64,000 bases of DNA. Origin: Paracoccus sp. IB05. GTDB taxonomy: Bacteria; Pseudomonadota; Alphaproteobacteria; Rhodobacterales; Rhodobacteraceae. How positions within the stretch are numbered: position 1 is the stretch's first letter; every line of letters starts with the position of its first letter. This document shows, one piece after another, positions 1-64,000 of the stretch. The notes beneath the pieces were generated by a model. It was given only the letters and a program-made list of their open reading frames with translations, did no database searches and was not told where the DNA came from. A program made the position numbers and the translations under genes. The stretch is from assembly GCF_016405985.1 (NCBI RefSeq), contig NZ_JAEFCF010000001.1, positions 62,001-126,000 of the forward strand, read 5' to 3'.

Positions 1-1149
1 CTGCTCTCAACCACGTCCCTCCTGGCACAGGAGGGCGGGATGCCGCCGGCCTCGGTGGGTGTGGTGATGGTTCAGCCCGAAAGCATCCCCGTAACCTCCG
101 AGCTTCCGGGTCGGGTCTCGGCCACGCAGGTGGCCGATGTCCGCCCGCGTGTGGGCGGCATCATCGAGACCCGGGTGTTCGAACAGGGCAGCCTTGTGAC
201 GGCGGGCGATGTGCTGTTCCGCCTTGACAGTGCCAGCTATGAAATCGCGGTCGAAGCGGCAAAGGCCTCTGTTGCCCGTGCCGAGGCCGTGCTGGCCGAG
301 GCCGAGGCGACCGAGCGGCGCTATGCCTCGCTCAATGAGCGCAATATCACCAGCCAGGCCGAATTCGAGACGGCGACCGCAACGCGCCTCCAGGCCGCCG
401 CCGCGCTGGCCGAAGCCAAAGCACAGCTGCGCGCCGCCGAGATCAACCTGAGCTATACCGAGGTCAAGGCGCCGATTTCGGGCCGTATCGGCCGCGCCCA
501 GGTGACCGAAGGCGCGCTGGTTTCGGCCCAGGGCGAGGTGCTGACCACGATCCAGCAGCTTGACCCGGTCTATGCCGATATGCAGCAGCCGGTGTCTGAA
601 CTGCTGCGTCTGCGCCAGGCGCTGGATTCGGGCGAACTGACCCAGGTCGAGCCGGGCGCCGCCCGGGTGGTTCTTCTGCTGGATGACGGTTCGCAATATG
701 CCCATCCCGGCAAGCTTTTGTTCGCCGAAGCCTCGGTCGAACGGTCTTCGGGCCAGGTGACGCTGCGGGCTGAATTCCCCAATCCGGATGGCATCCTGCT
801 GCCGGGCATGTATGTGCGTGTCTCGGTCGAACAGGCCACCGAAGCGGCGGCCTTCGCCATTCCGGGCCAGGCGGTACAGCGCGATGCTTCGGGCAAGGCC
901 ATGGTCTATGTTGTGACCAATGGCGCAGCCGAGCTGCGCACGGTCGGCCTTGGCCGGTCGGTCGGCAACCGCGTCACCGTGCATGAGGGCCTGACTGCCG
1001 GCGATATGCTGATCGTTGACGGGTTCCAGAAAATGGGCCCCGGCGCGCCGGTTTCTCCGGTCTGCTGGGCAGACCCCTCGACCGGTGATACCCCCCCCGA
1101 TGTCTGCGCAAAAGCGCTCGCTGCTCCGGCAGAAGCCAGCACGAACTGA
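1..1149 (+). CDS. RND efflux periplasmic adaptor (AcrA/MexA family), 5' truncated
   Basis: This is the membrane-fusion subunit of an RND multidrug efflux pump, bridging the inner-membrane pump and outer-membrane channel in the periplasm. The frame is open from base 1, and the first residues (LLSTTSLLAQ) look like the end of a signal peptide, so the true start lies upstream of the window; the internal ATG at 40 is unlikely to be the start. Visible parts are the biotinyl-lipoyl-like half motif (RPRVGGIIETRVFEQG), a long Ala/Glu-rich coiled-coil hairpin, the second lipoyl half (VKAPISGRIGRAQVTEG) and C-terminal beta-barrel segments. It ends 10 bases before the pump gene, so they are co-transcribed. 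Substrate cannot be read from sequence. Confidence 0.95.
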   Translation: MLSTTSLLAQEGGMPPASVGVVMVQPESIPVTSELPGRVSATQVADVRPRVGGIIETRVFEQGSLVTAGDVLFRLDSASYEIAVEAAKASVARAEAVLAEAEATERRYASLNERNITSQAEFETATATRLQAAAALAEAKAQLRAAEINLSYTEVKAPISGRIGRAQVTEGALVSAQGEVLTTIQQLDPVYADMQQPVSELLRLRQALDSGELTQVEPGAARVVLLLDDGSQYAHPGKLLFAEASVERSSGQVTLRAEFPNPDGILLPGMYVRVSVEQATEAAAFAIPGQAVQRDASGKAMVYVVTNGAAELRTVGLGRSVGNRVTVHEGLTAGDMLIVDGFQKMGPGAPVSPVCWADPSTGDTPPDVCAKALAAPAEASTN

Positions 1150-1159
1150 GACCTGATCC

Positions 1160-4100
1160 ATGGCAAAGTTTTTTATCGACAACCCGGTCCTTGCCTGGGT
1201 CATCGCGATCTTCATAACCTTGGCGGGGGCGCTGTCGCTGCCGATGCTGCCGGTCTCGCAATATCCTGATGTTGCGCCGCCGCAGGTCTCGATCTCGACC
1301 CGTTTCGCGGGCGCTTCGCCCGAAGATCTGTATCGGCAGGTCACCCAGCCCATCGAGGAAGAGCTGAACGGCATCCCCGGCATGCTCTACTTTCAGAGCA
1401 CCTCGGAATCGACCGGCGCGGTGACCATCGACGTCACCTTCGAGGCCGGGACCGAAGTGGCCCAGGCCGTGGTCGACACGCAGAACCGTCTGCGCCGGGT
1501 CGAATCCGCCCTGCCGCAGCAGGTACAGCAACAGGGCGTTCTGGTCGAAGAGGCCGGCGCGGGCTTTCTGATGCTGGTGGCACTGACCGCGACACCGGAC
1601 TCGGGTCTCGATGCCGTGGCCCTTGGCGACTATATTTCGCGCAATGTCGTCAACGAGTTGCGCCGTGTGCCCGGCGTCGGCCGTGCCCAGGTCTTCGCGA
1701 CCGAACGCGCGCTTCGCGTCTGGATCGACCCGGCGAAACTGGTGGGTCTGGATCTTTCCGTGACCGACATCACCTCGGCCATTGCCGAACAGAACGCCCA
1801 GGTCGCGGCAGGTTCCATCGGCGCCGAACCCGCGCCCGAGGGCACCCAGATCCAGGCGACGCTGCTGGTGACCGGCCAGCTTTCCAACCCCGAGCAATTC
1901 GGCAATATCGTGCTGCGCTCGGCCGAAGGTGGCGGCCTGGTGCAGTTGAAAGACGTCGCGCGCATCGAGATCGATGCCGAGATGTATGCGTTCAAGACCT
2001 TCCTCAACGGTCAGGAAACCGCCGCCATCGGCATCCAGCTGTCGCCGACCGGCAATGCGCTGGACACCGCCAATGGTGTGCGCGACGTGATGGAACGCCT
2101 CGAGCCGCTCTTCCCCGAGGGGATCGGCTATGAGATCCCCTATGACACCACGCCCTTCGTCTCGGCCTCGATCCACAAAGTGGTGATGACGCTGCTGGAG
2201 GCCGTGGGTCTGGTCTTCGTCGTGATGTTCGTCTTCCTGCAGAATTTCCGCTATACCGTGATCCCGACCCTCGTGGTGCCGATCGCGCTGGCCGGGACGC
2301 TGGCGGTGATGCTGGCGGCGGGCTTCTCGATCAACGTGCTGACCATGTTCGCGATGATCCTTGCCATCGGTATTCTGGTCGATGACGCCATCGTGGTCGT
2401 CGAAAACGTCGAGCGGATCATGTCCGAAGAAGGGCTGCCGCCGAAAGAGGCCTCGAAAAAGGCAATGGGGCAGATTTCCGGCGCGATTGTCGGGATCACG
2501 CTGGCGCTGATGGCGGTGTTCATTCCGCTGGCCTTCTTCCCCGGCTCGGTCGGCATCATCTACCAGCAATTCTCGCTGACGATGGTTGTGTCGATCGCCT
2601 TCTCGGCCTTCCTTGCGCTGTCCTTGACACCGGCGCTGTGTGCAACCTTCCTCAAGCCGATCCCCAAAGGGCATGGTCATGCGAAACGCGGCCTCTTTGG
2701 CTGGTTCAACCGCAATTTCGACCGCGCCACCAAAGGCTATACCGGCGCGGTCGGCGGGCTGACGCGGCGTGCGGGGCGGATGATGATCATCTATGTCGCC
2801 CTGGTGGCGGGCCTTGGCTGGTTCTATGTCAAAATCCCGTCGGCTTTCCTGCCCGATGAGGATCAGGGCTTCCTGATCGCCAACCTCCAGGCCCCGCCCG
2901 GCGCCACCACCTACCGTCTGCGCGAAGTCACCAAACAGGCCGAAGGCTTTGCTCTTGGCATGGACGGCGTCGATTCCATTGTCGTGATCCAGGGCTTTTC
3001 CTTCTTTGGCCAGGGGCCGAATTCGGGCCTTGCCTTCGTGACCCTGAACGACTGGGCCGAGCGCAAGACGCCGGAGCTTTCGGCGCCGGGCCTTGCGGGT
3101 AAGCTTTCGGGAATGCTGTTCTCGATCCGCGATTCCATCGCTTTCGCGCTGTCGCCGCCGCCGATCCAGGGGCTGGGGACGAGTTCAGGCTTTGCCTTCC
3201 GGCTGCAGGACCGCGCCAATATGGGCAATGCGGCGCTGCAGGATGCGGCGAACCAGATCCTTGCCGGCGCAGCCGACAGCCCGATCCTTGGCCAGATGTA
3301 TGTCGAAGGCCTTCCCGCCGGCCCGCAGCTCAGCCTGCGTGTCGACCGTGAAAAGGCCAATGCTTTCGGCGTGACCTTTGGCGAGATCAACCGCACCATC
3401 TCGGTCGCGCTTGGCTCGGGCTATGTGAATGACTTCCCGAATGAAGGGAAAATGCAGCGCGTCATGGTCCAGGCCGAGGCCTCAAGCCGGATGAACATCG
3501 AAGACGTGATGAAGATCAACGTCCGCAATGTGCAGGGCGGTATGGTGCCACTGTCATCCTTTGCCACCGCCGAATGGGGCTACGGCCCGACGCAGATCGT
3601 CGGCTATAACGGCTACCCCGCGCTGAGGATCAATGGCGAGGCGGCACCGGGCTATTCGTCAGGCGAGGCCATCGCCGAGATGGAGCGTCTGGCCGGCGAG
3701 CTTCCCACCGGTTTCGCCTATGAATGGACCGGCCAGTCGAAGCAGGAGATCGAAAGCGGCAGCCAGGCCCCGATGCTGATCGGCCTGTCGATCCTCTTCG
3801 TCTTCCTCTGCCTTGCCGGTCTTTACGGCAGCTGGTCGATCCCGCTCTCGGTCATGCTGATCGTCCCGATGGGCGCCATCGGTTCGGTCGCGGCGGTGAT
3901 GTGGGCGGGGCTGTCAAATGACGTCTTCTTTACCGTGGGCCTGATCACGATTGTCGGGCTCTCGGCCAAGAACGCCATTCTGATCGTCGAGGTCGCGAAA
4001 GACCTGATCGCCGAAGGTCAGGAGCTGATGGCAGCCACCATCGAGGCCTGCCGTCTGCGCTTCCGCCCGATCCTGATGACGTCCCTTGCCTTCACCATGG

Positions 4101-4318
4101 GCGTCGTGCCGATGGCGATTGCGACCGGCCCTTCGGCGGCCAGCCAGAACGCCATCGGGATCAATGTGGTCGGCGGGATGATCGCGGCCACGGTCCTCGG
4201 TGTGCTCTTCGCGCCAATCTTCTTCGTCTTCGTGATGAAACTCTTCGGGACGCATAAACGTCTCAAAAAGACGGGTTCCGCCAATGATACCCAAGGATCT
4301 GTCCATCCGGCGGAATAA
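1160..4318 (+). CDS. RND efflux transporter permease (AcrB/MexB, HAE1 family)
   Basis: This is the proton-driven inner-membrane pump of the tripartite system. Its 1052 residues match the usual 1030-1060 of HAE1 pumps. It begins MAKFFIDNPVLAWVIAIFIT, the typical first membrane helix. The proton-relay aspartates of TM4 are present as Asp408-Asp409 (GILVDDAIVVVENVERIM), and the TM10 lysine is Lys937 (GLSAKNAILIVEVAKD). Two large periplasmic loops lie after TM1 and TM7. It sits between the adaptor and the outer-membrane factor in the standard order. Polyspecific drug, detergent or solvent efflux is the family function; the actual substrates are unknown. Confidence 0.97.
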   Translation: MAKFFIDNPVLAWVIAIFITLAGALSLPMLPVSQYPDVAPPQVSISTRFAGASPEDLYRQVTQPIEEELNGIPGMLYFQSTSESTGAVTIDVTFEAGTEVAQAVVDTQNRLRRVESALPQQVQQQGVLVEEAGAGFLMLVALTATPDSGLDAVALGDYISRNVVNELRRVPGVGRAQVFATERALRVWIDPAKLVGLDLSVTDITSAIAEQNAQVAAGSIGAEPAPEGTQIQATLLVTGQLSNPEQFGNIVLRSAEGGGLVQLKDVARIEIDAEMYAFKTFLNGQETAAIGIQLSPTGNALDTANGVRDVMERLEPLFPEGIGYEIPYDTTPFVSASIHKVVMTLLEAVGLVFVVMFVFLQNFRYTVIPTLVVPIALAGTLAVMLAAGFSINVLTMFAMILAIGILVDDAIVVVENVERIMSEEGLPPKEASKKAMGQISGAIVGITLALMAVFIPLAFFPGSVGIIYQQFSLTMVVSIAFSAFLALSLTPALCATFLKPIPKGHGHAKRGLFGWFNRNFDRATKGYTGAVGGLTRRAGRMMIIYVALVAGLGWFYVKIPSAFLPDEDQGFLIANLQAPPGATTYRLREVTKQAEGFALGMDGVDSIVVIQGFSFFGQGPNSGLAFVTLNDWAERKTPELSAPGLAGKLSGMLFSIRDSIAFALSPPPIQGLGTSSGFAFRLQDRANMGNAALQDAANQILAGAADSPILGQMYVEGLPAGPQLSLRVDREKANAFGVTFGEINRTISVALGSGYVNDFPNEGKMQRVMVQAEASSRMNIEDVMKINVRNVQGGMVPLSSFATAEWGYGPTQIVGYNGYPALRINGEAAPGYSSGEAIAEMERLAGELPTGFAYEWTGQSKQEIESGSQAPMLIGLSILFVFLCLAGLYGSWSIPLSVMLIVPMGAIGSVAAVMWAGLSNDVFFTVGLITIVGLSAKNAILIVEVAKDLIAEGQELMAATIEACRLRFRPILMTSLAFTMGVVPMAIATGPSAASQNAIGINVVGGMIAATVLGVLFAPIFFVFVMKLFGTHKRLKKTGSANDTQGSVHPAE

Positions 4319-4324
4319 CCCTGG

Positions 4325-4350
4325 CGGGGGCATGGCAGAGCATGCCCCCG
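4325..4350 (+). terminator. Intercistronic hairpin between pump and outer-membrane factor
   Basis: A perfect 10-bp stem (4325-4334 with 4341-4350) encloses a 6-base loop and is followed by a T-rich but interrupted stretch (TCGCTTTCTTTGCTTT). It could be an attenuating terminator that lowers expression of the outer-membrane factor relative to the pump, or an RNA-stability element. The strand is assumed from the flanking genes. Confidence 0.5.
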
Positions 4351-4400
4351 TCGCTTTCTTTGCTTTCCCACTCCGGCCCCATAACAAAAAGACCGCATCC

Positions 4401-5774
4401 ATGAGCAGCACCCAATTCCGGCCCCGCCTCGGGCGTTACCTCGCGATCCTGCCGCTGACGCTGGCGCTTTCGGCCTGTGTCACGACAGAATATACCGCGC
4501 CGACCGCAGACACCGCCGCCGCTTTCGCAACCGGCGCCCCTGCCCGCAGCGCCAATGGTGCCTGGTGGCTCAGCTTCCAGGACAGGACCATGGACGGGCT
4601 GATCACGACGGCCCTTGCGCGCAACCTCTCGATCCATGAGGCGGTCGCAGCGATTGACGAGGCAGGCGCCGGTGTGGCCGCTGCCCGCGCAGCCAGCCTG
4701 CCTCAGGCCAGCGCAGGTGCCGGCGCGACGCGGGGCGACAGCCAGGGATCGGGCGCGATCACGGAAAGCACTTCCGCGACGCTTTCGACCTCGTGGATGT
4801 TTGACATTTTCGGCGGCAACCGCTCGGCCCGCGCTGCGGCCATTGCCGAACTCGAGGCCTCGAAGCTTTCCGAAGAGGCCGCGCGCCGCGCTGTCACCGC
4901 CGCTGTGGCCACGACCTATATCGACCTGCGCTATTATCAGCAAAGCATCGCTTTGACCCGGCAAAGCATCAGCAGCCGGCGCGAGACGCTGCGCCTGACC
5001 CAGGACATGCTGGAAGTCGGCCAGGCCAGCCGCCTTGACGTGCTTCAGGCCGAACAGGCCGTGGCCCAGGCCGAAGCGAGCCTGCCTGTCCTCGAGACCG
5101 GGTTCGATCAGGCGGTGAACCGGCTCGCGACGCTGACGGCCTCGCGCACCGCCACTCTGCGCCCGCAGCTGCAAAAAGGCGGCGCGCAGCCCTCCGCGCG
5201 CTCGAAACCCTCGGTCGGCTTCCCGGCCGATGTGATCCGCGCCCGTCCCGATGTGCAGATTGCCGAGCGCGGTCTTGCTGCTGCTGTCGCGCGGATCGGT
5301 GTCGCCGAGGCAGAATTCTGGCCTTCGGTCAGCCTTTCGGGCTCGATCCGGCCGATGAATGTCAGGGGCGGCGGCGCCCCGACCTCCTGGTCGTTCGGCC
5401 CCGCGATCAACCTGCCGATCTTCACCGGCGGCGCCAACAGGGCCAATCTGAAAGCCGCAGAATCGCGGGCGGTCCAGGCCCATATCCGCTGGCAGGCCGA
5501 AGTGCTCGACGCGGTGGAAGAGGTCGAGAACGGCCTTTCCGCCTGGCGTCGCGGCGGCACCAATGTGGCGGCACAGCGCAAGCTGGTCTCGACCGCGCAA
5601 GAGACGGTGACACTGGCCCGCGATGCCTGGCAGGCCGGACAGACCGATTTCTTCACCGTGCTGGATGCCGAACGCACCGCGCTTACCGCGCGCACCGCGC
5701 TGGCGGGCGCCGTGCGGGATCAGGCAACGGCCTATGTTGCGGTCTCGATCGCGGCTGCCGCTCCGATGAAGTGA
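4401..5774 (+). CDS. Outer-membrane efflux lipoprotein (NodT/OprM family)
   Basis: This is the outer-membrane channel of the RND pump. The frame is open from 4284, but that start would overlap the pump gene and the hairpin. The ATG at 4401 gives a clean lipoprotein signal peptide ending in a lipobox (LALSAC), so Cys21 is the likely lipidated residue. The 457-residue product has the duplicated OEP domain: paired Ala/Gln/Arg-rich helices with beta segments such as FPADVIRARPDVQIAERGL, typical of NodT/OprM. No convincing Shine-Dalgarno sequence is visible 5-10 bases before the ATG, so the start is chosen on the signal peptide. Confidence 0.94.
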   Translation: MSSTQFRPRLGRYLAILPLTLALSACVTTEYTAPTADTAAAFATGAPARSANGAWWLSFQDRTMDGLITTALARNLSIHEAVAAIDEAGAGVAAARAASLPQASAGAGATRGDSQGSGAITESTSATLSTSWMFDIFGGNRSARAAAIAELEASKLSEEAARRAVTAAVATTYIDLRYYQQSIALTRQSISSRRETLRLTQDMLEVGQASRLDVLQAEQAVAQAEASLPVLETGFDQAVNRLATLTASRTATLRPQLQKGGAQPSARSKPSVGFPADVIRARPDVQIAERGLAAAVARIGVAEAEFWPSVSLSGSIRPMNVRGGGAPTSWSFGPAINLPIFTGGANRANLKAAESRAVQAHIRWQAEVLDAVEEVENGLSAWRRGGTNVAAQRKLVSTAQETVTLARDAWQAGQTDFFTVLDAERTALTARTALAGAVRDQATAYVAVSIAAAAPMK

Positions 5775-5803
5775 GGCGGGATCCGGGTTTTCATAGAGCT
5801 GTA

Positions 5804-5859
5804 ACCGGGGTTATGGTTTCATAACCCCGGTACAGGCCCGCATTTCCGGCCTGTACCGG
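5804..5859. terminator. Two overlapping 12-bp hairpins after the efflux operon
   Basis: The first perfect 12-bp stem pairs 5804-5815 with 5820-5831 around a GTTT loop. The second perfect 12-bp stem pairs 5827-5838 with 5848-5859. They share bases 5827-5831, so they cannot both form fully. No U-tract follows either. They mark the end of the pump operon and may act as a transcript 3' end or as competing structures. Confidence 0.55.
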
Positions 5860-5887
5860 CCCCGGATGACCTGCGAAGTGGCCCTTA

Positions 5888-6928
5888 ATGCGCCCTGCCC
5901 TGATCCTCGTGCTCGTGCTGGCGGTGCTGGCCTGCGCCCCGCGCCCCGGGGCAGATGTGCTTTTGCCCCTGGCTGAGGGTACCGTGCCCGACGCCACGAC
6001 CCGGCGCGTCTGGATGGTCACCACCCGCGCCCGCGATCCGGTCAATGCCTGGAGTTTCGGCCCGGGCCGCGCCCCGGCCCCGAGCTATGGCTATTTCGAC
6101 ATCTCGGTCCCACCCGGCCATAAGCCCGGCGCGATTGAATGGCCGAAAGGGCGCCCTGATCCGGCGAAGGACTTTGTCACGCTCGACCAGGCCAGCCTGT
6201 CCGCGCGCGCACTTTTGCAGGATGTGGGCAAGGGCCAGACCGGGCTTTATATCCATGGCTTCAACACCTCTTTCCAGGAGGCGCTGTACCGCCTCGCCCA
6301 GCTTTCGGCCGATGCCCATCTTCCGGGCAATCCGGTGCTGTTCTCCTGGCCGTCCGAGGCCCATGTCGCGGGTTATATCGCCGATCGCGATGCGGCAGAT
6401 TACGCGCGCTCGGCGCTGACGGGGCTCCTGTCGGATCTCACCCGCGGGCGGCGCAGCACCGAGCCGGTGATGGTGCTTGGTCATTCCATGGGCGGGCGCC
6501 TGACGATGGAGGCCTTGCGACAACTGAAACTTGAAGGCCGCAGCGATGTGCTGGACCGGCTGGAGGTGATCCTGGCCGCGCCCGATATCGATCTCGATGT
6601 GTTTCGCGAACAGATGGCGGTGATCGGGAAACTGAAGCATCCGCTGACGGTGCTGGTCTCATCCGATGACAAGGCACTGGCCTTTTCTGCGCGCCTGGCG
6701 GCACGGCGGGGAAGGCTCGGGATGGTCGATGTAGATGACCCCGCGATCCGCAAAATGGCGCAGCGGATGGGAATCCGCATCATTGATATCACCGATCTGC
6801 CCAGCGATGACCCGGCCCATAGCCGCTATGTCAGCCTTTTGTCCGGGGCAGGGGAAAACGTGGTGACCAATCTGTTTCAGGGGCTGCGCCAGGCCGGGGC
6901 CTTTGCCCTGGATCAGCTGGGGCTCTGA
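5888..6928 (+). CDS. Alpha/beta hydrolase lipoprotein, DUF900 family
   Basis: This is a predicted esterase/lipase-like hydrolase anchored as a lipoprotein. The N-terminus (MRPALILVLVLAVLACAPRP) is a lipoprotein signal with lipobox VLAC. Family features of DUF900 are present: TGLYIHGFNTSFQEALYRLAQ-type strand/oxyanion region around residue 120 and the nucleophile elbow GHSMGG around residue 200, followed by LAAPDIDLDVF. The substrate is not known for the family. It follows the efflux operon after the paired hairpins, and its 3' end overlaps the convergent histidine kinase gene by 16 bases. Confidence 0.85.
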   Translation: MRPALILVLVLAVLACAPRPGADVLLPLAEGTVPDATTRRVWMVTTRARDPVNAWSFGPGRAPAPSYGYFDISVPPGHKPGAIEWPKGRPDPAKDFVTLDQASLSARALLQDVGKGQTGLYIHGFNTSFQEALYRLAQLSADAHLPGNPVLFSWPSEAHVAGYIADRDAADYARSALTGLLSDLTRGRRSTEPVMVLGHSMGGRLTMEALRQLKLEGRSDVLDRLEVILAAPDIDLDVFREQMAVIGKLKHPLTVLVSSDDKALAFSARLAARRGRLGMVDVDDPAIRKMAQRMGIRIIDITDLPSDDPAHSRYVSLLSGAGENVVTNLFQGLRQAGAFALDQLGL

Positions 6929-8193
6929 TCCCCCTGCCCTGCCGCCAGGGGGCTGGCCCCGGGAAACGAGATTTCAACCCGCGCCATGCCATCCGCGATC
7001 CGGCGGGTGATGTCGGCCCCGATGGCCGAGGCCAGTTCTGCGCTGATCGTCAGACCCAGTCCGGTTCCCGTTGATCCCGGCCGTTTGGCAAAAGCCTGAT
7101 CATGGAATTCCGTGCCGCTGGTCGGGTTTTCGATCAGCACTGTAACCCGGGCGCCCGGCGCTTCGCGGATCCGCAGCAACACCTGGCCGCTGCCATGCTC
7201 CACCGCATTCTCGATCAGATTGCGCAACAGGATCGCAAGCGCATCGGGATCGGCGGCAACCTGCACCGCCTCGAGATCGCCGTCATCGAACCGGATCTGC
7301 CCGGCCCCGGTCTCGCGCAGCAAAAGCCGGGTGATCCGGATCAGATCTGCCGGCCCGCGCCCAAGCCCCAGGCCCGCCTCGGAACGCGAGAGCTGCAAGA
7401 GCCGCTCCACCCGCCGCGTCAGCGCATCAAGCATCGGCAGCGTCGCGCGGGCATCGGCATCCTGCGAGAGATCAAGCCGGGCGCGGATCGCGGCGACCGG
7501 TGTGCGCAATTCATGCGAAGCATTGGCGATAAAGGCGCGTTCGGCGTCGCGCAGCGCACTGACGCGCGCGATATACTGGTTCAGCCCATGGGCCAGCGGA
7601 TGCAGTTCATCGGGCAGCCCGGCCTCGGGCACCGGCGAAAGATCGGCGGGCGGCCGTCCTGCAATCCCGGCGGTCAGATCTTCCAGCGGCGCAAACCCCT
7701 TTGCCAGGCTCTGGCGCAGGCCCCAGACCAGCAGGAGGACCATCGGCAGGATCAGCACCAGAAAGGCCGAGGCCGCCTCAAGCATTTCCTCGCGCCGCCA
7801 GGCCTCATTATGGGCGACCTCGATCACGGCGTTTTCCGCCGTCACCCGCAGAACCCGCCAGCCATTCGCATTATGGAAACCATCACTGGCAAGCGCGGGC
7901 CAGGGTTCTGCCGGCACCGGATCCCCCGCCCGCAGGATCCGCAGCACCCGTTCGCCATTCCCGGGATCGACGCCGATATTGCGGGGGATCACCTGACCGG
8001 GGCTCGCCTCGATGTAAAGCACCGTGGTTTCCGCCATGGTCTGGAGCTCTTCATCCAGCATCTCATTGATTTCATGGTCCAGAAACAGCGTCGCCAGCGC
8101 AATCGCCCCAAGCCAGGCCAAAAGCACGAGCCACAGCACGCGCCGGGACAGACGGCGACGGATCGACCAGGATTTGCGGCCCGCGCCGCTCAT
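6913..8193 (-). CDS. Sensor histidine kinase (QseC/TctE/PmrB-like)
   Basis: This is the membrane sensor of a two-component system. It has a TM helix at about 19-38, a periplasmic sensor of about 100 residues, a second TM around 142-160, a HAMP-like linker, the H-box FIANASHELRTPVAAIRARLD, the N-box LLRNLIENAVEHG and a G-box TGTGLGL. The ATG overlaps the end of the response-regulator gene in an ATGA junction, indicating translational coupling. The pair is transcribed divergently from the eptA-like gene, as pmrAB-type systems often are, so control of lipid A modification is a reasonable inference. The sensed signal is unknown. Confidence 0.93.
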   Translation of the reverse strand: MSGAGRKSWSIRRRLSRRVLWLVLLAWLGAIALATLFLDHEINEMLDEELQTMAETTVLYIEASPGQVIPRNIGVDPGNGERVLRILRAGDPVPAEPWPALASDGFHNANGWRVLRVTAENAVIEVAHNEAWRREEMLEAASAFLVLILPMVLLLVWGLRQSLAKGFAPLEDLTAGIAGRPPADLSPVPEAGLPDELHPLAHGLNQYIARVSALRDAERAFIANASHELRTPVAAIRARLDLSQDADARATLPMLDALTRRVERLLQLSRSEAGLGLGRGPADLIRITRLLLRETGAGQIRFDDGDLEAVQVAADPDALAILLRNLIENAVEHGSGQVLLRIREAPGARVTVLIENPTSGTEFHDQAFAKRPGSTGTGLGLTISAELASAIGADITRRIADGMARVEISFPGASPLAAGQGDQSPS

Positions 8194-8843
8194 GTCAGCA
8201 CATATCCGAGGCCGCGCCTTGTCTCGATCATCCCGGCACCGATCTTTTGCCTGAGCCGCGAAATATAGACCTCGACCGCGTTCCCTTCGATGGTCGCGTC
8301 GAAATTATAGAGCGCTTCTTCCAGCGCGGGTTTTCCCAGCACCCGCCCCCGCGCGCCCAGAAGCGCGTCAAACAGCGCCCATTCGCGCGAGGTCAGGCGG
8401 ATCTCCTCAGCGCCGCGCCAGAGCCGTGCCGCCGCGCGGTCGACCTCGATCCCGCCGATCTGCAACCGGGTCTCCGGCAGGAACTGCCCGCGCCGCGCAT
8501 GGGCGCGGATGCGCGCCGACAGCTCGGCCAGATCAAAGGGTTTGACGACATAATCATCGGCACCGGCATCAAGCCCCGCGATCCGGTCGCTGATCTGGTC
8601 GAGCGCGGTCGCGATGATCACCGGCGTCCGGTCGCCCGCCCTGCGGCGCTCGCGCAGAACCGACAGGCCGGAACCATCGGGCAGGCCCAGATCGAGGATC
8701 ACGCAGGCATAATCTCCGACCGCCAGCGCGGCCAGCGCGCCCGCGGCATCAGCGGCATGATCAACCGCATGGCCCGCAGCGCTCAGATGACGCAGCACGG
8801 AACCGGCGAGATCAGGGGAATCCTCGACAAGAAGCAGGCGCAT
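8190..8843 (-). CDS. OmpR/PhoB-family response regulator (QseB/PmrA/TctD-like)
   Basis: This is the DNA-binding partner of the adjacent kinase. It has a receiver domain with acidic residues VEDSPD near the N-terminus, the phosphoacceptor Asp51 (VILDLGLPDGSG) and the conserved lysine in YVVKPFDLAELSARI. A winged-helix domain follows (RLTSREWALFDALLGARGRVLGK, then VEVYISRLRQKIG). Its length of 217 residues is typical. No strong ribosome binding site is seen before the ATG at 8843. It may also regulate the divergent eptA-like gene through the shared 197-base intergenic region. Confidence 0.94.
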   Translation of the reverse strand: MRLLLVEDSPDLAGSVLRHLSAAGHAVDHAADAAGALAALAVGDYACVILDLGLPDGSGLSVLRERRRAGDRTPVIIATALDQISDRIAGLDAGADDYVVKPFDLAELSARIRAHARRGQFLPETRLQIGGIEVDRAAARLWRGAEEIRLTSREWALFDALLGARGRVLGKPALEEALYNFDATIEGNAVEVYISRLRQKIGAGMIETRRGLGYVLT

Positions 8844-8926
8844 ATTGGCTGCATAGCCTGCGGCTGCGGCTGAGGCGAGAGAATTGCGGGCGCATCAGAC
8901 ACCTGCGCAGAAAAACGATTTCGCAG

Positions 8927-8950
8927 GCAAGGCTGCAAGCCAGGCGCAAG
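8927..8950. promoter_or_regulatory. Candidate response-regulator operator: GCAAG direct repeats
   Basis: Within the divergent intergenic region there are three GCAAG copies, starting at 8927, 8935 and 8946. The last two are spaced 11 bp apart, the usual geometry for OmpR-family dimers on tandem half-sites. There is no experimental support; the role is inferred from position and spacing. Confidence 0.3.
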
Positions 8951-9040
8951 GTTCGGAGGCGACAAGCCGGGGATAAGTGGCCCGCATGTGGTCAATGTTT
9001 ACCAGGACCCGGCCCCAGCCGGCGCCAGAAAGACAGGCAT

Positions 9041-10678
9041 ATGTCGCTTTTCGAATCCCTCCGGCGTCTTCCGCGCCCTGTTGTCCCGCATCTCGTGCTG
9101 AACGTCGCCGTGGCCTCCTTTGTGATGCTGGCGCTCAATCACGGCTTCTGGACGCGGCTGATGGCGGAATTTCCCGCCGCGCCCGGCCGGGTGGTGATGT
9201 TCGGCCTCGGGGTCTGGGCGCTGACGCTGCTGACGCTTGAACTGCTGGGCCCCGGGCGCCTGCAAAAGCCGGTGGCGGCGGTGCTGATCCTCCTCGCCGC
9301 CACCGCCAGCTATTATGAGCGCAATTTCGGCGTGCTGATCGACCGCGAGATGGTGCGCAATATCTTTGAGACCACGGTCACGGAATCGCGCCATCTGATC
9401 ACGCTGCGGATGGCCGCCGAAATCTTTGTAACCGGCGTGCTGCCGGCAGCGCTGGTCTTCTGGCCGCGTGTCTGCCGTGTGGGGCTGGTGCATCAGCTCT
9501 GGCGCTGGCCCTTGGGCGTGGCCCTGAGCTTTGCGCTGATGACCGGCGCCTTGTTCAGCCATTACAAGGATTACTCGGCCATGCTGCGCGAACGTCATGA
9601 CCTGATGGGGTCCTATCAGCCCGGCGCCAGCCTGACCGCCGGCATTCGCTATGCACGCGAGCAATGGAAGACCGCCGACCCCACCGCCGCGCCTTATGGC
9701 CGGGATGCGAAACCGGGCGAGGCGCTGGCGCGCGCAGACAAGCCCGTCTTGCTGGTGGTCTTTGTCGGAGAGACGGCGCGGGCGCAGAATTTCGGGCTCA
9801 ACGGCTATGCGCGGAACACCACGTCGGAGCTCGCAAAGCGCGATGTGATCGCCTTTACCGATGCCTCCTCCTGCGGCACTTCGACTGCCGTGTCTGTGCC
9901 TTGCATGTTCTCGGGCCTCGGCAAGGCCAGCTACAGCCGCGAGGGCGCGCTTGGCCGCGAGAATCTGATGGACATCCTTGGCCATGCCGGGATCACCCCG
10001 CTTTGGGTCGACAATAATACCGGCGATCAGAATGTGGCCGGTCGCACCGGCTGGGCGCGGGTCGATGCCAGCCTTGCGCCCGAAGCCTGCGCGGTCGAAT
10101 GCACGGATGAAGCACTTTTGCCGGTAATCCGCGACCAGCTGGCAAAGATCGACCGCGATACGGTGCTGGTTCTGCATATGATCGGCAGCCATGGCCCCGC
10201 CTATTACCTGCGCTACGGGCCGGAGCGCGCGGGCTTCGCCCCCGCCTGTGAGAGCGCGCAATTCTCGGATTGCACCGCAGAGGAGATCGTCAACGCCTAT
10301 GACAATTCGATCCTCGAGACCGATCACGTCCTGGCCAGCACCATCGACATGCTGGCTGCGGCGCAGAATGTGATCCCGGCCATGGTCTTTATGTCGGACC
10401 ATGGTGAATCACTGGGGGAAAACGGCCTCTACCTGCATGCCGCACCCTCGTTCATGGCGCCCGCCGAACAGACGAAAGTGCCCTTCGTCCTCTGGCTGGA
10501 TCCGCGCTTCTCAGGCGCGATGGGGCTCGACACCACCTGCCTTGCGCAAGAGGCGGCACAGCCGGTCAGCCATGACAATTTCTTCCATACCGTGCTGGGG
10601 CTGATGGACATCAACACCTCGGCCCGTGACGCCGCGCTGGATCTGACCGCGCCCTGCCGCAACCCGGGCCTTATGTGA
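9041..10678 (+). CDS. eptA: Lipid A phosphoethanolamine transferase (EptA family)
   Basis: This inner-membrane enzyme transfers phosphoethanolamine from phosphatidylethanolamine to lipid A (or another envelope acceptor), lowering surface charge and often giving polymyxin resistance. The N-terminal third has about five TM helices. The periplasmic sulfatase-fold domain shows the metal and nucleophile motifs: Glu244 in FVGETARAQNFGLNGYARNT, the Thr nucleophile around 280 in SSCGTSTAVSVPCMFS, and SDHGESLGENG near residue 450. Its 545 residues match EptA/MCR-type proteins. The divergent two-component genes suggest regulated expression. It ends 8 bases inside the convergent ECF ATPase gene. Confidence 0.93.
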   Translation: MSLFESLRRLPRPVVPHLVLNVAVASFVMLALNHGFWTRLMAEFPAAPGRVVMFGLGVWALTLLTLELLGPGRLQKPVAAVLILLAATASYYERNFGVLIDREMVRNIFETTVTESRHLITLRMAAEIFVTGVLPAALVFWPRVCRVGLVHQLWRWPLGVALSFALMTGALFSHYKDYSAMLRERHDLMGSYQPGASLTAGIRYAREQWKTADPTAAPYGRDAKPGEALARADKPVLLVVFVGETARAQNFGLNGYARNTTSELAKRDVIAFTDASSCGTSTAVSVPCMFSGLGKASYSREGALGRENLMDILGHAGITPLWVDNNTGDQNVAGRTGWARVDASLAPEACAVECTDEALLPVIRDQLAKIDRDTVLVLHMIGSHGPAYYLRYGPERAGFAPACESAQFSDCTAEEIVNAYDNSILETDHVLASTIDMLAAAQNVIPAMVFMSDHGESLGENGLYLHAAPSFMAPAEQTKVPFVLWLDPRFSGAMGLDTTCLAQEAAQPVSHDNFFHTVLGLMDINTSARDAALDLTAPCRNPGLM

Positions 10679-11330
10679 GGCGGATGCCATCGTCGCCGAA
10701 GACCAGTTCGGCCCCGGCGATGGCCTCCGCGAAATCGCGGTCATGGGTCACGGCAAGGATGGTGGTGCCCTGCGCCGCCTCGGCGCGGATCAGACGGATC
10801 ACCTTTTGCCGGTTGATCCGGTCCAGCCCGCGCTGGATCTCGTCAAGCAGCAAAAGGCGCGGCCCATGTGCGATGGCCGAAGCCAGCGCGACCAGCCGTT
10901 TCTCGCCGGCATCAAGGTCAAGCGGATGCTGCGCCGCGAGGCCCGTAATCCCAAGCCTCTCCAGCGCCTGAGCGGCCAGCGCGGCGGGGTCGGGCAGGTA
11001 GAGATTGCGGGCAGTCAGCGCCACCTCGTCCTGAACCTTCGTGCGCAGGAAATGGCGGTCTGAGGATTGTGCGACCATGCCCGCAACCCGGGCCAGATCG
11101 CGGGCCTCCGGGCCTGCCGGATCGACACCCGCGACCGAGATCCTGCCCGCAAGCGGCTGTTCCAGCCCCGCGAAAAGCCGCAAAAGACTGCTTTTGCCGC
11201 GGCCGTTGGGGCCAAGCACCGCCACCACCGTCCCCGGGGCAAATCGCAGCGAAAGACGCTCGAAAAGCCGGGCCTGGCCGGGATAGCCGAAGCTCAGATC
11301 CTCTGCGATCACCGTATCTTCGCGCGTCAT
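10671..11330 (-). CDS. ECF transporter ATPase subunit 2 (EcfA/CbiO-like)
   Basis: This is one of two cytoplasmic ATPases of an energy-coupling-factor importer. Walker A is GPNGRGKSS and Walker B is LLLLDEIQRGLD. The ABC signature is unusual: LDAGEKRLVALA instead of the common LSGGQ-type sequence. A His-switch region (AVTHDRDF) is present. Its 219 residues are short compared with most EcfA proteins (about 260-280), lacking a long C-terminal extension. Its start overlaps the stop of the next ATPase gene in a 4-base ATGA junction, so the two are coupled and probably form a heterodimer. Confidence 0.88.
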   Translation of the reverse strand: MTREDTVIAEDLSFGYPGQARLFERLSLRFAPGTVVAVLGPNGRGKSSLLRLFAGLEQPLAGRISVAGVDPAGPEARDLARVAGMVAQSSDRHFLRTKVQDEVALTARNLYLPDPAALAAQALERLGITGLAAQHPLDLDAGEKRLVALASAIAHGPRLLLLDEIQRGLDRINRQKVIRLIRAEAAQGTTILAVTHDRDFAEAIAGAELVFGDDGIRLT

Positions 11331-12049
11331 GCCGGTTGTCCTGCCAGAAAAATACGCTCGGGCAGCGGCGTCGCGAACAGCGCCTCGGTTGTCAGCGGGC
11401 CGTGCATCTCACCCTGATCCAGCAGCAAATGGCGATCGACAAGCCCTGCCATCCAGGATTGCCAGCCGATATCAAGGAAGATCACCGCCATCTCCCAGGG
11501 CAGGCTGCGCAGATGCCCGGCCAGGGCATCGCGGCTTTCGGCATCGAGATCGGTCATCGGCTCGTCCAGGATCAGCAGGCGCGGCCGCATCGCAAGCGCG
11601 CCGGCCAGCGCCGCGCGCTGCGTTTCACCCCCCGAGAGCCGGCGGCAATCGCGCTCTGCGAGATGGGTCAGGTTCAGGAAATGCAGGGCTTCTGCGGTGC
11701 GCGCACGGATCTCGGCCACCGGCAGGCCAAGGTTTTCCGGCCCGAATGCCACCTCTTCACGCAGGCTGTAGCCGCGCCCGCTGAGCTGCAGATGCGGCCG
11801 CTGCCCCACGATCTGCACAAGGCGCGCATGATCCGCGCGCGACATGGAATTCAGTGCCTCTCCCTGCCAGTAAAGCCCGCCCTCTGTTGTCAGAAACCCC
11901 GCAAGGCCGCGCGCCAGCGTGGTCTTGCCCATGCCGTTTCCGGCCAGGATCGAGAGCCGCTCTCCCGGCGCCAGGGCGAAAGACAACCCCCTGAACAAAG
12001 GGGGCTTGCCCGGCCAGGAAAAAGAAAGATCGCTTACGTTCAGCGCCAT
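11327..12049 (-). CDS. ECF transporter ATPase subunit 1 (EcfA/CbiO-like)
   Basis: This is the second ECF ATPase. The frame stays open upstream to 12670, but that part is the EcfT gene read out of frame. The ATG at 12049 (MALNVSDLSFSWPGKPPLFR) starts directly at the conserved first strand and overlaps the end of ecfT by 10 bases. Walker A is AGNGMGKTT, the signature is LSGGETQRAALAGAL (canonical, unlike its partner) and Walker B is LLILDEPMTDLD. The product is 240 residues. A pair with one canonical and one altered signature motif suggests an asymmetric ATPase dimer. Confidence 0.88.
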   Translation of the reverse strand: MALNVSDLSFSWPGKPPLFRGLSFALAPGERLSILAGNGMGKTTLARGLAGFLTTEGGLYWQGEALNSMSRADHARLVQIVGQRPHLQLSGRGYSLREEVAFGPENLGLPVAEIRARTAEALHFLNLTHLAERDCRRLSGGETQRAALAGALAMRPRLLILDEPMTDLDAESRDALAGHLRSLPWEMAVIFLDIGWQSWMAGLVDRHLLLDQGEMHGPLTTEALFATPLPERIFLAGQPA

Positions 12050-12792
12050 AGCAGCAAAAGCCCCAGTTGCAGCAGCGCCAGCGCCAGAAGGCCCCGGCGC
12101 AGCCAGATCTCGCGCGCCGTCTCTTCGACCGGGTCGATCAGCCCGCGCTTCGGGCTGGCGCGAAAGCCGCGCATCTCCAGCGCCTCGGCGCGGATCGGGG
12201 CTTCGGTGATCAGCCCGCGCACCAGCGGATTGACCATGCCAGCCAGCATCCGGAACCGTTCGCGCAGGGTGCTGCGCGCCGACAGGCCGCGCATCTGCAG
12301 ACTGTCGCGGATCTGCCGCGCCTCCTGGCCGACGCTTTCCACCAGCGACAGCGGCGCCGTCAGCAGATAAGAGACCGAGGGTCTGACCCCTGCCCCGTCC
12401 AGCGCCCGCGCCAGATCTGAAGGGCGCGTGGTCATCACGAAAATCAGGCTCACCGACAGCAAAAGCGCCAGCCGCGAAAAGACCAGCAGCGCATAGCGCA
12501 GCCCTTCGGGGTAGCAGGCAAAGGGGCCGCAAATGCCGGGCGGCCCCCGCTCGATCAGGAAGCCATGCACGAGGCCAAGCGCGAGCCCGACCGGCGACAT
12601 CAGAACCAGCAGCCGCAGCCCCAGGGCGCGACCAAAGCCAAGCCCTGCCGCCCCCGCCAGCGCAAGGCACAGCGCCCCCAGCAGCACCGGCGCCGGCCAG
12701 AGGGGCAGCATCGCTGCCACCACCGCCAGCACCGCAAGCCGCGTCAGCGGGCTGGCGCGCCGCCAGAGAGTGTCAGGGCCCGGCCTGTACAT
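12040..12792 (-). CDS. ECF transporter transmembrane subunit (EcfT/CbiQ family)
   Basis: This is the scaffold membrane protein of the ECF importer, which couples the ATPases to the S component. Several TM helices occur in the first 150 residues. The two cytoplasmic coupling helices carry the family X-R-G motifs, visible as SLQMRGLS and ALEMRGFR. Its 250 residues are normal for EcfT. It lies 12 bases after the S-component gene and overlaps the first ATPase gene, in the order S-T-A-A of a dedicated (group I) ECF operon. Confidence 0.9.
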   Translation of the reverse strand: MYRPGPDTLWRRASPLTRLAVLAVVAAMLPLWPAPVLLGALCLALAGAAGLGFGRALGLRLLVLMSPVGLALGLVHGFLIERGPPGICGPFACYPEGLRYALLVFSRLALLLSVSLIFVMTTRPSDLARALDGAGVRPSVSYLLTAPLSLVESVGQEARQIRDSLQMRGLSARSTLRERFRMLAGMVNPLVRGLITEAPIRAEALEMRGFRASPKRGLIDPVEETAREIWLRRGLLALALLQLGLLLLWR

Positions 12793-12804
12793 GGCAAAAG
12801 CCGC

Positions 12805-13386
12805 TCAGGCCCGGCTATGGGCGAGGAAGGGCCAGTCCGAGCTTGCCCGACCGGGCAGGCCGCGCACGATCCCCCAGACCAGCACCGCCGTCAGCACCTT
12901 ATCGGCGATGTTCCAGCCCAGCACGGTGGTCAGCACCGAGGGGAACAGATCCTGGCCGAGCCTGAGCAGATAGGCGGTCAGGAAATCGGCGCCCGAGCCG
13001 GTGACGCCGCCGAAGAGGTAGATCCGGATCGGCACCGCGACAAAGGCGAGCGCGATGGTGATGATCACGCCGGACAGCGCCGCCTGCCAGATCTCGCGGA
13101 AAAAGCCCGCACGCGCCAGGAGGCCGGCGACCACCCCGATCACCAGCGCGACCGGGGCAAAGAAGGCGACAGTCGGCCCCTGGATCAGCCCCCAGAGCAG
13201 ATTGGTCAGGAGCCCCGTCAGCCCGCCGATCACCGGCCCGGCCAGCACTGCCGCCAGCACGGTCCCGATCGAGTCGAGGAAGATCGGCAGTTTCAGAAAC
13301 GAGGCCGTCTGGCCAAGCGCGATGTTCAGCGCAATACCGATGGCGGCCAGCACCAGATTGCGGGTGGAGAAAAGTCCGGATGTCAT
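12805..13386 (-). CDS. ECF transporter substrate-binding S component, substrate unknown
   Basis: This is a small hydrophobic integral membrane protein (193 residues, about six TM helices) that would bind the vitamin, base or metal imported by the ECF complex. Segments such as LGQTASFLKLPIFLDSIGT and the Gly/Pro-rich VLAGPVIGGLTGLLTNLLWG are typical of S components. I do not recognise a specific vitamin family (BioY, ThiT, RibU, CbiM signatures were not seen). The gene overlaps the upstream PPC-domain gene by 4 bases, so the two are translationally coupled and the PPC protein may act on or sense the same compound. Confidence 0.82.
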   Translation of the reverse strand: MTSGLFSTRNLVLAAIGIALNIALGQTASFLKLPIFLDSIGTVLAAVLAGPVIGGLTGLLTNLLWGLIQGPTVAFFAPVALVIGVVAGLLARAGFFREIWQAALSGVIITIALAFVAVPIRIYLFGGVTGSGADFLTAYLLRLGQDLFPSVLTTVLGWNIADKVLTAVLVWGIVRGLPGRASSDWPFLAHSRA

Positions 13387-13922
13387 TGGGATGGCTCCTC
13401 GGGGTTGGGGCGGTGCGCATGGGTCCCGTCGGTCGCGGGGTGAATGACGAGTTCGTCATAACCGGACAGGGCGCAGGGTTCGCGGGTGAAAACCAGGTCA
13501 TCAAGCAAAAGGACGGTGATCTCGGCGGTGGTATAGACCGCCGATTCCGACAGCAGATGGCCGCCAAAAGCGCGGCCCTCACCATCGGTTATGGTCAGAT
13601 GCAGATGCTCGCCATCGGGGTCGATGGTTCCGGTCAGCGAGGTGATCTCGAAATGCCCCTCGTAAAGCGTGCCACCGGCTGTGTTCGCATGGCGGATCTG
13701 CACCCGGGTCAGGCTGCCGACGCAGGTGACGACCGAAATGGCGGCGGCCCCGCTATGGCGCTGAAAGGCATGGAGGGCGGCGATGAGATCGGCGCCGGGC
13801 GGCAGACGGAACACGCCAAAGCGGCCCCGCGAGATTCCGGATGTGTAAGGAAAGGCCGCGGCAGAGGCTGGCTGTGAAGACTGACGTGTCAAAATCGCTC
13901 CTGAAGATGCGGACTGCGGCAT
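13383..13922 (-). CDS. PPC domain protein (DUF296)
   Basis: This is a Plants-and-Prokaryotes-Conserved (PPC, DUF296) domain protein of 179 residues. The domain spans about residues 30-165. It shows the hallmark EGHFEITSLTGTIDPDGEHLH followed by LTITDGEGRAFGGHLL, which in known structures forms trimers with a conserved His-rich pocket. Molecular function is unestablished for bacterial members. It is the first gene of the ECF operon and overlaps the S component gene by 4 bases, a strong functional link. The first 25 residues are low-complexity and the start could lie further downstream. Confidence 0.85.
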   Translation of the reverse strand: MPQSASSGAILTRQSSQPASAAAFPYTSGISRGRFGVFRLPPGADLIAALHAFQRHSGAAAISVVTCVGSLTRVQIRHANTAGGTLYEGHFEITSLTGTIDPDGEHLHLTITDGEGRAFGGHLLSESAVYTTAEITVLLLDDLVFTREPCALSGYDELVIHPATDGTHAHRPNPEEPSQ

Positions 13923-14011
13923 GGCCAGTGTAATATCGATAGTCGGGGCCTTGCCCTGACGGGGCGGTTATGCTGCCTTACTGCTGTGATGCTCGTCGAA
14001 GATGACAAATC

Positions 14012-14041
14012 TGTCAATTCTTCTAACATTCTGCAATTCAA
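14012..14041 (-). promoter_or_regulatory. Possible promoter of the PPC-ECF operon
   Basis: Reading the minus strand, a perfect TTGACA lies at 14017-14012 inside an AT-rich stretch of the 225-base divergent region; no good -10 sits exactly 17 bases downstream. No known riboswitch fold was recognised, although a G/C-rich hairpin-prone segment lies just before the PPC start. This is a weak call. Confidence 0.2.
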
Positions 14042-14147
14042 CAGGAATATTCTCTGACAGGGGCTTGTGGCAGCGGCTGTGACCCATTGCATTGCCGCGC
14101 CCGGGGGCTAGTATCGCGCCGATATGATCAAATGACAGGATCGGCCT

Positions 14148-15644
14148 ATGTCTATCAGTCTCGCGCTGGCTCAGCCCGGCAGCAGTGAACCATCGCAACA
14201 GGACGGGGTGATTGTGCTTTTGCGCAATGGCAAGGGTGCTCTGGGCCCGAAAGCGGCCGCGCTGGATGCCGCGACCGGAGGGGCGATCAGCCGGGCGGCG
14301 CTGGCGCCGCGCTTTACCGGCAAGGCCGGGGACTGCATTGACCTGCTGGCGCCGCAGGGGCTGAAAGCGCGCCGGGTGGTGGTGCTGGATCTCGGGCCGG
14401 CGGATCAGCTTACGGGTCTGGTTGCCAGCCGCGCGGGCTCGGCGCTTGCGAAACATCTCGAGACCGAGGCAGAGACGGCAGCGCTGATGCTGTTTGAAAC
14501 GGCACCCGCGGCGCTGGATGATGCCGGGGTGCTGGCGCAGATCGTGCTGGGGATGCGGCTTCAGAATTACCGCTTTGAACTGATGGCGAAGACGGAAAAG
14601 CCCTTTGATCTGGCGCTGACCGTCGAGGCGGCGGCGAGCCCTGCGCTGGCCCGCGGCGCCGCCCAGGCCGAAGGCGTCTGCCTGGCCCGCAGCCTGGTGA
14701 ATTACCCGGCGAGCCATCTGAACCCGGACAATTTCGCCGATTTCCTGGGCCCGCTGCGCGAGGCCGGGATCGGGATCGAAGTGCTGGAACAGGCCGATCT
14801 CGAGCGGCTTGGCATGGGCGCGGTGCTGGCGGTCGGCAATGGTTCGGCCCGCCCGCCGCGGGTGATCGTGCTGACCTGGGCGGGGGCGGAAGGGCAGCCG
14901 CTCGCGCTGGTGGGCAAGGGCATGTGTTTTGATGCGGGCGGGCTTTGCATCAAGACCGGGCCGCAGATGTTCTCGATGAAAGGCGATATGGGCGGGGCGG
15001 CGGCTGTGATCGGCACCATGCTGGCGCTGGCGCGGCAGAAGGCGGCGGTGCATGTGGTCGGCGTGCTGGGCGTGGCGGAGAATATGCTCTCGGGCACGTC
15101 CTATAAGCCGGGCGATGTGGTCACCACCATGTCGGGCCGCACGGTCGAGGTGTTTGACACCGATTGCGAAGGCCGGATGGTGCTGGCCGATGTGCTGCAT
15201 TACACCGCGACCCGGTTCAATCCGACAGCCATCGTCGATCTCGCGACCCTGACCTATTCGGTGATGCGCGGGCTTGGCCATGTCTTTGCCGGGCTTTTTG
15301 CCACCCATGACGCACTGGCCGATCCGCTGCTGGCCGCCGGCGAGGCGGTGGGCGAGCGGTTCTGGCGCCTGCCTCTTGACCCCGCCTATGATGAGAGCCT
15401 GATCTCACCGATTGCCGATTTGCGCCAGCATGGCCGGGATCTGGAGGATGGCGATGCTCCGGTGGCTGCGGCCTTCCTGAAGCATTTCGCGGAAGGGGTG
15501 CCCTATGTCCATCTCGACATCGCCGGGAAAGAGCTGATCGACGAGGATCGTCTGCATGCGCGGGCGGGCGGTGCTGGCTTTGGGGTGCAATTGCTGGAGG
15601 AATGGATTTCTTCCGGCGCGGCGGCGCGGTTCACGGCGGGCTGA
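14148..15644 (+). CDS. Leucyl aminopeptidase family protein (M17)
   Basis: This is a cytosolic dizinc/manganese M17 aminopeptidase that removes N-terminal residues from peptides. The metal-binding and catalytic motifs are LVGKGMCFDAGGLCIKTG (catalytic Lys and metal ligands), the second Lys/Asp region MKGDMGGAAAVIGTM, and FDTDCEGRMVLADVLHY, a variant of the family's NTDAEGR signature with Cys at the Ala position. Its 498 residues match PepA. It has its own divergent promoter region and faces the peptide-import operon, to which it may be functionally related as a peptide-degrading partner. Confidence 0.93.
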   Translation: MSISLALAQPGSSEPSQQDGVIVLLRNGKGALGPKAAALDAATGGAISRAALAPRFTGKAGDCIDLLAPQGLKARRVVVLDLGPADQLTGLVASRAGSALAKHLETEAETAALMLFETAPAALDDAGVLAQIVLGMRLQNYRFELMAKTEKPFDLALTVEAAASPALARGAAQAEGVCLARSLVNYPASHLNPDNFADFLGPLREAGIGIEVLEQADLERLGMGAVLAVGNGSARPPRVIVLTWAGAEGQPLALVGKGMCFDAGGLCIKTGPQMFSMKGDMGGAAAVIGTMLALARQKAAVHVVGVLGVAENMLSGTSYKPGDVVTTMSGRTVEVFDTDCEGRMVLADVLHYTATRFNPTAIVDLATLTYSVMRGLGHVFAGLFATHDALADPLLAAGEAVGERFWRLPLDPAYDESLISPIADLRQHGRDLEDGDAPVAAAFLKHFAEGVPYVHLDIAGKELIDEDRLHARAGGAGFGVQLLEEWISSGAAARFTAG

Positions 15645-15659
15645 GCTTCTGGCTGGCAG

Positions 15660-15717
15660 CCGGAGGGGTTTTGCACCCCTCCGGACCTCCCCGCAGAGTA
15701 TTTGGATCAAGAGGAAA
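15660..15717. terminator. Intergenic terminator with a Rhodobacteraceae-like tail motif
   Basis: A 10-bp stem (15660-15669 with 15675-15684) around TTTGC lies between the convergent aminopeptidase and peptide-transporter genes. It is followed by CCCCGCAGAGTATTTGGATC, a composite that I recall as recurring downstream of genes in Rhodobacteraceae; that recollection is not checked. It probably acts as a transcription terminator for the convergent pair. Confidence 0.6.
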
Positions 15718-15747
15718 GGACGGGACGGGAGGGGGCGAAGCCCTCTG

Positions 15748-18548
<2,801 letters not shown>

Positions 18549-18549
18549 C

Positions 18550-19590
18550 TCAGCGCCCCCTTGCCGATTTCGGGTCGAGCACGTCGCGAAGCACATCCCC
18601 GAACAGGTTCAGGAGAAGCACAGTGACCATGATTGCGAAGCCCGGCGCCAGCGACACCCAGGGCCGCGAATACAAGAGCGTCTGCCCGTCCTGAAGGATT
18701 GTCCCCCAGCTGGCATTCGGCGGCTGCACGCCCACCGACAGGAAGGACAGCGAGCTTTCGGTCACGATATTCAGCGCCATCAGCATCGGCGCGAACACGA
18801 TCAGCGTGGTCGAGACATTGGGCAGGATATGGCGCAGGAGGATCTTCCAGCGGCGGATGCCGAGCCCGCGCGCGGCCATGATGAATTCGGACTGATTGAT
18901 CGCCATAACGCGGCCGCGAATGGGGCGGGCGACATAGGGCACATAGACGAGGCCGATGATCAGGATGGGCACGATCAGACTGCCCGAGGATATCTCGAAC
19001 GGCCCGAGCGCGAAACTCTTGCCGATCATCACGATGGAAAGCGAGATCGCCAGCAAATAGACCGGAAAGGCCCAGATCATATCGATCAGGTTTGACAGAA
19101 CGCCATCAACCACGCCGCCCGAATAGCCGGCGGCAATCCCGATGATCGCGGCGAAGAACAGGCAGATCAGCGTCGAGGCGCCGGCGATCAGCAGCGAATT
19201 GCGACCCCCGTAAAGCATCCGCGCTGCAACATCGCGGCCCTGACCATCGGCGCCCAGCATATATTGCGGCCCCCAGGTCGGCCCGATGGGCGTGACGCCA
19301 AGGCCAAGGCCCTCGGTCGATTGTTGCATCACAGGCGTGGGCTTGCCGTCGATTTTGATCTTTGCAGACAGGCCCGAGCGGAACGGATCCGTCCCCGAGA
19401 CATGTTTCGCATAGACCGGCGCGAGCAAAGTCGCGACCACGATCAGCATCAGGAGCCCCGCGGAAATCATGGCGGTCGGGCTGGCGATCAGCCCCTGGAA
19501 GACCCGCTTCCAGGGACCGCGCCGCGCACCCGTCTCCTCCCCGGCGGCTGCCGCCGGGGAAAGAGCGTGACTGTCGGTTTCAGGCAACAT
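18550..19590 (-). CDS. Peptide ABC transporter permease (DppC-like)
   Basis: This is the second pore subunit of the peptide importer, 346 residues with a cytoplasmic N-terminal tail of about 30 residues, then the first TM (LIASPTAMISAGLLMLIVV). A periplasmic loop after TM1 carries GADGQGRDVAARMLYGGRNS, typical of DppC/OppC. The EAA loop is MAARGLGIRRWKILLRHILP. It starts 9 bases after the binding-protein gene and ends one base before the DppB-like start, consistent with one transcript. Confidence 0.95.
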   Translation of the reverse strand: MLPETDSHALSPAAAAGEETGARRGPWKRVFQGLIASPTAMISAGLLMLIVVATLLAPVYAKHVSGTDPFRSGLSAKIKIDGKPTPVMQQSTEGLGLGVTPIGPTWGPQYMLGADGQGRDVAARMLYGGRNSLLIAGASTLICLFFAAIIGIAAGYSGGVVDGVLSNLIDMIWAFPVYLLAISLSIVMIGKSFALGPFEISSGSLIVPILIIGLVYVPYVARPIRGRVMAINQSEFIMAARGLGIRRWKILLRHILPNVSTTLIVFAPMLMALNIVTESSLSFLSVGVQPPNASWGTILQDGQTLLYSRPWVSLAPGFAIMVTVLLLNLFGDVLRDVLDPKSARGR

Positions 19591-19599
19591 CGCGAAAGG

Positions 19600-21279
19600 T
19601 CACTGAACCCAGGCCGTGCCGACCAGCCAATGGAACTGGCTGGTGAACTCGTAATTGCCAACACGGGCCGAGATCAGGTCGACATCTTTCGGGGTGAACA
19701 TCGGGATCGCCGGGGCGAGCTTCATGAAGTCATAGTCGATATCGCCCCATTCCCTCAGCGCGGCCTCTTGATCGGTCGAACCAAGCGCCATCGCCGCTTT
19801 CATACGGTCATCAAGGCCCTTATCGCAGATCCCCGACATATTGACCGAGCTGTCCGAACCCGGCGTAAAGCTGTCGCAGCCGAAGAGAACATTGAGGAAG
19901 TTCGACGGTGCCGGGTAATCCTGATACCATTGCGTCACCGAGATCTGCACATTGTTATTGGTGTTCTGGATATAGGTGAACTGGATATCGCCCGAGATCG
20001 ACTGCACGGTGGCGTCATAGCCAAGGTCGGTCAGCACGGTCTGCAGATAGGTGCCAACACCGCGCGAGGTCACGGAATCGTCGGTCACCACGGTGACTTT
20101 CTGACCCTTGGTGCCCGAAGCCTCAACCAGCTCCAGCGCCTTGTCCATATCGGGGGCAGACCAGAACTCGCCCGGATCGGCGGTATAGTCGCAGCGGTCG
20201 ACATGGCCGGGCATATCCGGCGGCAGGATGGTGCAGACGGGGGTCGCCAGCGCCGGGCCGCCGAAGATCGAGACCAGCGCATCGCGGTCAACGGCGTAGT
20301 TGATCGCCTGACGGGCCTCGAGGCTGTTGAAAGGCGCGATATTGACGTTCAGCGGCGCATACCACCAGGCCACCAGCGGCGAGACGCGCAGCTGATCGGG
20401 ATGCGAGACGCTGAGTTCCGCCAGACGGTCGGTCGGGACCGGCTCATACATGAAATCGGCCTGGCCATTCAGGATCGCATTGACCGCAGCCTCTTCGGTG
20501 CCGCCGAATGTGTATTCGATCCGGTCAACATAGCCCTTGGGCTGGGCCTCTTTGCTCCATTCCTGGAAATGCGGATTGCGCACCATGATCAGCGAGGCGT
20601 TCGGGTCATAGCTTTCGAACGCATAGGTGCCGGTGCCGGGGATCGGCTCATTGCCGGCATCTTTCGTGATCGTGTCGGCGGGCACGATCGAGGCATGCGG
20701 CACGGCGATCTTGTAGAGGAACTCGGCATCCGGGGCGACGAGGTTGATGGTGATGGTATTGGTCGCAGCATCCCCGATCACGCCGCCTTCCAGCGTGCAG
20801 GTAGCCGCCTCGGCGAGACACTTATCGGCACCGACGATACCATTATAGAAGCTGCCCGAGGTCGGGCTTGAAACCTTGAAGATGCGCTGGAACGAGGCCA
20901 CGACGTCTTCGACCGTCAGATCCTTGCCATTCGAGAATTTGATCCCCTGGCGCAGCTTGAAGGTGTAGGTCTTGCCGTCATTCGACAGCACCGGCATGTC
21001 TTCCGCCAGATCCGGCACCACTTCGGCGCTTTCCGGCCCGTTGACCTTTTTGAACGCCATCAGACCATCATGGGTCCAGATGAACAGCGGCCAGTAACGC
21101 GCGGTATAATTGATCATCGGATCAAGGGTGCCCTCGGAGGAAACACCGAGAAGCTTGAGCGTGCCACCGTAATGGCTCTCATCGGCGAAGGCCGGCATCG
21201 CGGCGCCAAGCGCCAGCGCCGCCGTGCCACACAAAATCCGTCCGCGCATCCGCGACATCAGAGACAGCGATTCACTCAT
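19600..21279 (-). CDS. Peptide ABC transporter substrate-binding protein (SBP_bac_5)
   Basis: This periplasmic binding protein captures peptides for the importer. It has a Sec signal peptide (GTAALALGAAMPAFA, cleaved before DESHYGG) and the DppA/OppA fold, including the LAEDMPVLSNDGKTYTFKLRQG-like strand region and the KFSNGKDLTVEDVVAS segment. Its 559 residues are slightly longer than most. A purine-rich ribosome binding site (GAGGGAG) lies about 12 bases before the ATG at 21279. Conserved family features do not reveal peptide length or stereochemistry preference. Confidence 0.94.
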   Translation of the reverse strand: MSESLSLMSRMRGRILCGTAALALGAAMPAFADESHYGGTLKLLGVSSEGTLDPMINYTARYWPLFIWTHDGLMAFKKVNGPESAEVVPDLAEDMPVLSNDGKTYTFKLRQGIKFSNGKDLTVEDVVASFQRIFKVSSPTSGSFYNGIVGADKCLAEAATCTLEGGVIGDAATNTITINLVAPDAEFLYKIAVPHASIVPADTITKDAGNEPIPGTGTYAFESYDPNASLIMVRNPHFQEWSKEAQPKGYVDRIEYTFGGTEEAAVNAILNGQADFMYEPVPTDRLAELSVSHPDQLRVSPLVAWWYAPLNVNIAPFNSLEARQAINYAVDRDALVSIFGGPALATPVCTILPPDMPGHVDRCDYTADPGEFWSAPDMDKALELVEASGTKGQKVTVVTDDSVTSRGVGTYLQTVLTDLGYDATVQSISGDIQFTYIQNTNNNVQISVTQWYQDYPAPSNFLNVLFGCDSFTPGSDSSVNMSGICDKGLDDRMKAAMALGSTDQEAALREWGDIDYDFMKLAPAIPMFTPKDVDLISARVGNYEFTSQFHWLVGTAWVQ

Positions 21280-21357
21280 GGTAAGAGACTCCCTCGGGGT
21301 GAAATGGCGGTCATTGCCGCCGTGATGGGCCGGCCTTGAGGCCAGAGTTTAACAGGT

Positions 21358-22266
21358 TCAGCGGGCGGCGTCGCATTCCGCAAGGAAGGCGGCAACCAGA
21401 GTTATACAAGCGTCGAATTCCTCGACATGCGGCATATGGCTCGCATTCGGGAAGATATGCCAGCGGGTATCGGGAATATTCTCGGCGAAGGGTTGAATCG
21501 TCGCCGGGGTAGCCTCGTCATAGGCCCCGGATATAAGCAGCACCGGCACGGTGATCCTGTGGACCCGGTCGCTGACATCCCAGTCTTTCAGGCTGCCGGT
21601 GATGTGGAATTCATTCGGGCCGATCATCAGATTATAGACATGCGCATCTGCCGCCATCGCGCGATTGGTGCGCAGCACCTCCTCGGGCGCGGGGTCGAGA
21701 CGGCAGACATGGCGGGCGTTGAAGGCTTTGGTCGCCAGGGCGTAATCGGGGTGATCGGTGGTGCCTGCGGCCTCATGCAGGTCAAGAACCGCCCGGACAT
21801 CAGCCGGCAGATCCGCACGCAGCCGGGCAGTCTCGCTGATCCATATGGGCATCGAGGCCGGGCTGTCGGCGAGGATCAGCGACACAAGGCCAGGGGGCTG
21901 CGTCACGCCGAATTCGGCGCCCAGCATCCCGCCCCAGGACTGGCCAAGTAGATGATAGCGCGACAGCCCCAGATGCGCGATCAGGGTCCGGAGTTCATTG
22001 AGAAACAGATCGACCGTCCAGAAATCGGCCCCCTTTTCGGGCAGCCGCGTCGAATTGCCATTGCCGATCTGATCGTAATGGATGACGGCGCGCCCGGTTT
22101 CAGCAATCGCTGCGAAGCTTTCGACATAATCCCAGGTACAGCCCGGCCCGCCATGCGCCACGATCAGCGGCGGCAGGTCTGATCCCAGGTCACCGGCGAT
22201 GCGATACCAGGTCTCATAAGGCCCGAAAGCAGCAAAGCCTTCGGTGATTTTCGCGGTTGTATACAT
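21358..22266 (-). CDS. Proline iminopeptidase-like alpha/beta hydrolase (S33)
   Basis: This is a cytoplasmic serine peptidase of the proline iminopeptidase/L-amino acid amidase group (S33), removing N-terminal Pro or another residue from short peptides. Visible are the oxyanion HGGPG motif (IVAHGGPGCTWDYVE), the nucleophile elbow GQSWGG, and the C-terminal catalytic His in NASHMPHVEE. The ATG at 22266 has a GGAGGGG ribosome binding site 7-8 bases upstream, better than the ATG at 22314. It yields 302 residues, the usual size. It sits between the D-aminopeptidase and the peptide-binding protein genes. Confidence 0.92.
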   Translation of the reverse strand: MYTTAKITEGFAAFGPYETWYRIAGDLGSDLPPLIVAHGGPGCTWDYVESFAAIAETGRAVIHYDQIGNGNSTRLPEKGADFWTVDLFLNELRTLIAHLGLSRYHLLGQSWGGMLGAEFGVTQPPGLVSLILADSPASMPIWISETARLRADLPADVRAVLDLHEAAGTTDHPDYALATKAFNARHVCRLDPAPEEVLRTNRAMAADAHVYNLMIGPNEFHITGSLKDWDVSDRVHRITVPVLLISGAYDEATPATIQPFAENIPDTRWHIFPNASHMPHVEEFDACITLVAAFLAECDAAR

Positions 22267-22316
22267 GCCAGTTCCCCTCCGGTTATCCCGGAAAATCCCC
22301 TTCCGCCCTGCCAAAT

Positions 22317-23879
22317 TCAGTCATGGCGGACATAGTCGAGCCCCCGCGCCAGCCAGCAGCCAAGGCCAAAGCCAGTCACCCGACCTGAAGCGTCGCGCCG
22401 GATCCGCAGCGTCCAGTCGCCCGGCGCCGGCGCATCCATCGCGCGCCTTGTGCGGATCAGCCAGGTATCGGGGCCGGCGGCCAGAACCGGCTCCATCCGC
22501 CCCGCGCCAAGCCGGCCGGAAAAGAGGGCAAAGACCGCCCCGTCCTGCGCCTCGAGCCGCAGCGAAGTGCCGGTTTCCGCGCAATGATACTGCCCCGCAA
22601 TCTCTGCGCCATCGGCCGTTTCAAGCGGCGCAAGCGGCACCAGCAGAGTGTCGATATTGTCGCGCAACCGGCGCATATGCAGCCGGTCGCCCCGGCGTTC
22701 CAGCCGCACCTCCTCCGAGGCGAGGACGCCCGGTGCGGCCTGGTGCAGGGTCTCGGGCCCGGTGGCGAAATTCAGCTTCACCGCCGTAGCCGCCGGTTCC
22801 AGCCGCGCGATCAGCCCGGTCTCGGGGCAAAGCCACTGGCTCTCCCAGCCGGGCTCAACCGGCAGCGGCGCGGGCTCGGCCTGGCCAAGCGCCGCACGCA
22901 TCAGAAAGAGCGCCGCATCATGGGCCGAGGCCTCGTGGTTGAACATCACCACCACCGAGATCCGCGCCTCAGCCGCATGGAAGCGCTGCGCCCGAAATCC
23001 CCGGAGCGCGCCGCCATGGCCGGTCAGCGCCACGCCGCCAAGCGTCTCATGCACGAGGCCAAAGCTGTAAAATGCGGGATTGCCATCGCTGAACGCGACC
23101 GGCGCCGAGAGGCGGCGATAGATCCCGTTTTCGTCGTCGCGCGTCGCGTCGATCCAGGCCTCATAGGCCAGCATATCATCAAGCGAAGCCGAGATCCCGG
23201 CATCCCCCACCCAGAAAACACCGTTATCCGCCGGGAAAAAACCGGTCGAATCAGTGCCTTCATAGCCGGTGACACCGTCTTCGGGCTGTCTGGTATCAGA
23301 GGTCAGGGTCGCGGTCTTCATCCCCGCCGGCCCCCAGATATGCTGATGATACAGATCAATCAGCGCACGACCATTCGCCTTGCGGATCAGTTCGGGCAAG
23401 AGGCGGAAGTTGCAGTTGCAATAGGAATAGCCGGTCCCGGGTGCGAAATGGCCCTTGCGGATCGCGGCGACCATCGGCACGGCCTCATCCTCCGAAAAGA
23501 CCTGCTCGGCGGTCGCGCCCTCGACCACTGTCATCGCCCAGTAATCGCGCAGCCCCGACTGGTTGTGACACATCTGGCGGACCAGCGGGCGCGGGCTTTC
23601 CAGACCCGGAAGGAAGTCAGGCAGCACGGCGTCCAGCGCCTCGGGCGCCCCGAATTCCGCGAGAACCGCGCCACAGGTGAACTGTTTCGAGATCGAACAG
23701 ATCGGCAGGCGTGTCGCCCGCGTCATGGGCTGATGGCGGTCCAGACTGGCATAGCCCCAGGCCCGCGCGGCCACCTCGCGCCCGTCCTGCAAGACAACCG
23801 CAACGCCTCCCGGCCCGGCAAAACGGCGCGGCAACAGATCGAGGGCTTTTGCAAGCGGGAGGGGAGAAGTGCTGGTCAT
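22317..23879 (-). CDS. dap: D-aminopeptidase (S12, Dap/DmpB type)
   Basis: This enzyme releases N-terminal D-amino acids from peptides and amides. The 520-residue length equals the Ochrobactrum anthropi enzyme as I recall it. The penicillin-binding-fold motifs occur at the same positions: Ser62-x-x-Lys65 (CSISKQF), Tyr153-x-Asn155 (YSYCNCNFR), and His288-Gly-Gly (TGHGGALRG). Other matching stretches are NQSGLRDYWA, DATRDDENGIYRRLSAP and the C-terminal GCWLARGLDY, including the two C-terminal lipocalin-like domains. As first gene of the peptide-importer operon it suggests uptake and use of D-residue peptides such as cell-wall fragments. Confidence 0.94.
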   Translation of the reverse strand: MTSTSPLPLAKALDLLPRRFAGPGGVAVVLQDGREVAARAWGYASLDRHQPMTRATRLPICSISKQFTCGAVLAEFGAPEALDAVLPDFLPGLESPRPLVRQMCHNQSGLRDYWAMTVVEGATAEQVFSEDEAVPMVAAIRKGHFAPGTGYSYCNCNFRLLPELIRKANGRALIDLYHQHIWGPAGMKTATLTSDTRQPEDGVTGYEGTDSTGFFPADNGVFWVGDAGISASLDDMLAYEAWIDATRDDENGIYRRLSAPVAFSDGNPAFYSFGLVHETLGGVALTGHGGALRGFRAQRFHAAEARISVVVMFNHEASAHDAALFLMRAALGQAEPAPLPVEPGWESQWLCPETGLIARLEPAATAVKLNFATGPETLHQAAPGVLASEEVRLERRGDRLHMRRLRDNIDTLLVPLAPLETADGAEIAGQYHCAETGTSLRLEAQDGAVFALFSGRLGAGRMEPVLAAGPDTWLIRTRRAMDAPAPGDWTLRIRRDASGRVTGFGLGCWLARGLDYVRHD

Positions 23880-24081
23880 GATCTGCGCATCTATTGCCGG
23901 AAACCGGCAGAGTTCAAGAGGGTGACTGCCGCCCTCCCGGTGCCCGCAGAGAAGGTTACGGCATCTCCTGCGACCAGGGAGAAATCGGCCATTGCCGAAA
24001 TTGGATAGTCAGACCCGGAGGAGAGGCGAATAGTGGCCGGATCAAAATCAAAAAACTCGCATCCAACAGGGAAACATCACC

Positions 24082-25305
24082 ATGAGGAAAACCTCTCCGC
24101 CACTGCTGATGAATCGCCGCCGCCTGCTGACCACCGGCGCCGTTGCTCTGGCTGCACCGGCTCTTCTGCCGCGCAGCGCCTTCAGCCAGACCCATAAGAC
24201 CATCAAAATCGGCGGCGCGGTGCCGCTTTCCGGTCCGGTCGCCTATTGGGGCCACTCGACTGCCCAGGGCTTTACCGACGGGGCTGCCGTGATCAATGCC
24301 GCCGGCGGCGTCATGATCAATGGCGAGCCGCATATGCTTGAGGTCATCGACTATGACACCAAGGGCGAGGTCGCCGACAGCCGCGCCGCCACCCTGCGCC
24401 TCGTCGAGCAGGACAAGGTGAAATATGTCTATAGCCAGGCCGCCGCCTCGACGGTTGGCATGTTGCAGGTGACCGAACCCGCCGGCGTGTTGTCGATTGT
24501 CGCCTGCTGGGGCTATCTTGAGCTATTCGGCAAGGACTACCCGCTGCATTTCCGCGCCGAAATGTCGGATTATGAACAAGGGTTCGCCTACCTCCCCTTC
24601 ATGCAGGAAAAATACGGCAAGGACGCACTGAAGACGGCCGCTTTCATTGGCCCGAATGACCAGGACGGCACCGATTGCCATGCCTCTTACAAGCGGCTGA
24701 TGGATTATTACGGCATCACCCAGAAATCGGCCGAATTCTACAATTGGGAAGACACCGATTTCTATCCCATCGTCGCGAAGACCATTTCTGACCGGCCCGA
24801 TTTTATCGTAACCTCGCCCTCGCCCCCCGGCATCACCGCCTCGATCGTCAAGGCAGCGCGCGAGCTGGGCTATACCGGCCCGATCTCGTCGCCGGCCGCG
24901 TCCGAAACCACGACGATCCTTGAGGTTGCGGGCGAACATGCCGACGGCGTCGTGCTGCCGGTGACCAATGTCTCGCCTTCGACCGACACACAGAAAGCCA
25001 TCGAGAAGCGCTTTATGGACCGCTTTGGCACTTTCAACGCGCTGGCAGGCAACTATTCCTGGTGGATCTATTCGCTGAAAGCCGCCTGGGAGATGGCGGG
25101 CACCGCCGAAGACACCAAAGCCGTCGCCGAGGCGCTGGCGCAGGTGCAGCTGGATGACACCTATGTCGGCCATGTGAAATGGGGCGGCGAGAAGTCTTTC
25201 GGCGTGGCGCGCCAGGGCATTTACGACTGTTACACCACCACCATCGACAAGGGCGTGGCCCAGGTCGAAGACGTGCGATTCCCCGCCCTTCCCGACGATT
25301 ACTGA
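24082..25305 (+). CDS. Branched-chain/amide-type ABC transporter substrate-binding protein
   Basis: This is a periplasmic binding protein of the Peripla_BP_6 (LivJ/UrtA/AmiC-like) class, 407 residues. The signal region NRRRLLTTGAVALAAPALLP contains consecutive arginines before a hydrophobic core, so Tat export is possible. The mature start IKIGGAVPLSGPVAYWG is typical of the family. It leads an operon with two Liv-type permeases and two ATPases, followed by catabolic genes for an amine or polyol. The ligand is probably the substrate of those enzymes rather than a branched-chain amino acid, but this is inference from context. Confidence 0.9.
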   Translation: MRKTSPPLLMNRRRLLTTGAVALAAPALLPRSAFSQTHKTIKIGGAVPLSGPVAYWGHSTAQGFTDGAAVINAAGGVMINGEPHMLEVIDYDTKGEVADSRAATLRLVEQDKVKYVYSQAAASTVGMLQVTEPAGVLSIVACWGYLELFGKDYPLHFRAEMSDYEQGFAYLPFMQEKYGKDALKTAAFIGPNDQDGTDCHASYKRLMDYYGITQKSAEFYNWEDTDFYPIVAKTISDRPDFIVTSPSPPGITASIVKAARELGYTGPISSPAASETTTILEVAGEHADGVVLPVTNVSPSTDTQKAIEKRFMDRFGTFNALAGNYSWWIYSLKAAWEMAGTAEDTKAVAEALAQVQLDDTYVGHVKWGGEKSFGVARQGIYDCYTTTIDKGVAQVEDVRFPALPDDY

Positions 25306-25322
25306 TCATTCTGGCAATGCTG

Positions 25323-25346
25323 CCGGCCCGGGGTGATCCGGGCCGG
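25323..25346 (+). terminator. Hairpin between binding-protein and permease genes
   Basis: A perfect 9-bp G/C stem (25323-25331 with 25338-25346) with loop GGTGAT lies 18 bases after the binding-protein stop. There is no U-tract. Hairpins here are commonly used in ABC operons to stabilise the binding-protein mRNA or reduce read-through into permease genes, giving an excess of binding protein. Confidence 0.5.
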
Positions 25347-25406
25347 TAAAGGCGGCAGGCGCGGTCTGTCGTCTGTATTCTGTGCGGCCTCCGGAGTATT
25401 CCACGC

Positions 25407-26270
25407 ATGAGCGACTTTCTGCAAATGGGCCTGACCGGCCTGAGCCTCGGCCTGATGTATGCGCTGATCGCCATCGGGTTGACGCTGATTTTCGGGGTGA
25501 TGCGCATCATCCAATATGCGCATGGCGAGATGTTCATGCTGGGCGCCTTTGCCCTGTATTACTGGCATGCAGAGCTGGGCCTGCCCTATTGGGCGGGGGT
25601 GGCGTTTTCCGCCGGGCTGATCTTCTGCCTTGGCGCGGTCTTGCAGGTGGTGCTGTTCAAGCCCTTGCAGGGTAAGAACATTCTCTACTCGCTCGCGGTG
25701 TCTCTGGGATTGGTCCTGATCATCTCGGGCTCGGGTCAGCTCCTGTTCGGGACCACGACCAAGGGCATCCCTTCCGCTGTTTCCGGCGGCATGCTGATCG
25801 GCGGCGCCTATCTGTCCTATGAGCGGATCGTGATTTCGGCGGTTTCCATCGGGCTGATCATCGCGCTCTGGGCCTTCCTGCGCCATTCGGTCACCGGCTT
25901 TGCCATTCGCGCCGTGGCCGAAGACCCGCAGACCGCCGCATTGCAGGGGATCCGTACCGACCGCATCCACTGGATCGCCTTTGGCATCGGATCGGCCATG
26001 GCGGCGATTGCGGGCTGTATGATGGGCACGCTTCTGTCGATCGTGCCGACCATGGGCTTTCTGGCCACGATCAAGGCCTTCATGATCGTGATCATGGGGG
26101 GGCTCGGATCGGTGATCGGTGCGCTGGTTGGCGGGCTGATCCTTGGCATGATCGACTCGGTGATCACCACCACCATCTCGGGCGATATCGCGATCATCCT
26201 GAGCTTCGTGGTGATCTTCCTGATCCTCGTCTTCCGGCCCTCGGGGCTCTTTGGCCAGAACTGGGACTAA
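25407..26270 (+). CDS. ABC transporter permease, LivH type
   Basis: This is one of two inner-membrane permeases of the Liv/Urt-type importer, 287 residues and about eight TM helices. It has LMYALIAIGLTLIFGVMRII near the N-terminus, the hallmark first helix of LivH proteins, and the EAA-like cytoplasmic loop AVAEDPQTAALQGIRTDRIH. It is followed 10 bases later by the LivM-type gene. Substrate is unknown. Confidence 0.94.
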   Translation: MSDFLQMGLTGLSLGLMYALIAIGLTLIFGVMRIIQYAHGEMFMLGAFALYYWHAELGLPYWAGVAFSAGLIFCLGAVLQVVLFKPLQGKNILYSLAVSLGLVLIISGSGQLLFGTTTKGIPSAVSGGMLIGGAYLSYERIVISAVSIGLIIALWAFLRHSVTGFAIRAVAEDPQTAALQGIRTDRIHWIAFGIGSAMAAIAGCMMGTLLSIVPTMGFLATIKAFMIVIMGGLGSVIGALVGGLILGMIDSVITTTISGDIAIILSFVVIFLILVFRPSGLFGQNWD

Positions 26271-26280
26271 GGGGGCGATC

Positions 26281-27261
26281 ATGGATAAATCAGACATCAT
26301 CGCCAGGCCGAACCGCCTTGTCTGGGGCGGGCTCCTCGCCCTCGCCCTCGTCGCACCGGCGCTGGTCGGCTTCGACCTCTACATGATCCATGTCGGCATC
26401 ACGATCAGCTTCAACGTGGCGCTGGCCACCAGCCTCTGGATGATCTGGTCGCTGGGCGTGATCTCTTTCGCCCATGCCGGTTTCATGGGGATCGGCGCCT
26501 ATGCCTCGGCGCTGGTGCTGACGAAACTGGGGCTTTCGATGTGGTATGGCCTGTGGATCGGCGCCGCAGTCTCTGCGCTATTCGCCATGCTGATCGCGGT
26601 GCCCCTGATGCGGACGCGAGCGGTGTATTTCTTCATGGCCTCCTGGGCGGTGGGCGAGGTGATCAAACGCAACTTCGCCTATTTCAAGGATTTCTTCGGC
26701 GGCTGGGACGGGGTCTTCGACATCAAACCGCCGGTCCTCGACCTTGGCTTCCTGCAAATCGACTTTGCGAACCGCATCGCCTATTACTATCTGGCGCTGT
26801 TCTTCGTCTCGCTTACGGTCTGGATCATCTACCGCATGAACGCGTCGCGCACCGGCACGATCTGGTGGGCGATCCATGAAAACGAGCTGCTGGCGCAACA
26901 TACCGGCATCAATGTCTTCCGCCAGAAGGTCGTCTGTTTCACCATCGCCTGCACCCTCGTCGGCGTGATCGGCGCGCTTTACGCGCATTACCAGACCTAT
27001 ATCAGCCCCAAAAGTTTCGACATCTGGAAGTCGGAATTCGCGCTGGTGCATCTGATCGTCGGCGGGCTGACCACAGTTGGCGGGCCGGTCGCGGGCGCGA
27101 TCTCTCTGACCATGGTCGATGAGGCTTTGCGCGCGACCGGCTATTTCCGCACCATCTTCTTCGGTGTCGTGCTGATCGCCTCGGTCCTGCTTCTGCCAGG
27201 CGGGCTTGAGACGGTCCCCGCCCGTATCCGCAAGCTCTTCAACCGCAATTCGCAGAAGTGA
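26281..27261 (+). CDS. ABC transporter permease, LivM type
   Basis: This is the second permease, 326 residues from the ATG at 26281, which is preceded by GGGGGCGATC; an ATG at 26251 inside livH is less likely. TM segments start with LVWGGLLALALVAPALVGFD, and the FAHAGFMGIGAYASALVLTK stretch is characteristic of LivM. The EAA-type loop reads WWAIHENELLAQHTGINVFR. It pairs with the LivH-like subunit to form the pore. Confidence 0.94.
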   Translation: MDKSDIIARPNRLVWGGLLALALVAPALVGFDLYMIHVGITISFNVALATSLWMIWSLGVISFAHAGFMGIGAYASALVLTKLGLSMWYGLWIGAAVSALFAMLIAVPLMRTRAVYFFMASWAVGEVIKRNFAYFKDFFGGWDGVFDIKPPVLDLGFLQIDFANRIAYYYLALFFVSLTVWIIYRMNASRTGTIWWAIHENELLAQHTGINVFRQKVVCFTIACTLVGVIGALYAHYQTYISPKSFDIWKSEFALVHLIVGGLTTVGGPVAGAISLTMVDEALRATGYFRTIFFGVVLIASVLLLPGGLETVPARIRKLFNRNSQK

Positions 27262-27270
27262 GGCCTCGTC

Positions 27271-28041
27271 ATGCATGAATTAGAGGCGCGTGGCCTTCAG
27301 ATGAAATTCGGCGGGGTGACCGCGATTGCCGGCCTCGACCTGACGGTCGAGGAAGGTGAGATCCGCGGGCTGATCGGCCCGAATGGCGCCGGCAAGACCA
27401 CGTTTTTCAACGCCTGTTCCGGGCGCTATCCGGTAACGGCCGGGGAAATCCGCTACCGGGGCCAGAAGATCAGCGGCATGAAACCGCATCAGATCGCGGC
27501 AGAGGGGCTGGTCAGGACCTTCCAGCATGTGACGCTGTTCAAACAGTTTTCCGTGCTGAAAAACGTGGTGGCCGGGAATTACCTCCATTCCCGCCATTCC
27601 TATTGGGGATCGCTGCTGCGCACCCGCAAAACGCGCGAGGCCGAGGCCGGATCGGTCGCCCGCGCGCGTGAAATCCTTGATTTCGTGGGGCTGGGGGCGC
27701 TGATGGATCAACAGGCCTCCACCCTGGCACATGGGCATCAGAAGATGCTCGGTATCGCCATCGCGCTGGCCGCCGAGCCGAAGATGCTGCTTCTCGACGA
27801 GCCCTGCGCCGGCATGAACAGCGATGAGAGCCGCGAGATGATCCATCTCGTCCGCCGCATCCGCGAAACCGGCATCACCATCATGCTGATCGAACATGAC
27901 ATGAAGGTGGTGATGGGGCTGTGCGACCGCATCACGGTCCTGAATTTCGGCAATGAGATCGCCGACGGCACGCCCGAAGCGGTGCGCGCCAATGCGCAGG
28001 TGCGCGAAGCCTATCTGGGGAGCCAGGCCCATGTTGCTTGA
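27271..28041 (+). CDS. ABC transporter ATP-binding protein, LivG type
   Basis: This is an ATPase subunit of the importer, 256 residues. Walker A is GPNGAGKTT, followed by the LivG-type ISGMKPHQIAAEGLVRTFQH. The signature is LAHGHQKMLGIAIAL, the Gln-His variant of LivG rather than LSGGQ. Walker B is MLLLDEPCAGM, and the switch His is in MLIEHDM. The last codons overlap the LivF-type gene by 11 bases, so the two ATPases are co-translated and probably form a heterodimer. Confidence 0.95.
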   Translation: MHELEARGLQMKFGGVTAIAGLDLTVEEGEIRGLIGPNGAGKTTFFNACSGRYPVTAGEIRYRGQKISGMKPHQIAAEGLVRTFQHVTLFKQFSVLKNVVAGNYLHSRHSYWGSLLRTRKTREAEAGSVARAREILDFVGLGALMDQQASTLAHGHQKMLGIAIALAAEPKMLLLDEPCAGMNSDESREMIHLVRRIRETGITIMLIEHDMKVVMGLCDRITVLNFGNEIADGTPEAVRANAQVREAYLGSQAHVA

Positions 28042-28738
28042 GATACGCGATCTGTGGGTCCATTACGGCAAGGTCGAGGCGGTCAAAGGCGTCTCGATGG
28101 CGCTGGAAGAGGGCGGCGTCATCACCCTGATCGGGGCGAATGGCGCGGGAAAAAGCTCGATCCTGAAGGCGGTTTCGGGGCTGGAAAAACCGTCGCGCGG
28201 CGAGGTGCGTTTCAATGGCCAGGTGATCACCGGGCGTCCCGCTCATGAGATCGTCGGCCTTGGCATCGTCAATGTCCCCGAAGGGCGCAAGCTCTTCAAG
28301 CTGATGACGGTGAAGGAAAATCTGCGTATCGGCGCCTATCTCGACAGCGACCGCGCGCGGATCGCAAAGGGGATCGAAGAGGTGTTCGACCGCTTCCCCA
28401 TCCTGCGCGAGAAACAGAACCAGCCGGCGGGAAAGCTTTCGGGCGGGCAACAGCAGATGGTCGCAATCGGTCGGGCGCTGATGGCAAGGCCGAAGGTTCT
28501 TCTGATGGACGAGCCGTCGCTGGGCCTTTCGCCGGTGATGATCGACGAGATCGCGGCGCTGATCCGTGAATTGCGCGCCTCTGGCCTGTCGATCGTGCTG
28601 GTCGAACAGAATGCAAGCCTTGCGCTGCAGCTTTCCGATCATGGTTACGTGCTCGAAACCGGGGCGATTGCGCTGCAGGGCCGGTCCGCCGATCTGCTGA
28701 CCGACCCCGAAGTCGCCCGCGCCTATCTCGGCGCCTGA
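28031..28738 (+). CDS. ABC transporter ATP-binding protein, LivF type
   Basis: This is the second ATPase, 235 residues from the ATG at 28031 (MLLEIRDLWVHYGKVEAVKG), inside the end of livG. Walker A is GANGAGKSS, the signature is LSGGQQQMVAIGRAL and Walker B is VLLMDEPSLGLSP, followed by the LivF-type IVLVEQNASLAL. The family-typical IVNVPEGRKLFKLMTVKENL is present. An earlier ATG in the same frame would overlap livG by about 90 bases and lacks homology. Confidence 0.95.
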   Translation: MLLEIRDLWVHYGKVEAVKGVSMALEEGGVITLIGANGAGKSSILKAVSGLEKPSRGEVRFNGQVITGRPAHEIVGLGIVNVPEGRKLFKLMTVKENLRIGAYLDSDRARIAKGIEEVFDRFPILREKQNQPAGKLSGGQQQMVAIGRALMARPKVLLMDEPSLGLSPVMIDEIAALIRELRASGLSIVLVEQNASLALQLSDHGYVLETGAIALQGRSADLLTDPEVARAYLGA

Positions 28739-28748
28739 GGAAAAGACG

Positions 28749-30074
28749 ATGAATGATATTCCGCCCCCCGGCGACGATTTCGCGATGCTCGGCTATGTCG
28801 ATCTCGACGGGCTGATCCGGGGCAAATACGCGACAAGTGCCAAGCTTAAATCCTGGCAGGAAAAGGGTGGTGCCTTTTGCTCGGTGGTGCTGGGCTGGGA
28901 CAGCCGCGACGCGCTGTATCAGAACCGGCATACCGGCTGGCACACCGGCTATCATGATGACCCGATCCGGGTGGTGCCGGGGCCGGGCCGGGTGATGCCC
29001 GGCGACGGGCGGCGGTTTCACCTGGTCGAATATGCCGATGGGCCGGGCGCGGCCCTTTGCCCGCGCAGGCTGGCGGGGCGGGTGCTGGACGAGGCCCGCG
29101 CCATGGGATTCACCGCGCTGGCCGGGTTTGAATATGAATTCTACGTTTTTCGCGAAACACCCGCCTCGGCGCTGGCCAAGGGCTATCGCGGCCTCACCCC
29201 CCTGAGCCCGACAACCGGCGGCTATTCGGTGCAGCGGATGGCGGTCGAAGACGGGTTCTTCTCGGGGCTGATGGCACTGGCGCGTCAGCTGGGAACGCCG
29301 CTGGAGGCGATCCATCCCGAAGCCGGTGAAGGCGCCATGGAATTCGCCTTCACGCCGTCAGAACCGCTGGAAGGCGCCGATCGGGCGGCGATTTTCAAGG
29401 CGTTTTCAAGGGCCTGGGGCAATCAGAACGGCCTGAGCCTGTGCTATATGGCAAAACCGCTGAACGGCTTGCCCGGCTGCGGTGGCCATACGCATCTGTC
29501 TTTGTGGCAAGGGGAGCAGTCGGCCTTCTATGACCCTGACGGCGAAGGTGGCCTGTCGCAGACCGCGCGCCATTTCATCGCGGGCCAGCTGAAATACATG
29601 CCTGAACTGCTGGCGCTTTACGCCCCGACGATCAATTCCTTCACCCGCCTTGCGCCAGGGTTCTGGGCGCCGACCGGTGCGACCTGGGGTTTCGACAACC
29701 GCACCTGCAGCCTGCGCGTCGTCGGCGACAGCGCGAAGTCGATCCGGGTCGAGATGCGGCCCCCGGCGGCGGATGCGAACCCTTATCTGGTGCTGGCCGC
29801 CGCTTTGGCCTCGGGCCTGCAAGGGATCCGCGAAGGCCTCGACCCCGGCCCGGCGCTCAAAGGCAATGGCTATGAGGCGGACCTGCCACCCGAACGCCGC
29901 TTTCCGGCCTCTCTCGCCGAGGCCGCCGCCCGATTGCGTGGATCGGATATGGCGCGCGCCTGGTTTGGTGACGCCTTTACCGACCATTTCGCCACCTCAC
30001 GCGAGGCAGAGGTCGCGGCACAACGCGCCTGGGTCTCGGACTGGGAACTGAACCGTTACTTTGAGATGATCTGA
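28749..30074 (+). CDS. Glutamine-synthetase-like ligase (PuuA/GlnT group)
   Basis: This is a glutamine-synthetase-fold enzyme of 441 residues that would ligate glutamate (or a related acid) to an amine using ATP. Motifs include YVDLDGLIRGKY at the N-terminus, metal ligands in GFEYEFYVF and EAGEGAMEFAFTPS, the ATP/ammonia region GLPGCGGHTHLSLW, and the Arg-rich substrate loop with NPYLVLAAALASG. Non-canonical GS homologues next to amine catabolic genes act as gamma-glutamyl-amine synthetases (PuuA, ethanolamine or isopropylamine ligases). Located between an ABC importer and B12 dehydratase genes, it may activate an imported amino alcohol. The acceptor is not identifiable from sequence. Confidence 0.82.
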   Translation: MNDIPPPGDDFAMLGYVDLDGLIRGKYATSAKLKSWQEKGGAFCSVVLGWDSRDALYQNRHTGWHTGYHDDPIRVVPGPGRVMPGDGRRFHLVEYADGPGAALCPRRLAGRVLDEARAMGFTALAGFEYEFYVFRETPASALAKGYRGLTPLSPTTGGYSVQRMAVEDGFFSGLMALARQLGTPLEAIHPEAGEGAMEFAFTPSEPLEGADRAAIFKAFSRAWGNQNGLSLCYMAKPLNGLPGCGGHTHLSLWQGEQSAFYDPDGEGGLSQTARHFIAGQLKYMPELLALYAPTINSFTRLAPGFWAPTGATWGFDNRTCSLRVVGDSAKSIRVEMRPPAADANPYLVLAAALASGLQGIREGLDPGPALKGNGYEADLPPERRFPASLAEAAARLRGSDMARAWFGDAFTDHFATSREAEVAAQRAWVSDWELNRYFEMI

Positions 30075-31246
30075 TGACCTACGCCCTGACTGCCCGCTGG
30101 ACCTACCCGACCACCATCCATGCCGGAGCCGGCAAGATCGCCGGTATTGGCGCCCATACCATTGCGGCAGGCATCCGGCGCCCGCTGGTTGTCACCGATA
30201 AGGGCCTGGCGCATCTGCCCTTTATCACCGCCGCGCTGGCGGCGCTGACAGCTGCCGGCCTTGCGCCCGCGCTGTTTTCCGATGTGCAGGGTAACCCGAC
30301 CGATCTGAACCTCGAAGCCGGGATCGAAGCCTTCCGCAAAGGCGCGCATGACGGGGTGATCGTGATCGGCGGCGGCTCGGCGATGGATGTCGGCAAGCTG
30401 GTCGCGCTGATGGAGGGGCAGACCATTCCGGTCTGGGATCTCGAAGATATCGGCGACTGGTGGACCCGTGCCGATGCCAACCGTATCCATCCGATCATCG
30501 CGGTGCCGACCACCGCCGGGACCGGGTCCGAGGTCGGGCGGGCGGCGGTTCTCACCAACACGACCGACCATACCAAGAAGATCATCTTCCACCCGAAGAT
30601 GCTGCCAGTCCTGGTGATCGGCGATCCGGAGCTGGCGCTCGGCCTGCCGCCCGCACTGACGGCGGCAACGGGCATGGACGCTTTCACCCATTGTTTCGAG
30701 ACCTTCTGCGTCGAGAGCTTTCATCCGATGGCGGATGGTATCGCGCTGGAAGGCCTCAGGATTATCCGCGACGCCCTGCCGCGCGCGGTGAAGAACGGCC
30801 AGGATCTCGAGGCGCGGACGATGATGTTTGCCGCCGCGATGATGGGGGGCGTGGCGTTCCAGAAAGGTCTCGGCGCGGTGCATTCGCTGGCGCATCCGCT
30901 GGGGGCGATCCATGACATCCAGCATGGTCTCGCCAATGCGGTGATCCTGCCCTATGTGGTCGCCTTCAACCGCCCGGCGATTGAGGCGAAAGTCGCCCGT
31001 GTCGCGCATAGCCTTGAAATCGAAGGTGGTTTTGATGGGTTCATGGCCTGGCTCCTCGACTTCCGACGCGAGCTGGGCATCCCGCATACCCTGGCGGAAC
31101 TTGGCGCGACGGCAGAGCGCGCGGATGAGATCGCCGCGAAAGCGCTGGCAGATCCTTCGACCGGGGCGAACCCGCGCAAAATGGATCAGGATGATTTCCG
31201 CCGCCTCTACCTCGCCGCGCTGAGCGGTGATCTCACGATTTCATAA
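30074..31246 (+). CDS. Iron-containing alcohol dehydrogenase
   Basis: This is a group III (DhaT/FucO-type) NAD(P)-dependent alcohol dehydrogenase, 390 residues. The nucleotide-binding motif is VIVIGGGSAMDVGKLVAL, and the metal ligands lie in GMDAFTHCFE and GAVHSLAHPLGAIHDIQHGLAN. PTTAGTGSEV is also typical. In diol-dehydratase pathways such enzymes reduce the aldehyde product or oxidise the diol. The start ATG overlaps the stop of the ligase gene (TGATG), so the genes are coupled. The ADP-binding site looks compatible with NAD, but cofactor choice is not certain. Confidence 0.92.
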   Translation: MTYALTARWTYPTTIHAGAGKIAGIGAHTIAAGIRRPLVVTDKGLAHLPFITAALAALTAAGLAPALFSDVQGNPTDLNLEAGIEAFRKGAHDGVIVIGGGSAMDVGKLVALMEGQTIPVWDLEDIGDWWTRADANRIHPIIAVPTTAGTGSEVGRAAVLTNTTDHTKKIIFHPKMLPVLVIGDPELALGLPPALTAATGMDAFTHCFETFCVESFHPMADGIALEGLRIIRDALPRAVKNGQDLEARTMMFAAAMMGGVAFQKGLGAVHSLAHPLGAIHDIQHGLANAVILPYVVAFNRPAIEAKVARVAHSLEIEGGFDGFMAWLLDFRRELGIPHTLAELGATAERADEIAAKALADPSTGANPRKMDQDDFRRLYLAALSGDLTIS

Positions 31247-31259
31247 GGGAGGAAGCCCG

Positions 31260-32039
31260 ATGTTCACCAGCCTGAATGGACAAAGCGCCATCGTCACCGG
31301 CGCGTCAAAGGGCATCGGGCGCGGCATCGCCCGCGCACTGGCCGCAAGCGGTGCGCAAGTGACCCTGGTCGCGCGCGGCATTCCGGCGCTGGAGGCGGTG
31401 CGGGATGCCATCCTCGCGGATCTGCCGGGCGCGAAACTGCGGCTTGCCAGCTGCGACATTGCCGACTGGGCCGCCGTGAAAGCCATGGTCGATGAGGCGG
31501 CGGCAGCGCAGGGCGGGCTCGATATCCTCTGCGCCAATGGCGGCATCTATCCGCAGACGACGATGGAGGCGATGGAGCCTTCCGAATGGGATCAGGTCAT
31601 GGCGGTGAACACGCGGTCTTCCTTTCTGGCCGTGAAAGCCGCGCAGCCGCATTTCCGGAAGGCGGGCGCGGGTCGCGTCGTGCTGACCTCGTCGATCACC
31701 GGCCCGATCACCGGCTATCGCGGCTGGACCCATTATGGCGCCTCCAAGGCGGCACAGCTTGGCTTCATGCGCTCCGCCGCGATGGAGCTGGCGAAGGATA
31801 AGGTCACCATCAACGCCGTTCTGCCCGGCAATATCATCACCGAAGGCTTCGAGGGCAACGGGCCGGAATACCTGGCCGCGATGGAGGCTTCGGTGCCGCT
31901 GGGGCGGCTTGGGACGGTCGATGACATCGCCAATGCGGTGCTGTTCCTCGCCTCGGATCTTGCCGGCTATATCACTGCGCAGACCATCGTGATCGATGGC
32001 GGCCAGGTGGTGCCGGAATCGCTCGATGCGATGGCATAG
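31260..32039 (+). CDS. Short-chain dehydrogenase/reductase (SDR)
   Basis: This is a classical SDR oxidoreductase of 259 residues from the ATG at 31260, which has an excellent ribosome binding site (AAGGGAGGAAG). The cofactor motif is TGASKGIGRGIA, the structural NGG motif is ANGGIYP, the catalytic Ser is in SSITGPITGYRG, Tyr-x-x-x-Lys is YGASK, and the tail has IDGGQVVPESLD. The residue after beta2 (VARG) favours NADP by family rules. It is one of two SDRs flanking the dehydratase, likely acting on a polyol, ketone or aldehyde intermediate. Confidence 0.9.
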   Translation: MFTSLNGQSAIVTGASKGIGRGIARALAASGAQVTLVARGIPALEAVRDAILADLPGAKLRLASCDIADWAAVKAMVDEAAAAQGGLDILCANGGIYPQTTMEAMEPSEWDQVMAVNTRSSFLAVKAAQPHFRKAGAGRVVLTSSITGPITGYRGWTHYGASKAAQLGFMRSAAMELAKDKVTINAVLPGNIITEGFEGNGPEYLAAMEASVPLGRLGTVDDIANAVLFLASDLAGYITAQTIVIDGGQVVPESLDAMA

Positions 32040-32051
32040 GAACAGACGCAG

Positions 32052-34346
32052 ATGTCAGACACCGTTCAGGTCAATCGCTGGCGCCGCTATTCTGACTGGG
32101 ACGAGCGCCCCTTGCGGCTGGATCGCTTCGCAAAGGAAGATCCGGCCAATGGCTTTGCCGCCTTCAAAAGCCCGGCCGATCCGAAACCGGGGCTGACGCT
32201 CAGCGGCGGCCGGATTGCCTCGATGGATGGCGTTCTGGCGCATGATTTCGACATGATAGACGCCTTTATCGCCGAATATCACCTCGACCCGGCCATCGCC
32301 CCCGAGGCGATGGCAATGGGTTCGGGCGAGGTCGCGCGGATGCTTGTCGATATGCATGTCCCGCGCGAGACGCTGGTGCGGCTGGCGCATGGCATGACGC
32401 CTGCAAAACTGGTCGATGTGGTGTCGCAGCTGAACGCGATGGAAATCGCCTTCGCCTATTCGAAAATGCGCCCCAGAAAGACCCCCGGCAACCAGGCCCA
32501 TGTGACCAATGCGAAAGACGATCCGCTGCAACTGGCCGCCGATGCGGCGGTGGCGGCGGGGCATGGGTTTGACGAGGTCGAGACCACGATGCGCGTCGCC
32601 CGCTGCGCCTGGTCGAATGCGCTGGCCTGCCTCGTGGGGTCGTCGGTCGGCGAATGGGGGACCCTGTTCCAGTGTTCTTCGGAAGAGGCCGAAGAGCTGC
32701 GGATCGGCATGGCGGGCTTTACCTCTTACGCCGAAACCGTGTCGGTCTATGGCACAGAACGCAGCTTTACCGATGGCGATGATACGCCCTGGTCCAAGGC
32801 TTTCCTGGTGGCCGCCTATGCCTCGCGCGGGATCAAGGCGCGCTGTACCTCGGGCGGCGGGTCAGAACTGCTGATGGGGTATCACGAGGCGAAGTCGCTC
32901 TTGTATCTCGAAGCCCGCTGCCTGTGTCTGCAACGTGGCATGGGGGTGCAGGGCACCCAGAATGGTGGCATCGACGGCGCCCCGATCACCGCATCGATCG
33001 CAGGCGGCATGCGCGAGATGATGGCGGAAAACCTGCTCGCGGTCTGGCTGGATCTGGAATGCGCATCGGGAAATGACGCGCGCGCAACCGAATCGGAAAT
33101 CCGCGTCGGCGCCAAGATCCTGCCCTATCTGATCGCGGGCTCGGACCTGATCTGCTCGGGCTTTGGCTCGATCCTGAAATATGACAATTCCTTTAACCCA
33201 TCGCTGTTCAACGGCGAGGAGATGGAGGATTTCCTCACGCTGCAACGCGATTTCGAGGCCGATGGCGGGCTGACCCCAATCCCCGAAGCCGAGGCGCTGT
33301 CGCTGCGCATCCGGGCAGTCGGGGCGATTTCGGCAGTATTGGAAGAACTCGGGCTGGCATCACCGACAGAGGCGATGAAGACCAGCGTCATCGCGGCATC
33401 GGGCTCGCGCGAGACACAGACCTTTTCCACCGGCGAGACGGCGCGGATCTCGGAAGAAATCCAGGCGCGCGGCATCAATGTGATCGACGTGATTCAGGCG
33501 CTGGCAAAGCGCGGCTTCCACCCCGAGGCCGAAAATCTTTTGAAAATCGTCAAGCTGCGGGTCTCGGGCGATTACCTGCAGACCTCGTCGATCATCCGCC
33601 AGGGCCGTATCCTTTCGGCGGTCAATGACCCCAATGATTACGCGGGCCCCGGCACCGGCTATCGGATGACCGAGGCCCGCCGCGATGAGATCAACGAGAT
33701 CCGCGACCTGATCGGCCAGTCCGAGGTGCTCTCGGACCAGGCCCGCCACCGGCGCGGCGAAAGCCGCCGCATCGCCTATGCGCCCCAGGGCGCGGCCCCG
33801 AAAGGCGCGGCCCCGCATGAGGTGGTGATCGGCATTTCGCCCGCCTTTGGCCTGCAACTTTACCAGACCACCGCCGGGCTGGCGCTCTCGGATGTGCTGG
33901 CGGCCCTGATCCGGGGCATCACCGCCGGGGGCGGCGTGGCGCGGATCCTCAGGATGCATCATACGGCGGATACGTCTTTTCTGGGGCTGACAGCGGCGGA
34001 AATGTCGGGTTCGGGCTTTGGCATCGGCATCCAGGCCAAGGGGACGGCGGTGATCCATCAGCGCGGCCGGATGCCGCATAACAATCTGGAACTCTTCTCG
34101 AACGCGCCGATCACCACCCTCGCGCATTATGAGAACATGGGCCGGAATGCCGCGCGATGGACCCATGGCGAACGCCCCGAGCCGGTCTCGGTGCCGACCG
34201 ATGGCCAGGCCCTCGGGGCGCGGTTCCACGCCCAGGTCGCGCTGATCTATGCGATTGAAACCGGCCTGACCGATCCGAACCGCGCGCCCGAAGACATCAC
34301 CGTGACCTTTCTGGATGCGGGCCCGGAGACAGGGGAAATGCCATGA
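32052..34346 (+). CDS. B12-dependent diol/glycerol dehydratase-type enzyme, fused large and medium subunits
   Basis: This is a coenzyme-B12 dehydratase of the PduC/DhaB family. Residues 1 to about 555 align without gaps to the PduC large subunit in the active-site region as recalled. Residues from about 593 (EVVIGISPAFGLQLYQ to SGSGFGIGIQAKGTAVIHQ) match the PduD medium subunit, joined by an Ala/Arg-rich linker. Relative to Klebsiella PduC, the active-site residues His143, Glu170, Glu221, Gln296, Asp335 and Ser362 are kept as His150, Glu177, Glu228, Gln303, Asp342 and Ser369. Pocket residues Ser301 and Gln336 are replaced by Asp308 and Ala343. The substrate is therefore probably not 1,2-propanediol or glycerol; an amino-diol is possible. 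No reactivating factor genes lie nearby. Confidence 0.9.
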   Translation: MSDTVQVNRWRRYSDWDERPLRLDRFAKEDPANGFAAFKSPADPKPGLTLSGGRIASMDGVLAHDFDMIDAFIAEYHLDPAIAPEAMAMGSGEVARMLVDMHVPRETLVRLAHGMTPAKLVDVVSQLNAMEIAFAYSKMRPRKTPGNQAHVTNAKDDPLQLAADAAVAAGHGFDEVETTMRVARCAWSNALACLVGSSVGEWGTLFQCSSEEAEELRIGMAGFTSYAETVSVYGTERSFTDGDDTPWSKAFLVAAYASRGIKARCTSGGGSELLMGYHEAKSLLYLEARCLCLQRGMGVQGTQNGGIDGAPITASIAGGMREMMAENLLAVWLDLECASGNDARATESEIRVGAKILPYLIAGSDLICSGFGSILKYDNSFNPSLFNGEEMEDFLTLQRDFEADGGLTPIPEAEALSLRIRAVGAISAVLEELGLASPTEAMKTSVIAASGSRETQTFSTGETARISEEIQARGINVIDVIQALAKRGFHPEAENLLKIVKLRVSGDYLQTSSIIRQGRILSAVNDPNDYAGPGTGYRMTEARRDEINEIRDLIGQSEVLSDQARHRRGESRRIAYAPQGAAPKGAAPHEVVIGISPAFGLQLYQTTAGLALSDVLAALIRGITAGGGVARILRMHHTADTSFLGLTAAEMSGSGFGIGIQAKGTAVIHQRGRMPHNNLELFSNAPITTLAHYENMGRNAARWTHGERPEPVSVPTDGQALGARFHAQVALIYAIETGLTDPNRAPEDITVTFLDAGPETGEMP

Positions 34347-34774
34347 CCACCAGACCGACCCGCCCCCTGACACGGGCCGATTTCCCCCTGGCCGAGACCG
34401 CGCCCGAAAAGGTGCGGGGCGCACGCGGCAAGCCACTTGACGCGCTGACGCTGGACGCGGTGATGGCGGGCGAGGTCACCATCGAAGACCTGCGCATCAC
34501 GCCGCAGGCGCTGCTGGCCCAGGCCGAGATTGCCCGTGACGCGGGCCGCGCGGCGCTGGCCGCGAATTTCGAACGCGCCGCCGAACTGGTCCATGTGCCG
34601 CAGGATCTCATCATGGAGACCTATGAGATGCTGCGGCCGGGGCGCGTGAAAGACAGCGCCACGCTGCGCGCCCGGGCCGCGATGCTGCGCCATGACCACG
34701 GCGCCGAAAAGCTGGCGGAGTTCCTCGAGACTGCCGCGATCCATTACCAGCGCCGCGGTCTGATGCCCGGCTGA
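34343..34774 (+). CDS. pduE: Diol/glycerol dehydratase small subunit (PduE/DhaE type)
   Basis: This is the small subunit of the B12 dehydratase, 143 residues. It contains the family segments DYPL-like RADFPLAETAPEKVR, then LDAVMAGEVTIEDLRITPQALLAQAEIARDAGR and YEMLRPGR, which match PduE/DhaE. The ATG overlaps the large/medium fusion stop by 4 bases, ensuring stoichiometric translation. Together the two genes encode the full alpha-beta-gamma enzyme, with alpha and beta on one chain. Confidence 0.92.
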   Translation: MTTRPTRPLTRADFPLAETAPEKVRGARGKPLDALTLDAVMAGEVTIEDLRITPQALLAQAEIARDAGRAALAANFERAAELVHVPQDLIMETYEMLRPGRVKDSATLRARAAMLRHDHGAEKLAEFLETAAIHYQRRGLMPG

Positions 34775-34787
34775 AAGGAGGTCCGCG

Positions 34788-35546
34788 ATGCGGCTTGACG
34801 GAAAAATCGCCTTTGTCACCGGGGCCGGATCGGGGATCGGGCGCGGCTCGGCCAAGGCGCTGGCCGGGGCGGGGGCGATGGTGGTGGTGACCGACCGCGA
34901 TGGTGCCGCCGCCGGTCTGGTGGCCGCAGAGATCACCGCCTCCGGCCAGCGCGCCGAGGCGATGGCGCTCGACATGACCGACACGGCTGCGATCCGCGCA
35001 GCGATCCATGAGGTCATCACCCGCCACGGGCGCATCGACGTGCTGCATTCCCATGCCGGCATCCAGATCGAAGGCCGGCTCGATCAGGTGAGCCCGGATC
35101 AGATGGATGCTTCATGGGTGATGAATGTGCGTTCGCATTTCGTGGCGGCACAGGCGGTGATCACGCAGATGCAGGCGCAGAAAAGCGGCTCGATCATCAT
35201 CACCGCCTCAAATTCCGGGGTGCAATATGATGCCGGGATGATCGCCTATGCGGTGACGAAACATGCCGCCGTCGCCATGGTGAAACAGATGGCGAAGGAT
35301 TTCGCGAAAGACGGCATCCGGGTCAATGCGCTTTGCCCCGGTTTCATCGACACCCCGTTCAACGCCGGGTTTGAACGCCAGATGGGCGGGCGGGCCGGGC
35401 TTGAGGCCTATATCTCCACCGCGATCCCCGCCGGGCGTTTCGGCACGGTCGAAGAGGTCGCGGCGGCGGTGCTTTACCTCGCCTCGGACCAGTCGCGTTT
35501 CGTCACCGGTCTCGCGCTGGTCGCCGATGGGGGGGAATGTCTCTGA
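34788..35546 (+). CDS. Short-chain dehydrogenase/reductase (SDR)
   Basis: This is a second classical SDR, 252 residues, with a near-perfect ribosome binding site (AAAGGAGGT) before the ATG. It shows TGAGSGIGRGSAKAL, Asp after beta2 (VVVTDRDG, favouring NAD), the HSHAGIQIEG variant of the NAG motif, a catalytic Ser in TASNSGVQYDAGMIAYAVTK with Tyr and Lys, and the tail TGLALVADGGECL. As last gene of the operon it likely oxidises or reduces a pathway intermediate. Confidence 0.9.
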   Translation: MRLDGKIAFVTGAGSGIGRGSAKALAGAGAMVVVTDRDGAAAGLVAAEITASGQRAEAMALDMTDTAAIRAAIHEVITRHGRIDVLHSHAGIQIEGRLDQVSPDQMDASWVMNVRSHFVAAQAVITQMQAQKSGSIIITASNSGVQYDAGMIAYAVTKHAAVAMVKQMAKDFAKDGIRVNALCPGFIDTPFNAGFERQMGGRAGLEAYISTAIPAGRFGTVEEVAAAVLYLASDQSRFVTGLALVADGGECL

Positions 35547-35643
35547 CAGGGCACTGAAGACGTCGCTGAGCGCGACCGGTTTCCCGTTCCGGCTGCTTTC
35601 GGCATTCCGCTTCGGGTCCGGTGATGCCGGAAGGAGCACTGCC

Positions 35644-35663
35644 TGACAGGTGTTTTCCTGTCA
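35644..35663. repeat. Short inverted repeat at the transposase-fragment end
   Basis: TGACAGG (35644-35650) pairs with CCTGTCA (35657-35663) around TGTTTT, right at the stop of the IS5-like fragment read on the minus strand. It may be a transcript terminator or part of an insertion sequence end. No matching copy at the other side was found. Confidence 0.3.
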
Positions 35664-36441
35664 CGCAGCCCGCCACCGGGGCGACCGGAAGAGGGTCCTG
35701 GCAGTCATCGCCAGGATGAGGCGCGAGCGCCCCCTTTCGATGCCGCAACAGAGGGTCTGTGCCATGCCCCTGACGATTCTGATCCGGCCGGGGGCCTCTT
35801 CGATCCGTTTGCGCTGCCTGATCGACAGAGCATAACCTTGTGTCGCGTTGTATGGCCGTCGAACGTTGGATATCGCGGTTTCTGCGCAGCGCGCGGCGCG
35901 ACGCGCGGCCTGGCGCCGGTCAGCGACAAACGCGACCGCATCGAAGCCCTTATCCGCCCCCGGGGTCAGCCGCCGGGGCGGATAAGGTAGCCCGTCGTCA
36001 CCACCGCGGATCTGAATGAAAGTCTCCCCAGAGATGATGGTCTCGTGGCCAATGATTGACTGAAGGCCATTGAAGTCGGTGCGCCCGTCGACATCGGCCT
36101 CTCCGATGCAAGACTCCCACGCCTTTGCGAAGCGGCGCGCGGCTTTTGACTTAGCGCGCGCGGTTGGCACAATGCCAGTGCCGGTCAGCGCGGTCGCCAG
36201 TGCCATCTTCTTCAGCTTGGTGAGGCGTCGCAGGCGTCGCGACCGCTCGAACTGCCGCGTCGGTGCTGCCGCCTCGTGGCGCAAGTCGGGGAAACAGGCC
36301 TCGGTTTCCCCGGCCATGACGCGGTCGATCCGCGTGAGACGGTCTTGGTCGATTTCGGCCGACAGCTTGCGGGTCTGCCCGAACCCGGTCACGGGGCCGA
36401 GTTCGAGACTGGCATAGTCCGGGGGTCCGGGGGGTATTCGC
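35661..36441 (-). pseudogene. Chimeric remnant: phage portal protein fragment joined to IS5-family transposase C-terminus
   Basis: The minus strand is open here but does not encode one known protein. The middle part (about 36212-35960) reads TGTGIVPTARAKSK, then DVDGRTDFNGLQSIIGHET and SGETFIQIR, resembling lambda-type phage portal proteins. The part from about 35957 to 35661 reads GADKGFDAVAFVADRRQ, then GYALSIRQRKRIEE and GMAQTLCCGIERG, the C-terminal end of IS5-family transposases. The region before 36212 is not assigned. Portal start and end, the transposase DDE N-terminal half and intact IS ends are all missing. It is interpreted as an insertion into a prophage remnant followed by decay. 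The two parts join in frame by chance. Confidence 0.75.
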
Positions 36442-38892
36442 TCAGCTTTTGATTTTCGCACCGCCGGGATCATACCAGGGACCGAACTGGACCCGTGCCG
36501 GATAGCGCTTCATCGCGACCTCGACCTCCCAGGTGCCTGTCTCAAGCCACTCCCTTTTGACACCATCGGGATGCGACACGTAGGCGAGGCCAAGCGAGGC
36601 GCCGACCCGGTGGCCATAGGCCCCGGACATCACCGATCCGACCAGTTCCCCGTCACGCGTCACCGGCTCGTAATGGAAAAGCATCGGCGCGTCGGCACCG
36701 CCTTCCAGCTGAACCTGCACAAGACGGCGGCGCACGGGGCCTTCGGATTTTTGCGCCAGCAGCGCGTCGCGGCCAATGAAGCCGCCCTCTTTCTCCAACG
36801 CCACAGCAAAGCCGAGACCGCCGTTATAAGGCGTGTCTTCCTCGCCGATGTCATGGCCCCAGTGCCGGTAGCCCTTTTCCATCCGGAGCGAGTTCAGCGC
36901 GAAATAGCCGGCGGGTTTCAGCCCGAGATCCCTGCCCGCCTCCGCCAGCACCTCCCAGACATGGCCTGCGAATTCCGCATCGATCAGCAGCTCGAACCCA
37001 AGTTCACCAACAAAGGTCAGGCGGCTTGCGCGCACCCTTGCATAGCCAAGATCGATCTCGCGCGAGGTGCCGAAGGGGAAGCCTTCGTTCGAGAAATCAT
37101 CGGGCGAGAGCCGCGTGAGCAGTTCGCGCGATTTGGGGCCCATCACTGCCAGCATCGGCGTGGCCGAGGTGATGTCGCTGATATGGACGCGTGCCCCTTC
37201 GGGCAGATTGCGGCGGAACCAGCTGATGTCGCGGCGCTGCGATACGGCCACCGTGATCACAAGGAACTCGGTTTCAGAGACACGGATCACCGTTACATCG
37301 GCCTCTATCCCGCCCCGCGGGTTCAGCCATTGGGTATAGACGATCCTGCCGGTCTCAACATCGCAGTTTCCGGCGCAGATCCGGTTCAGCGCTGACAGCG
37401 CATCCGGCCCTTCGACGCGGTATTTCACGAAGCAGCTGTAATCAAAGACCGAGACATTTTCGGCGGTGTTACGGCATTCGGCGGCGACATTCTTAAACCA
37501 GCTGGGCTGGTGGTAGGAATACTCGATCGTCGCGAGCTCCTCGGGCGTGCCGAAAAAGCCGGGGCGCTCCCATCCGGCGAGTTCGGTCATGAAGGCGCCT
37601 GCCTCCAGCATCCGGTCGTGGAAGGGCGAGCGCCGCACACCGCGCGCGGTTTCAAACTGTTTGCCCGGCCAGTGCATGTCGAAAAGCGTGCCGATGGTCT
37701 CGACCGAGCGGTCTTCGAGATATTTGCGGTTGCGCTGGAATTTCTGCGTCCGGCGCACATCGACATCGATCAGCTCGACCGGCGGATGGCCATCGGCGAT
37801 CCAGGAGGCCATCGATTTGCCGACCCCACCCGAGGACAGAATGCCGATCGAGTTGAAGCCGGTGGCCGAGAACAGGCCGCTGATCTCGGCGGTCTCGCCG
37901 AGGTGATAGCGGTTGTCGGGGGTAAAGGCTTCCGGGCCATTGAAGAACAGCTGGATCCCGGTTTTTTGCAGAACCGGCACCCGGTCCATCGCCATTTCAA
38001 GATAGGGGGAGATATGTTCGATATCTTCGGGGATCGCGTCAAAGCAGAAGCTTTCCGCGATACCTTTCTGACCCCAGGGTTTGGCGCCCGGCTCGAAAAA
38101 GCCGACCAGCAGCTTGCCGGCGTCTTCTTTGTAATAGCTCCACTCATCGGCCATGAACATGACCGGCAGATCGCGCTTAAGCTCGGGGATCGCCTCGGTC
38201 ACGACATAGAAGTGCTCGGCCGCATGCAATGGCAGGGTGACACCGATATCTGCGGCCAGATCGCGCGACCACATGCCGCCGGTGATCACCACCTTCGCGG
38301 CGGCGATCGGGCCGAATTCGGTCATCACGCCAGAGGCGCGGCCATTCTCATGCAGAATTTTGGTGACGGTGACCCCTTCAAGGATCTTCGCGCCGCCCAT
38401 CCTTGCGCCTTTGGCATAGGCCATGGTCACATCGGCGGGGTTCACCTGACCGTCATCAGGGAACCAGAAGCCGCCGACCAGCCCTTCGGTCGAGATCGGG
38501 TCCCAGCGTTCCTTTACGGCTTCGGGCGTCAGCGCCTCGACCGGCAGGCCGAAGTTGCGTCCCATCGAAGCGCCGCGCGCCAGCTCTTCATAGCGCGCCT
38601 GGGTTTTTGCCAGACGCAGCGACCCGTTGCGCTTGAAGCCGGTGGCCTGACCGGTTTCCTCTTCCAGCCGGCCAAAGAGCTCGCCGGTATATTGCGCGAG
38701 CTCGGTCATCCGCTGCGACGCGCGCAGCTGCGTCACCAGCCCGGCGGCATGCCAGGTGGTGCCGCAGGTCAGCTGTTTGCGTTCCAGCAGCACAACGTCG
38801 GTGATGCCGAGCTTCGTCAGGTGATAGGCGATCGAACAGCCGGCAATACCGCCGCCAATGATGACGACCTCTGCCTTCGATGGGATATGCAT
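36442..38892 (-). CDS. FAD-dependent dimethylglycine/sarcosine dehydrogenase-like protein with GcvT domain
   Basis: This is an 816-residue oxidoreductase of the DMGDH/SARDH family, which oxidises N-methyl groups of glycine derivatives and passes the one-carbon unit to folate. The FAD-binding motif is VVIIGGGIAGCSIAYHL, followed by GTTWHAAGLVTQLRASQ (the His-linked FAD region) in the N-terminal DAO domain (about 1-370). A FAO_M-like middle and an aminomethyltransferase (GcvT) domain from about 430 follow (LGYARVRASRLTFVGELGFEL, NSLRMEKGYRHWGHDI). It is the last gene of an operon with a ureohydrolase and an amino acid importer. The exact substrate is inferred, not demonstrated. Confidence 0.9.
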   Translation of the reverse strand: MHIPSKAEVVIIGGGIAGCSIAYHLTKLGITDVVLLERKQLTCGTTWHAAGLVTQLRASQRMTELAQYTGELFGRLEEETGQATGFKRNGSLRLAKTQARYEELARGASMGRNFGLPVEALTPEAVKERWDPISTEGLVGGFWFPDDGQVNPADVTMAYAKGARMGGAKILEGVTVTKILHENGRASGVMTEFGPIAAAKVVITGGMWSRDLAADIGVTLPLHAAEHFYVVTEAIPELKRDLPVMFMADEWSYYKEDAGKLLVGFFEPGAKPWGQKGIAESFCFDAIPEDIEHISPYLEMAMDRVPVLQKTGIQLFFNGPEAFTPDNRYHLGETAEISGLFSATGFNSIGILSSGGVGKSMASWIADGHPPVELIDVDVRRTQKFQRNRKYLEDRSVETIGTLFDMHWPGKQFETARGVRRSPFHDRMLEAGAFMTELAGWERPGFFGTPEELATIEYSYHQPSWFKNVAAECRNTAENVSVFDYSCFVKYRVEGPDALSALNRICAGNCDVETGRIVYTQWLNPRGGIEADVTVIRVSETEFLVITVAVSQRRDISWFRRNLPEGARVHISDITSATPMLAVMGPKSRELLTRLSPDDFSNEGFPFGTSREIDLGYARVRASRLTFVGELGFELLIDAEFAGHVWEVLAEAGRDLGLKPAGYFALNSLRMEKGYRHWGHDIGEEDTPYNGGLGFAVALEKEGGFIGRDALLAQKSEGPVRRRLVQVQLEGGADAPMLFHYEPVTRDGELVGSVMSGAYGHRVGASLGLAYVSHPDGVKREWLETGTWEVEVAMKRYPARVQFGPWYDPGGAKIKS

Positions 38893-38900
38893 GCCAGGTC

Positions 38901-39902
38901 TCAGCGGTTGGTGTGGATATAGTCGGCCATCAGCGAGAGCATCTCGAACATGACGACCATGGCGTTTTGCGCGGTGACCTTGTTCGGATTGTCCTTGGTC
39001 GGGATCAGGCAGACCACGTCGCCACCGACCACATTCAGACCGCGCAGACCCTGGAGCATACGGACGGCCTCGCCGATCCGGATGCCGGGATAGCCAGGCT
39101 CCAGGTTCGATGCCCCCGGCGCGTCGCAGGGGTCAAGGCTGTCGAGATCGAAAGTGATGTAAACCGGGGTATCGCCGATCCGCTCACGCAGGATCTCGAC
39201 CACGCCTTTCCAGCCGATCTCCTCGACCTCATCCATGCCGACGATCCGGTAGCCCAGCTCGTCCGAGGTGTTCAGCGAGCCGGCGGTTCCGACATTCGCA
39301 CGGATGCCGATCTGGGTCGATCTGGAGGCATCGACATGGCCTTCCTCGACCAGATAAGCGCCCCAATGCGCCGCCGAGCGCTTGTTGCCCAGCCAGTGCG
39401 GCAGATGCATCAGCGTGTCGGTATGGCTGTCGAAATGCACCAAAGCCACTTTTTGGCCGCCGGTCAGCGAGGAATGCGCGCCGGCGCAGGCCTTGACCAG
39501 CGGTCCGGTGATCGAATGATCGCCCCCCATGGCGACAACGCGGGTGCCGGCTTTCTCGAACTGCGCCGCATAGGCCTCGATATGCTCAACCGAGACGTCA
39601 TTGTTCATCGCTTCGGGCAGCGGGGTATCGCCGGCATCATTGATGGTGACGAGATCCCAGGGCGTGATCCCGAAGCGGCCATGGCTGCGGCGATAAAGGG
39701 CCGAGATATTCCGGACCGCGCGCGGGCCGAGATGCTGGTCGCGCTCGGTCGAGCCATTGCCGGAGCTGTGCGGCACGCCGATCAGGGCGATATCGGCAGC
39801 AGCGGGATCTTCGTTCCATTCGCAGCGGAAGAAGGTCGGGATACCATGCCAGTACCAGCGGCCCACATCCTTTTTGGCCTGTTCGATGTCGAAATCAGCC
39901 AT
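38901..39902 (-). CDS. Ureohydrolase (agmatinase/arginase family)
   Basis: This dinuclear Mn/Ni hydrolase would release urea from a guanidino compound. The 333-residue product starts at the ATG at 39902 with an AAGGAG ribosome binding site. Metal-binding motifs are GGDHSIT, HFDSHTD (Ser in place of the usual Ala) and FDLDSLDP. Family members include agmatinase, guanidinobutyrase, guanidinopropionase, guanidinoacetate hydrolase and guanidine hydrolase; sequence alone does not separate them here. The neighbouring DMGDH-like gene would fit a substrate that gives an N-methylated amino acid plus urea, such as creatine or a related guanidino acid; this is inference. Confidence 0.88.
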   Translation of the reverse strand: MADFDIEQAKKDVGRWYWHGIPTFFRCEWNEDPAAADIALIGVPHSSGNGSTERDQHLGPRAVRNISALYRRSHGRFGITPWDLVTINDAGDTPLPEAMNNDVSVEHIEAYAAQFEKAGTRVVAMGGDHSITGPLVKACAGAHSSLTGGQKVALVHFDSHTDTLMHLPHWLGNKRSAAHWGAYLVEEGHVDASRSTQIGIRANVGTAGSLNTSDELGYRIVGMDEVEEIGWKGVVEILRERIGDTPVYITFDLDSLDPCDAPGASNLEPGYPGIRIGEAVRMLQGLRGLNVVGGDVVCLIPTKDNPNKVTAQNAMVVMFEMLSLMADYIHTNR

Positions 39903-39967
39903 GTCGTTCTCCTTGAGGGTATTGGGCATTGCCGGGGGCGCGTGGCCCCTGCCAGTCAGCCTGGCGG

Positions 39968-40690
39968 TCAATGCGAGATCTGTGAGAGGAAGGCGCGCGC
40001 CCGGTCAGATTTCGGCGCAGCAAAGAACTCTTCGGGCGGGGCCACTTCGATGATGCGACCGGCATCCATGAAGACAACGCGGTCCGCGACCTTGCGGGCA
40101 AACGCCATCTCATGGGTGACGCAGATCATGGTCATGCCCTCGGCCGCCAGCTCGCCCATTACATCCAGCACTTCGCCGACCATTTCCGGGTCAAGCGCCG
40201 ATGTCGGCTCGTCAAACAGCATGACCTTGGGCTTCATGCACAGCGCGCGTGCGATGGCGACCCGCTGCTGCTGGCCGCCCGAGAGCTGGATCGGAAATTT
40301 CCAGGCCTGATCCAGGATATGGACCCGGGCGAGGTATTCCTCCGCCATCTTCCGCGCCTCGCGGTCGCTCACCCCGCTGGCGAGCTTTGGCGCGAGGATG
40401 CAGTTTTCCAGCACGGTGAGATGCGGGAAGAGATTGAAATTCTGGAACACCATGCCTGCGGTGCGCCGGACCTTCAGCACGTCTTTTGCCGCGCCCACCT
40501 CCAGCCCGTCGAGCCGGATTTCACCGCTGTCATGCGGCTCCAGATGGTTCACACAGCGGATCAGCGTGGATTTCCCCGAGCCCGACGGGCCACAGATCAC
40601 CACTTTCTCTCCCTGGGCGATATCAAGGCTGACATCTTTCAGCGCGTGGAAGGCGCCGTAGTTCTTATTGACGTTTTTCAGGCTGATCAT
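39968..40690 (-). CDS. Polar amino acid ABC transporter ATP-binding protein (GlnQ-like)
   Basis: This is the ATPase of a PAAT-type importer, 240 residues. Walker A is GPSGSGKST, the signature is [15 protein letters not shown] and Walker B is [12 protein letters not shown], with [20 protein letters not shown] following, typical of GlnQ/HisP. It begins 3 bases after the permease stop. It serves the operon with ureohydrolase and DMGDH-like enzymes. Confidence 0.95.
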
Positions 40691-40693
40691 CTC

Positions 40694-41419
40694 TTACCAC
40701 CCCCTGCTGCGGCGGGCTTCGGCCAGCACCGCGGCCTCGGTGCGGCTTGACCAGCGGAACCGGCGCTCGACCAGTTTTTGCAGGCCCATCAGGCTATAGA
40801 CCATAACCAGATACCAGGTCAGTGCGACGGCGTAATATTCCGAGAACTGGAAGGTGCGCGCGACATTGATCTGGGTGACCGTCATCAGCTCCTGGAGCGA
40901 GATGATCGAGGCAAGCGAGGTCAGTTTCAACAGCGTGATGAATTCGTTCATCGTCGGCGGCAGCGCCACGCGCAGCGCCTGGGGCAGCATGATATAGCGG
41001 TAGATATGCGACCTCTTCAGGCCGATCGCCTGTCCTGCCGCCATCTGCCCGCCATCAACCGCCGAAAGCGCGGAACGGTTGATTTCGACCTGATAGGCGG
41101 ATTCGTTCAGCGAAAGCGCGATCCAGGCTGCAAGGAAGGGCGTGAACCATTCCTCACGGAAGATCGGAAAGATCTGCGGCAGCGCGTTCCAGACGAACAA
41201 AAGCTGCAACAATGTCGGCACCGCCCGGAAAAAACCGACATAGGCGGTGATCAGTTTGCGCAGGGCCGAGGGTGGCCCGTTCAGAACCACCGCCAGCGGC
41301 AGCGCGATCAGGATCGCAGTCATATGCGCGGCGACGGTCAGCCCAAGCGTAAGCAATGCGCCGCGCAGGAAGGGCCATGAAAACAGGGCCTCCCAATAGG
41401 TTGAGGGATCGAAATTCAT
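40694..41419 (-). CDS. Polar amino acid ABC transporter permease
   Basis: This is a single PAAT-type permease of 241 residues with five or so TM helices. The conserved HEAAL-type region appears as GQAIGLKRSHIYRYIMLPQALRVALPP, and FFRAVPTLLQLLFVW is characteristic. Only one permease is present, so it probably works as a homodimer. It starts 19 bases after the binding-protein stop. Confidence 0.94.
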   Translation of the reverse strand: MNFDPSTYWEALFSWPFLRGALLTLGLTVAAHMTAILIALPLAVVLNGPPSALRKLITAYVGFFRAVPTLLQLLFVWNALPQIFPIFREEWFTPFLAAWIALSLNESAYQVEINRSALSAVDGGQMAAGQAIGLKRSHIYRYIMLPQALRVALPPTMNEFITLLKLTSLASIISLQELMTVTQINVARTFQFSEYYAVALTWYLVMVYSLMGLQKLVERRFRWSSRTEAAVLAEARRSRGW

Positions 41420-41438
41420 GGCCGTTCAGTCTTTGCCC

Positions 41439-42272
41439 TTATTCGCCGATGCCGTTCAGCTGGCCTGGCGAAAGGTTCCATTTCTCTACGATTTTCAGCA
41501 GTTCACCATTGGCGACCAGCGCCTTCACCGTCTCGCCGACCTTCGCGGTTTCGACATCATCCTTGCGCAAATAGACCGAGAAAGGTTCGAATACCTCGGC
41601 TGGCATGGTGAAAACCACTTCGAACTTGCCGGGATCCTGCATCTCGCGAAAGGCGATTTCGGTGTCCTGGGTCACGACATAGGCGGCACGCCCGACCAGC
41701 AATTGCTGGATCGCATCGCTTTGTTTCGGATACTGCTGGATCCTGGTCGGAGCATGGCCCGCAGCTTCCATCTCGGCATTCAGAGCTTCCATCCGGCCGG
41801 GATATGAGGTGCCGGATTGCACCGCGACGGTTTTGCCCGCCAGTTCGGCGATATCAGAGACGGCAGGTGCCCCTTTGCCCGCGATCAGCACGGTGGCCGT
41901 GTCAAGATAGGGCACGGCATTGAAGGTCTTCAGCCGGTCCTCACGCAGCACGGTGCCGGAAATCACCGCGTCGCAACGTCCGGCTTCGAGACTGGGCAGG
42001 AGGCCTGCAAAATCCATGCTGACAAAGCTGACGCCAACATCCCAATGCGCAGCCAGCGCCCGCGCCACATCAATATCGACGCCGCTCGGATCCTTGTCGG
42101 CAGCGTCCGCCATGAATTCCATTGGCGGGAAAGTCGGATCAACGCAGACCGAAAAACCGTCGGCGGCAAACTCTGGCACGGTCTGGGCGGCAAGCGGCGA
42201 TGCAACTGCGACAATGGCTGCAGCCAACGCCCCCCGGGCCGGCATTTTCCGTTTTGCGGTGCGCGTAATCAT
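41439..42272 (-). CDS. Polar amino acid ABC transporter substrate-binding protein (SBP_bac_3)
   Basis: This is the periplasmic receptor of the importer, 277 residues. A Sec signal peptide (GALAAAIVAVASPLAA, cut before QTVPEF) precedes the class II SBP fold, with FSVCVDPTFPPMEFMADAADK and SMDFAGLLPSLEAGRCD typical of SBP_bac_3. The ligand is probably a cationic or guanidino amino acid-like compound given the ureohydrolase in the same operon, but this is inference. The 110 bases upstream hold an AT-rich stretch with TTGACG that may be a promoter. Confidence 0.92.
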   Translation of the reverse strand: MITRTAKRKMPARGALAAAIVAVASPLAAQTVPEFAADGFSVCVDPTFPPMEFMADAADKDPSGVDIDVARALAAHWDVGVSFVSMDFAGLLPSLEAGRCDAVISGTVLREDRLKTFNAVPYLDTATVLIAGKGAPAVSDIAELAGKTVAVQSGTSYPGRMEALNAEMEAAGHAPTRIQQYPKQSDAIQQLLVGRAAYVVTQDTEIAFREMQDPGKFEVVFTMPAEVFEPFSVYLRKDDVETAKVGETVKALVANGELLKIVEKWNLSPGQLNGIGE

Positions 42273-42382
42273 GAAATTGCTCCCTGTTCTGATTTTCTCA
42301 GAGCGTGGAGTTGTTCCGCGATCCCGTCAACTGTAATTTCGCCATTTACGAACTTTTTTCTCCAATAACGTAATAAATTCGT

Positions 42383-42994
42383 TCACGCCGGAGGCGGCGT
42401 CATGATGAACACCGCTATCGTGGGAAAAGAAGAGGACGGGTTGCGAAAGCTGTGAAGACGTCTCGGGTCGAAAGTCAGGGAATCGCCCTGGTGAAGAATG
42501 GCCTCTTCGCCCTCAATATTCAGGGCAAGATCGCCACTGATGACCAAAACCAGCTCTTCCTCGGACCGCAGTGAATAGAGCTGATCGCCCGCAGTTCCCC
42601 CCGGCGCGATTTCCGACCAGATCGCCTGCATCTTTACCCCATGGCTGGGGGTGAGCAGGTGATCGGAAACGCCTATCCCGCCGAATTTGATCGGCTGCCG
42701 CGCCTCAGCCCGCACCAGAACATTCGGAGAGGGCGCGAAAAGGTCACCCACCGGCAGGCTCAGCGCGTCGCAAAGGCTGACAAGCGATGCCACCGAGGGG
42801 GAGGTTTTGTCGCGCTCGATATCGCTCAGGAAGCCCTTGGCGAGGCCGGTCTTTTGCGAAACATCGTTCAGGGTCAGATCAAGGGCCCTTCTGCGCGCCC
42901 GTAAGATCGCGCCGAACTGATGCACATCCCGCCGGGCAGCGCTTTCCATGATGTCAGTTGCTGCCTCTGCTCGTTCGGTGGGACCTCTGGCCAT
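42383..42994 (-). CDS. XRE-family transcriptional regulator with cupin domain (PuuR-like)
   Basis: This DNA-binding regulator has an N-terminal helix-turn-helix (LRARRRALDLTLNDVSQKTGLAKGFLSDIERDKTSPSVASL, cut here into family segments) at about residues 30-85 and a C-terminal cupin sensor domain (LRSEEELVLVISGDLALNIEG). The ATG at 42994 has a GGAG sequence about ten bases upstream. HTH-cupin regulators such as PuuR control polyamine and amine catabolism, fitting the downstream operon of importer, ureohydrolase and flavoprotein, which it probably controls. The AT-rich gap 42273-42382 is the likely operator region. Confidence 0.9.
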   Translation of the reverse strand: MARGPTERAEAATDIMESAARRDVHQFGAILRARRRALDLTLNDVSQKTGLAKGFLSDIERDKTSPSVASLVSLCDALSLPVGDLFAPSPNVLVRAEARQPIKFGGIGVSDHLLTPSHGVKMQAIWSEIAPGGTAGDQLYSLRSEEELVLVISGDLALNIEGEEAILHQGDSLTFDPRRLHSFRNPSSSFPTIAVFIMTPPPA

Positions 42995-43008
42995 AGGGGA
43001 GATACTCC

Positions 43009-43577
43009 TTACAAATTTCGCTGACAACGAACAGGTTTCGGCGCAATTTCCCGCAACTGCAAGCCCTGCTGATCAGGAATCAGGATCGGGAACCATGATC
43101 TCCCCCGCCCGGGCAGGGGCCGCCGGTTGTCATCCCACGGCCCGGTCACCTGATTGCTGCGCAAACCATCTGCATTGATGATCGCATTGATGCGGTGGCG
43201 CCGCATGAGGATGAGTTTCGCCCCGGTGATGATATTGCTACGTTCCAGCTTCTCTTCTTTGCGCAAAGCGTCCAGTCGTTCCTGCCATGCGGAACGTGCC
43301 ATCAGAAGCGGGCCGAGCAGCCCGAACGCCCGGTAAGGGCTTTGGCATAACAGTCCGGGCCCCGGCTCAGACAGCCCGGCCAGACCCGGGGGGCCACCTC
43401 TTTGACCTCGACAAAGACCACATCCCCCCCCGTCGGCAGGTTTTCAGGCCAGGGCCAGAGCGCCCCGACGTTGCGGCCGATCCGCTTCAGCCGCTTAACC
43501 AGATCATCGGCATCGGAATCCCGCGGGTGAAGCCCCAGGACTTTAAGGCTGCGCAGACTGCTGATCAGGCTGATCAT
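43009..43577 (-). pseudogene. Broken ANTAR-domain response regulator (AmiR/NasT-like)
   Basis: Two fragments in different frames resemble one AmiR/NasT-type regulator. From 43577 the first reads LKVLGLHPRDSDADDLVKRL and IGRNVGALWPWPENLPTGGD followed by VVFVEV, the N-terminal receiver-like start. From 43302 the second reads RLDALRKEEKLERSN and GAKLILMRRHRIN, the start of the ANTAR RNA-binding domain. An intact protein needs about 190 residues; the middle (roughly 50-60 residues) is missing and there is a frameshift, and the C-terminal end after 43200 is unrecognisable. AmiR-type regulators antiterminate amide or nitrogen operons, so this may once have belonged to an amide importer. The homology is by eye. 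Confidence 0.65.
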
Positions 43578-44303
43578 CCTGCCTGTCGCTCTCTCCTGAT
43601 GCTGGTCAACTTGTCGCCTGTCATTGATCCGCCCTGACGCGCCGGAACCGAGGTCTTGCGCAGCCTCAGCCGCTGGTCGTTCAGGTCGGGCGCTCCAGAC
43701 AGGGGTCGGGCTTCACGGGCCGGACACCTTCGCGCCGGATGACGAAGGCACCCCTGTCATCGACGCAGCCAACCCGAGACACGCCTTCATCAAGAGATTC
43801 ACCCCCCAACGGGGCCCGGTGCAGCGCAATGCGCAAAGCTCTGCGCCAGCCCGCTTTGCCCAGCCCGCCGAAACAGGCAAAGCTCAAACCCGGAATCTCG
43901 CGCGCGCTGGATAAAAGCCGGGACAAATGTCAGGGCGTCTGTGGATGCAGCTCAGAACATCGCGTCCTCCCTGTTTCCAGAATTGCCAGGCAAGGCGTCT
44001 GCTCGTCCAGGGGCTATTCAAATCCTGTCGCTGCGGCGCTGTCCGGTATTAAGTCACAGTGACAAGGCGAGCTATGCGCGGCCCCCGGCTTGTGCTGCGC
44101 TTCGAAGCTGGCGATTTGACCCTCCTCCCATGTCGGGACGCCCTGGGTCGGATCGCTGCAGCGGCCGGGATCGTTCGCGCGGACTGATTTCGACGGGGGA
44201 GGCATCATCATGCCAGGGGCCGGGTTACGCAGCAATGCCAATCCGGCCCGATACATATAGCTCCGTAAAGCAGGCCAGCAAGCAGGCCCAAACCAAAGAT
44301 TGT
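43578..44303. other. Stretch without a recognisable gene
   Basis: This region of about 725 bases contains short open frames on both strands, none with a recognisable domain, good codon use or a convincing ribosome binding site. It lies between the broken AmiR-like gene and a promoter-like element, and is best read as decayed sequence. A minus-strand open frame at 43681-43926 may be a remnant of an unknown protein. Confidence 0.6.
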
Positions 44304-44333
44304 TTGACAAACTATAGTATATATAGATACCCT
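44304..44333 (+). promoter_or_regulatory. Sigma-70-like promoter candidate
   Basis: A perfect TTGACA (44304-44309) is followed at 17-18 bases by a weak -10 (ATACCC or TACCCT), in a very AT-rich, partly palindromic stretch (CTATAGTATATATAG). It lies 44-73 bases before the small membrane-protein gene at 44377 in an otherwise G/C-rich region. Confidence 0.45.
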
Positions 44334-44376
44334 TTGGTCATCCTGTGTCAGGATCTATTGCAGGGGCATCCGGTCA

Positions 44377-44718
44377 ATGGCGATTTTTCCTCTGATGTGG
44401 CTCGCGGGCGCCGCAATCGCTGCTATCTGTTTTCTGACGGGCTTTGATCAGGTTCTGCTGATTCAGGGGATTGTGACCTTTCTCTATCTGCTGACACTCA
44501 TTCGTTGGCGCCGCCGCACGCGCATGGGGCGTATTTCAGATAAGACACCCCACCCGCCGGAAGAGCCCGACCTGACGGATCCTGACGGGAGCGTCGCGTT
44601 TCACGAGACTTGCCGCCAGTTCGGCGGCGGTGCGCCGGATGATCTTCAGCCGAGGCTGCTGCGCAAGGCCATACAGATGGAGCAGCGCAAGCTTCGCCTT
44701 CAGGTCTCAACACTCTGA
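44377..44718 (+). CDS. Hypothetical small membrane protein
   Basis: This 113-residue protein is not recognised. The first 45 residues hold two hydrophobic segments (PLMWLAGAAIAAICFLTGF and VLLIQGIVTFLYLLTLI), ending in a positive RWRRRTRMGR stretch, so the N-terminus would insert in the inner membrane. The rest is a soluble, charged tail. A GCAGGGG sequence lies about ten bases before the ATG, and a promoter-like element precedes it. It stands alone between decayed sequence and a convergent gene, which makes function impossible to infer. Confidence 0.55.
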   Translation: MAIFPLMWLAGAAIAAICFLTGFDQVLLIQGIVTFLYLLTLIRWRRRTRMGRISDKTPHPPEEPDLTDPDGSVAFHETCRQFGGGAPDDLQPRLLRKAIQMEQRKLRLQVSTL

Positions 44719-44751
44719 TATCCGGGCGATTCAACCCGGTTGTGCCGAATA

Positions 44752-46449
44752 TCAGATCTCACCTGACCAGTTGAAATCCGCATCTCTGTCAAGTTTGAGC
44801 AGCGCCATCAGGCAATGCTGGACATTATCCACCCGGATCTCGTTGTTATAGGTCTCGGTGCGCAATCCTCCCATGACCGCCTCGGGCCGGCTGATGTAGA
44901 AACCATCGACCCTCCTGTCGCGGAACTGCAACTGCCGGATCGCGCGCAAGCCGCGTCGCAAGGCTGTCGCGTAACGCTCTGCGCGTGCGCTGTCGCCGAG
45001 CCGCTGCGCCAGGCGCCAGGCGTCGGCAAGCCCTTCCATATAGACCCCGGTCGAGGAGGCATGCGGCGGCCCGAAATCCGGGCGTTCGGGATTGTAGAAC
45101 CGGCCCTGGAAATCCGGATGCAGCCGCCCGCCCCATTGCTGCATATGCAAGATCCAGTCATTTCGGCTGAACACGAACGCCGCCAGCTCCGATGCACCGA
45201 GATCTTCCCAGAGCATGACACAGGCCTGGCTGTGCCAGGGAACGAAGGCCGGGTTCGGATCCGCCAGATGCCAGTCGCGATAATAGCGAAAACTGGTCAT
45301 ACAGCGGCGGGCCAGATCCGGATCGCGGGTCTTACGGTGCAGCGTCGCCAGAAACAGCAGCGCCTCACCCGGGTAGAAATTCTGATTGTCGTTGCGATCC
45401 GGCGGCTTCAGGAAAGTGCGAAAGGCGCCATCCTCCTGCCAGAGATGAAAGATGCCGGTGCAAAGCGCCGTAAAAGCTGCCTCATAGCCGGCAGGCTGGA
45501 TGAGACCGGCCTCGCGAAACTCAAGGATCGCCAGTGCCGCCAGCGCCATGGCCCCGAGCTTTGCCTTGCCTTCGAAAATGATCATGCCGAGACCATCTTC
45601 TTCCGCGTAAAACCGGTCGAGGTTATAGGCCAGACTGGCCTGCGCGCCGGTGGCATCCGCGGGTGATCCGCTGCGCATCGCAATCCGGCCGAGCGCCACG
45701 GTGGCCATGAACTGGCGTATTGTATTATCTGCTTTCGACTCGGCGCCCCGGCTCGGCCAGTATTTATAGGTCATCCGGCCATCGGGGTGCAGATTTTGCC
45801 GCATCCATCCGATCAGCCCGTCAATCGTCTGCTGCAACAGAGGCGCATCAATTGTTTCCGCCGGCTGAATCTGCCCGCCGCGCCAGAGCCTGATGCATCT
45901 GTCTTCGGGAATAAGCAGCAGGAACTGATCGGCGCTGAAGCGGCGGATCCGGGCGGCCCGCGCATAGGCTTCGGGCGTGACGCGTTTCAGTTTCGCAAGC
46001 CGTTCAATCTCGCGAAGAGGCGCGCGGTTTGTGGCAATCGCACGGGTTGGCGCGACCCGTGTCAGCTTGCCGCCTGACAGGATCTCCATGCCGACAAGCC
46101 CGCGCAGGCTGTTCGGAAAGGCCGTGGCCAGCGCCTCCGGTGTGACGGGATGCCAGTCATGCGTCACGCAGATCTCCAGCGCATCCGGCTGCGGCGTCCC
46201 GGGAAGATCGGCCTGCGCCAGAGCGATGGCGGTCGCCAGATCCTCGGCCTCATACCAACCGGCTGCGATCTGACGTCCCGCGCAACGCCAGGCCAGCCAG
46301 ACCGGCGCGCCTGGAACAAGGCCAAAGGTGTCCCTGCCATTGAAACTGTCAAGGACCTGAAGGTCAGACACCGTCGCGCTGGCCTGCATCATTTCTGTCA
46401 CGAGAACGGTCCCTGTATTCTGTGTCGTCGTATTCTGTGTCTTCTGCAC
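44752..46449 (-). CDS. Protein with six-hairpin (alpha/alpha toroid)-like domain, function unknown
   Basis: This is a 565-residue protein without a signal peptide. Residues 1 to about 190 form an unassigned alpha/beta region. From about 200 the sequence looks like an (alpha/alpha)6 toroid of the six-hairpin glycosidase or epimerase type: DNTIRQFMATVALGRIA, GKAKLGAMALAALAILEF, NQNFYPGEALLFLATLHRK, WHSQACVMLWEDLG and STGVYMEGLADAWRLAQRLG, each at the expected helical-hairpin spacing. Such folds act on sugars or, in lantibiotic-cyclase-like forms, on peptides; no catalytic motif is identified. It lies downstream of the repeat-protein gene (115 bases and a terminator apart) on the same strand, suggesting but not proving a role with the surface protein. 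Confidence 0.6.
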   Translation of the reverse strand: MQKTQNTTTQNTGTVLVTEMMQASATVSDLQVLDSFNGRDTFGLVPGAPVWLAWRCAGRQIAAGWYEAEDLATAIALAQADLPGTPQPDALEICVTHDWHPVTPEALATAFPNSLRGLVGMEILSGGKLTRVAPTRAIATNRAPLREIERLAKLKRVTPEAYARAARIRRFSADQFLLLIPEDRCIRLWRGGQIQPAETIDAPLLQQTIDGLIGWMRQNLHPDGRMTYKYWPSRGAESKADNTIRQFMATVALGRIAMRSGSPADATGAQASLAYNLDRFYAEEDGLGMIIFEGKAKLGAMALAALAILEFREAGLIQPAGYEAAFTALCTGIFHLWQEDGAFRTFLKPPDRNDNQNFYPGEALLFLATLHRKTRDPDLARRCMTSFRYYRDWHLADPNPAFVPWHSQACVMLWEDLGASELAAFVFSRNDWILHMQQWGGRLHPDFQGRFYNPERPDFGPPHASSTGVYMEGLADAWRLAQRLGDSARAERYATALRRGLRAIRQLQFRDRRVDGFYISRPEAVMGGLRTETYNNEIRVDNVQHCLMALLKLDRDADFNWSGEI

Positions 46450-46490
46450 CAGCAGTCTTCCGACAAAATCCTGCCAGCTACAAATAAAAT

Positions 46491-46518
46491 GAGCTGCCGC
46501 ATGGGGGTGCGGCAGCTC
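46491..46518 (-). terminator. Rho-independent terminator of the repeat-protein gene
   Basis: An 11-bp stem (46491-46501 with 46508-46518) is followed on the minus strand by ATTTTATTTGT, a good U-rich tail. It lies 45 bases after the repeat-protein stop and would end that transcript before the six-hairpin-like gene, whose promoter must then lie in the short gap or depend on read-through. Confidence 0.75.
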
Positions 46519-46563
46519 AGTATCAGAAGCGGGGGGTTGTTCCGCTCCTGAGGGTGCTCCCGG

Positions 46564-48549
46564 TTACGAGAGCAGGGCGCCTGCGTGGCTGTCATCTTCC
46601 AGGAGGGTGCTGCTACCCCCGAAGAGACCACCAAGAAGGCCACCATTCCCGCCCAGCAGGCCACCGACAAGGCCGCCAACCAGACCATTATCTCCCAGCA
46701 AGCCGCCAACCAGGCCATCGTCGCCCAGCAGACCACCAACGAGGCCGTTGTCACCAAGGACCGGCTCCAGAAGACCGCCCAGGAGATCACCTTCACCGCC
46801 GAGGAGACCGCCCAGCAGGCCGTTGTCACCAAGGACCGGATCCAGAAGGCCACCGAGGAGATCACCTTCGCCGCCGAGAAGACCGCCGACCAGGCCGTGG
46901 TCACCAAGGATGCCGTCCAGCAGACCACCGCTTGCGCCACCCAACAGCCCGCCGAGGAGGCCACCGCCGCCCAGAAGACCACCAAGCAGGCCGGTATCCC
47001 CGAGCAGGCCACCCAACAGACCGCCGTCACCGCCCAGCAGGCCGCCGAGAAGACCGTCATCGCCGAGAACTGCGTCAAGGAGACCGCCGCCGTCACCGCC
47101 GAGGAGACCACCCAGCAGACCACCCTCGCCACCGAGGAGACCGCCCAGCAGACCACCCTCGCCGCCGAGGAGACCGCCCAGAAGACCACCCTCACCACCG
47201 AGGAGACCGCCCAACAGACCGCCTTCACCGCCCAGGAGACCACCAAGCAGGCCGTTCTCTCCGATGAGGCCGCCGAGCAGGCCACCGTCGCCGCCAACGA
47301 CACCGCCGAGCAGGCCACCCAGCAGACCGTCATCCCCCAACAGATCGCCCAGAAGGCCGTCGAGCAAACCGGTCAGCAATCCGCCGCCGCCGCCTTCACC
47401 GCCCCCAAGGACACCTGCGAGCAGACCGTCGACCAGGGTCGAAACCGCACCAAGCACATCGCCGCTGGTCAGCCCTGTCACTGCGCCGTCAAGGCCGCCG
47501 AGCAGGTTCTCAAGCAGGTCCTGCACCCCTTCCAGGGCCTCGCCAACCAGGGCGCCTTCCTGCAGCAGGGCCGCATCAACCGCGGTGAGGACTGCGCCGA
47601 GCGCTCCGGCAACGTCGAGGCTGTCCAATGCGCCCAGGGCTTCGGCAAGACCAGCTGCCAGAGCCGCAGCCGCCACCGCGGTGCCGCCTTCCAGATGCGG
47701 GATCAGGCCACCGGCATCGCCGCTTGCCGGATCGCCGCCCAGGATACCCTCGACCAGAGCGGCCAGAAGGTTGCCTGCACCGGCCAGAGGCGTGCCGTTT
47801 TCAAGCCCTTCAAGCAGAGCTGCCAGCCCGGCTTCAACGCTGGAGACCAGCTCACCCACCGCGTCTCCGGCCGTGTCGAGCAGGCCATTCTCACCACCCA
47901 GAACGGCTGCAACCGTATCGAGCAGAGCGTTCACGGCCTGGTTCACATCGGCATTGCCGAGGCCATTCAGAGCGTCGCTGATGCCGTTCAGCAGGGCTGG
48001 AGCGATTGTGCTGACACCTTCGAGAACTTCGCCAAGAACCGAGTTCCCATCGCCATCGCCATCGCCATCGCCATCGCCGTCGCCATCGCCATCGCCATCG
48101 CCATCGCCGTCGCCGTCGCCATCGCCGTCGCCATCGCCGTCGCCATCGCCGTCGCCATCGCCATCGCCGTCGCCATCGCCATCGCCGTCGCCATCGCCGG
48201 GCGCGGCATTGCTGCTGCCCGAAGAGGCGAGGATCCCGATGCCAGCCAGGCCGGCGGCACCAAGCGCGATCATTTCCTCATTGCTCATGGCCGTGCCGAT
48301 GCCATCGACAGCTTCTTCGACGGTCTGCGAATTGCCATCAACACCGCTGAACGTGCCATCTTCATAGAGCAGACGGCTCACTTCGCCATTCGGTCCTTTG
48401 ACGAAGAAGTCAGTGATAATGATGCTTTTGCCGTCCACCAGCCGAACAACCAGGGTGTCGCCCTCACGGACGAATTTCTGTACCTGGTCCTGCCGGGCGG
48501 TCACCCGGAAGTCAGTGGGCTTGTCAGCGTTGATGCGAATGGGTCCCAT
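46564..48549 (-). CDS. Secreted repeat protein: BapA-prefix domain, (Asp-Gly)25 and Gly/Leu repeats
   Basis: This 661-residue protein has four visible parts. Residues 1-115 match the BapA/LapF-type prefix domain (VREGDTLVVRLVDGKSIIIT, DFFVKGPNGEVSRLL) followed by a short hydrophobic segment (MIALGAAGLAGIGILAS). Then come 25 uninterrupted Asp-Gly pairs, an Ala/Leu-rich helical region, and residues 384-645 composed almost only of Gly and Leu with periodic Asp/Glu/Asn. Near residue 440 the unit is exactly GGLLGGLLGGE, repeated; elsewhere it varies (GLVGGLLGDN). No GGxGxDxxx RTX nonapeptides, no signal peptide and no LPxTG are present. Export by the neighbouring type I secretion system is likely. 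Function (adhesin, matrix scaffold) is inferred. Confidence 0.85.
   Translation of the reverse strand: MGPIRINADKPTDFRVTARQDQVQKFVREGDTLVVRLVDGKSIIITDFFVKGPNGEVSRLLYEDGTFSGVDGNSQTVEEAVDGIGTAMSNEEMIALGAAGLAGIGILASSGSSNAAPGDGDGDGDGDGDGDGDGDGDGDGDGDGDGDGDGDGDGDGDGDGDGDGDGDGNSVLGEVLEGVSTIAPALLNGISDALNGLGNADVNQAVNALLDTVAAVLGGENGLLDTAGDAVGELVSSVEAGLAALLEGLENGTPLAGAGNLLAALVEGILGGDPASGDAGGLIPHLEGGTAVAAAALAAGLAEALGALDSLDVAGALGAVLTAVDAALLQEGALVGEALEGVQDLLENLLGGLDGAVTGLTSGDVLGAVSTLVDGLLAGVLGGGEGGGGGLLTGLLDGLLGDLLGDDGLLGGLLGGVVGGDGGLLGGLIGENGLLGGLLGGEGGLLGGLLGGEGGLLGGLLGGEGGLLGGLLGGEGGLLGGLLGGDGGGLLDAVLGDDGLLGGLLGGDGGLLGGLLGDTGLLGGLLGGGGLLGGLLGGASGGLLDGILGDHGLVGGLLGGEGDLLGGLLDPVLGDNGLLGGLLGGEGDLLGGLLEPVLGDNGLVGGLLGDDGLVGGLLGDNGLVGGLVGGLLGGNGGLLGGLFGGSSTLLEDDSHAGALLS
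46615..47400 (-). repeat. Gly/Leu-coding tandem repeats, 30-33 bp periodicity
   Basis: This block encodes residues 384-645 of the repeat protein. The best-conserved part (about 47100-47260) repeats a 33-base unit with few changes, coding GGLLGGLLGGE. The remainder varies between 10- and 11-residue periods. Because the unit contains few A/T-rich codons, the antisense and alternative frames are also open over long distances. Recombination-driven length variation is expected. Confidence 0.9.
48049..48198 (-). repeat. Hexanucleotide satellite coding (Asp-Gly)25
   Basis: Twenty-five tandem copies of a 6-base unit span exactly 150 bases. On the coding strand they read GGCGAT or GGCGAC, varying only at the third base of the Asp codon. 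Because the unit is a multiple of three, slippage changes the number of Asp-Gly pairs without shifting frame. Confidence 0.95.
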
Positions 48550-48587
48550 CGTTCTTCGTCCTAGATTGGTTTGTTACGTTTGTTGGA

Positions 48588-48785
48588 TCAGGCGGCGCTT
48601 TCTGCGCCCGCTGTCTCATGGATGTGCCGCAGCCCACTTCCGACTAGTGCGGCCCCCAGAACCGCAGCACATCCCGCCCCCTGGGCGATGAAGAGGGCGA
48701 GCAACCAGCCCCCGCCCAAAGCAAAAACAACCCCTGCCACAAGAATTTCCGTAAGCACCGCGAGAGCGAGTATAAAAATTATCAT
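48588..48785 (-). CDS. Small hydrophobic protein, unknown
   Basis: This 65-residue protein has two probable TM helices (MIIFILALAVLTEILVAGVVFALG and LLALFIAQGAGCAAVLGAALV, given here as families of residues) and a short polar tail. AAGGG lies 9-10 bases upstream of the ATG. It sits directly before the repeat-protein gene on the same strand, with a 38-base gap, so it may be co-transcribed. It is not recognised; an unknown accessory or a small membrane regulator are equally possible. Confidence 0.5.
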   Translation of the reverse strand: MIIFILALAVLTEILVAGVVFALGGGWLLALFIAQGAGCAAVLGAALVGSGLRHIHETAGAESAA

Positions 48786-49112
48786 CTCATCATACCCTTG
48801 GTTGATTATGGCATCGTAGGGGTTAGCATGACGCTACGAAAGTATGTATGATTGATATTGGGTAGGTATGTCAATCAGGATGAGGGCAAGGACCCTGGCC
48901 GGGCAGCCCCTGGTGCTATCGGAATGCCCAGGATTTCCCTGCCCTGGTGGACATCTCTTGAAAATCGCCCGCATCCAGGGGTTCCTGGTTGTGATTTGCC
49001 TGATAAAACAACCTCAGGAAGAACAGTGCTTCCCGAAAAAGGAAACAATTGGCCCCTTGTCATTCGGTATTTTGCTGACACAAGCCGCCTGCAAGGGGCT
49101 GAGAGTTGAAGA
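48786..49112. promoter_or_regulatory. Divergent intergenic region between surface-protein and kinase genes
   Basis: This 327-base stretch separates the minus-strand repeat-protein transcript from the plus-strand kinase gene. The part nearest the repeat protein (48786-48880) is AT-rich and includes TACGAAAGTATGTATG at about 48833. The same TACGAAAGT core occurs on the minus strand before the second BapA-prefix gene (around 61628-61620). No protein-coding gene is convincing here; a short open frame at 48868 overlaps the kinase start and lacks recognisable features. Confidence 0.4.
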
Positions 49113-51011
49113 ATGAGCCGCGAAGAAACACATTCGGCAGATCTTAAGGAGTATGACGTGATTCCTCCCCAAGTGGTGCACCAGCCGGCACAGACCAAGG
49201 CGGATGCCGCCGGCAACATCCTGGATCTGCTCGCTGCGGTTATCGCGACCGACAGCCGCGCCACGGCAATATTTGCGGATAGTGGAGACCTCCTGCTTGC
49301 AAATGCAGTGGCGGGAGCCGCGAAAGTCGCGCAATGGCACAGGTTCGGCAGATCGGCGGATTGGGCAGGCGCACGCGATGAAGCGCAGACACGCGGAAGC
49401 TGCAGCGTCAGCCCCGGCCATGAAGAGACTGCGGATCTGCATGTCATTCCGGCGGAGAACGGGCTCGCCCGCTATTATCTGATGCGCGTCACCAGTGGCG
49501 CCATGTCTGCCGGGGACCGCTCGCTTTCAGAGCGCATCACCGATATGGCCCATGATCTGCGCGCGCCGCTGCAATCGCTGATCATTGCGGCGGACGGTCT
49601 CGCCGACGCCAAAACGCAGGATGGGCGAGAGGCCGAGCTTGGTTCGCTCGCACAGCTTGCCATTGATCAGGTCGCCAATCTGCTGGAAACGGTGCGGATG
49701 GACGGGGTATCGGCAGATACGGAACCGCGGGTCGATTTCGACCTGGTCGCCGTTGTGCGCGATACGGTCCGGTTGCTCGACCCGATCTGCCGGCGCAGCA
49801 ATAACTTCATCCTGGCCGAGCTGCCCGAAGGTGAGGCCTGGCATAGCGGTGCGCCACATCTGTTGCGCGCGGTGCTGCAAAACCTGATCACCAACGCGAA
49901 CCGTTTCAATATGAACGGCCCCATTACCGTAAGACTGAAAATCGCGGCCACCGAAGGCAGCTTTGAAAGTCTTGTAACGCTGGAAGTCGAGGATGTCGGA
50001 CCAGGCTTTTCTGAGGCCGAGCGCAAGCTGGTGCTCAGCCCCGGCACCGGCGGACGGCCCCTCCCCCCGGGCAGCAAAGACGGGTATGGGCTTGGGCTTG
50101 GCATTGTGTCCCGGGCGGTCAGCCGCCTGCGCGGCCGGATCGAGCTGGGACAGGGCAAAGAACGTGGCGCCCTTTTCCGCATCACCTTTCCGCTTACCGG
50201 CGCCAGGGCGCGAGACGATCAGCGCGGGGATCAGAACACGGACCGTCCGGAATTTATCAGCCTTGCCGGGCTCAGGATCCTTGTCGTCGAGGACAATCCG
50301 GTAAATCTGGCAATCCTGTTGCGGACATTGACGGATGCCGGCGCGGAAGTTGAGGGCGTCGTCAACGGTATGGATGCGCTGCTGCGGGTCAGATCGAAAA
50401 GAGATCAGATCGATGTTGTGCTGCTGGACGTCACTTTGCCCGATATTGACGGGATCGAGGTGGCGCGCCAGATTCGCAGCGAGGAAAGCGCCGGAGAACA
50501 TCTTCTTATCGTCGGGCTTACGGCGCATGTCGGCTCGGTGATCCACGGATCCGGCCTCGCCGCGGGGATGGATCATATCCTTATCAAACCCGTGCGCCCG
50601 TCGGAATTACGCCTCGCTCTCAGGGATGCGAAAGAAGGGACACGGCCCCGCCAACAGGCCATCAACAGAATGCAGACACCCGAGACCATGCTGAACAACG
50701 CCCTTGTCCTTGAACTGACCGGAGAAATGGGGCGCCCTGCAACGCTTGTCTTCATGCAGCGCGCGCTTGAAGAGGCGCGCGAGGTCTTTGACCTCGCCCG
50801 CAGTCCGGAAATTCCCGACAATCTGCGGGCACGGATCCATTCCGCGATCGGATCTGCCGGTCTTACCGGGCTGGCAGGGGTCGAATATGCCCTCCGGCGC
50901 CTGCAGATCGACGCGCGCGAGGGGCTATGCGATGCCGCAACGCTGGATCTTGCGGAAGAGATGGCACATAGTACGGAAGTTCGGCTGCAGCAGTTTGCAG
51001 CCGAAAGCTGA
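49113..51011 (+). CDS. Hybrid sensor histidine kinase with receiver and Hpt domains
   Basis: This is a 632-residue soluble hybrid kinase without TM helices. An N-terminal PAS-like sensor (about 30-130) precedes a HisKA H-box with His147 (ITDMAHDLRAPLQSLIIAAD), HATPase N-box (VLQNLITNANRF) and G boxes (VEDVGPGF, GYGLGLGIVSRAVSRLRG). A receiver at about 387-505 has phosphoacceptor Asp439 (VVLLDVTLPDIDG) and Lys492 (ILIKPVRPSEL). A C-terminal Hpt domain carries His576 (ARIHSAIGSAGLTGLAG). This is a complete phosphorelay in one chain. The output is probably the LuxR-type response regulator 207 bases downstream. The signal is cytoplasmic and unknown. Confidence 0.9.
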   Translation: MSREETHSADLKEYDVIPPQVVHQPAQTKADAAGNILDLLAAVIATDSRATAIFADSGDLLLANAVAGAAKVAQWHRFGRSADWAGARDEAQTRGSCSVSPGHEETADLHVIPAENGLARYYLMRVTSGAMSAGDRSLSERITDMAHDLRAPLQSLIIAADGLADAKTQDGREAELGSLAQLAIDQVANLLETVRMDGVSADTEPRVDFDLVAVVRDTVRLLDPICRRSNNFILAELPEGEAWHSGAPHLLRAVLQNLITNANRFNMNGPITVRLKIAATEGSFESLVTLEVEDVGPGFSEAERKLVLSPGTGGRPLPPGSKDGYGLGLGIVSRAVSRLRGRIELGQGKERGALFRITFPLTGARARDDQRGDQNTDRPEFISLAGLRILVVEDNPVNLAILLRTLTDAGAEVEGVVNGMDALLRVRSKRDQIDVVLLDVTLPDIDGIEVARQIRSEESAGEHLLIVGLTAHVGSVIHGSGLAAGMDHILIKPVRPSELRLALRDAKEGTRPRQQAINRMQTPETMLNNALVLELTGEMGRPATLVFMQRALEEAREVFDLARSPEIPDNLRARIHSAIGSAGLTGLAGVEYALRRLQIDAREGLCDAATLDLAEEMAHSTEVRLQQFAAES

Positions 51012-51218
51012 CTGTAGTCCCGGTCATAAGTCTTAAGTTTTGTTCGACCGGCGAGGTCGCTGCCAAAAAAGAGAACCTGTTCAACCGCAGCGCCGGGGCG
51101 CTGCTTAAAGTCTTGACAATTTCCTCTTCTGAGCATGTGATTTTATGGACGTTTATCCAATCGTCGCAGTCGGCGGTATTCACCTGACAGGGCCACTCTG
51201 ACAGGCAACGAGAGAGAC

Positions 51219-51863
51219 ATGATGAGTGAAAACAATCCGGCACCTGCGCCGCTCAGTGTGCTCATCGCCGATGACCATACCCTGATCCTCGAAATCATCG
51301 GCCTCGTGCTGGAGAACAGCCCGGATATCAGGCTCAGCACCGCGATCTCGATCGATGGCGCGATAGAACAACTGAAGAAAAACGGCGAATTCGACCTCAT
51401 CCTGCTGGATCTCGACATGCCCGGGATGCATGGAGTCGAAACGCTGAAGCAGATCACCGCATTGAATGCGGGAAAGCCGGTCGGCATCATCACCGGCGGC
51501 CCTACGCCGCGTGTTGTCGATGAGATGACCCGGAATGGCGCGGCCGGTCTGGTTCCAAAGACCACTTCGATGAAAAGCCTCACAAATGCCATTCGCTTCA
51601 TGGCGGCAGGAGAGCGCTACTTCCCGCTGGAGCTGATCCAGGAGAACAAGGCCACCCAGAAGGCTTTCGTCTCGCCCCTTTCAGACCGCGAGGTCTCGGT
51701 GCTCAATCTCCTGGCCGATGGCATGCCCAACCGGGAAATCGGCGAAAATCTCGGGCTGGCCGAAGCGACCGTCAAAATGCATGTGAAATCGATCTGCCGC
51801 AAACTGGGCGTCACAAACCGGACCCAGGCGGTTATCCAGGCGCGCAATCTGAAATTGGCCTGA
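51219..51863 (+). CDS. NarL/FixJ-family response regulator
   Basis: This 214-residue regulator has a receiver domain with Asp19-Asp20 (LIADDHTLILEIIGLVLE), phosphoacceptor Asp64 (ILLDLDMPGMHG) and a C-terminal LuxR HTH (LSDREVSVLNLLADGMPNRE, then TVKMHVKSICRKLGVTNRTQ). It follows the hybrid kinase on the same strand after a 207-base gap and is the likely phosphorelay target. Its position inside the pilus/secretion island suggests that it controls those genes; no binding site is proven. Confidence 0.92.
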   Translation: MMSENNPAPAPLSVLIADDHTLILEIIGLVLENSPDIRLSTAISIDGAIEQLKKNGEFDLILLDLDMPGMHGVETLKQITALNAGKPVGIITGGPTPRVVDEMTRNGAAGLVPKTTSMKSLTNAIRFMAAGERYFPLELIQENKATQKAFVSPLSDREVSVLNLLADGMPNREIGENLGLAEATVKMHVKSICRKLGVTNRTQAVIQARNLKLA

Positions 51864-51878
51864 ACCCATTCTGTCCGG

Positions 51879-51907
51879 CGGCAGCGGCAGACCAGCTGCC
51901 GCTGCCG
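51879..51907. terminator. Bidirectional terminator hairpin
   Basis: A perfect 12-bp stem (51879-51890 with 51896-51907) with loop ACCAG lies between the convergent response-regulator and Omp85 genes. The following base run is short (GATTTC), so it may terminate weakly in the plus direction. It is the only structure in the 50-base gap. Confidence 0.7.
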
Positions 51908-51913
51908 GATTTC

Positions 51914-53215
51914 TCAGAATGACGTGCTGAAACTGATACCGAAGCTCTGCCTGTCATCGCCATCCCGGTAATCGACCGGTTTGGCCACAAAGAGCGACAC
52001 CGGTATATTGCCCAGATCAAGTGTCAGCGAAACTCCGACCGAGCTGCGGATATACTTTCCGTCATCGACAGTGCCGCCCAGCGTATCATCCAGCCCCCAG
52101 GCAGACCCGATATCCGCAAAGACGCCGACGCGCCCCGTGGTGCCAAGCAGCTGGTCAATCTCACGCTGCAACTCGACACTGGTCACATAGTAATTATTGG
52201 CGCCGAGGAACCAGTCGCCGTCCTTCGGGCCAATGCCACGCGGCGCGAAGCCCCTGAAATCGGCCCCACCGACGAAGAAGCGGTCAACCGCGCGCGTATT
52301 ATGACCGTCCTGGCCGGAAACAATACCGCCGCGCAACCCGACCAGCAGCGATGTCTTCTCGGCCAGCGCAAAGCGCGCATCTGCCTCGATCCGGGTCTCA
52401 TAGGTCTTCTGATCGGTGCCAAGCCCCCAGAAATACTGGTCCAGCGACAGCGAAAGCCCGGTCACAAAGCCAGCCCCGCCATTCTTCGAGGGGTTGGAGG
52501 AATAGCTGACGCCAAGACGGACATAGGGCGCATCAATGACCCCCATCTCACGGCCAAAAAGCACGCTGGAGCCCGCCGCCACATCCGACATATCGTCGCG
52601 ACGATAGCCAACCCCCAGTTCGGCCCGGCCGCCCGAGGCAAAGGGCAGCGCCAGATAGGGCTCGACCAGCACCCGTTTTGCAACGAAGCCCTGATCACTG
52701 TAGCTGGTCTTGCGCATCTCGGTATCAATCCCGAAATCCAGATCGCCAAAGGCATCCGCGTGATAAAGCGATGTGCGGAATGACTGCACCTCTTCGGCGA
52801 ACCGCAGATCAATCGAGCCAAAGGTGCCCGGGAACAGGTTGTAGCGTTCGAAGTAAAGGTTGAGCGTCGCGCCATCGCGGCTGTCATAGGCCAGACCGAC
52901 CTCAACCCGGCCGGGGCGGTCATTCAGTTCGCTGACCTCGACCACAAGGGTCGCGCCCTCGCCCCGCACCTCGACGCTGCGAAACTGGCCGCTGCTCATC
53001 AGGCATTCCTGAACCGCGCTCATATCGGAGGAATCATACTCGCCCGCTACGACCTCACAGGCAGCCGCAATATCATCAGCGGCAATGAATTCGGCACCCC
53101 GGACCTCAACCGCCGAATAGGGCCGTGCCTGAAGGCTGCCGACAAAAACGGATCCGGCAGCCGCCGCGATCAGAACAGCAGGCGCGGCCCGTTGCAGGTT
53201 CAGGAAGACAGCCAT
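51914..53215 (-). CDS. Omp85-family outer-membrane protein with a single POTRA domain (BamA/TamA-like)
   Basis: This is a 433-residue outer-membrane protein. A signal peptide (to about residue 31) is followed by one POTRA-like domain (about 33-105: VEVRGAEFIAADDIAAACEV, then LMSSGQFRSVEVRGEG). A 16-strand beta-barrel with the Omp85 loop motif follows as GGADFRGFAPRGIGPKDG, ending in Phe (FGISFSTSF). It is much shorter than BamA (five POTRAs) and close to single-POTRA Omp85 translocases. Its place beside Tad-pilus and T1SS genes suggests a role in moving a surface protein or assembling the pilus secretin; this is inferred. Confidence 0.85.
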   Translation of the reverse strand: MAVFLNLQRAAPAVLIAAAAGSVFVGSLQARPYSAVEVRGAEFIAADDIAAACEVVAGEYDSSDMSAVQECLMSSGQFRSVEVRGEGATLVVEVSELNDRPGRVEVGLAYDSRDGATLNLYFERYNLFPGTFGSIDLRFAEEVQSFRTSLYHADAFGDLDFGIDTEMRKTSYSDQGFVAKRVLVEPYLALPFASGGRAELGVGYRRDDMSDVAAGSSVLFGREMGVIDAPYVRLGVSYSSNPSKNGGAGFVTGLSLSLDQYFWGLGTDQKTYETRIEADARFALAEKTSLLVGLRGGIVSGQDGHNTRAVDRFFVGGADFRGFAPRGIGPKDGDWFLGANNYYVTSVELQREIDQLLGTTGRVGVFADIGSAWGLDDTLGGTVDDGKYIRSSVGVSLTLDLGNIPVSLFVAKPVDYRDGDDRQSFGISFSTSF

Positions 53216-53354
53216 CGGATATTCCCCTCAGTGGCAGCTGAAGATGAGATCGGGAATCGGCAGAGGGGATTCCCGCAATCCGACGTCTGATAAATCAATC
53301 ACACGTTGTCTGCACCCGATTCCTGCCGCGTGTCAGGTGTAAATTGTCAGATCG

Positions 53355-53810
53355 TCAGAGTTTGATGGCAGAAATACGGGTGATGATCCCCAGATCAACG
53401 CCAAAGGTCTGCCCCAGCGACTGCACAAAGCTGCCCGCGAAATTATACGTCACCTGCACGGTGACAAAGCCATTCGCATCCGGCGCATCAGGGCAAGGCA
53501 GAACCGTCAGATCCGCCGGGTCAAGCAGCACCGATTGCCCGATCAGAACCCCCATCAGGATCTCGTCATCGGCCAGGGACTTGCAAACATCTGCGGGCGG
53601 CGTTGTGCGGCTCAGACGGCCGATGGATTGTCGCGCAAGTTCATGCGCCAGCTGCTGGACATCACTTGCCGTCGCAATCAGAAAACTCACGAAGACAATA
53701 AGGAAGAGAAAGGCGAGAAACAGCGGGAAGATAATCACAAATTCGATGGTGATCGCACCATCTTCGCGCTTCGCCCAGGACCTGGCGGCTCTGAAGAGAT
53801 CCGGTTTCAC
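53355..53810 (-). CDS. tadE: TadE-like pseudopilin
   Basis: This 151-residue protein has a short polar leader followed by the type IV-like processing motif EDG|AITIEF (Gly18 cut before Ala19, with Glu at +5) and one hydrophobic helix (VIIFPLFLAFLFLIVFVSFL). The C-terminal part is a periplasmic domain. This is the TadE pattern of Flp/Tad pilus systems. It follows CpaD and CpaC with a 4-base overlap, forming a conserved Tad cassette. No TadF is found next to it. Confidence 0.88.
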   Translation of the reverse strand: MKPDLFRAARSWAKREDGAITIEFVIIFPLFLAFLFLIVFVSFLIATASDVQQLAHELARQSIGRLSRTTPPADVCKSLADDEILMGVLIGQSVLLDPADLTVLPCPDAPDANGFVTVQVTYNFAGSFVQSLGQTFGVDLGIITRISAIKL

Positions 53811-54367
53811 GGTGTAAGCCCCGCCTGCGGTGTTTTTGCCGGAGGCAAATATCTTGCCCCCTTATCCGGCATGAAAACATCTGCCGGATAGGCAATCATA
53901 GCGGCAAGATTTCTGGCGGAGGCGCATCCCGCTTCACCGGGGCCACCTTTGCACGTCACATTTACCCCGGTCACCCGAACCACCCGGATGATCCCCTGCG
54001 GCTCTGATTGCGGCAATTCGCGCAGATCATCATCCTGGATAAAGCGGACCCGGGCAGGATAGGCGGCAAAAATCTGGCTGAGCGTCTTGCGCCGGCCTGC
54101 ATCGCGTTCGGGCAGGCGGTTTTTGGGCACAGAAACCACCAGCGTATCCTGGCTGGTCAGACCCAGTTTATCCAGAAAGCTGCGGATCCGCTTTTGTTCG
54201 GCTGCCCCGATATCAGTCGAGCAGGACAGGAAGGAATAGGGCAGAACGGCCTCATGCGTTTGCGCAGAGAGACGCTCGGTCGGGCCTTGCGGCAATGCCG
54301 TGCCACAGGCTGCCAGAAGCCCTGCTGTCAGAAAGGGCGCGAGAATGCGGGTGACTCTGATCTGCAC
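53807..54367 (-). CDS. cpaD: CpaD-family pilus assembly lipoprotein
   Basis: This is a 186-residue periplasmic lipoprotein of the Tad system. The signal has lipobox LLAAC (Cys21). The C-terminal part includes CKGGPGEAGCASARNLAAMIAYPADVFMP, with the NLAAM and paired-cysteine features typical of CpaD. It lies between the CpaC secretin and TadE genes, in the order seen in many alphaproteobacterial tad loci, and overlaps tadE. Confidence 0.88.
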   Translation of the reverse strand: MQIRVTRILAPFLTAGLLAACGTALPQGPTERLSAQTHEAVLPYSFLSCSTDIGAAEQKRIRSFLDKLGLTSQDTLVVSVPKNRLPERDAGRRKTLSQIFAAYPARVRFIQDDDLRELPQSEPQGIIRVVRVTGVNVTCKGGPGEAGCASARNLAAMIAYPADVFMPDKGARYLPPAKTPQAGLTP

Positions 54368-54376
54368 TGTCGGTTC

Positions 54377-55684
54377 CTATTGCAGCATGAACCCGCCCCG
54401 ACGGACCTTTGACTGGCCCTTTTCGCCGGGACGGATCGTTTTGCTCATTTGTCCGGTCACAAGCTGCTCAATGGCACCACTTGCGGGCTTCAGCTCATCG
54501 ACCGGAGTGCGCAGGTTGTTCGGGCTGGTCGGCTTCACCAGATAGGGGGTCACGATGATGACCAGTTCGGTTTCGCCCTTCTTAAAGCTCGAGGACCTGA
54601 ACAGCGCCCCAAGGATCGGAAGATTGACGAGACCGGGGATACCGCTCAGCGATTGTGCGGTATCGGCCTGGAACATGCCGGCAATGGCAAAGCTCTGACC
54701 GCTGCCGAGCTCCACCGTGGTTGTCGCGCTGCGCTCGGACAGCGCGCGCCCGTCCGGAGAGGAATTGGCCTCATCAACTGCGCGCACCCTGGTGTTGATC
54801 TGCAGCTGGATCTGGTTCTGATCAAAGACGGTCGGGGTGAATTCAAGCTCGACACCGATGGATTCGAAGGTCGTCGAGATCTTTCCGTCCGCATCGGTGT
54901 TCCTGTAGGGGATCCGTCCCCCGGCCAGAAAGGTCGCCGCCTCACCGGAGCGGGCCGTCAGGTTCGGCTCAGACAGGATGGTGACCAGCCCGTTGCGCGC
55001 GAGGGCGTCCAGCACCAGGTTGATATTGCGGTTGCCCGCGCCGACACTTATGTCGACCCCTCCGGGGCGCGAAGAAACACGCGGCTGCCCGGCATCACGC
55101 GCGGCGGTCAGGCTGAGGCCGAGATCCTCGCTGATGGTGCGGGAGACTTCGGCGATCCGAACCTGAAGATTGACCTGAGAGGCCGCTTCAACTTCGAGCC
55201 GGTTGACGATGATTGCGCCATCGCCAAGCAATGCCGCCACCACATCGGCGGCGGTTTCGGCATCGGCGATGCTGCGCACGCGGCCACTGAGAAACACCGC
55301 GCCCTCGACCGTTTTCACCGAGACCGAGCCACCGCTGATCGAGCTTTGCGCGGCCGAGGCAAGCCGGGCGGCATCGATTCCGACAGAGATAGTGGTGCTG
55401 AGAATCTGCTCGTCATTCTCTCCCAGGACGAAGAGGTTGGACTCGCCGATATTGCGGCCGACGATGTAGAGATAGCGGGCCGATTGCAGATCAATCTCGG
55501 CAACGTCCGGATTGGAAAGGAAAACTGCGGTCGCAGGCTCTTCGAGCTTGATGAATTTCGCTTCGGAGACATTCAGGGAAAGCCCCCCGCGTCCCGCGCT
55601 CCAGACTTCCTGGGCAAAGCCCGGCGTCACTGCGGCAACGGTCAGAAAAAACGACATCACGGCCGAGAGCCCCATGCCTGCCAT
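54377..55684 (-). CDS. cpaC: Tad pilus secretin (CpaC/RcpA)
   Basis: This outer-membrane secretin channel for the Tad (Flp) pilus has 435 residues. A signal peptide (AVTPGFA, cut before QEVW) precedes the BON/N0-like VSEAKFIKLEEPATAVFLSN region, the GRNIGESNLFVLGENDE motif and the secretin domain (VNLQVRIAEVSR, GAGNRNINLVLDALARNGLV, GSGQSFAIAGMFQ, FKKGETELVIIVTPYLV). These order and motif features identify CpaC. A GGGGGAG ribosome binding site precedes the ATG. It heads the cpaC-cpaD-tadE cassette downstream of the T1SS operon. Confidence 0.95.
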   Translation of the reverse strand: MAGMGLSAVMSFFLTVAAVTPGFAQEVWSAGRGGLSLNVSEAKFIKLEEPATAVFLSNPDVAEIDLQSARYLYIVGRNIGESNLFVLGENDEQILSTTISVGIDAARLASAAQSSISGGSVSVKTVEGAVFLSGRVRSIADAETAADVVAALLGDGAIIVNRLEVEAASQVNLQVRIAEVSRTISEDLGLSLTAARDAGQPRVSSRPGGVDISVGAGNRNINLVLDALARNGLVTILSEPNLTARSGEAATFLAGGRIPYRNTDADGKISTTFESIGVELEFTPTVFDQNQIQLQINTRVRAVDEANSSPDGRALSERSATTTVELGSGQSFAIAGMFQADTAQSLSGIPGLVNLPILGALFRSSSFKKGETELVIIVTPYLVKPTSPNNLRTPVDELKPASGAIEQLVTGQMSKTIRPGEKGQSKVRRGGFMLQ

Positions 55685-55746
55685 TAATCTTTCTCCCCCG
55701 CAGTCGCGTTATTACGCCGTTGTCTGTCACATCGTATCGGCCACAG

Positions 55747-55800
55747 CGCGATACGCGAATACCATAACGCGATATCCAGTGGGATTACAAATACCACTGG
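55747..55800 (-). promoter_or_regulatory. Phased CGCGATA-type repeats and hairpin before the Tad cassette
   Basis: Three related motifs, CGCGATA at 55747, CGCGAATA at 55754 and CGCGATA at 55768, are spaced 7 and 14 bp apart, just upstream of cpaC on the minus strand. Beside them a 7-bp inverted repeat (55776-55782 with 55794-55800) follows the hlyD stop. The repeats resemble an operator for a dimeric regulator and the hairpin a weak end for the T1SS transcript. Confidence 0.4.
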
Positions 55801-55820
55801 TTGTATCACCTACAATTAAA

Positions 55821-56993
55821 TCACCGCAGCTGAGCGCGCAAAATCGGTCTCGTCAGATAGCTCAGCACCGAGCGCCGGCCTGATTCAATATCGACCTGCG
55901 CCACCATGCCGGGGCGGATCGGCAGTTCCTCGCCATTTCGTTCAAGGTAGCTTTTCTCGGTGGTGACCATCACCCGGTAGAAGGCCTGGATACCGTTTGC
56001 CGTTTCTTCTTCGACCGTATCACCGCTGATCTGCGAGACCGTCCCCCTCAGATCCCCATAGATCGAGAAATCATAGGCGGTGATCTTTACGCTCGCAGGC
56101 ATTCCAGGCGCGATAAAGGCCACATCCCGCGGAGAAACCTTTGTCTCGATCATCAGCTGATCGTCGACAGGGGTCACTTCCATGATCGATTCGCCGGGCT
56201 GAACAACACCGCCCAGCGTGGTGATATTGACGTTGTTGACGCGCCCCGAAACCGGCGATCTGATCTCGGTCCGGTCAAGCTGGTCCTGTTTCTGGATCAT
56301 CTGCTGCTCCAGCACCACAAGCCGCCCCTTTTTCGCAACCAGATCGCGGTAGGCTTCCTGCACATAGTTGTTGCGCAATTCGCTGATCCGCCCCTGCAGC
56401 TCGGCCTCCTGCTGCTGAAGACGCAGCAGATCGACCTTGCTCACCGATCCTTGTTTTGCCAGCGGCTCGGTGATGTCGATCTGGCCAATGATCGCGGCGC
56501 GTTCGGCCTCGGCGGCGGCGATGGATTCATTCAGCTTGGTGCGGCGGGCCTGAAACAGCCGCAGCTCATTGGCCCGGGCCTCGCCATCCGCAGCACCGCT
56601 GAATTCAATCTTGTCGCTTTCCATCACCTCGGCTTCGAGACGGGCGATTTCGGCCCGCAGCGTGTCGATCTCGGCAGTTGTTTCCAGAAAGGCCGAGCGA
56701 AACCGCGTCGCATCAATCCTGGCGATGATCTGCCCTTCCTGGACGATGTCACCTTCATGCACCAGCAGTTCCGACAGAATGCCGCCTTCGAGGCTCTGGA
56801 TCGTCTGCATCCGGCGCAGAGGAACCACGGTTCCGTCGCCACGGGTGATTTCATTGATCTGCGCAAAAGCGGACCAGATCACCGCGATCAGCAGCGATGC
56901 CGACACAAGCCAGACCGTGTGCCGGGCCGTCACCATGGATTTACGGCGAAAGCTGCCGTCGAGATAATCAGGGTTGAAATCCGTCTGGGTCAT
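55821..56993 (-). CDS. Type I secretion membrane-fusion protein (HlyD family)
   Basis: This is the periplasmic adaptor of a type I secretion system, 390 residues, anchored by one N-terminal TM (VWLVSASLLIAVIWSAF). It shows the GDGTVVPLRRMQTIQSLEGG motif typical of HlyD/LapC, a long coiled-coil hairpin (about 95-230), the lipoyl half motif DRTEIRSPVSGRVNNVNITT and the C-terminal HlyD domain (VRIRPGMVAQVDI-like GEELPIRPGMVAQVDIESGR). Its start overlaps the ABC gene stop by 4 bases. Confidence 0.95.
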   Translation of the reverse strand: MTQTDFNPDYLDGSFRRKSMVTARHTVWLVSASLLIAVIWSAFAQINEITRGDGTVVPLRRMQTIQSLEGGILSELLVHEGDIVQEGQIIARIDATRFRSAFLETTAEIDTLRAEIARLEAEVMESDKIEFSGAADGEARANELRLFQARRTKLNESIAAAEAERAAIIGQIDITEPLAKQGSVSKVDLLRLQQQEAELQGRISELRNNYVQEAYRDLVAKKGRLVVLEQQMIQKQDQLDRTEIRSPVSGRVNNVNITTLGGVVQPGESIMEVTPVDDQLMIETKVSPRDVAFIAPGMPASVKITAYDFSIYGDLRGTVSQISGDTVEEETANGIQAFYRVMVTTEKSYLERNGEELPIRPGMVAQVDIESGRRSVLSYLTRPILRAQLR

Positions 56994-59119
56994 TTGACAG
57001 CCTTCACCTGCTGGGTCGACGAGGCGCGCGCAAGATCCATGATCTTGCCAAGCGCATCATCATGCGCGATTGCGCCATCTTTCAGAACAACCGCGCGCTC
57101 TGTCAGCGCCAGCAGTTCCCGCTTATGCGTCGCAATGATCGCGGTGCGGCCTGCCAGCCAGGTTTTCAGGAATTGCACGACATGCTGTTCGGTCATGTGG
57201 TCAAATGCAGCCGTGGGCTCGTCCAGGATCACCACCCTCGGATCCTGCAAAATGATCCGGGCAAGGCCGATGGCCTGACGCTGCCCCCCCGAGACATTGG
57301 CATTGCTGTAAAGCGCCATATCGAGACCGCGGACATGGCGCCGGACATGGCGTCCCAGCCCGACGGCATCCAGCGCCTCGAACAGCTCGTCATCACTGTG
57401 AAGCCCGTGATCCAGCTGGAGGTTCTCGCGCAGAGTGCCCTGAAAGAGGGCCGCGCTTTGCGGCAGATAGCCGATCTGGCGGCGCCGGTCGATCGGATCG
57501 ATCTGCGCCAGTGACAGGTTGTCGAGCAGAACCGAGCCCGATGCCGGATCTGTGAGCCCGGCGATCAGCCGCAGGAAGGTCGATTTGCCTGCGCCGTTGC
57601 CTCCCAGAAGCGCGATATGTTCGCCCGCTCTGATGGTGAGGCTTTTGATATTCAGAACCTCACCGCTTTCCTTGTCATGGGCATAGGTGGCATCCGTCAC
57701 CTGATAGCTGCCGCCAATCTGCTGGGCGCGCAGATAATGGCGGTCCGCCGGGCGTTCGACCGGCATTTCCATAATCTTGTCCAGGTTGTCCATCGCGGCC
57801 CGGACCTGCTGCCAGCGGGTCAGAAGCCCGGCAACCTGCCCCAGCGGCGCCAGCGCCCGGCTGGTCAGAAGCGTGCAGGCGATCAGACTGCCGGTCGTCA
57901 TATTGCCGGCCGAGATCTGATAGACCCCGACCACCACGACAAGCCCGTAGCAGAGCTGCTGCGTGGAAGCCGCAATCTGCATCAGGAATGTGGTCTGCTC
58001 GCGGGCCTTCACGCCGGTTTCGGCCATGGTCGCTGTCAGCTGCACATAGGCACGGTGCAGGCGCCCCTCGGCGCGCGCCGCCTTCACCGTTTCCAGATTG
58101 GAAACCGCCTCCAGCAGAAGGCCGTTCAGGGCAGCGCTTTCCCGGGTATTCTGGCGGGAGAGCGTTGCCAGCTTGCGCTGCATCAGAAGCCCCGGCCCTA
58201 CCATCAGCACCCCGCCGAACAATACGACAAAGGCAACCGGGCCGCCGATATAGGCGATGATGCCGATAAAGATCAGCACGAAGGGAATGTCACAGATCGC
58301 CGAAACTGTGCCCGAGGTGAAAAACTCGCGTACGGTCGAGAAATCCCGGACCTGGTTGGCAAAGACCCCGGTCGAACGCGGCTGGTGCGACAGGCGAAGA
58401 TTTGCGACCTGTTCAAACAGCCGTGCCGAGAGCGTCAGATCAAGATCACGCCCCGACAGGTCGATCAGCCGCGAGCGCATCATCCGCAGGACGAATTCCA
58501 GTAAAATGGCAAGACCGACACCGCTGGCCAGAATCCACAGCGTATCGAACACCTGGTTCGGCACGACACGGTCATAGACCTGCATCGAAAACATCGCAGT
58601 CGAGACCGCCAGCAGCGAGGCCACAAAGCTCGCAAGGAAAACATCCCGGTAGATGGACATGTTTCCAAGCACGGCACCGATGATCCAGTGCCGCCTGTCG
58701 GGATCGGTCTCGCCAAGCCGCTGCGAGACCACATCGACCGGTTTTGAGGCGAGGAAACGACCGCCATAGGCCTCTTCCAACTCGGCCCGGCTTTTATGCA
58801 CGCGGCCGCCACCCGTCTCCGGCAGCACGAGGACAGCGCTGGTCTCATCCAGCTGTTCGAGCAGGGCGACTTCATTATCCTTGCCAAAGACAAGAACCGG
58901 CAGCGCTTCGGGCGGGATTGAGGAGAGCGGGCCGCTGGCAATCCGGCAGCTCAGATTTACACGGCGCAGGGCCCGCGCGCTTGCGGTGATGCTGAGACCG
59001 CCATGTGCCTCTCGCGGCAGGCCATCGCTCAGTCTTTCGACCGAAGCCGCAATACCATGCGCCCGACAAAGCTCTATCAGGCCGAGAACGAGCGCGTCCC
59101 TGTTGTCGCTGGCAGCCAT
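56990..59119 (-). CDS. Type I secretion ABC transporter (LapB/BapA-associated type)
   Basis: This is the ATP-driven inner-membrane exporter, 709 residues. Residues 1-130 are a C39-like domain without the catalytic Cys (a substrate-binding CLD). The membrane domain (about 155-440) contains six TM helices, including FLASFVASLLAVSTAMFSMQ and MQVYDRVVPNQVFDTLWIL, hallmarks of T1SS ABC proteins. The ATPase has Walker A GGNGAGKST, signature VSGGQRQAIGLAR and Walker B VVILDEPTAAFD. It likely exports the two BapA-prefix proteins of this island, though partners are inferred from synteny. Confidence 0.95.
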   Translation of the reverse strand: MAASDNRDALVLGLIELCRAHGIAASVERLSDGLPREAHGGLSITASARALRRVNLSCRIASGPLSSIPPEALPVLVFGKDNEVALLEQLDETSAVLVLPETGGGRVHKSRAELEEAYGGRFLASKPVDVVSQRLGETDPDRRHWIIGAVLGNMSIYRDVFLASFVASLLAVSTAMFSMQVYDRVVPNQVFDTLWILASGVGLAILLEFVLRMMRSRLIDLSGRDLDLTLSARLFEQVANLRLSHQPRSTGVFANQVRDFSTVREFFTSGTVSAICDIPFVLIFIGIIAYIGGPVAFVVLFGGVLMVGPGLLMQRKLATLSRQNTRESAALNGLLLEAVSNLETVKAARAEGRLHRAYVQLTATMAETGVKAREQTTFLMQIAASTQQLCYGLVVVVGVYQISAGNMTTGSLIACTLLTSRALAPLGQVAGLLTRWQQVRAAMDNLDKIMEMPVERPADRHYLRAQQIGGSYQVTDATYAHDKESGEVLNIKSLTIRAGEHIALLGGNGAGKSTFLRLIAGLTDPASGSVLLDNLSLAQIDPIDRRRQIGYLPQSAALFQGTLRENLQLDHGLHSDDELFEALDAVGLGRHVRRHVRGLDMALYSNANVSGGQRQAIGLARIILQDPRVVILDEPTAAFDHMTEQHVVQFLKTWLAGRTAIIATHKRELLALTERAVVLKDGAIAHDDALGKIMDLARASSTQQVKAVK

Positions 59120-59157
59120 ACTGTCCCGCCTGAGTGCTGGAGGTCTTTAACGTTGGA

Positions 59158-60420
59158 TCAACGGGTACCAAACAAAAGAGAGCCTAACATACCAACGGAG
59201 TGTGCTGCAGCATATTCCGTATGTTTGCGTTCTTTGTATGTCTCAATTTTGTCCATTTCGGCTTCGTAGTGATCGCGCCCCGTGGTCAGAAGGTCGATCA
59301 ACTCTCTTTTCCCGCCGATAAACTGCTGCTCATAGGCGTCCAGAACCTCAGCCGCCCGGTCGAGCTGGCGCTGCTGCGAGGCCTCATTGCCCTGCAAAAC
59401 GCGAATCTGTTCGACGTAAACCCGAACCGTATTCTGAAGATCGCGCTCTGCCGCTTTCAGCCGGGCTTCGGCTGCGGCCTTGTCCTGTTCAGCCGCGACC
59501 ACTGCGCGTCCGCTGAAACTGCTGGAATTCAGGTCGACGCCCGCCGTGATTCCCACCGCGCCGCTGCGACCGCGCCCGCCGGTCAGGTCCTGGCGGCCCT
59601 GAGCCTGAAGGGTGATCTTCGGCTTGTTGGACGCCTTGGCTGCCTTGATCCCCTGAATTGCTATATCGAGATCGGCTTTCGCCTCGACATAGGCCGGAGC
59701 GATAACGACTGCCGCAATGATATTCGCGCTGGACGCAAACTGATCGGTGAAGGCAAGGTTCGGCGGAATGCCCGGATTGACCACCGGCTTACCCAAGAGG
59801 AATTCCAGCTGTGACGATGTGATCGTGCGATCCGCCTGCAACTGCGTCATCCGCTCTTCCGCACGGGCGATTTCCAGCAGCGCGCGTGCAATTTCGGAAC
59901 TGTCCGAAAGCCCCGCCGAGACCCGGCTGCGCGAGAATCCTTCAATCCGGTTTGCGAAGTCGATATAGACCTGCGTTTTCGCGATCTTGAGATCGAGCGT
60001 TTCAAGTTCCAGATACAGTTCAGAGATCTCGAGGCTGAGATCCTCAACCGCCATTTTCAGCTGCGCCACGACCTTGATCCGGCTCAGCGAGGCGGCCGCG
60101 ATCCTGCTTTTGACCAGCCCCCAGTCGATCAGAACCTGCGAGACAGTCACTGTCAGAGCCGGATCATCATCGGTCGTGCTGGTGGCCCCCGAAACACTGA
60201 GCTGGGGCCGCTTGCCGTCTTTCGCGATCTCGATATTGGTCGTTTCGCGCGCAACGGCGTGTTGCAGCGCCTCGACCGTCGGGTCGCGCTCGGTCCCGAT
60301 CCTGACCGCCTCTTTCAGAGACTGAGCCAGAACCGGTGACACCAAAAACGCACCGACAAAAAATGCGAGAGCACCGGAACGGGCATGCCGGAACAGGGAT
60401 GGAGCAAGGATCATGTACAA
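59158..60420 (-). CDS. Type I secretion outer-membrane channel (TolC family)
   Basis: This TolC-like protein of 420 residues completes the T1SS. A signal peptide (FVGAFLVSPVLA, cut before QSLKEAV) precedes the duplicated OEP domain with coiled coils and characteristic SEIARALLEIARAEERMTQL. It lies directly after the second BapA-prefix gene and before the ABC gene on the same strand, completing the order prefix-tolC-ABC-HlyD. The first ATG at 60420 is used, with a second at 60414. Confidence 0.93.
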   Translation of the reverse strand: MYMILAPSLFRHARSGALAFFVGAFLVSPVLAQSLKEAVRIGTERDPTVEALQHAVARETTNIEIAKDGKRPQLSVSGATSTTDDDPALTVTVSQVLIDWGLVKSRIAAASLSRIKVVAQLKMAVEDLSLEISELYLELETLDLKIAKTQVYIDFANRIEGFSRSRVSAGLSDSSEIARALLEIARAEERMTQLQADRTITSSQLEFLLGKPVVNPGIPPNLAFTDQFASSANIIAAVVIAPAYVEAKADLDIAIQGIKAAKASNKPKITLQAQGRQDLTGGRGRSGAVGITAGVDLNSSSFSGRAVVAAEQDKAAAEARLKAAERDLQNTVRVYVEQIRVLQGNEASQQRQLDRAAEVLDAYEQQFIGGKRELIDLLTTGRDHYEAEMDKIETYKERKHTEYAAAHSVGMLGSLLFGTR

Positions 60421-60429
60421 ATGCGCCGG

Positions 60430-61305
60430 TCAGCCTTCCGGCGGGGTGTAGATCAGATCACCCATCAATGCCGAAAGAAAATCCGGGCCTGTGTCATGCA
60501 GCGTGCTGCCATCCGCCGCGTCGGCCAGCAGAGAAACAGGCGCGGAAGCCGTGTCGTCGGCAAACAGATCGGTCTCAGCGCGGTCCGGATCAAGAATGGC
60601 CGCAAGAAGATCCGCAATATCCGGGTCTGCCGGTGCAGCAGCGTCGACCGGGGTCGGTACCCCTTCCGCAACGGGTTCTTCTGTAACGGTTTCCTCCGGC
60701 ACCGGCACCGGCACCGGCGCTGAAGCTGCCGCAGGTGCAGGTGCGACGTCATCGTCATTGCCGCCGCGGAGCATAATTCCAACGGCCGGGAACATAGAAG
60801 CCCCGAAAATTGCGCCGTCCATCGGCATGCCCGCAAAGAACGTGCCGCCACCGGCGTCTCCGCCTGCGGAGGACCCGGCATCCGCCGGTTCACCGCCCCC
60901 GACATTGACCTCGACCACGGTCTCACCGTCCCGAAGTGCGCCCGAAGGTTCCGGTGTCTGGGCTTTTTCCTCAACTTCCGCGACGGCGGTCTGCGCAGCA
61001 GGATCTGCCGGAACAAAGGGTTCCGGCGCAATCAGCCCGGTCACTTCGACCGCACCGGCCGATCCGCCATCACGCAGCCGGCTGTATTCTCCGGCAGGGC
61101 CGATGACGAAGAAATCCCTGATCATGACCTCCTGCCCGTCCAGGAGTGTAACTTTCAGATCCGCCCCGGATTTCTCGTAGAAGGCGACTCCGGCAGCGCC
61201 GCCACCGAAGTATACTTCGGACGGAACCGAGAGCCTGACATCATTCGAAACGCTGCGGGTCGCAGCACCGGACTGGCCGCTAGCCGCCGTAAATATCTCA
61301 ACCAT
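60430..61305 (-). CDS. BapA-prefix-like domain protein, second copy
   Basis: This 291-residue protein starts with the same type of prefix domain as the repeat protein (VAFYEKSGADLKVTLLDGQE, VMIRDFFVIGPAGEYSRL). A hydrophobic segment around residues 160-185 follows. Then comes a Pro/Ala/Glu-rich tail and an acidic C-terminus (AILDPDRAETDLFADD, DFLSALMGDLIY). No RTX repeats or Gly/Leu repeats occur. A GGAGGG ribosome binding site is present. It is first in the T1SS operon, so it is either a second exported substrate or an accessory protein that anchors or guides the main one. Confidence 0.8.
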   Translation of the reverse strand: MVEIFTAASGQSGAATRSVSNDVRLSVPSEVYFGGGAAGVAFYEKSGADLKVTLLDGQEVMIRDFFVIGPAGEYSRLRDGGSAGAVEVTGLIAPEPFVPADPAAQTAVAEVEEKAQTPEPSGALRDGETVVEVNVGGGEPADAGSSAGGDAGGGTFFAGMPMDGAIFGASMFPAVGIMLRGGNDDDVAPAPAAASAPVPVPVPEETVTEEPVAEGVPTPVDAAAPADPDIADLLAAILDPDRAETDLFADDTASAPVSLLADAADGSTLHDTGPDFLSALMGDLIYTPPEG

Positions 61306-61732
61306 GGATATGGCCCTCCGGGGATTTTGTCACTGGCATAGGTCAGTCGGTCGATTCCCGCAATGCCATATAGAAGGCAAACCCGACACGCCTCTTACCC
61401 CGGTTCGCCTGATAAAAAGGCTGCCGCAAAGAGCGGCAGCCAAGAGCCGGAAACAGTAAGGCGGTTCCGCTTCCGGTAGATTCACTGCTTACCAACACCT
61501 ATGGCCCGGCCACATATATCCGACCCACTTCAGGTTCCGTCACTGCTACCGACAGTTGTTTCTGCCAGATCTCGCTTAGCTTTTACCTGCATGATACAAA
61601 CCTAAGAACTGATAAAGTAACTTTCGTATATGTCACTCGCCCGGACTTTGCAATATCCATCGACTCGAGGTGATGGACGTTCTGAAATCCGGCGATTAAA
61701 CCTATAGTGGAATACAACTTATGAGGGCGGAC
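61306..61732. promoter_or_regulatory. Divergent regulatory region between T1SS and Tad-D transcripts
   Basis: This 427-base stretch has no convincing protein gene. It holds the putative RNA described separately and, on the plus strand, a -10-like TATAGT at 61703 with a weak -35 (TTCTGA) 17 bases upstream that could drive the tadD transcript. The AT content is higher than in nearby genes. Confidence 0.5.
61414..61653 (-). ncRNA. Putative small RNA or attenuated leader upstream of the T1SS operon
   Basis: On the minus strand a promoter-like pair, TTGCAA (61653-61648) and TATACG (61630-61625), has exact 17-base spacing. About 180 bases further on, a 9-bp G/C stem (61441-61433 with 61427-61419) is followed by TTTTTATC, a good intrinsic terminator. 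Transcription would give an RNA of roughly 205 bases ending before the BapA-prefix gene at 61305. It contains a possible 20-residue open frame (MQVKAKRDLAE then TTVGSSDGT) starting near 61591. It may be a small RNA or a leader whose terminator controls the operon. No family match can be checked here. Confidence 0.45.
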
Positions 61733-62515
61733 ATGTTTTCACGCTTGGCTGCGCTTCCGGCCATCCTGAGTGCATTGCTTGTGCTTTCCGGCTGCAGCCT
61801 GCCCGCTGTCATGGAAAAGCAACCACAGGGCGAAACCGAGCAGGTCGCCGAGGCTGCCTGGTCCATCGGGGATTATGAGGAAGCCGCCCGCCTGTTCGAG
61901 CTCGCCTCTGCCAGAAACCCGAAATCGGTGACCGCCCTGGTCGGGCTTGGAAAGTCCTATACTGCGCTGGCCCAGTACAACCGGGCACAGAATGCGCTTT
62001 TCAGGGCACGCGATCTGAACCGGCGCAATCCCGAGGTTCACAACCAGCTCGGCAATCTCTCGCTCCAGGAGATGCACCCCAAGACCGCCATCGAACATTT
62101 CGATGCAGCTCTGCGGATCGACCGGACCAATCTCGCGGCGCTTACCGGGAAAGCTGTCTCTCTTGACTACCTGTCACGCCATGCAGAAGCCCAGGAGGTC
62201 TACACGCGCGCCCTGCAGACCTGGCCGACCAACTTCCCCTTGCTGAGCAACTACGCCCTTTCCCAGGTGCTGGGCGGCAATATCGGCGCCGGGATGAAAC
62301 TGATGGAGGAACTGCTGCGCGATCCTGCAAATGGCGACACCGTGCGCGCCAATCTGGCCATCGCCTATGCCCTGGACGGGCGCAGCCGGGATGCGAAAGC
62401 AATGTTGTCGGGCCTTATGTCTGATGCCGATATCGAGACGAGCCTGCGCCACTACGCGGCCGCACGGCAGGATTACCTTGCCGGTAAGCCGATCGGATAC
62501 ATGATCTTTCAGTAG
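61733..62515 (+). CDS. tadD: TadD-like TPR lipoprotein
   Basis: This is a tetratricopeptide-repeat lipoprotein of 260 residues that helps assemble the Tad secretin. The frame also has an ATG at 61721, but the ATG at 61733 has a GAGGG ribosome binding site 6 bases away and gives a signal peptide with lipobox LSGC (Cys21). At least five TPR-like helical pairs follow (AEAAWSIGDYEEAARLFELA, SYTALAQYNRAQNALFRARD, NLSLQEMHPKTAIEHFDAAL and so on). It begins a plus-strand Tad cassette. Confidence 0.88.
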   Translation: MFSRLAALPAILSALLVLSGCSLPAVMEKQPQGETEQVAEAAWSIGDYEEAARLFELASARNPKSVTALVGLGKSYTALAQYNRAQNALFRARDLNRRNPEVHNQLGNLSLQEMHPKTAIEHFDAALRIDRTNLAALTGKAVSLDYLSRHAEAQEVYTRALQTWPTNFPLLSNYALSQVLGGNIGAGMKLMEELLRDPANGDTVRANLAIAYALDGRSRDAKAMLSGLMSDADIETSLRHYAAARQDYLAGKPIGYMIFQ

Positions 62516-62618
62516 AACAAGAGTTGCGTGACCTTACTTAGTATGTAGCGTACAGACGCCTGATCGGAATACCGCGCGAAATGATGTTTGCGCCTTCCGG
62601 AAACGTGAGGAGGGCCAG

Positions 62619-62876
62619 GTGACAAGATCAGTAAGATTTGCGACCGGCCAGAGTGGTGCCATCTCTGTCGACTGGCTGGTGCTGAGCGCAGCTGCGTTTG
62701 CGCTGGCTGCTGCTGCAATGGCGATCGTGAACAGCGGCGTTCTGGATCTGGCATCGGAAAAGCTCGCCCAGATCGTAGAGCATGCGGTTGACGAAGTCGG
62801 AAATGACACCACAGATAGAAAACTTAACTATACCCAGGGTTGCACGAAGCAATGCACGTCAAAATCATCGCACTGA
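62619..62876 (+). CDS. Pilin-like small protein with Gly|AISVD processing motif
   Basis: This 85-residue protein begins at a GTG with a strong ribosome binding site (GAGGAGGG). A short basic leader ends at Gly13, followed by AISVDWLVLSAAAFALAAAAMAIV, resembling a Tad pseudopilin: the normal +5 Glu is replaced by Asp18. The helix is followed by a short polar tail. It is too long for typical Flp major pilins (about 50-60 residues after processing) but short for TadE. It sits between tadD and cpaB. It may be the pilin or a minor pseudopilin of this system. The last codons overlap the cpaB start. Confidence 0.7.
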   Translation: MTRSVRFATGQSGAISVDWLVLSAAAFALAAAAMAIVNSGVLDLASEKLAQIVEHAVDEVGNDTTDRKLNYTQGCTKQCTSKSSH

Positions 62877-63730
62877 TCGCTTGCGGGATCGCCCTGGCTC
62901 TTGGCGGGGCGTTCGGCACCTTTCACTATACAAGGGCCCTGGAGCTCGAGCTTGTCGCGGCACGCAGCAGTTTACGCGCCTTTGGTGAGACTGTTGAGAT
63001 ACCGCTGGCGGCCCGCGACATCGCACCCGGCACCGTGCTGACTGCGGATAGCTTTGTTACAGCAAAAGTTCCGGTCAGCTATCTGCCCGGCAACATCCTG
63101 CAAGGTCTGCCCGTGGCAGCCGCGGGCGAGACCTTTGTGGCGCTGACCGCGCTGAAAGCCGGAAACGCGATATTCGATACAGACATTGCGATAACGGGCA
63201 CCACGCCGGCAGGGGTGCTGCTGCCGGTCGGAAACGGTCGGATTTTTGCCATCACGCCGCGCAATCTGGCCGATTTCAGCGGCAAGCTTGCAGACGGTAC
63301 CCGGGTCGACATTGTCTGGACCCAGGATATCGGCGCCGGGAAATCCGAGACCAGACTGATCGCGACCGGTTTGCGCGTCAGAACGCCGCCCGCAAACGGG
63401 CAGCCTGCCGGGGCAGTTTCAGCGCTTGCTGACAAGCTGTTGCTGGAAGGAGAGTTCACGGACGCCATTCGCGGGGTCGTGGCCAATCATCAGAGCGGCT
63501 TTATGAGCATCATCCTGTCGGATGGCAGCCGCAGCCTTGACGGTGATTTTGTGGTGTTTGGCCCGACCGACCTTGAGAAACTGCCGCTGGCGGTGCGCGC
63601 CTCCGGCACCCAGGACACAGGCGGCTCCTCCATACTCGGCAAGATCACCGGCGGGAACTCTTCCCGGGAGCGCTGTCCGACCGCAGTTATCAGGGGCGGT
63701 TCCAGATCGATTGCCGAAGTCCCATGCTGA
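62852..63730 (+). CDS. cpaB: Flp pilus assembly protein CpaB/RcpC
   Basis: This periplasmic Tad-system protein has 292 residues. A single N-terminal membrane anchor (IIALIACGIALALGGAFGTF) is followed by the SAF-like domain (VEIPLAARDIAPGTVLTADSF, VPVSYLPGNILQG) and the CpaB C-terminal segment (GKLADGTRVDIVWTQDIGAG). An earlier TTG at 62840 in the same frame is a possible start. It overlaps the pilin-like gene by 25 bases and the next gene by 7 bases, consistent with co-translation. Confidence 0.9.
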   Translation: MHVKIIALIACGIALALGGAFGTFHYTRALELELVAARSSLRAFGETVEIPLAARDIAPGTVLTADSFVTAKVPVSYLPGNILQGLPVAAAGETFVALTALKAGNAIFDTDIAITGTTPAGVLLPVGNGRIFAITPRNLADFSGKLADGTRVDIVWTQDIGAGKSETRLIATGLRVRTPPANGQPAGAVSALADKLLLEGEFTDAIRGVVANHQSGFMSIILSDGSRSLDGDFVVFGPTDLEKLPLAVRASGTQDTGGSSILGKITGGNSSRERCPTAVIRGGSRSIAEVPC

Positions 63731-64000
63731 GCAAACGTCGGACCACACAAGAAACGCGCCTTTGCTCGATCTGCGATGGCGTTGACGCCGTGATGCTTTT
63801 TGCGGCCTGGTTCTCGCGCATTCCACCCGGTGCGGTTCGCACGGATCTGTCTATGTCCGAGGCGCTCGACCATCTGCAACTGCATCGGGAAGACCGCTTC
63901 GACACCGTGGTTCTGGTCCCGAATGCCAGTAAGACGGCGCTGCCGCGCCTTTTGCAGGCGCTTGTGGAAGAGGCAGGCCGGCACACGGGCGAAGTGCTGG
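63724..64000 (+). CDS. Unidentified gene following cpaB, cut by the window end
   Basis: An ATG at 63724 overlaps the cpaB stop by 7 bases and the frame stays open to the end of the window (92 residues seen). The protein begins MLSKRRTTQETRLCSICDGV and contains a CxxC pair followed by an alpha/beta pattern. It has no signal peptide. By position it might be a CpaE/TadZ-like ATPase N-terminal domain, but no motif confirms this. Confidence 0.5.
   Translation, partial: MLSKRRTTQETRLCSICDGVDAVMLFAAWFSRIPPGAVRTDLSMSEALDHLQLHREDRFDTVVLVPNASKTALPRLLQALVEEAGRHTGEVL

Follow-up and report, generated by a model that had tools for sequence, protein, structure and literature searches.

What does a fused B12-dependent dehydratase act upon when an aspartate takes the place of a serine in its substrate pocket? 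A gene in the window, which is the whole stretch of 64,000 nucleotides of Paracoccus sp. IB05 DNA analysed here, raises this question. A sequence-only reading had proposed that large and medium dehydratase subunits, normally separate chains, are joined in one protein, and that its altered pocket and its neighbours suggest an amino-diol or amino-alcohol substrate rather than glycerol or propanediol.

The fused subunit and its operon

The genes concerned lie on the + strand in the following order:

24082..25305, + strand: LivJ-like periplasmic binding protein of a branched-chain-amino-acid-type ABC importer (Pfam Peripla_BP_6; 96% identical to that of locus L018)
25407..28738, + strand: LivH-, LivM-, LivG- and LivF-like importer permeases and ATPases (from the ORF table; gene order kept in L018, L020, L038 and L057), four genes named by resemblance at 25407-26270, 26251-27261, 27271-28041 and 27953-28738
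28749..30074, + strand: glutamine-synthetase-superfamily ligase (PF00120, 322 bits; all NCBIfam matches below cut-off)
30074..31246, + strand: iron-containing alcohol dehydrogenase (PF00465/PF25137; PDB matches 8zrl, 4fr2 and 3bfj)
31227..32039, + strand: SDR1, a short-chain dehydrogenase directly upstream of the dehydratase (best PDB matches 6ci8/6ci9, 275 bits, E 4e-81)
32052..34346, + strand: fused large and medium dehydratase subunit, with D308, A343, R344 and S380 at family positions 301, 336, 337 and 373
34343..34774, + strand: dehydratase small subunit, the next gene after the fusion (PF02287, 133 bits)
34788..35546, + strand: SDR2, a second short-chain dehydrogenase (PF13561/PF00106)

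The open reading frame at 32052-34346 translates into 764 amino acids, in which Pfam places Dehydratase_LU (PF02286) at residues 9-554 (695 bits) and Dehydratase_MU (PF02288) at 597-709 (74 bits). The NCBIfam model for the propanediol/glycerol family dehydratase large subunit was matched above its cut-off (822 vs 788 bits) and the medium-subunit model below it (170 vs 248 bits). The AlphaFold model (mean pLDDT 79.9; below 50 at residues 305-308) aligned in Foldseek with solved large subunits at TM 0.91-0.92 and with solved medium subunits at TM 0.88-0.93, both target-normalised. Translation, domains and predicted fold thus agree on the fusion that the sequence-only reading had described. Among solved structures it matched glycerol and diol dehydratases, most closely 9vi2 and four more 754-residue chains, whose PDB labels name both the alpha and the beta subunit and which are taken to be engineered fusions. 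With the large, medium and small subunit domains all present (PF02286, PF02288 and PF02287), family models and predicted fold assign the protein to the adenosylcobalamin-dependent diol/glycerol dehydratases.

Compared with PduCDE and DhaB123 of Klebsiella and Salmonella, the window enzyme has the same predicted fold, metal/diol ligands and large-medium-small order; it differs in the fusion of the large and medium subunits, in Asp301, Ala336, a basic residue 337 and Ser373, and in that its genome is without a detected reactivase gene. Natural subunit fusion is already in print: an alpha subunit with a beta-like extension has been described for enzymes of Mesorhizobium loti and of Mycobacterium smegmatis (Liu et al. 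2010, cited in PMC7674605). Those proteins share the extension with the window enzyme, and the fused actinomycete rows that we collected also have Asp301; they are named glycerol dehydratases, and the available part of that review contains no pocket analysis and no link to amino alcohols (PMC7674605).

The sequence-only reading had also invoked an amine-ligase homologue and an amide-type importer in the same operon, and both proved to be weak arguments. The ligase at 28749..30074, which is the gene that the reading had called an amine ligase, scored below the cut-off of every NCBIfam model that it matched; its PDB matches include glutamate-methylamine ligase 9qur, though not as the best. The LivJ-like binding protein fell far below the NCBIfam branched-chain and urea cut-offs. 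Moreover, this type of context is rare: among 50 alphaproteobacterial loci, GlnA was present in 4 (the close relative L018 among them), the iron alcohol dehydrogenase in 6 and LivJ in 5, and an SDR2 homologue of at least 50% identity was found near the dehydratase in 9. The order of Liv-type importer, glutamine-synthetase-family protein, iron alcohol dehydrogenase, SDR1, dehydratase and SDR2 recurs in L018 (a locus annotated as Pseudogemmobacter bohemicus, matching over 13.2 kb at 88% DNA identity) and L038, and also in L020 without SDR2 and in L057 without the ligase. As for the remaining neighbours, the iron alcohol dehydrogenase resembles methanol and 1,3-propanediol dehydrogenases. The best matches of SDR1, 6ci8 and 6ci9, are deposited as 3-oxoacyl-ACP reductase; we take them to be the M. 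smegmatis 1-amino-2-propanol dehydrogenase.

The pocket and the Asp301 branch

Residues 9-515 of the fusion aligned with three unfused large subunits without gaps (47-49% identity), and the alignment to the glycerol dehydrase chain 9vi2 was likewise gapless up to about residue 515, so that the gapless alignment claimed in the sequence-only reading holds over this range. Residues 10-558 match 3-552 of 1dio, which sets an offset of 7 to diol dehydratase; D308 is therefore position 301 and A343 is position 336, and both proposed replacements, Ser301 by Asp308 and Gln336 by Ala343, were recovered. We take the metal and substrate ligands to be Q141, H143, E170, E221, Q296, D335 and S362. They read QHEEQDS in the window, in all 104 rows in which the seven could be read and in three later rows, and the claim that the catalytic residues are kept was upheld for these seven. 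Two further changes, on which the sequence-only reading was silent, are a basic residue at 337 (R344 in the window; Arg or Lys in 53 of the 54 Pseudomonadota Asp301 rows) and the replacement of Met373 by Ser (S380), which is conserved in the alphaproteobacterial rows.

Does Asp301 face the substrate? In the template, the C3 hydroxyl of glycerol aims at Ser301 in one conformer and at Asp335 in the other (PMC7674605), so position 301 would, by homology, be substrate-facing; the AlphaFold model is of low confidence at Asp308 itself (pLDDT below 50 at residues 305-308). A table in the same review lists the S301A and Q336A variants, whose kinetics are altered (PMC7674605). This part of the earlier claim, that an Asp facing the substrate would suit a cation, is thus consistent with the template; against it, Asp301 may pair in Alphaproteobacteria with the neighbouring conserved Arg/Lys337 and be neutralised.

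We collected relatives in three scans: an alignment of five of them, run against genome contigs, yielded 73 loci, the Actinomycete class gave a match in 30 of 394 genomes, and the window's own class gave one in 8 of 385, the window's genome included. Asp301 was present in 81 sequences, namely 78 rows after duplicate removal and three fused actinomycete copies read later; 54 came from Pseudomonadota, mostly records named Alphaproteobacteria or their families, and 27 from Actinomycetes. A profile search for other fusions with the Asp/Ala pair, suggested by the sequence-only reading, thus found the pair to be clade-wide in the collected rows, and the idea that it is unique to the window was rejected. 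Among the 81 sequences, 76 are fused and 5 are cut at a contig edge. The 54 Pseudomonadota rows, in which the recurrence of Asp301 is beyond chance, carry 52 Ala and 2 Thr at position 336, and 51 Arg, 2 Lys and 1 Ala at position 337; the 27 actinomycete rows carry 22 Ala and 5 Asn at 336 and Leu throughout at 337. No fusion was seen in the 25 Ser301/Gln336 rows, of which one (L079) runs off its contig, and two fused rows carry Ser301/Ala336. These residue counts leave out the duplicates L011, L012, L013, L015, L017 and L114, and some of the Asp301 rows are near-identical, for example L053 and L058.

A tree of 97 large-subunit rows, made by a quick method with midpoint rooting and with long branches flagged, resolved three well-supported groups of 48 alphaproteobacterial Asp, 22 actinomycete Asp and 27 Ser rows, with the two fused Ser/Ala rows branching beside unfused ones. 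Left out of it were L014, a single copy that could have stayed, the duplicates L011-L013 and L015, and several rows that are partial or broken (L017, L055, L056, L060, L081, L083, L088, L142 and L143); L141 is labelled unfused there only because its contig ends. A plasmid search returned 93 records, at least two of which fall in the Asp branch (65-66% identity), and among the 40 matches listed, most were enteric copies. Judged by residues and tree, the window enzyme belongs to a fused, Asp301-bearing branch that was found here in Alphaproteobacteria and Actinomycetes.

Partner genes and reactivases across the branch

Could the genes that accompany its relatives point to the substrate of the window enzyme? 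Many relatives have an alternative set consisting of an importer, SDR1, an APH-family kinase, a class III aminotransferase and an isochorismatase-family hydrolase. The binding protein and ATPase of this importer are distantly like PotD and PotA; the binding protein was found in 27 and the hydrolase in 28 of the 50 alphaproteobacterial loci. The kinase of L021 has 6ef6 as its closest solved relative (E 5e-87), which we take to be the M. smegmatis 1-amino-2-propanol kinase. Among solved structures, the aminotransferase comes closest to putrescine and acetylornithine aminotransferases; a role as a phospho-lyase is our guess. Of 51 clustered Asp-type loci, 13 contain a group of shell-protein genes, and one such protein was verified as PF00936. 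Many relatives resemble the RMM2 loci (Axen et al. 2014) and the aminoacetone-utilisation genes of M. smegmatis in having an SDR, a kinase, a class III aminotransferase and an aldehyde dehydrogenase beside the dehydratase; the window differs from these in having only the SDR homologue in its locus and no shell gene in its genome.

We counted as a partner any homologue of the aminotransferase, the kinase or SDR1 within the fetched locus at fixed identity and length thresholds, with the references for the first two taken from L021, which thus matches itself, and that for SDR1 from the window, which was not itself counted; the broken copy L083 was left out. Loci shorter than 18 kb miss partners more often, hence two totals are given. 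At least one partner was found in 38 of 50 alphaproteobacterial Asp loci (31 of 33 at ≥18 kb) and in 18 of 25 actinomycete Asp loci (12 of 14), several of these loci being near relatives, so that the counts are not independent events. None was found in the 22 unfused Ser/Gln loci (0 of 17 at ≥18 kb), which come from Actinomycetota, Bacillota, Thermodesulfobacteriota and Spirochaetota and include none from Alphaproteobacteria, or in the two fused Ser/Ala loci. Among the 33 alphaproteobacterial and 14 actinomycete long loci, the aminotransferase occurred in 19 and 11, the kinase in 20 and 6, and SDR1 in 28 and 6, respectively. When the identity threshold was dropped and E 1e-20 was used, the long Ser/Gln loci remained at 0 of 17 with any of the three, and one SDR (34% identity) appeared in the Ser/Ala locus L065. 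G766 and G782 each encode one fused and one unfused dehydratase, and in both genomes all three partners accompany the fused copy, with none near the unfused one; in a third genome with both kinds (G812), neither copy has partners beside it. Four long Asp-type loci (L023, L054, L154 and L156) have none of the three. An aldehyde dehydrogenase was rejected as a discriminating partner, as a remote relative (no identity threshold) was found near 11 of the 17 Ser/Gln genes too.

The linkage of the Asp-type branch to an amino-alcohol gene set is new here, and its recurrence beside Asp301 genes in two phyla favours an amine-bearing substrate. Within the window, the neighbour arguments of the sequence-only reading for such a substrate are weak, and it is this context among relatives that speaks for it. 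The window enzyme is 77-80% identical to copies in the shell-gene loci L021, L022, L080 and L090. Of the trio, the window locus keeps only SDR1; a kinase homologue lies on another contig of the genome, the best aminotransferase match (33% identity) lies outside the locus and is not a close homologue, and a PF00936 search found no shell protein in the genome.

The reactivases followed another pattern. The repair of diol dehydratases falls to an ATP-driven reactivase, for which a swap of its beta-like subunit for that of the enzyme has been proposed (PMC7674605). The Pfam reactivase model DdrA (PF08841) had no match over its cut-off in any of the 31 different alphaproteobacterial genomes with the Asp-type enzyme. 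These were the window's own, five further genomes of its class and 27 reached from the 50 alphaproteobacterial loci (L048 left out), minus two repeats (L035 and L036). One of them (G408) gave a single 19-bit fragment below the cut-off, and both fused Ser/Ala genomes were without a PF08841 match. A reactivase was found in 16 of 17 unfused-enzyme genomes, most copies scoring 474-558 bits. A PF08841 relative is present in all 29 actinomycete genomes, 27 of which encode a fused Asp-type enzyme, at about 115-235 bits, fragments in G513 aside. A second profile, built from 19 reactivases (17 divergent) with five positive-control genomes kept out, gave strong matches in all five controls (all below 1e-138), no reactivase in the window's genome, and only 19-22 bit fragments (G303, G148, G400, G405 and G417) in 29 alphaproteobacterial Asp and two Ser/Ala genomes. 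Completeness is stated for seven genomes and is 99-100%. That fusion alone goes with reactivase loss was rejected on account of the 27 actinomycete genomes.

Candidate substrates

Taken as a B12 radical dehydratase of the Asp301 branch that acts on a cationic (amine-bearing) vicinal diol, the enzyme finds what we consider its best explanation, one that falls a little short of an even chance. A vicinal diol HO-CH2-CH(OH)-R would be bound at the metal ion as in relatives, and the cationic group on R would lie against Asp301, in the space freed by the replacement of Gln336 by Ala and of Met373 by Ser. The usual radical 1,2-hydroxyl shift would then give a 3-substituted aldehyde and water; both this shift and the binding of the diol at the metal are expected because the ligands are retained. 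An Asp301 close to the third carbon would be a good match for an ammonium group, and amino alcohols are what the gene context suggests; our simplest candidate is therefore 3-amino-1,2-propanediol, a sensible first guess at the substrate, which would be converted to 3-aminopropanal. SDR1 might connect the amino-diol with the corresponding amino-ketone. In other members of the branch, related amino alcohols and the reactive aldehyde would be dealt with by the kinase and the aminotransferase-fold enzyme, to which some loci add an aldehyde dehydrogenase and a microcompartment. A search of the open-access literature found no paper on 3-amino-1,2-propanediol with diol dehydratase, which is not proof of absence in print.

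Could the enzyme instead be an ordinary diol or glycerol dehydratase, in which Asp301/Ala336 and the fusion lower suicide inactivation by 1,2-propanediol or glycerol turnover in lineages without a reactivase, and in which propanal from diol and amino alcohol would feed one aldehyde dehydrogenase? We consider this rather unlikely. In the Klebsiella oxytoca enzyme, S301A and Q336A cut the rate of inactivation by glycerol from 1.15 per min to 0.22 and 0.081 per min, and a fused alpha-beta glycerol dehydratase was inactivated more slowly in lysate (PMC7674605); however, the S301A/Q336A double mutant only about halved the rate (0.66 vs 1.15 per min) and raised the Km for 1,2-propanediol 40-fold (PMC7674605). 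The absence of a reactivase over the cut-off in all 31 alphaproteobacterial genomes, and of any match in those of the two fused Ser301/Ala336 enzymes, fits this alternative, but the pocket does not simply follow reactivase loss, because a reactivase relative is encoded in all 27 actinomycete genomes with an Asp-type enzyme. An Asp next to a methyl group would also be unfavourable. In agreement with an ordinary role, Axen et al. consider that RMM2 either does not use its dehydratase or is bifunctional (PMC4207490), and a propanediol dehydratase gene of M. smegmatis is one of 8 genes that changed in an mnoSR mutant when carbon was limiting (PMC11303327).

A longer neutral polyol or diol, such as a tetritol, for which Ala336 and Ser373 would make room while Asp301 hydrogen-bonds the extra hydroxyls, is quite improbable. 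By the title of the report on it, a redesigned diol dehydratase acts on longer 1,2-diols. Importers vary among the relatives, and those next to two plasmid relatives, the Shinella and Agrobacterium copies, are of carbohydrate type, which agrees with a polyol; yet the partners in most long loci are the amino-alcohol set, and no recurrent polyol-specific set was noticed. The redesigned enzyme is reportedly S301A/Q336A. We think it very unlikely that the substrate is zwitterionic or anionic, with the Asp301 and Arg/Lys337 pair of the Alphaproteobacteria binding an amino-acid-like or gamma-glutamylated diol and the ligase supplying the glutamyl group in window-type operons. The basic 337 of 53 of 54 Pseudomonadota Asp rows, set against Leu337 in 27 of 27 actinomycete rows, and the ligase near the gene in L018 and three other loci would suit such a pair, but the ligase is rare in the branch, Asp301 is unchanged where it is absent, and the side chain of residue 337 is only presumed to point toward the pocket.

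Several observations count against the amine-bearing substrate that we prefer, namely a genome without a close aminotransferase or shell protein and with its kinase elsewhere, the varying importers, Arg/Lys337, the partnerless long loci, and G812. In addition, Paracoccus yeei TT13 is reported in a survey to have an RMM2 locus and to grow on 1,2-propanediol (PMC8156839), though the genome paper of that strain saw no pdu operon and inferred another route, leading to pyruvate. The partner genes could also signal a shared aldehyde route, not a shared substrate. The amine interpretation is thus partly supported, and better by the relatives than by the window's own operon.

These results supply a candidate substrate for a branch that family models call only propanediol/glycerol dehydratase, and they reopen the published view that RMM2 compartments leave their dehydratase genes unused. 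In a broader proposal, which as a whole we hold to be doubtful, the Asp301 branch would be a B12-dependent amino-diol dehydratase and, in two phyla, the signature enzyme that has been overlooked in RMM2-type amino-alcohol loci, and its alphaproteobacterial members would dispense with the ATP-driven reactivase by means of the fusion and a pocket that disfavours suicide inactivation. The alphaproteobacterial members are natural fused B12 dehydratases without a detectable reactivase, and resistance to inactivation is a goal of glycerol dehydratase engineering (PMC7674605).

Boundaries and neighbours of the dehydratase operon

When the window was compared with L018, a locus annotated as Pseudogemmobacter bohemicus with the same operon order, the DNA similarity ended at window position 35547. 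Past that end point, L018 continues with an AraC-family regulator that weakly resembles EutR and for which tblastn found no counterpart in the window. The ORF directly after the second short-chain dehydrogenase, the last gene of the operon, lies at 35661-36473 on the minus strand and shows weak partial matches to models for a phage portal, a relaxase and an IS5 transposase. The neighbouring clusters are as follows:

17577-23879, minus strand, upstream: oligopeptide-type ABC importer, alpha/beta hydrolase and D-aminopeptidase-like protein
36442-43027, minus strand, downstream: FAD oxidoreductase/GcvT fusion, arginase-family enzyme, amino-acid-type ABC importer and regulator

The upstream cluster is oriented divergently from the operon. 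The downstream one, whose regulator scored under the PuuR model cut-off, may be a cluster of its own for the breakdown of amines or guanidines.

Variant and apparently incomplete dehydratases

Further loci of relatives carry the following dehydratases:

L016 8786-11143 and L065 9992-12244: fused, Ser301 with Ala336
L017 9875-11008 / L083 9671-10804: dehydratase relative, match ending early

One of the fused Ser301/Ala336 enzymes comes from a genome in the same class as the window, the other from a Chloroflexi MAG; no close amino-alcohol partners were found at these two loci, and a reactivase search of their genomes gave no match. In L017 / L083, the match ends mid-contig after approximately residue 252, and the relative is apparently a truncated or frame-broken copy.

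Reactivase relatives in actinomycetes

Divergent relatives of the reactivase, the ATP-driven DdrA-type repair protein, lie close to the fused dehydratase in L155, L160, L161 and further actinomycete loci, and their Pfam model scores are far weaker than those of the reactivases in genomes with unfused enzymes.
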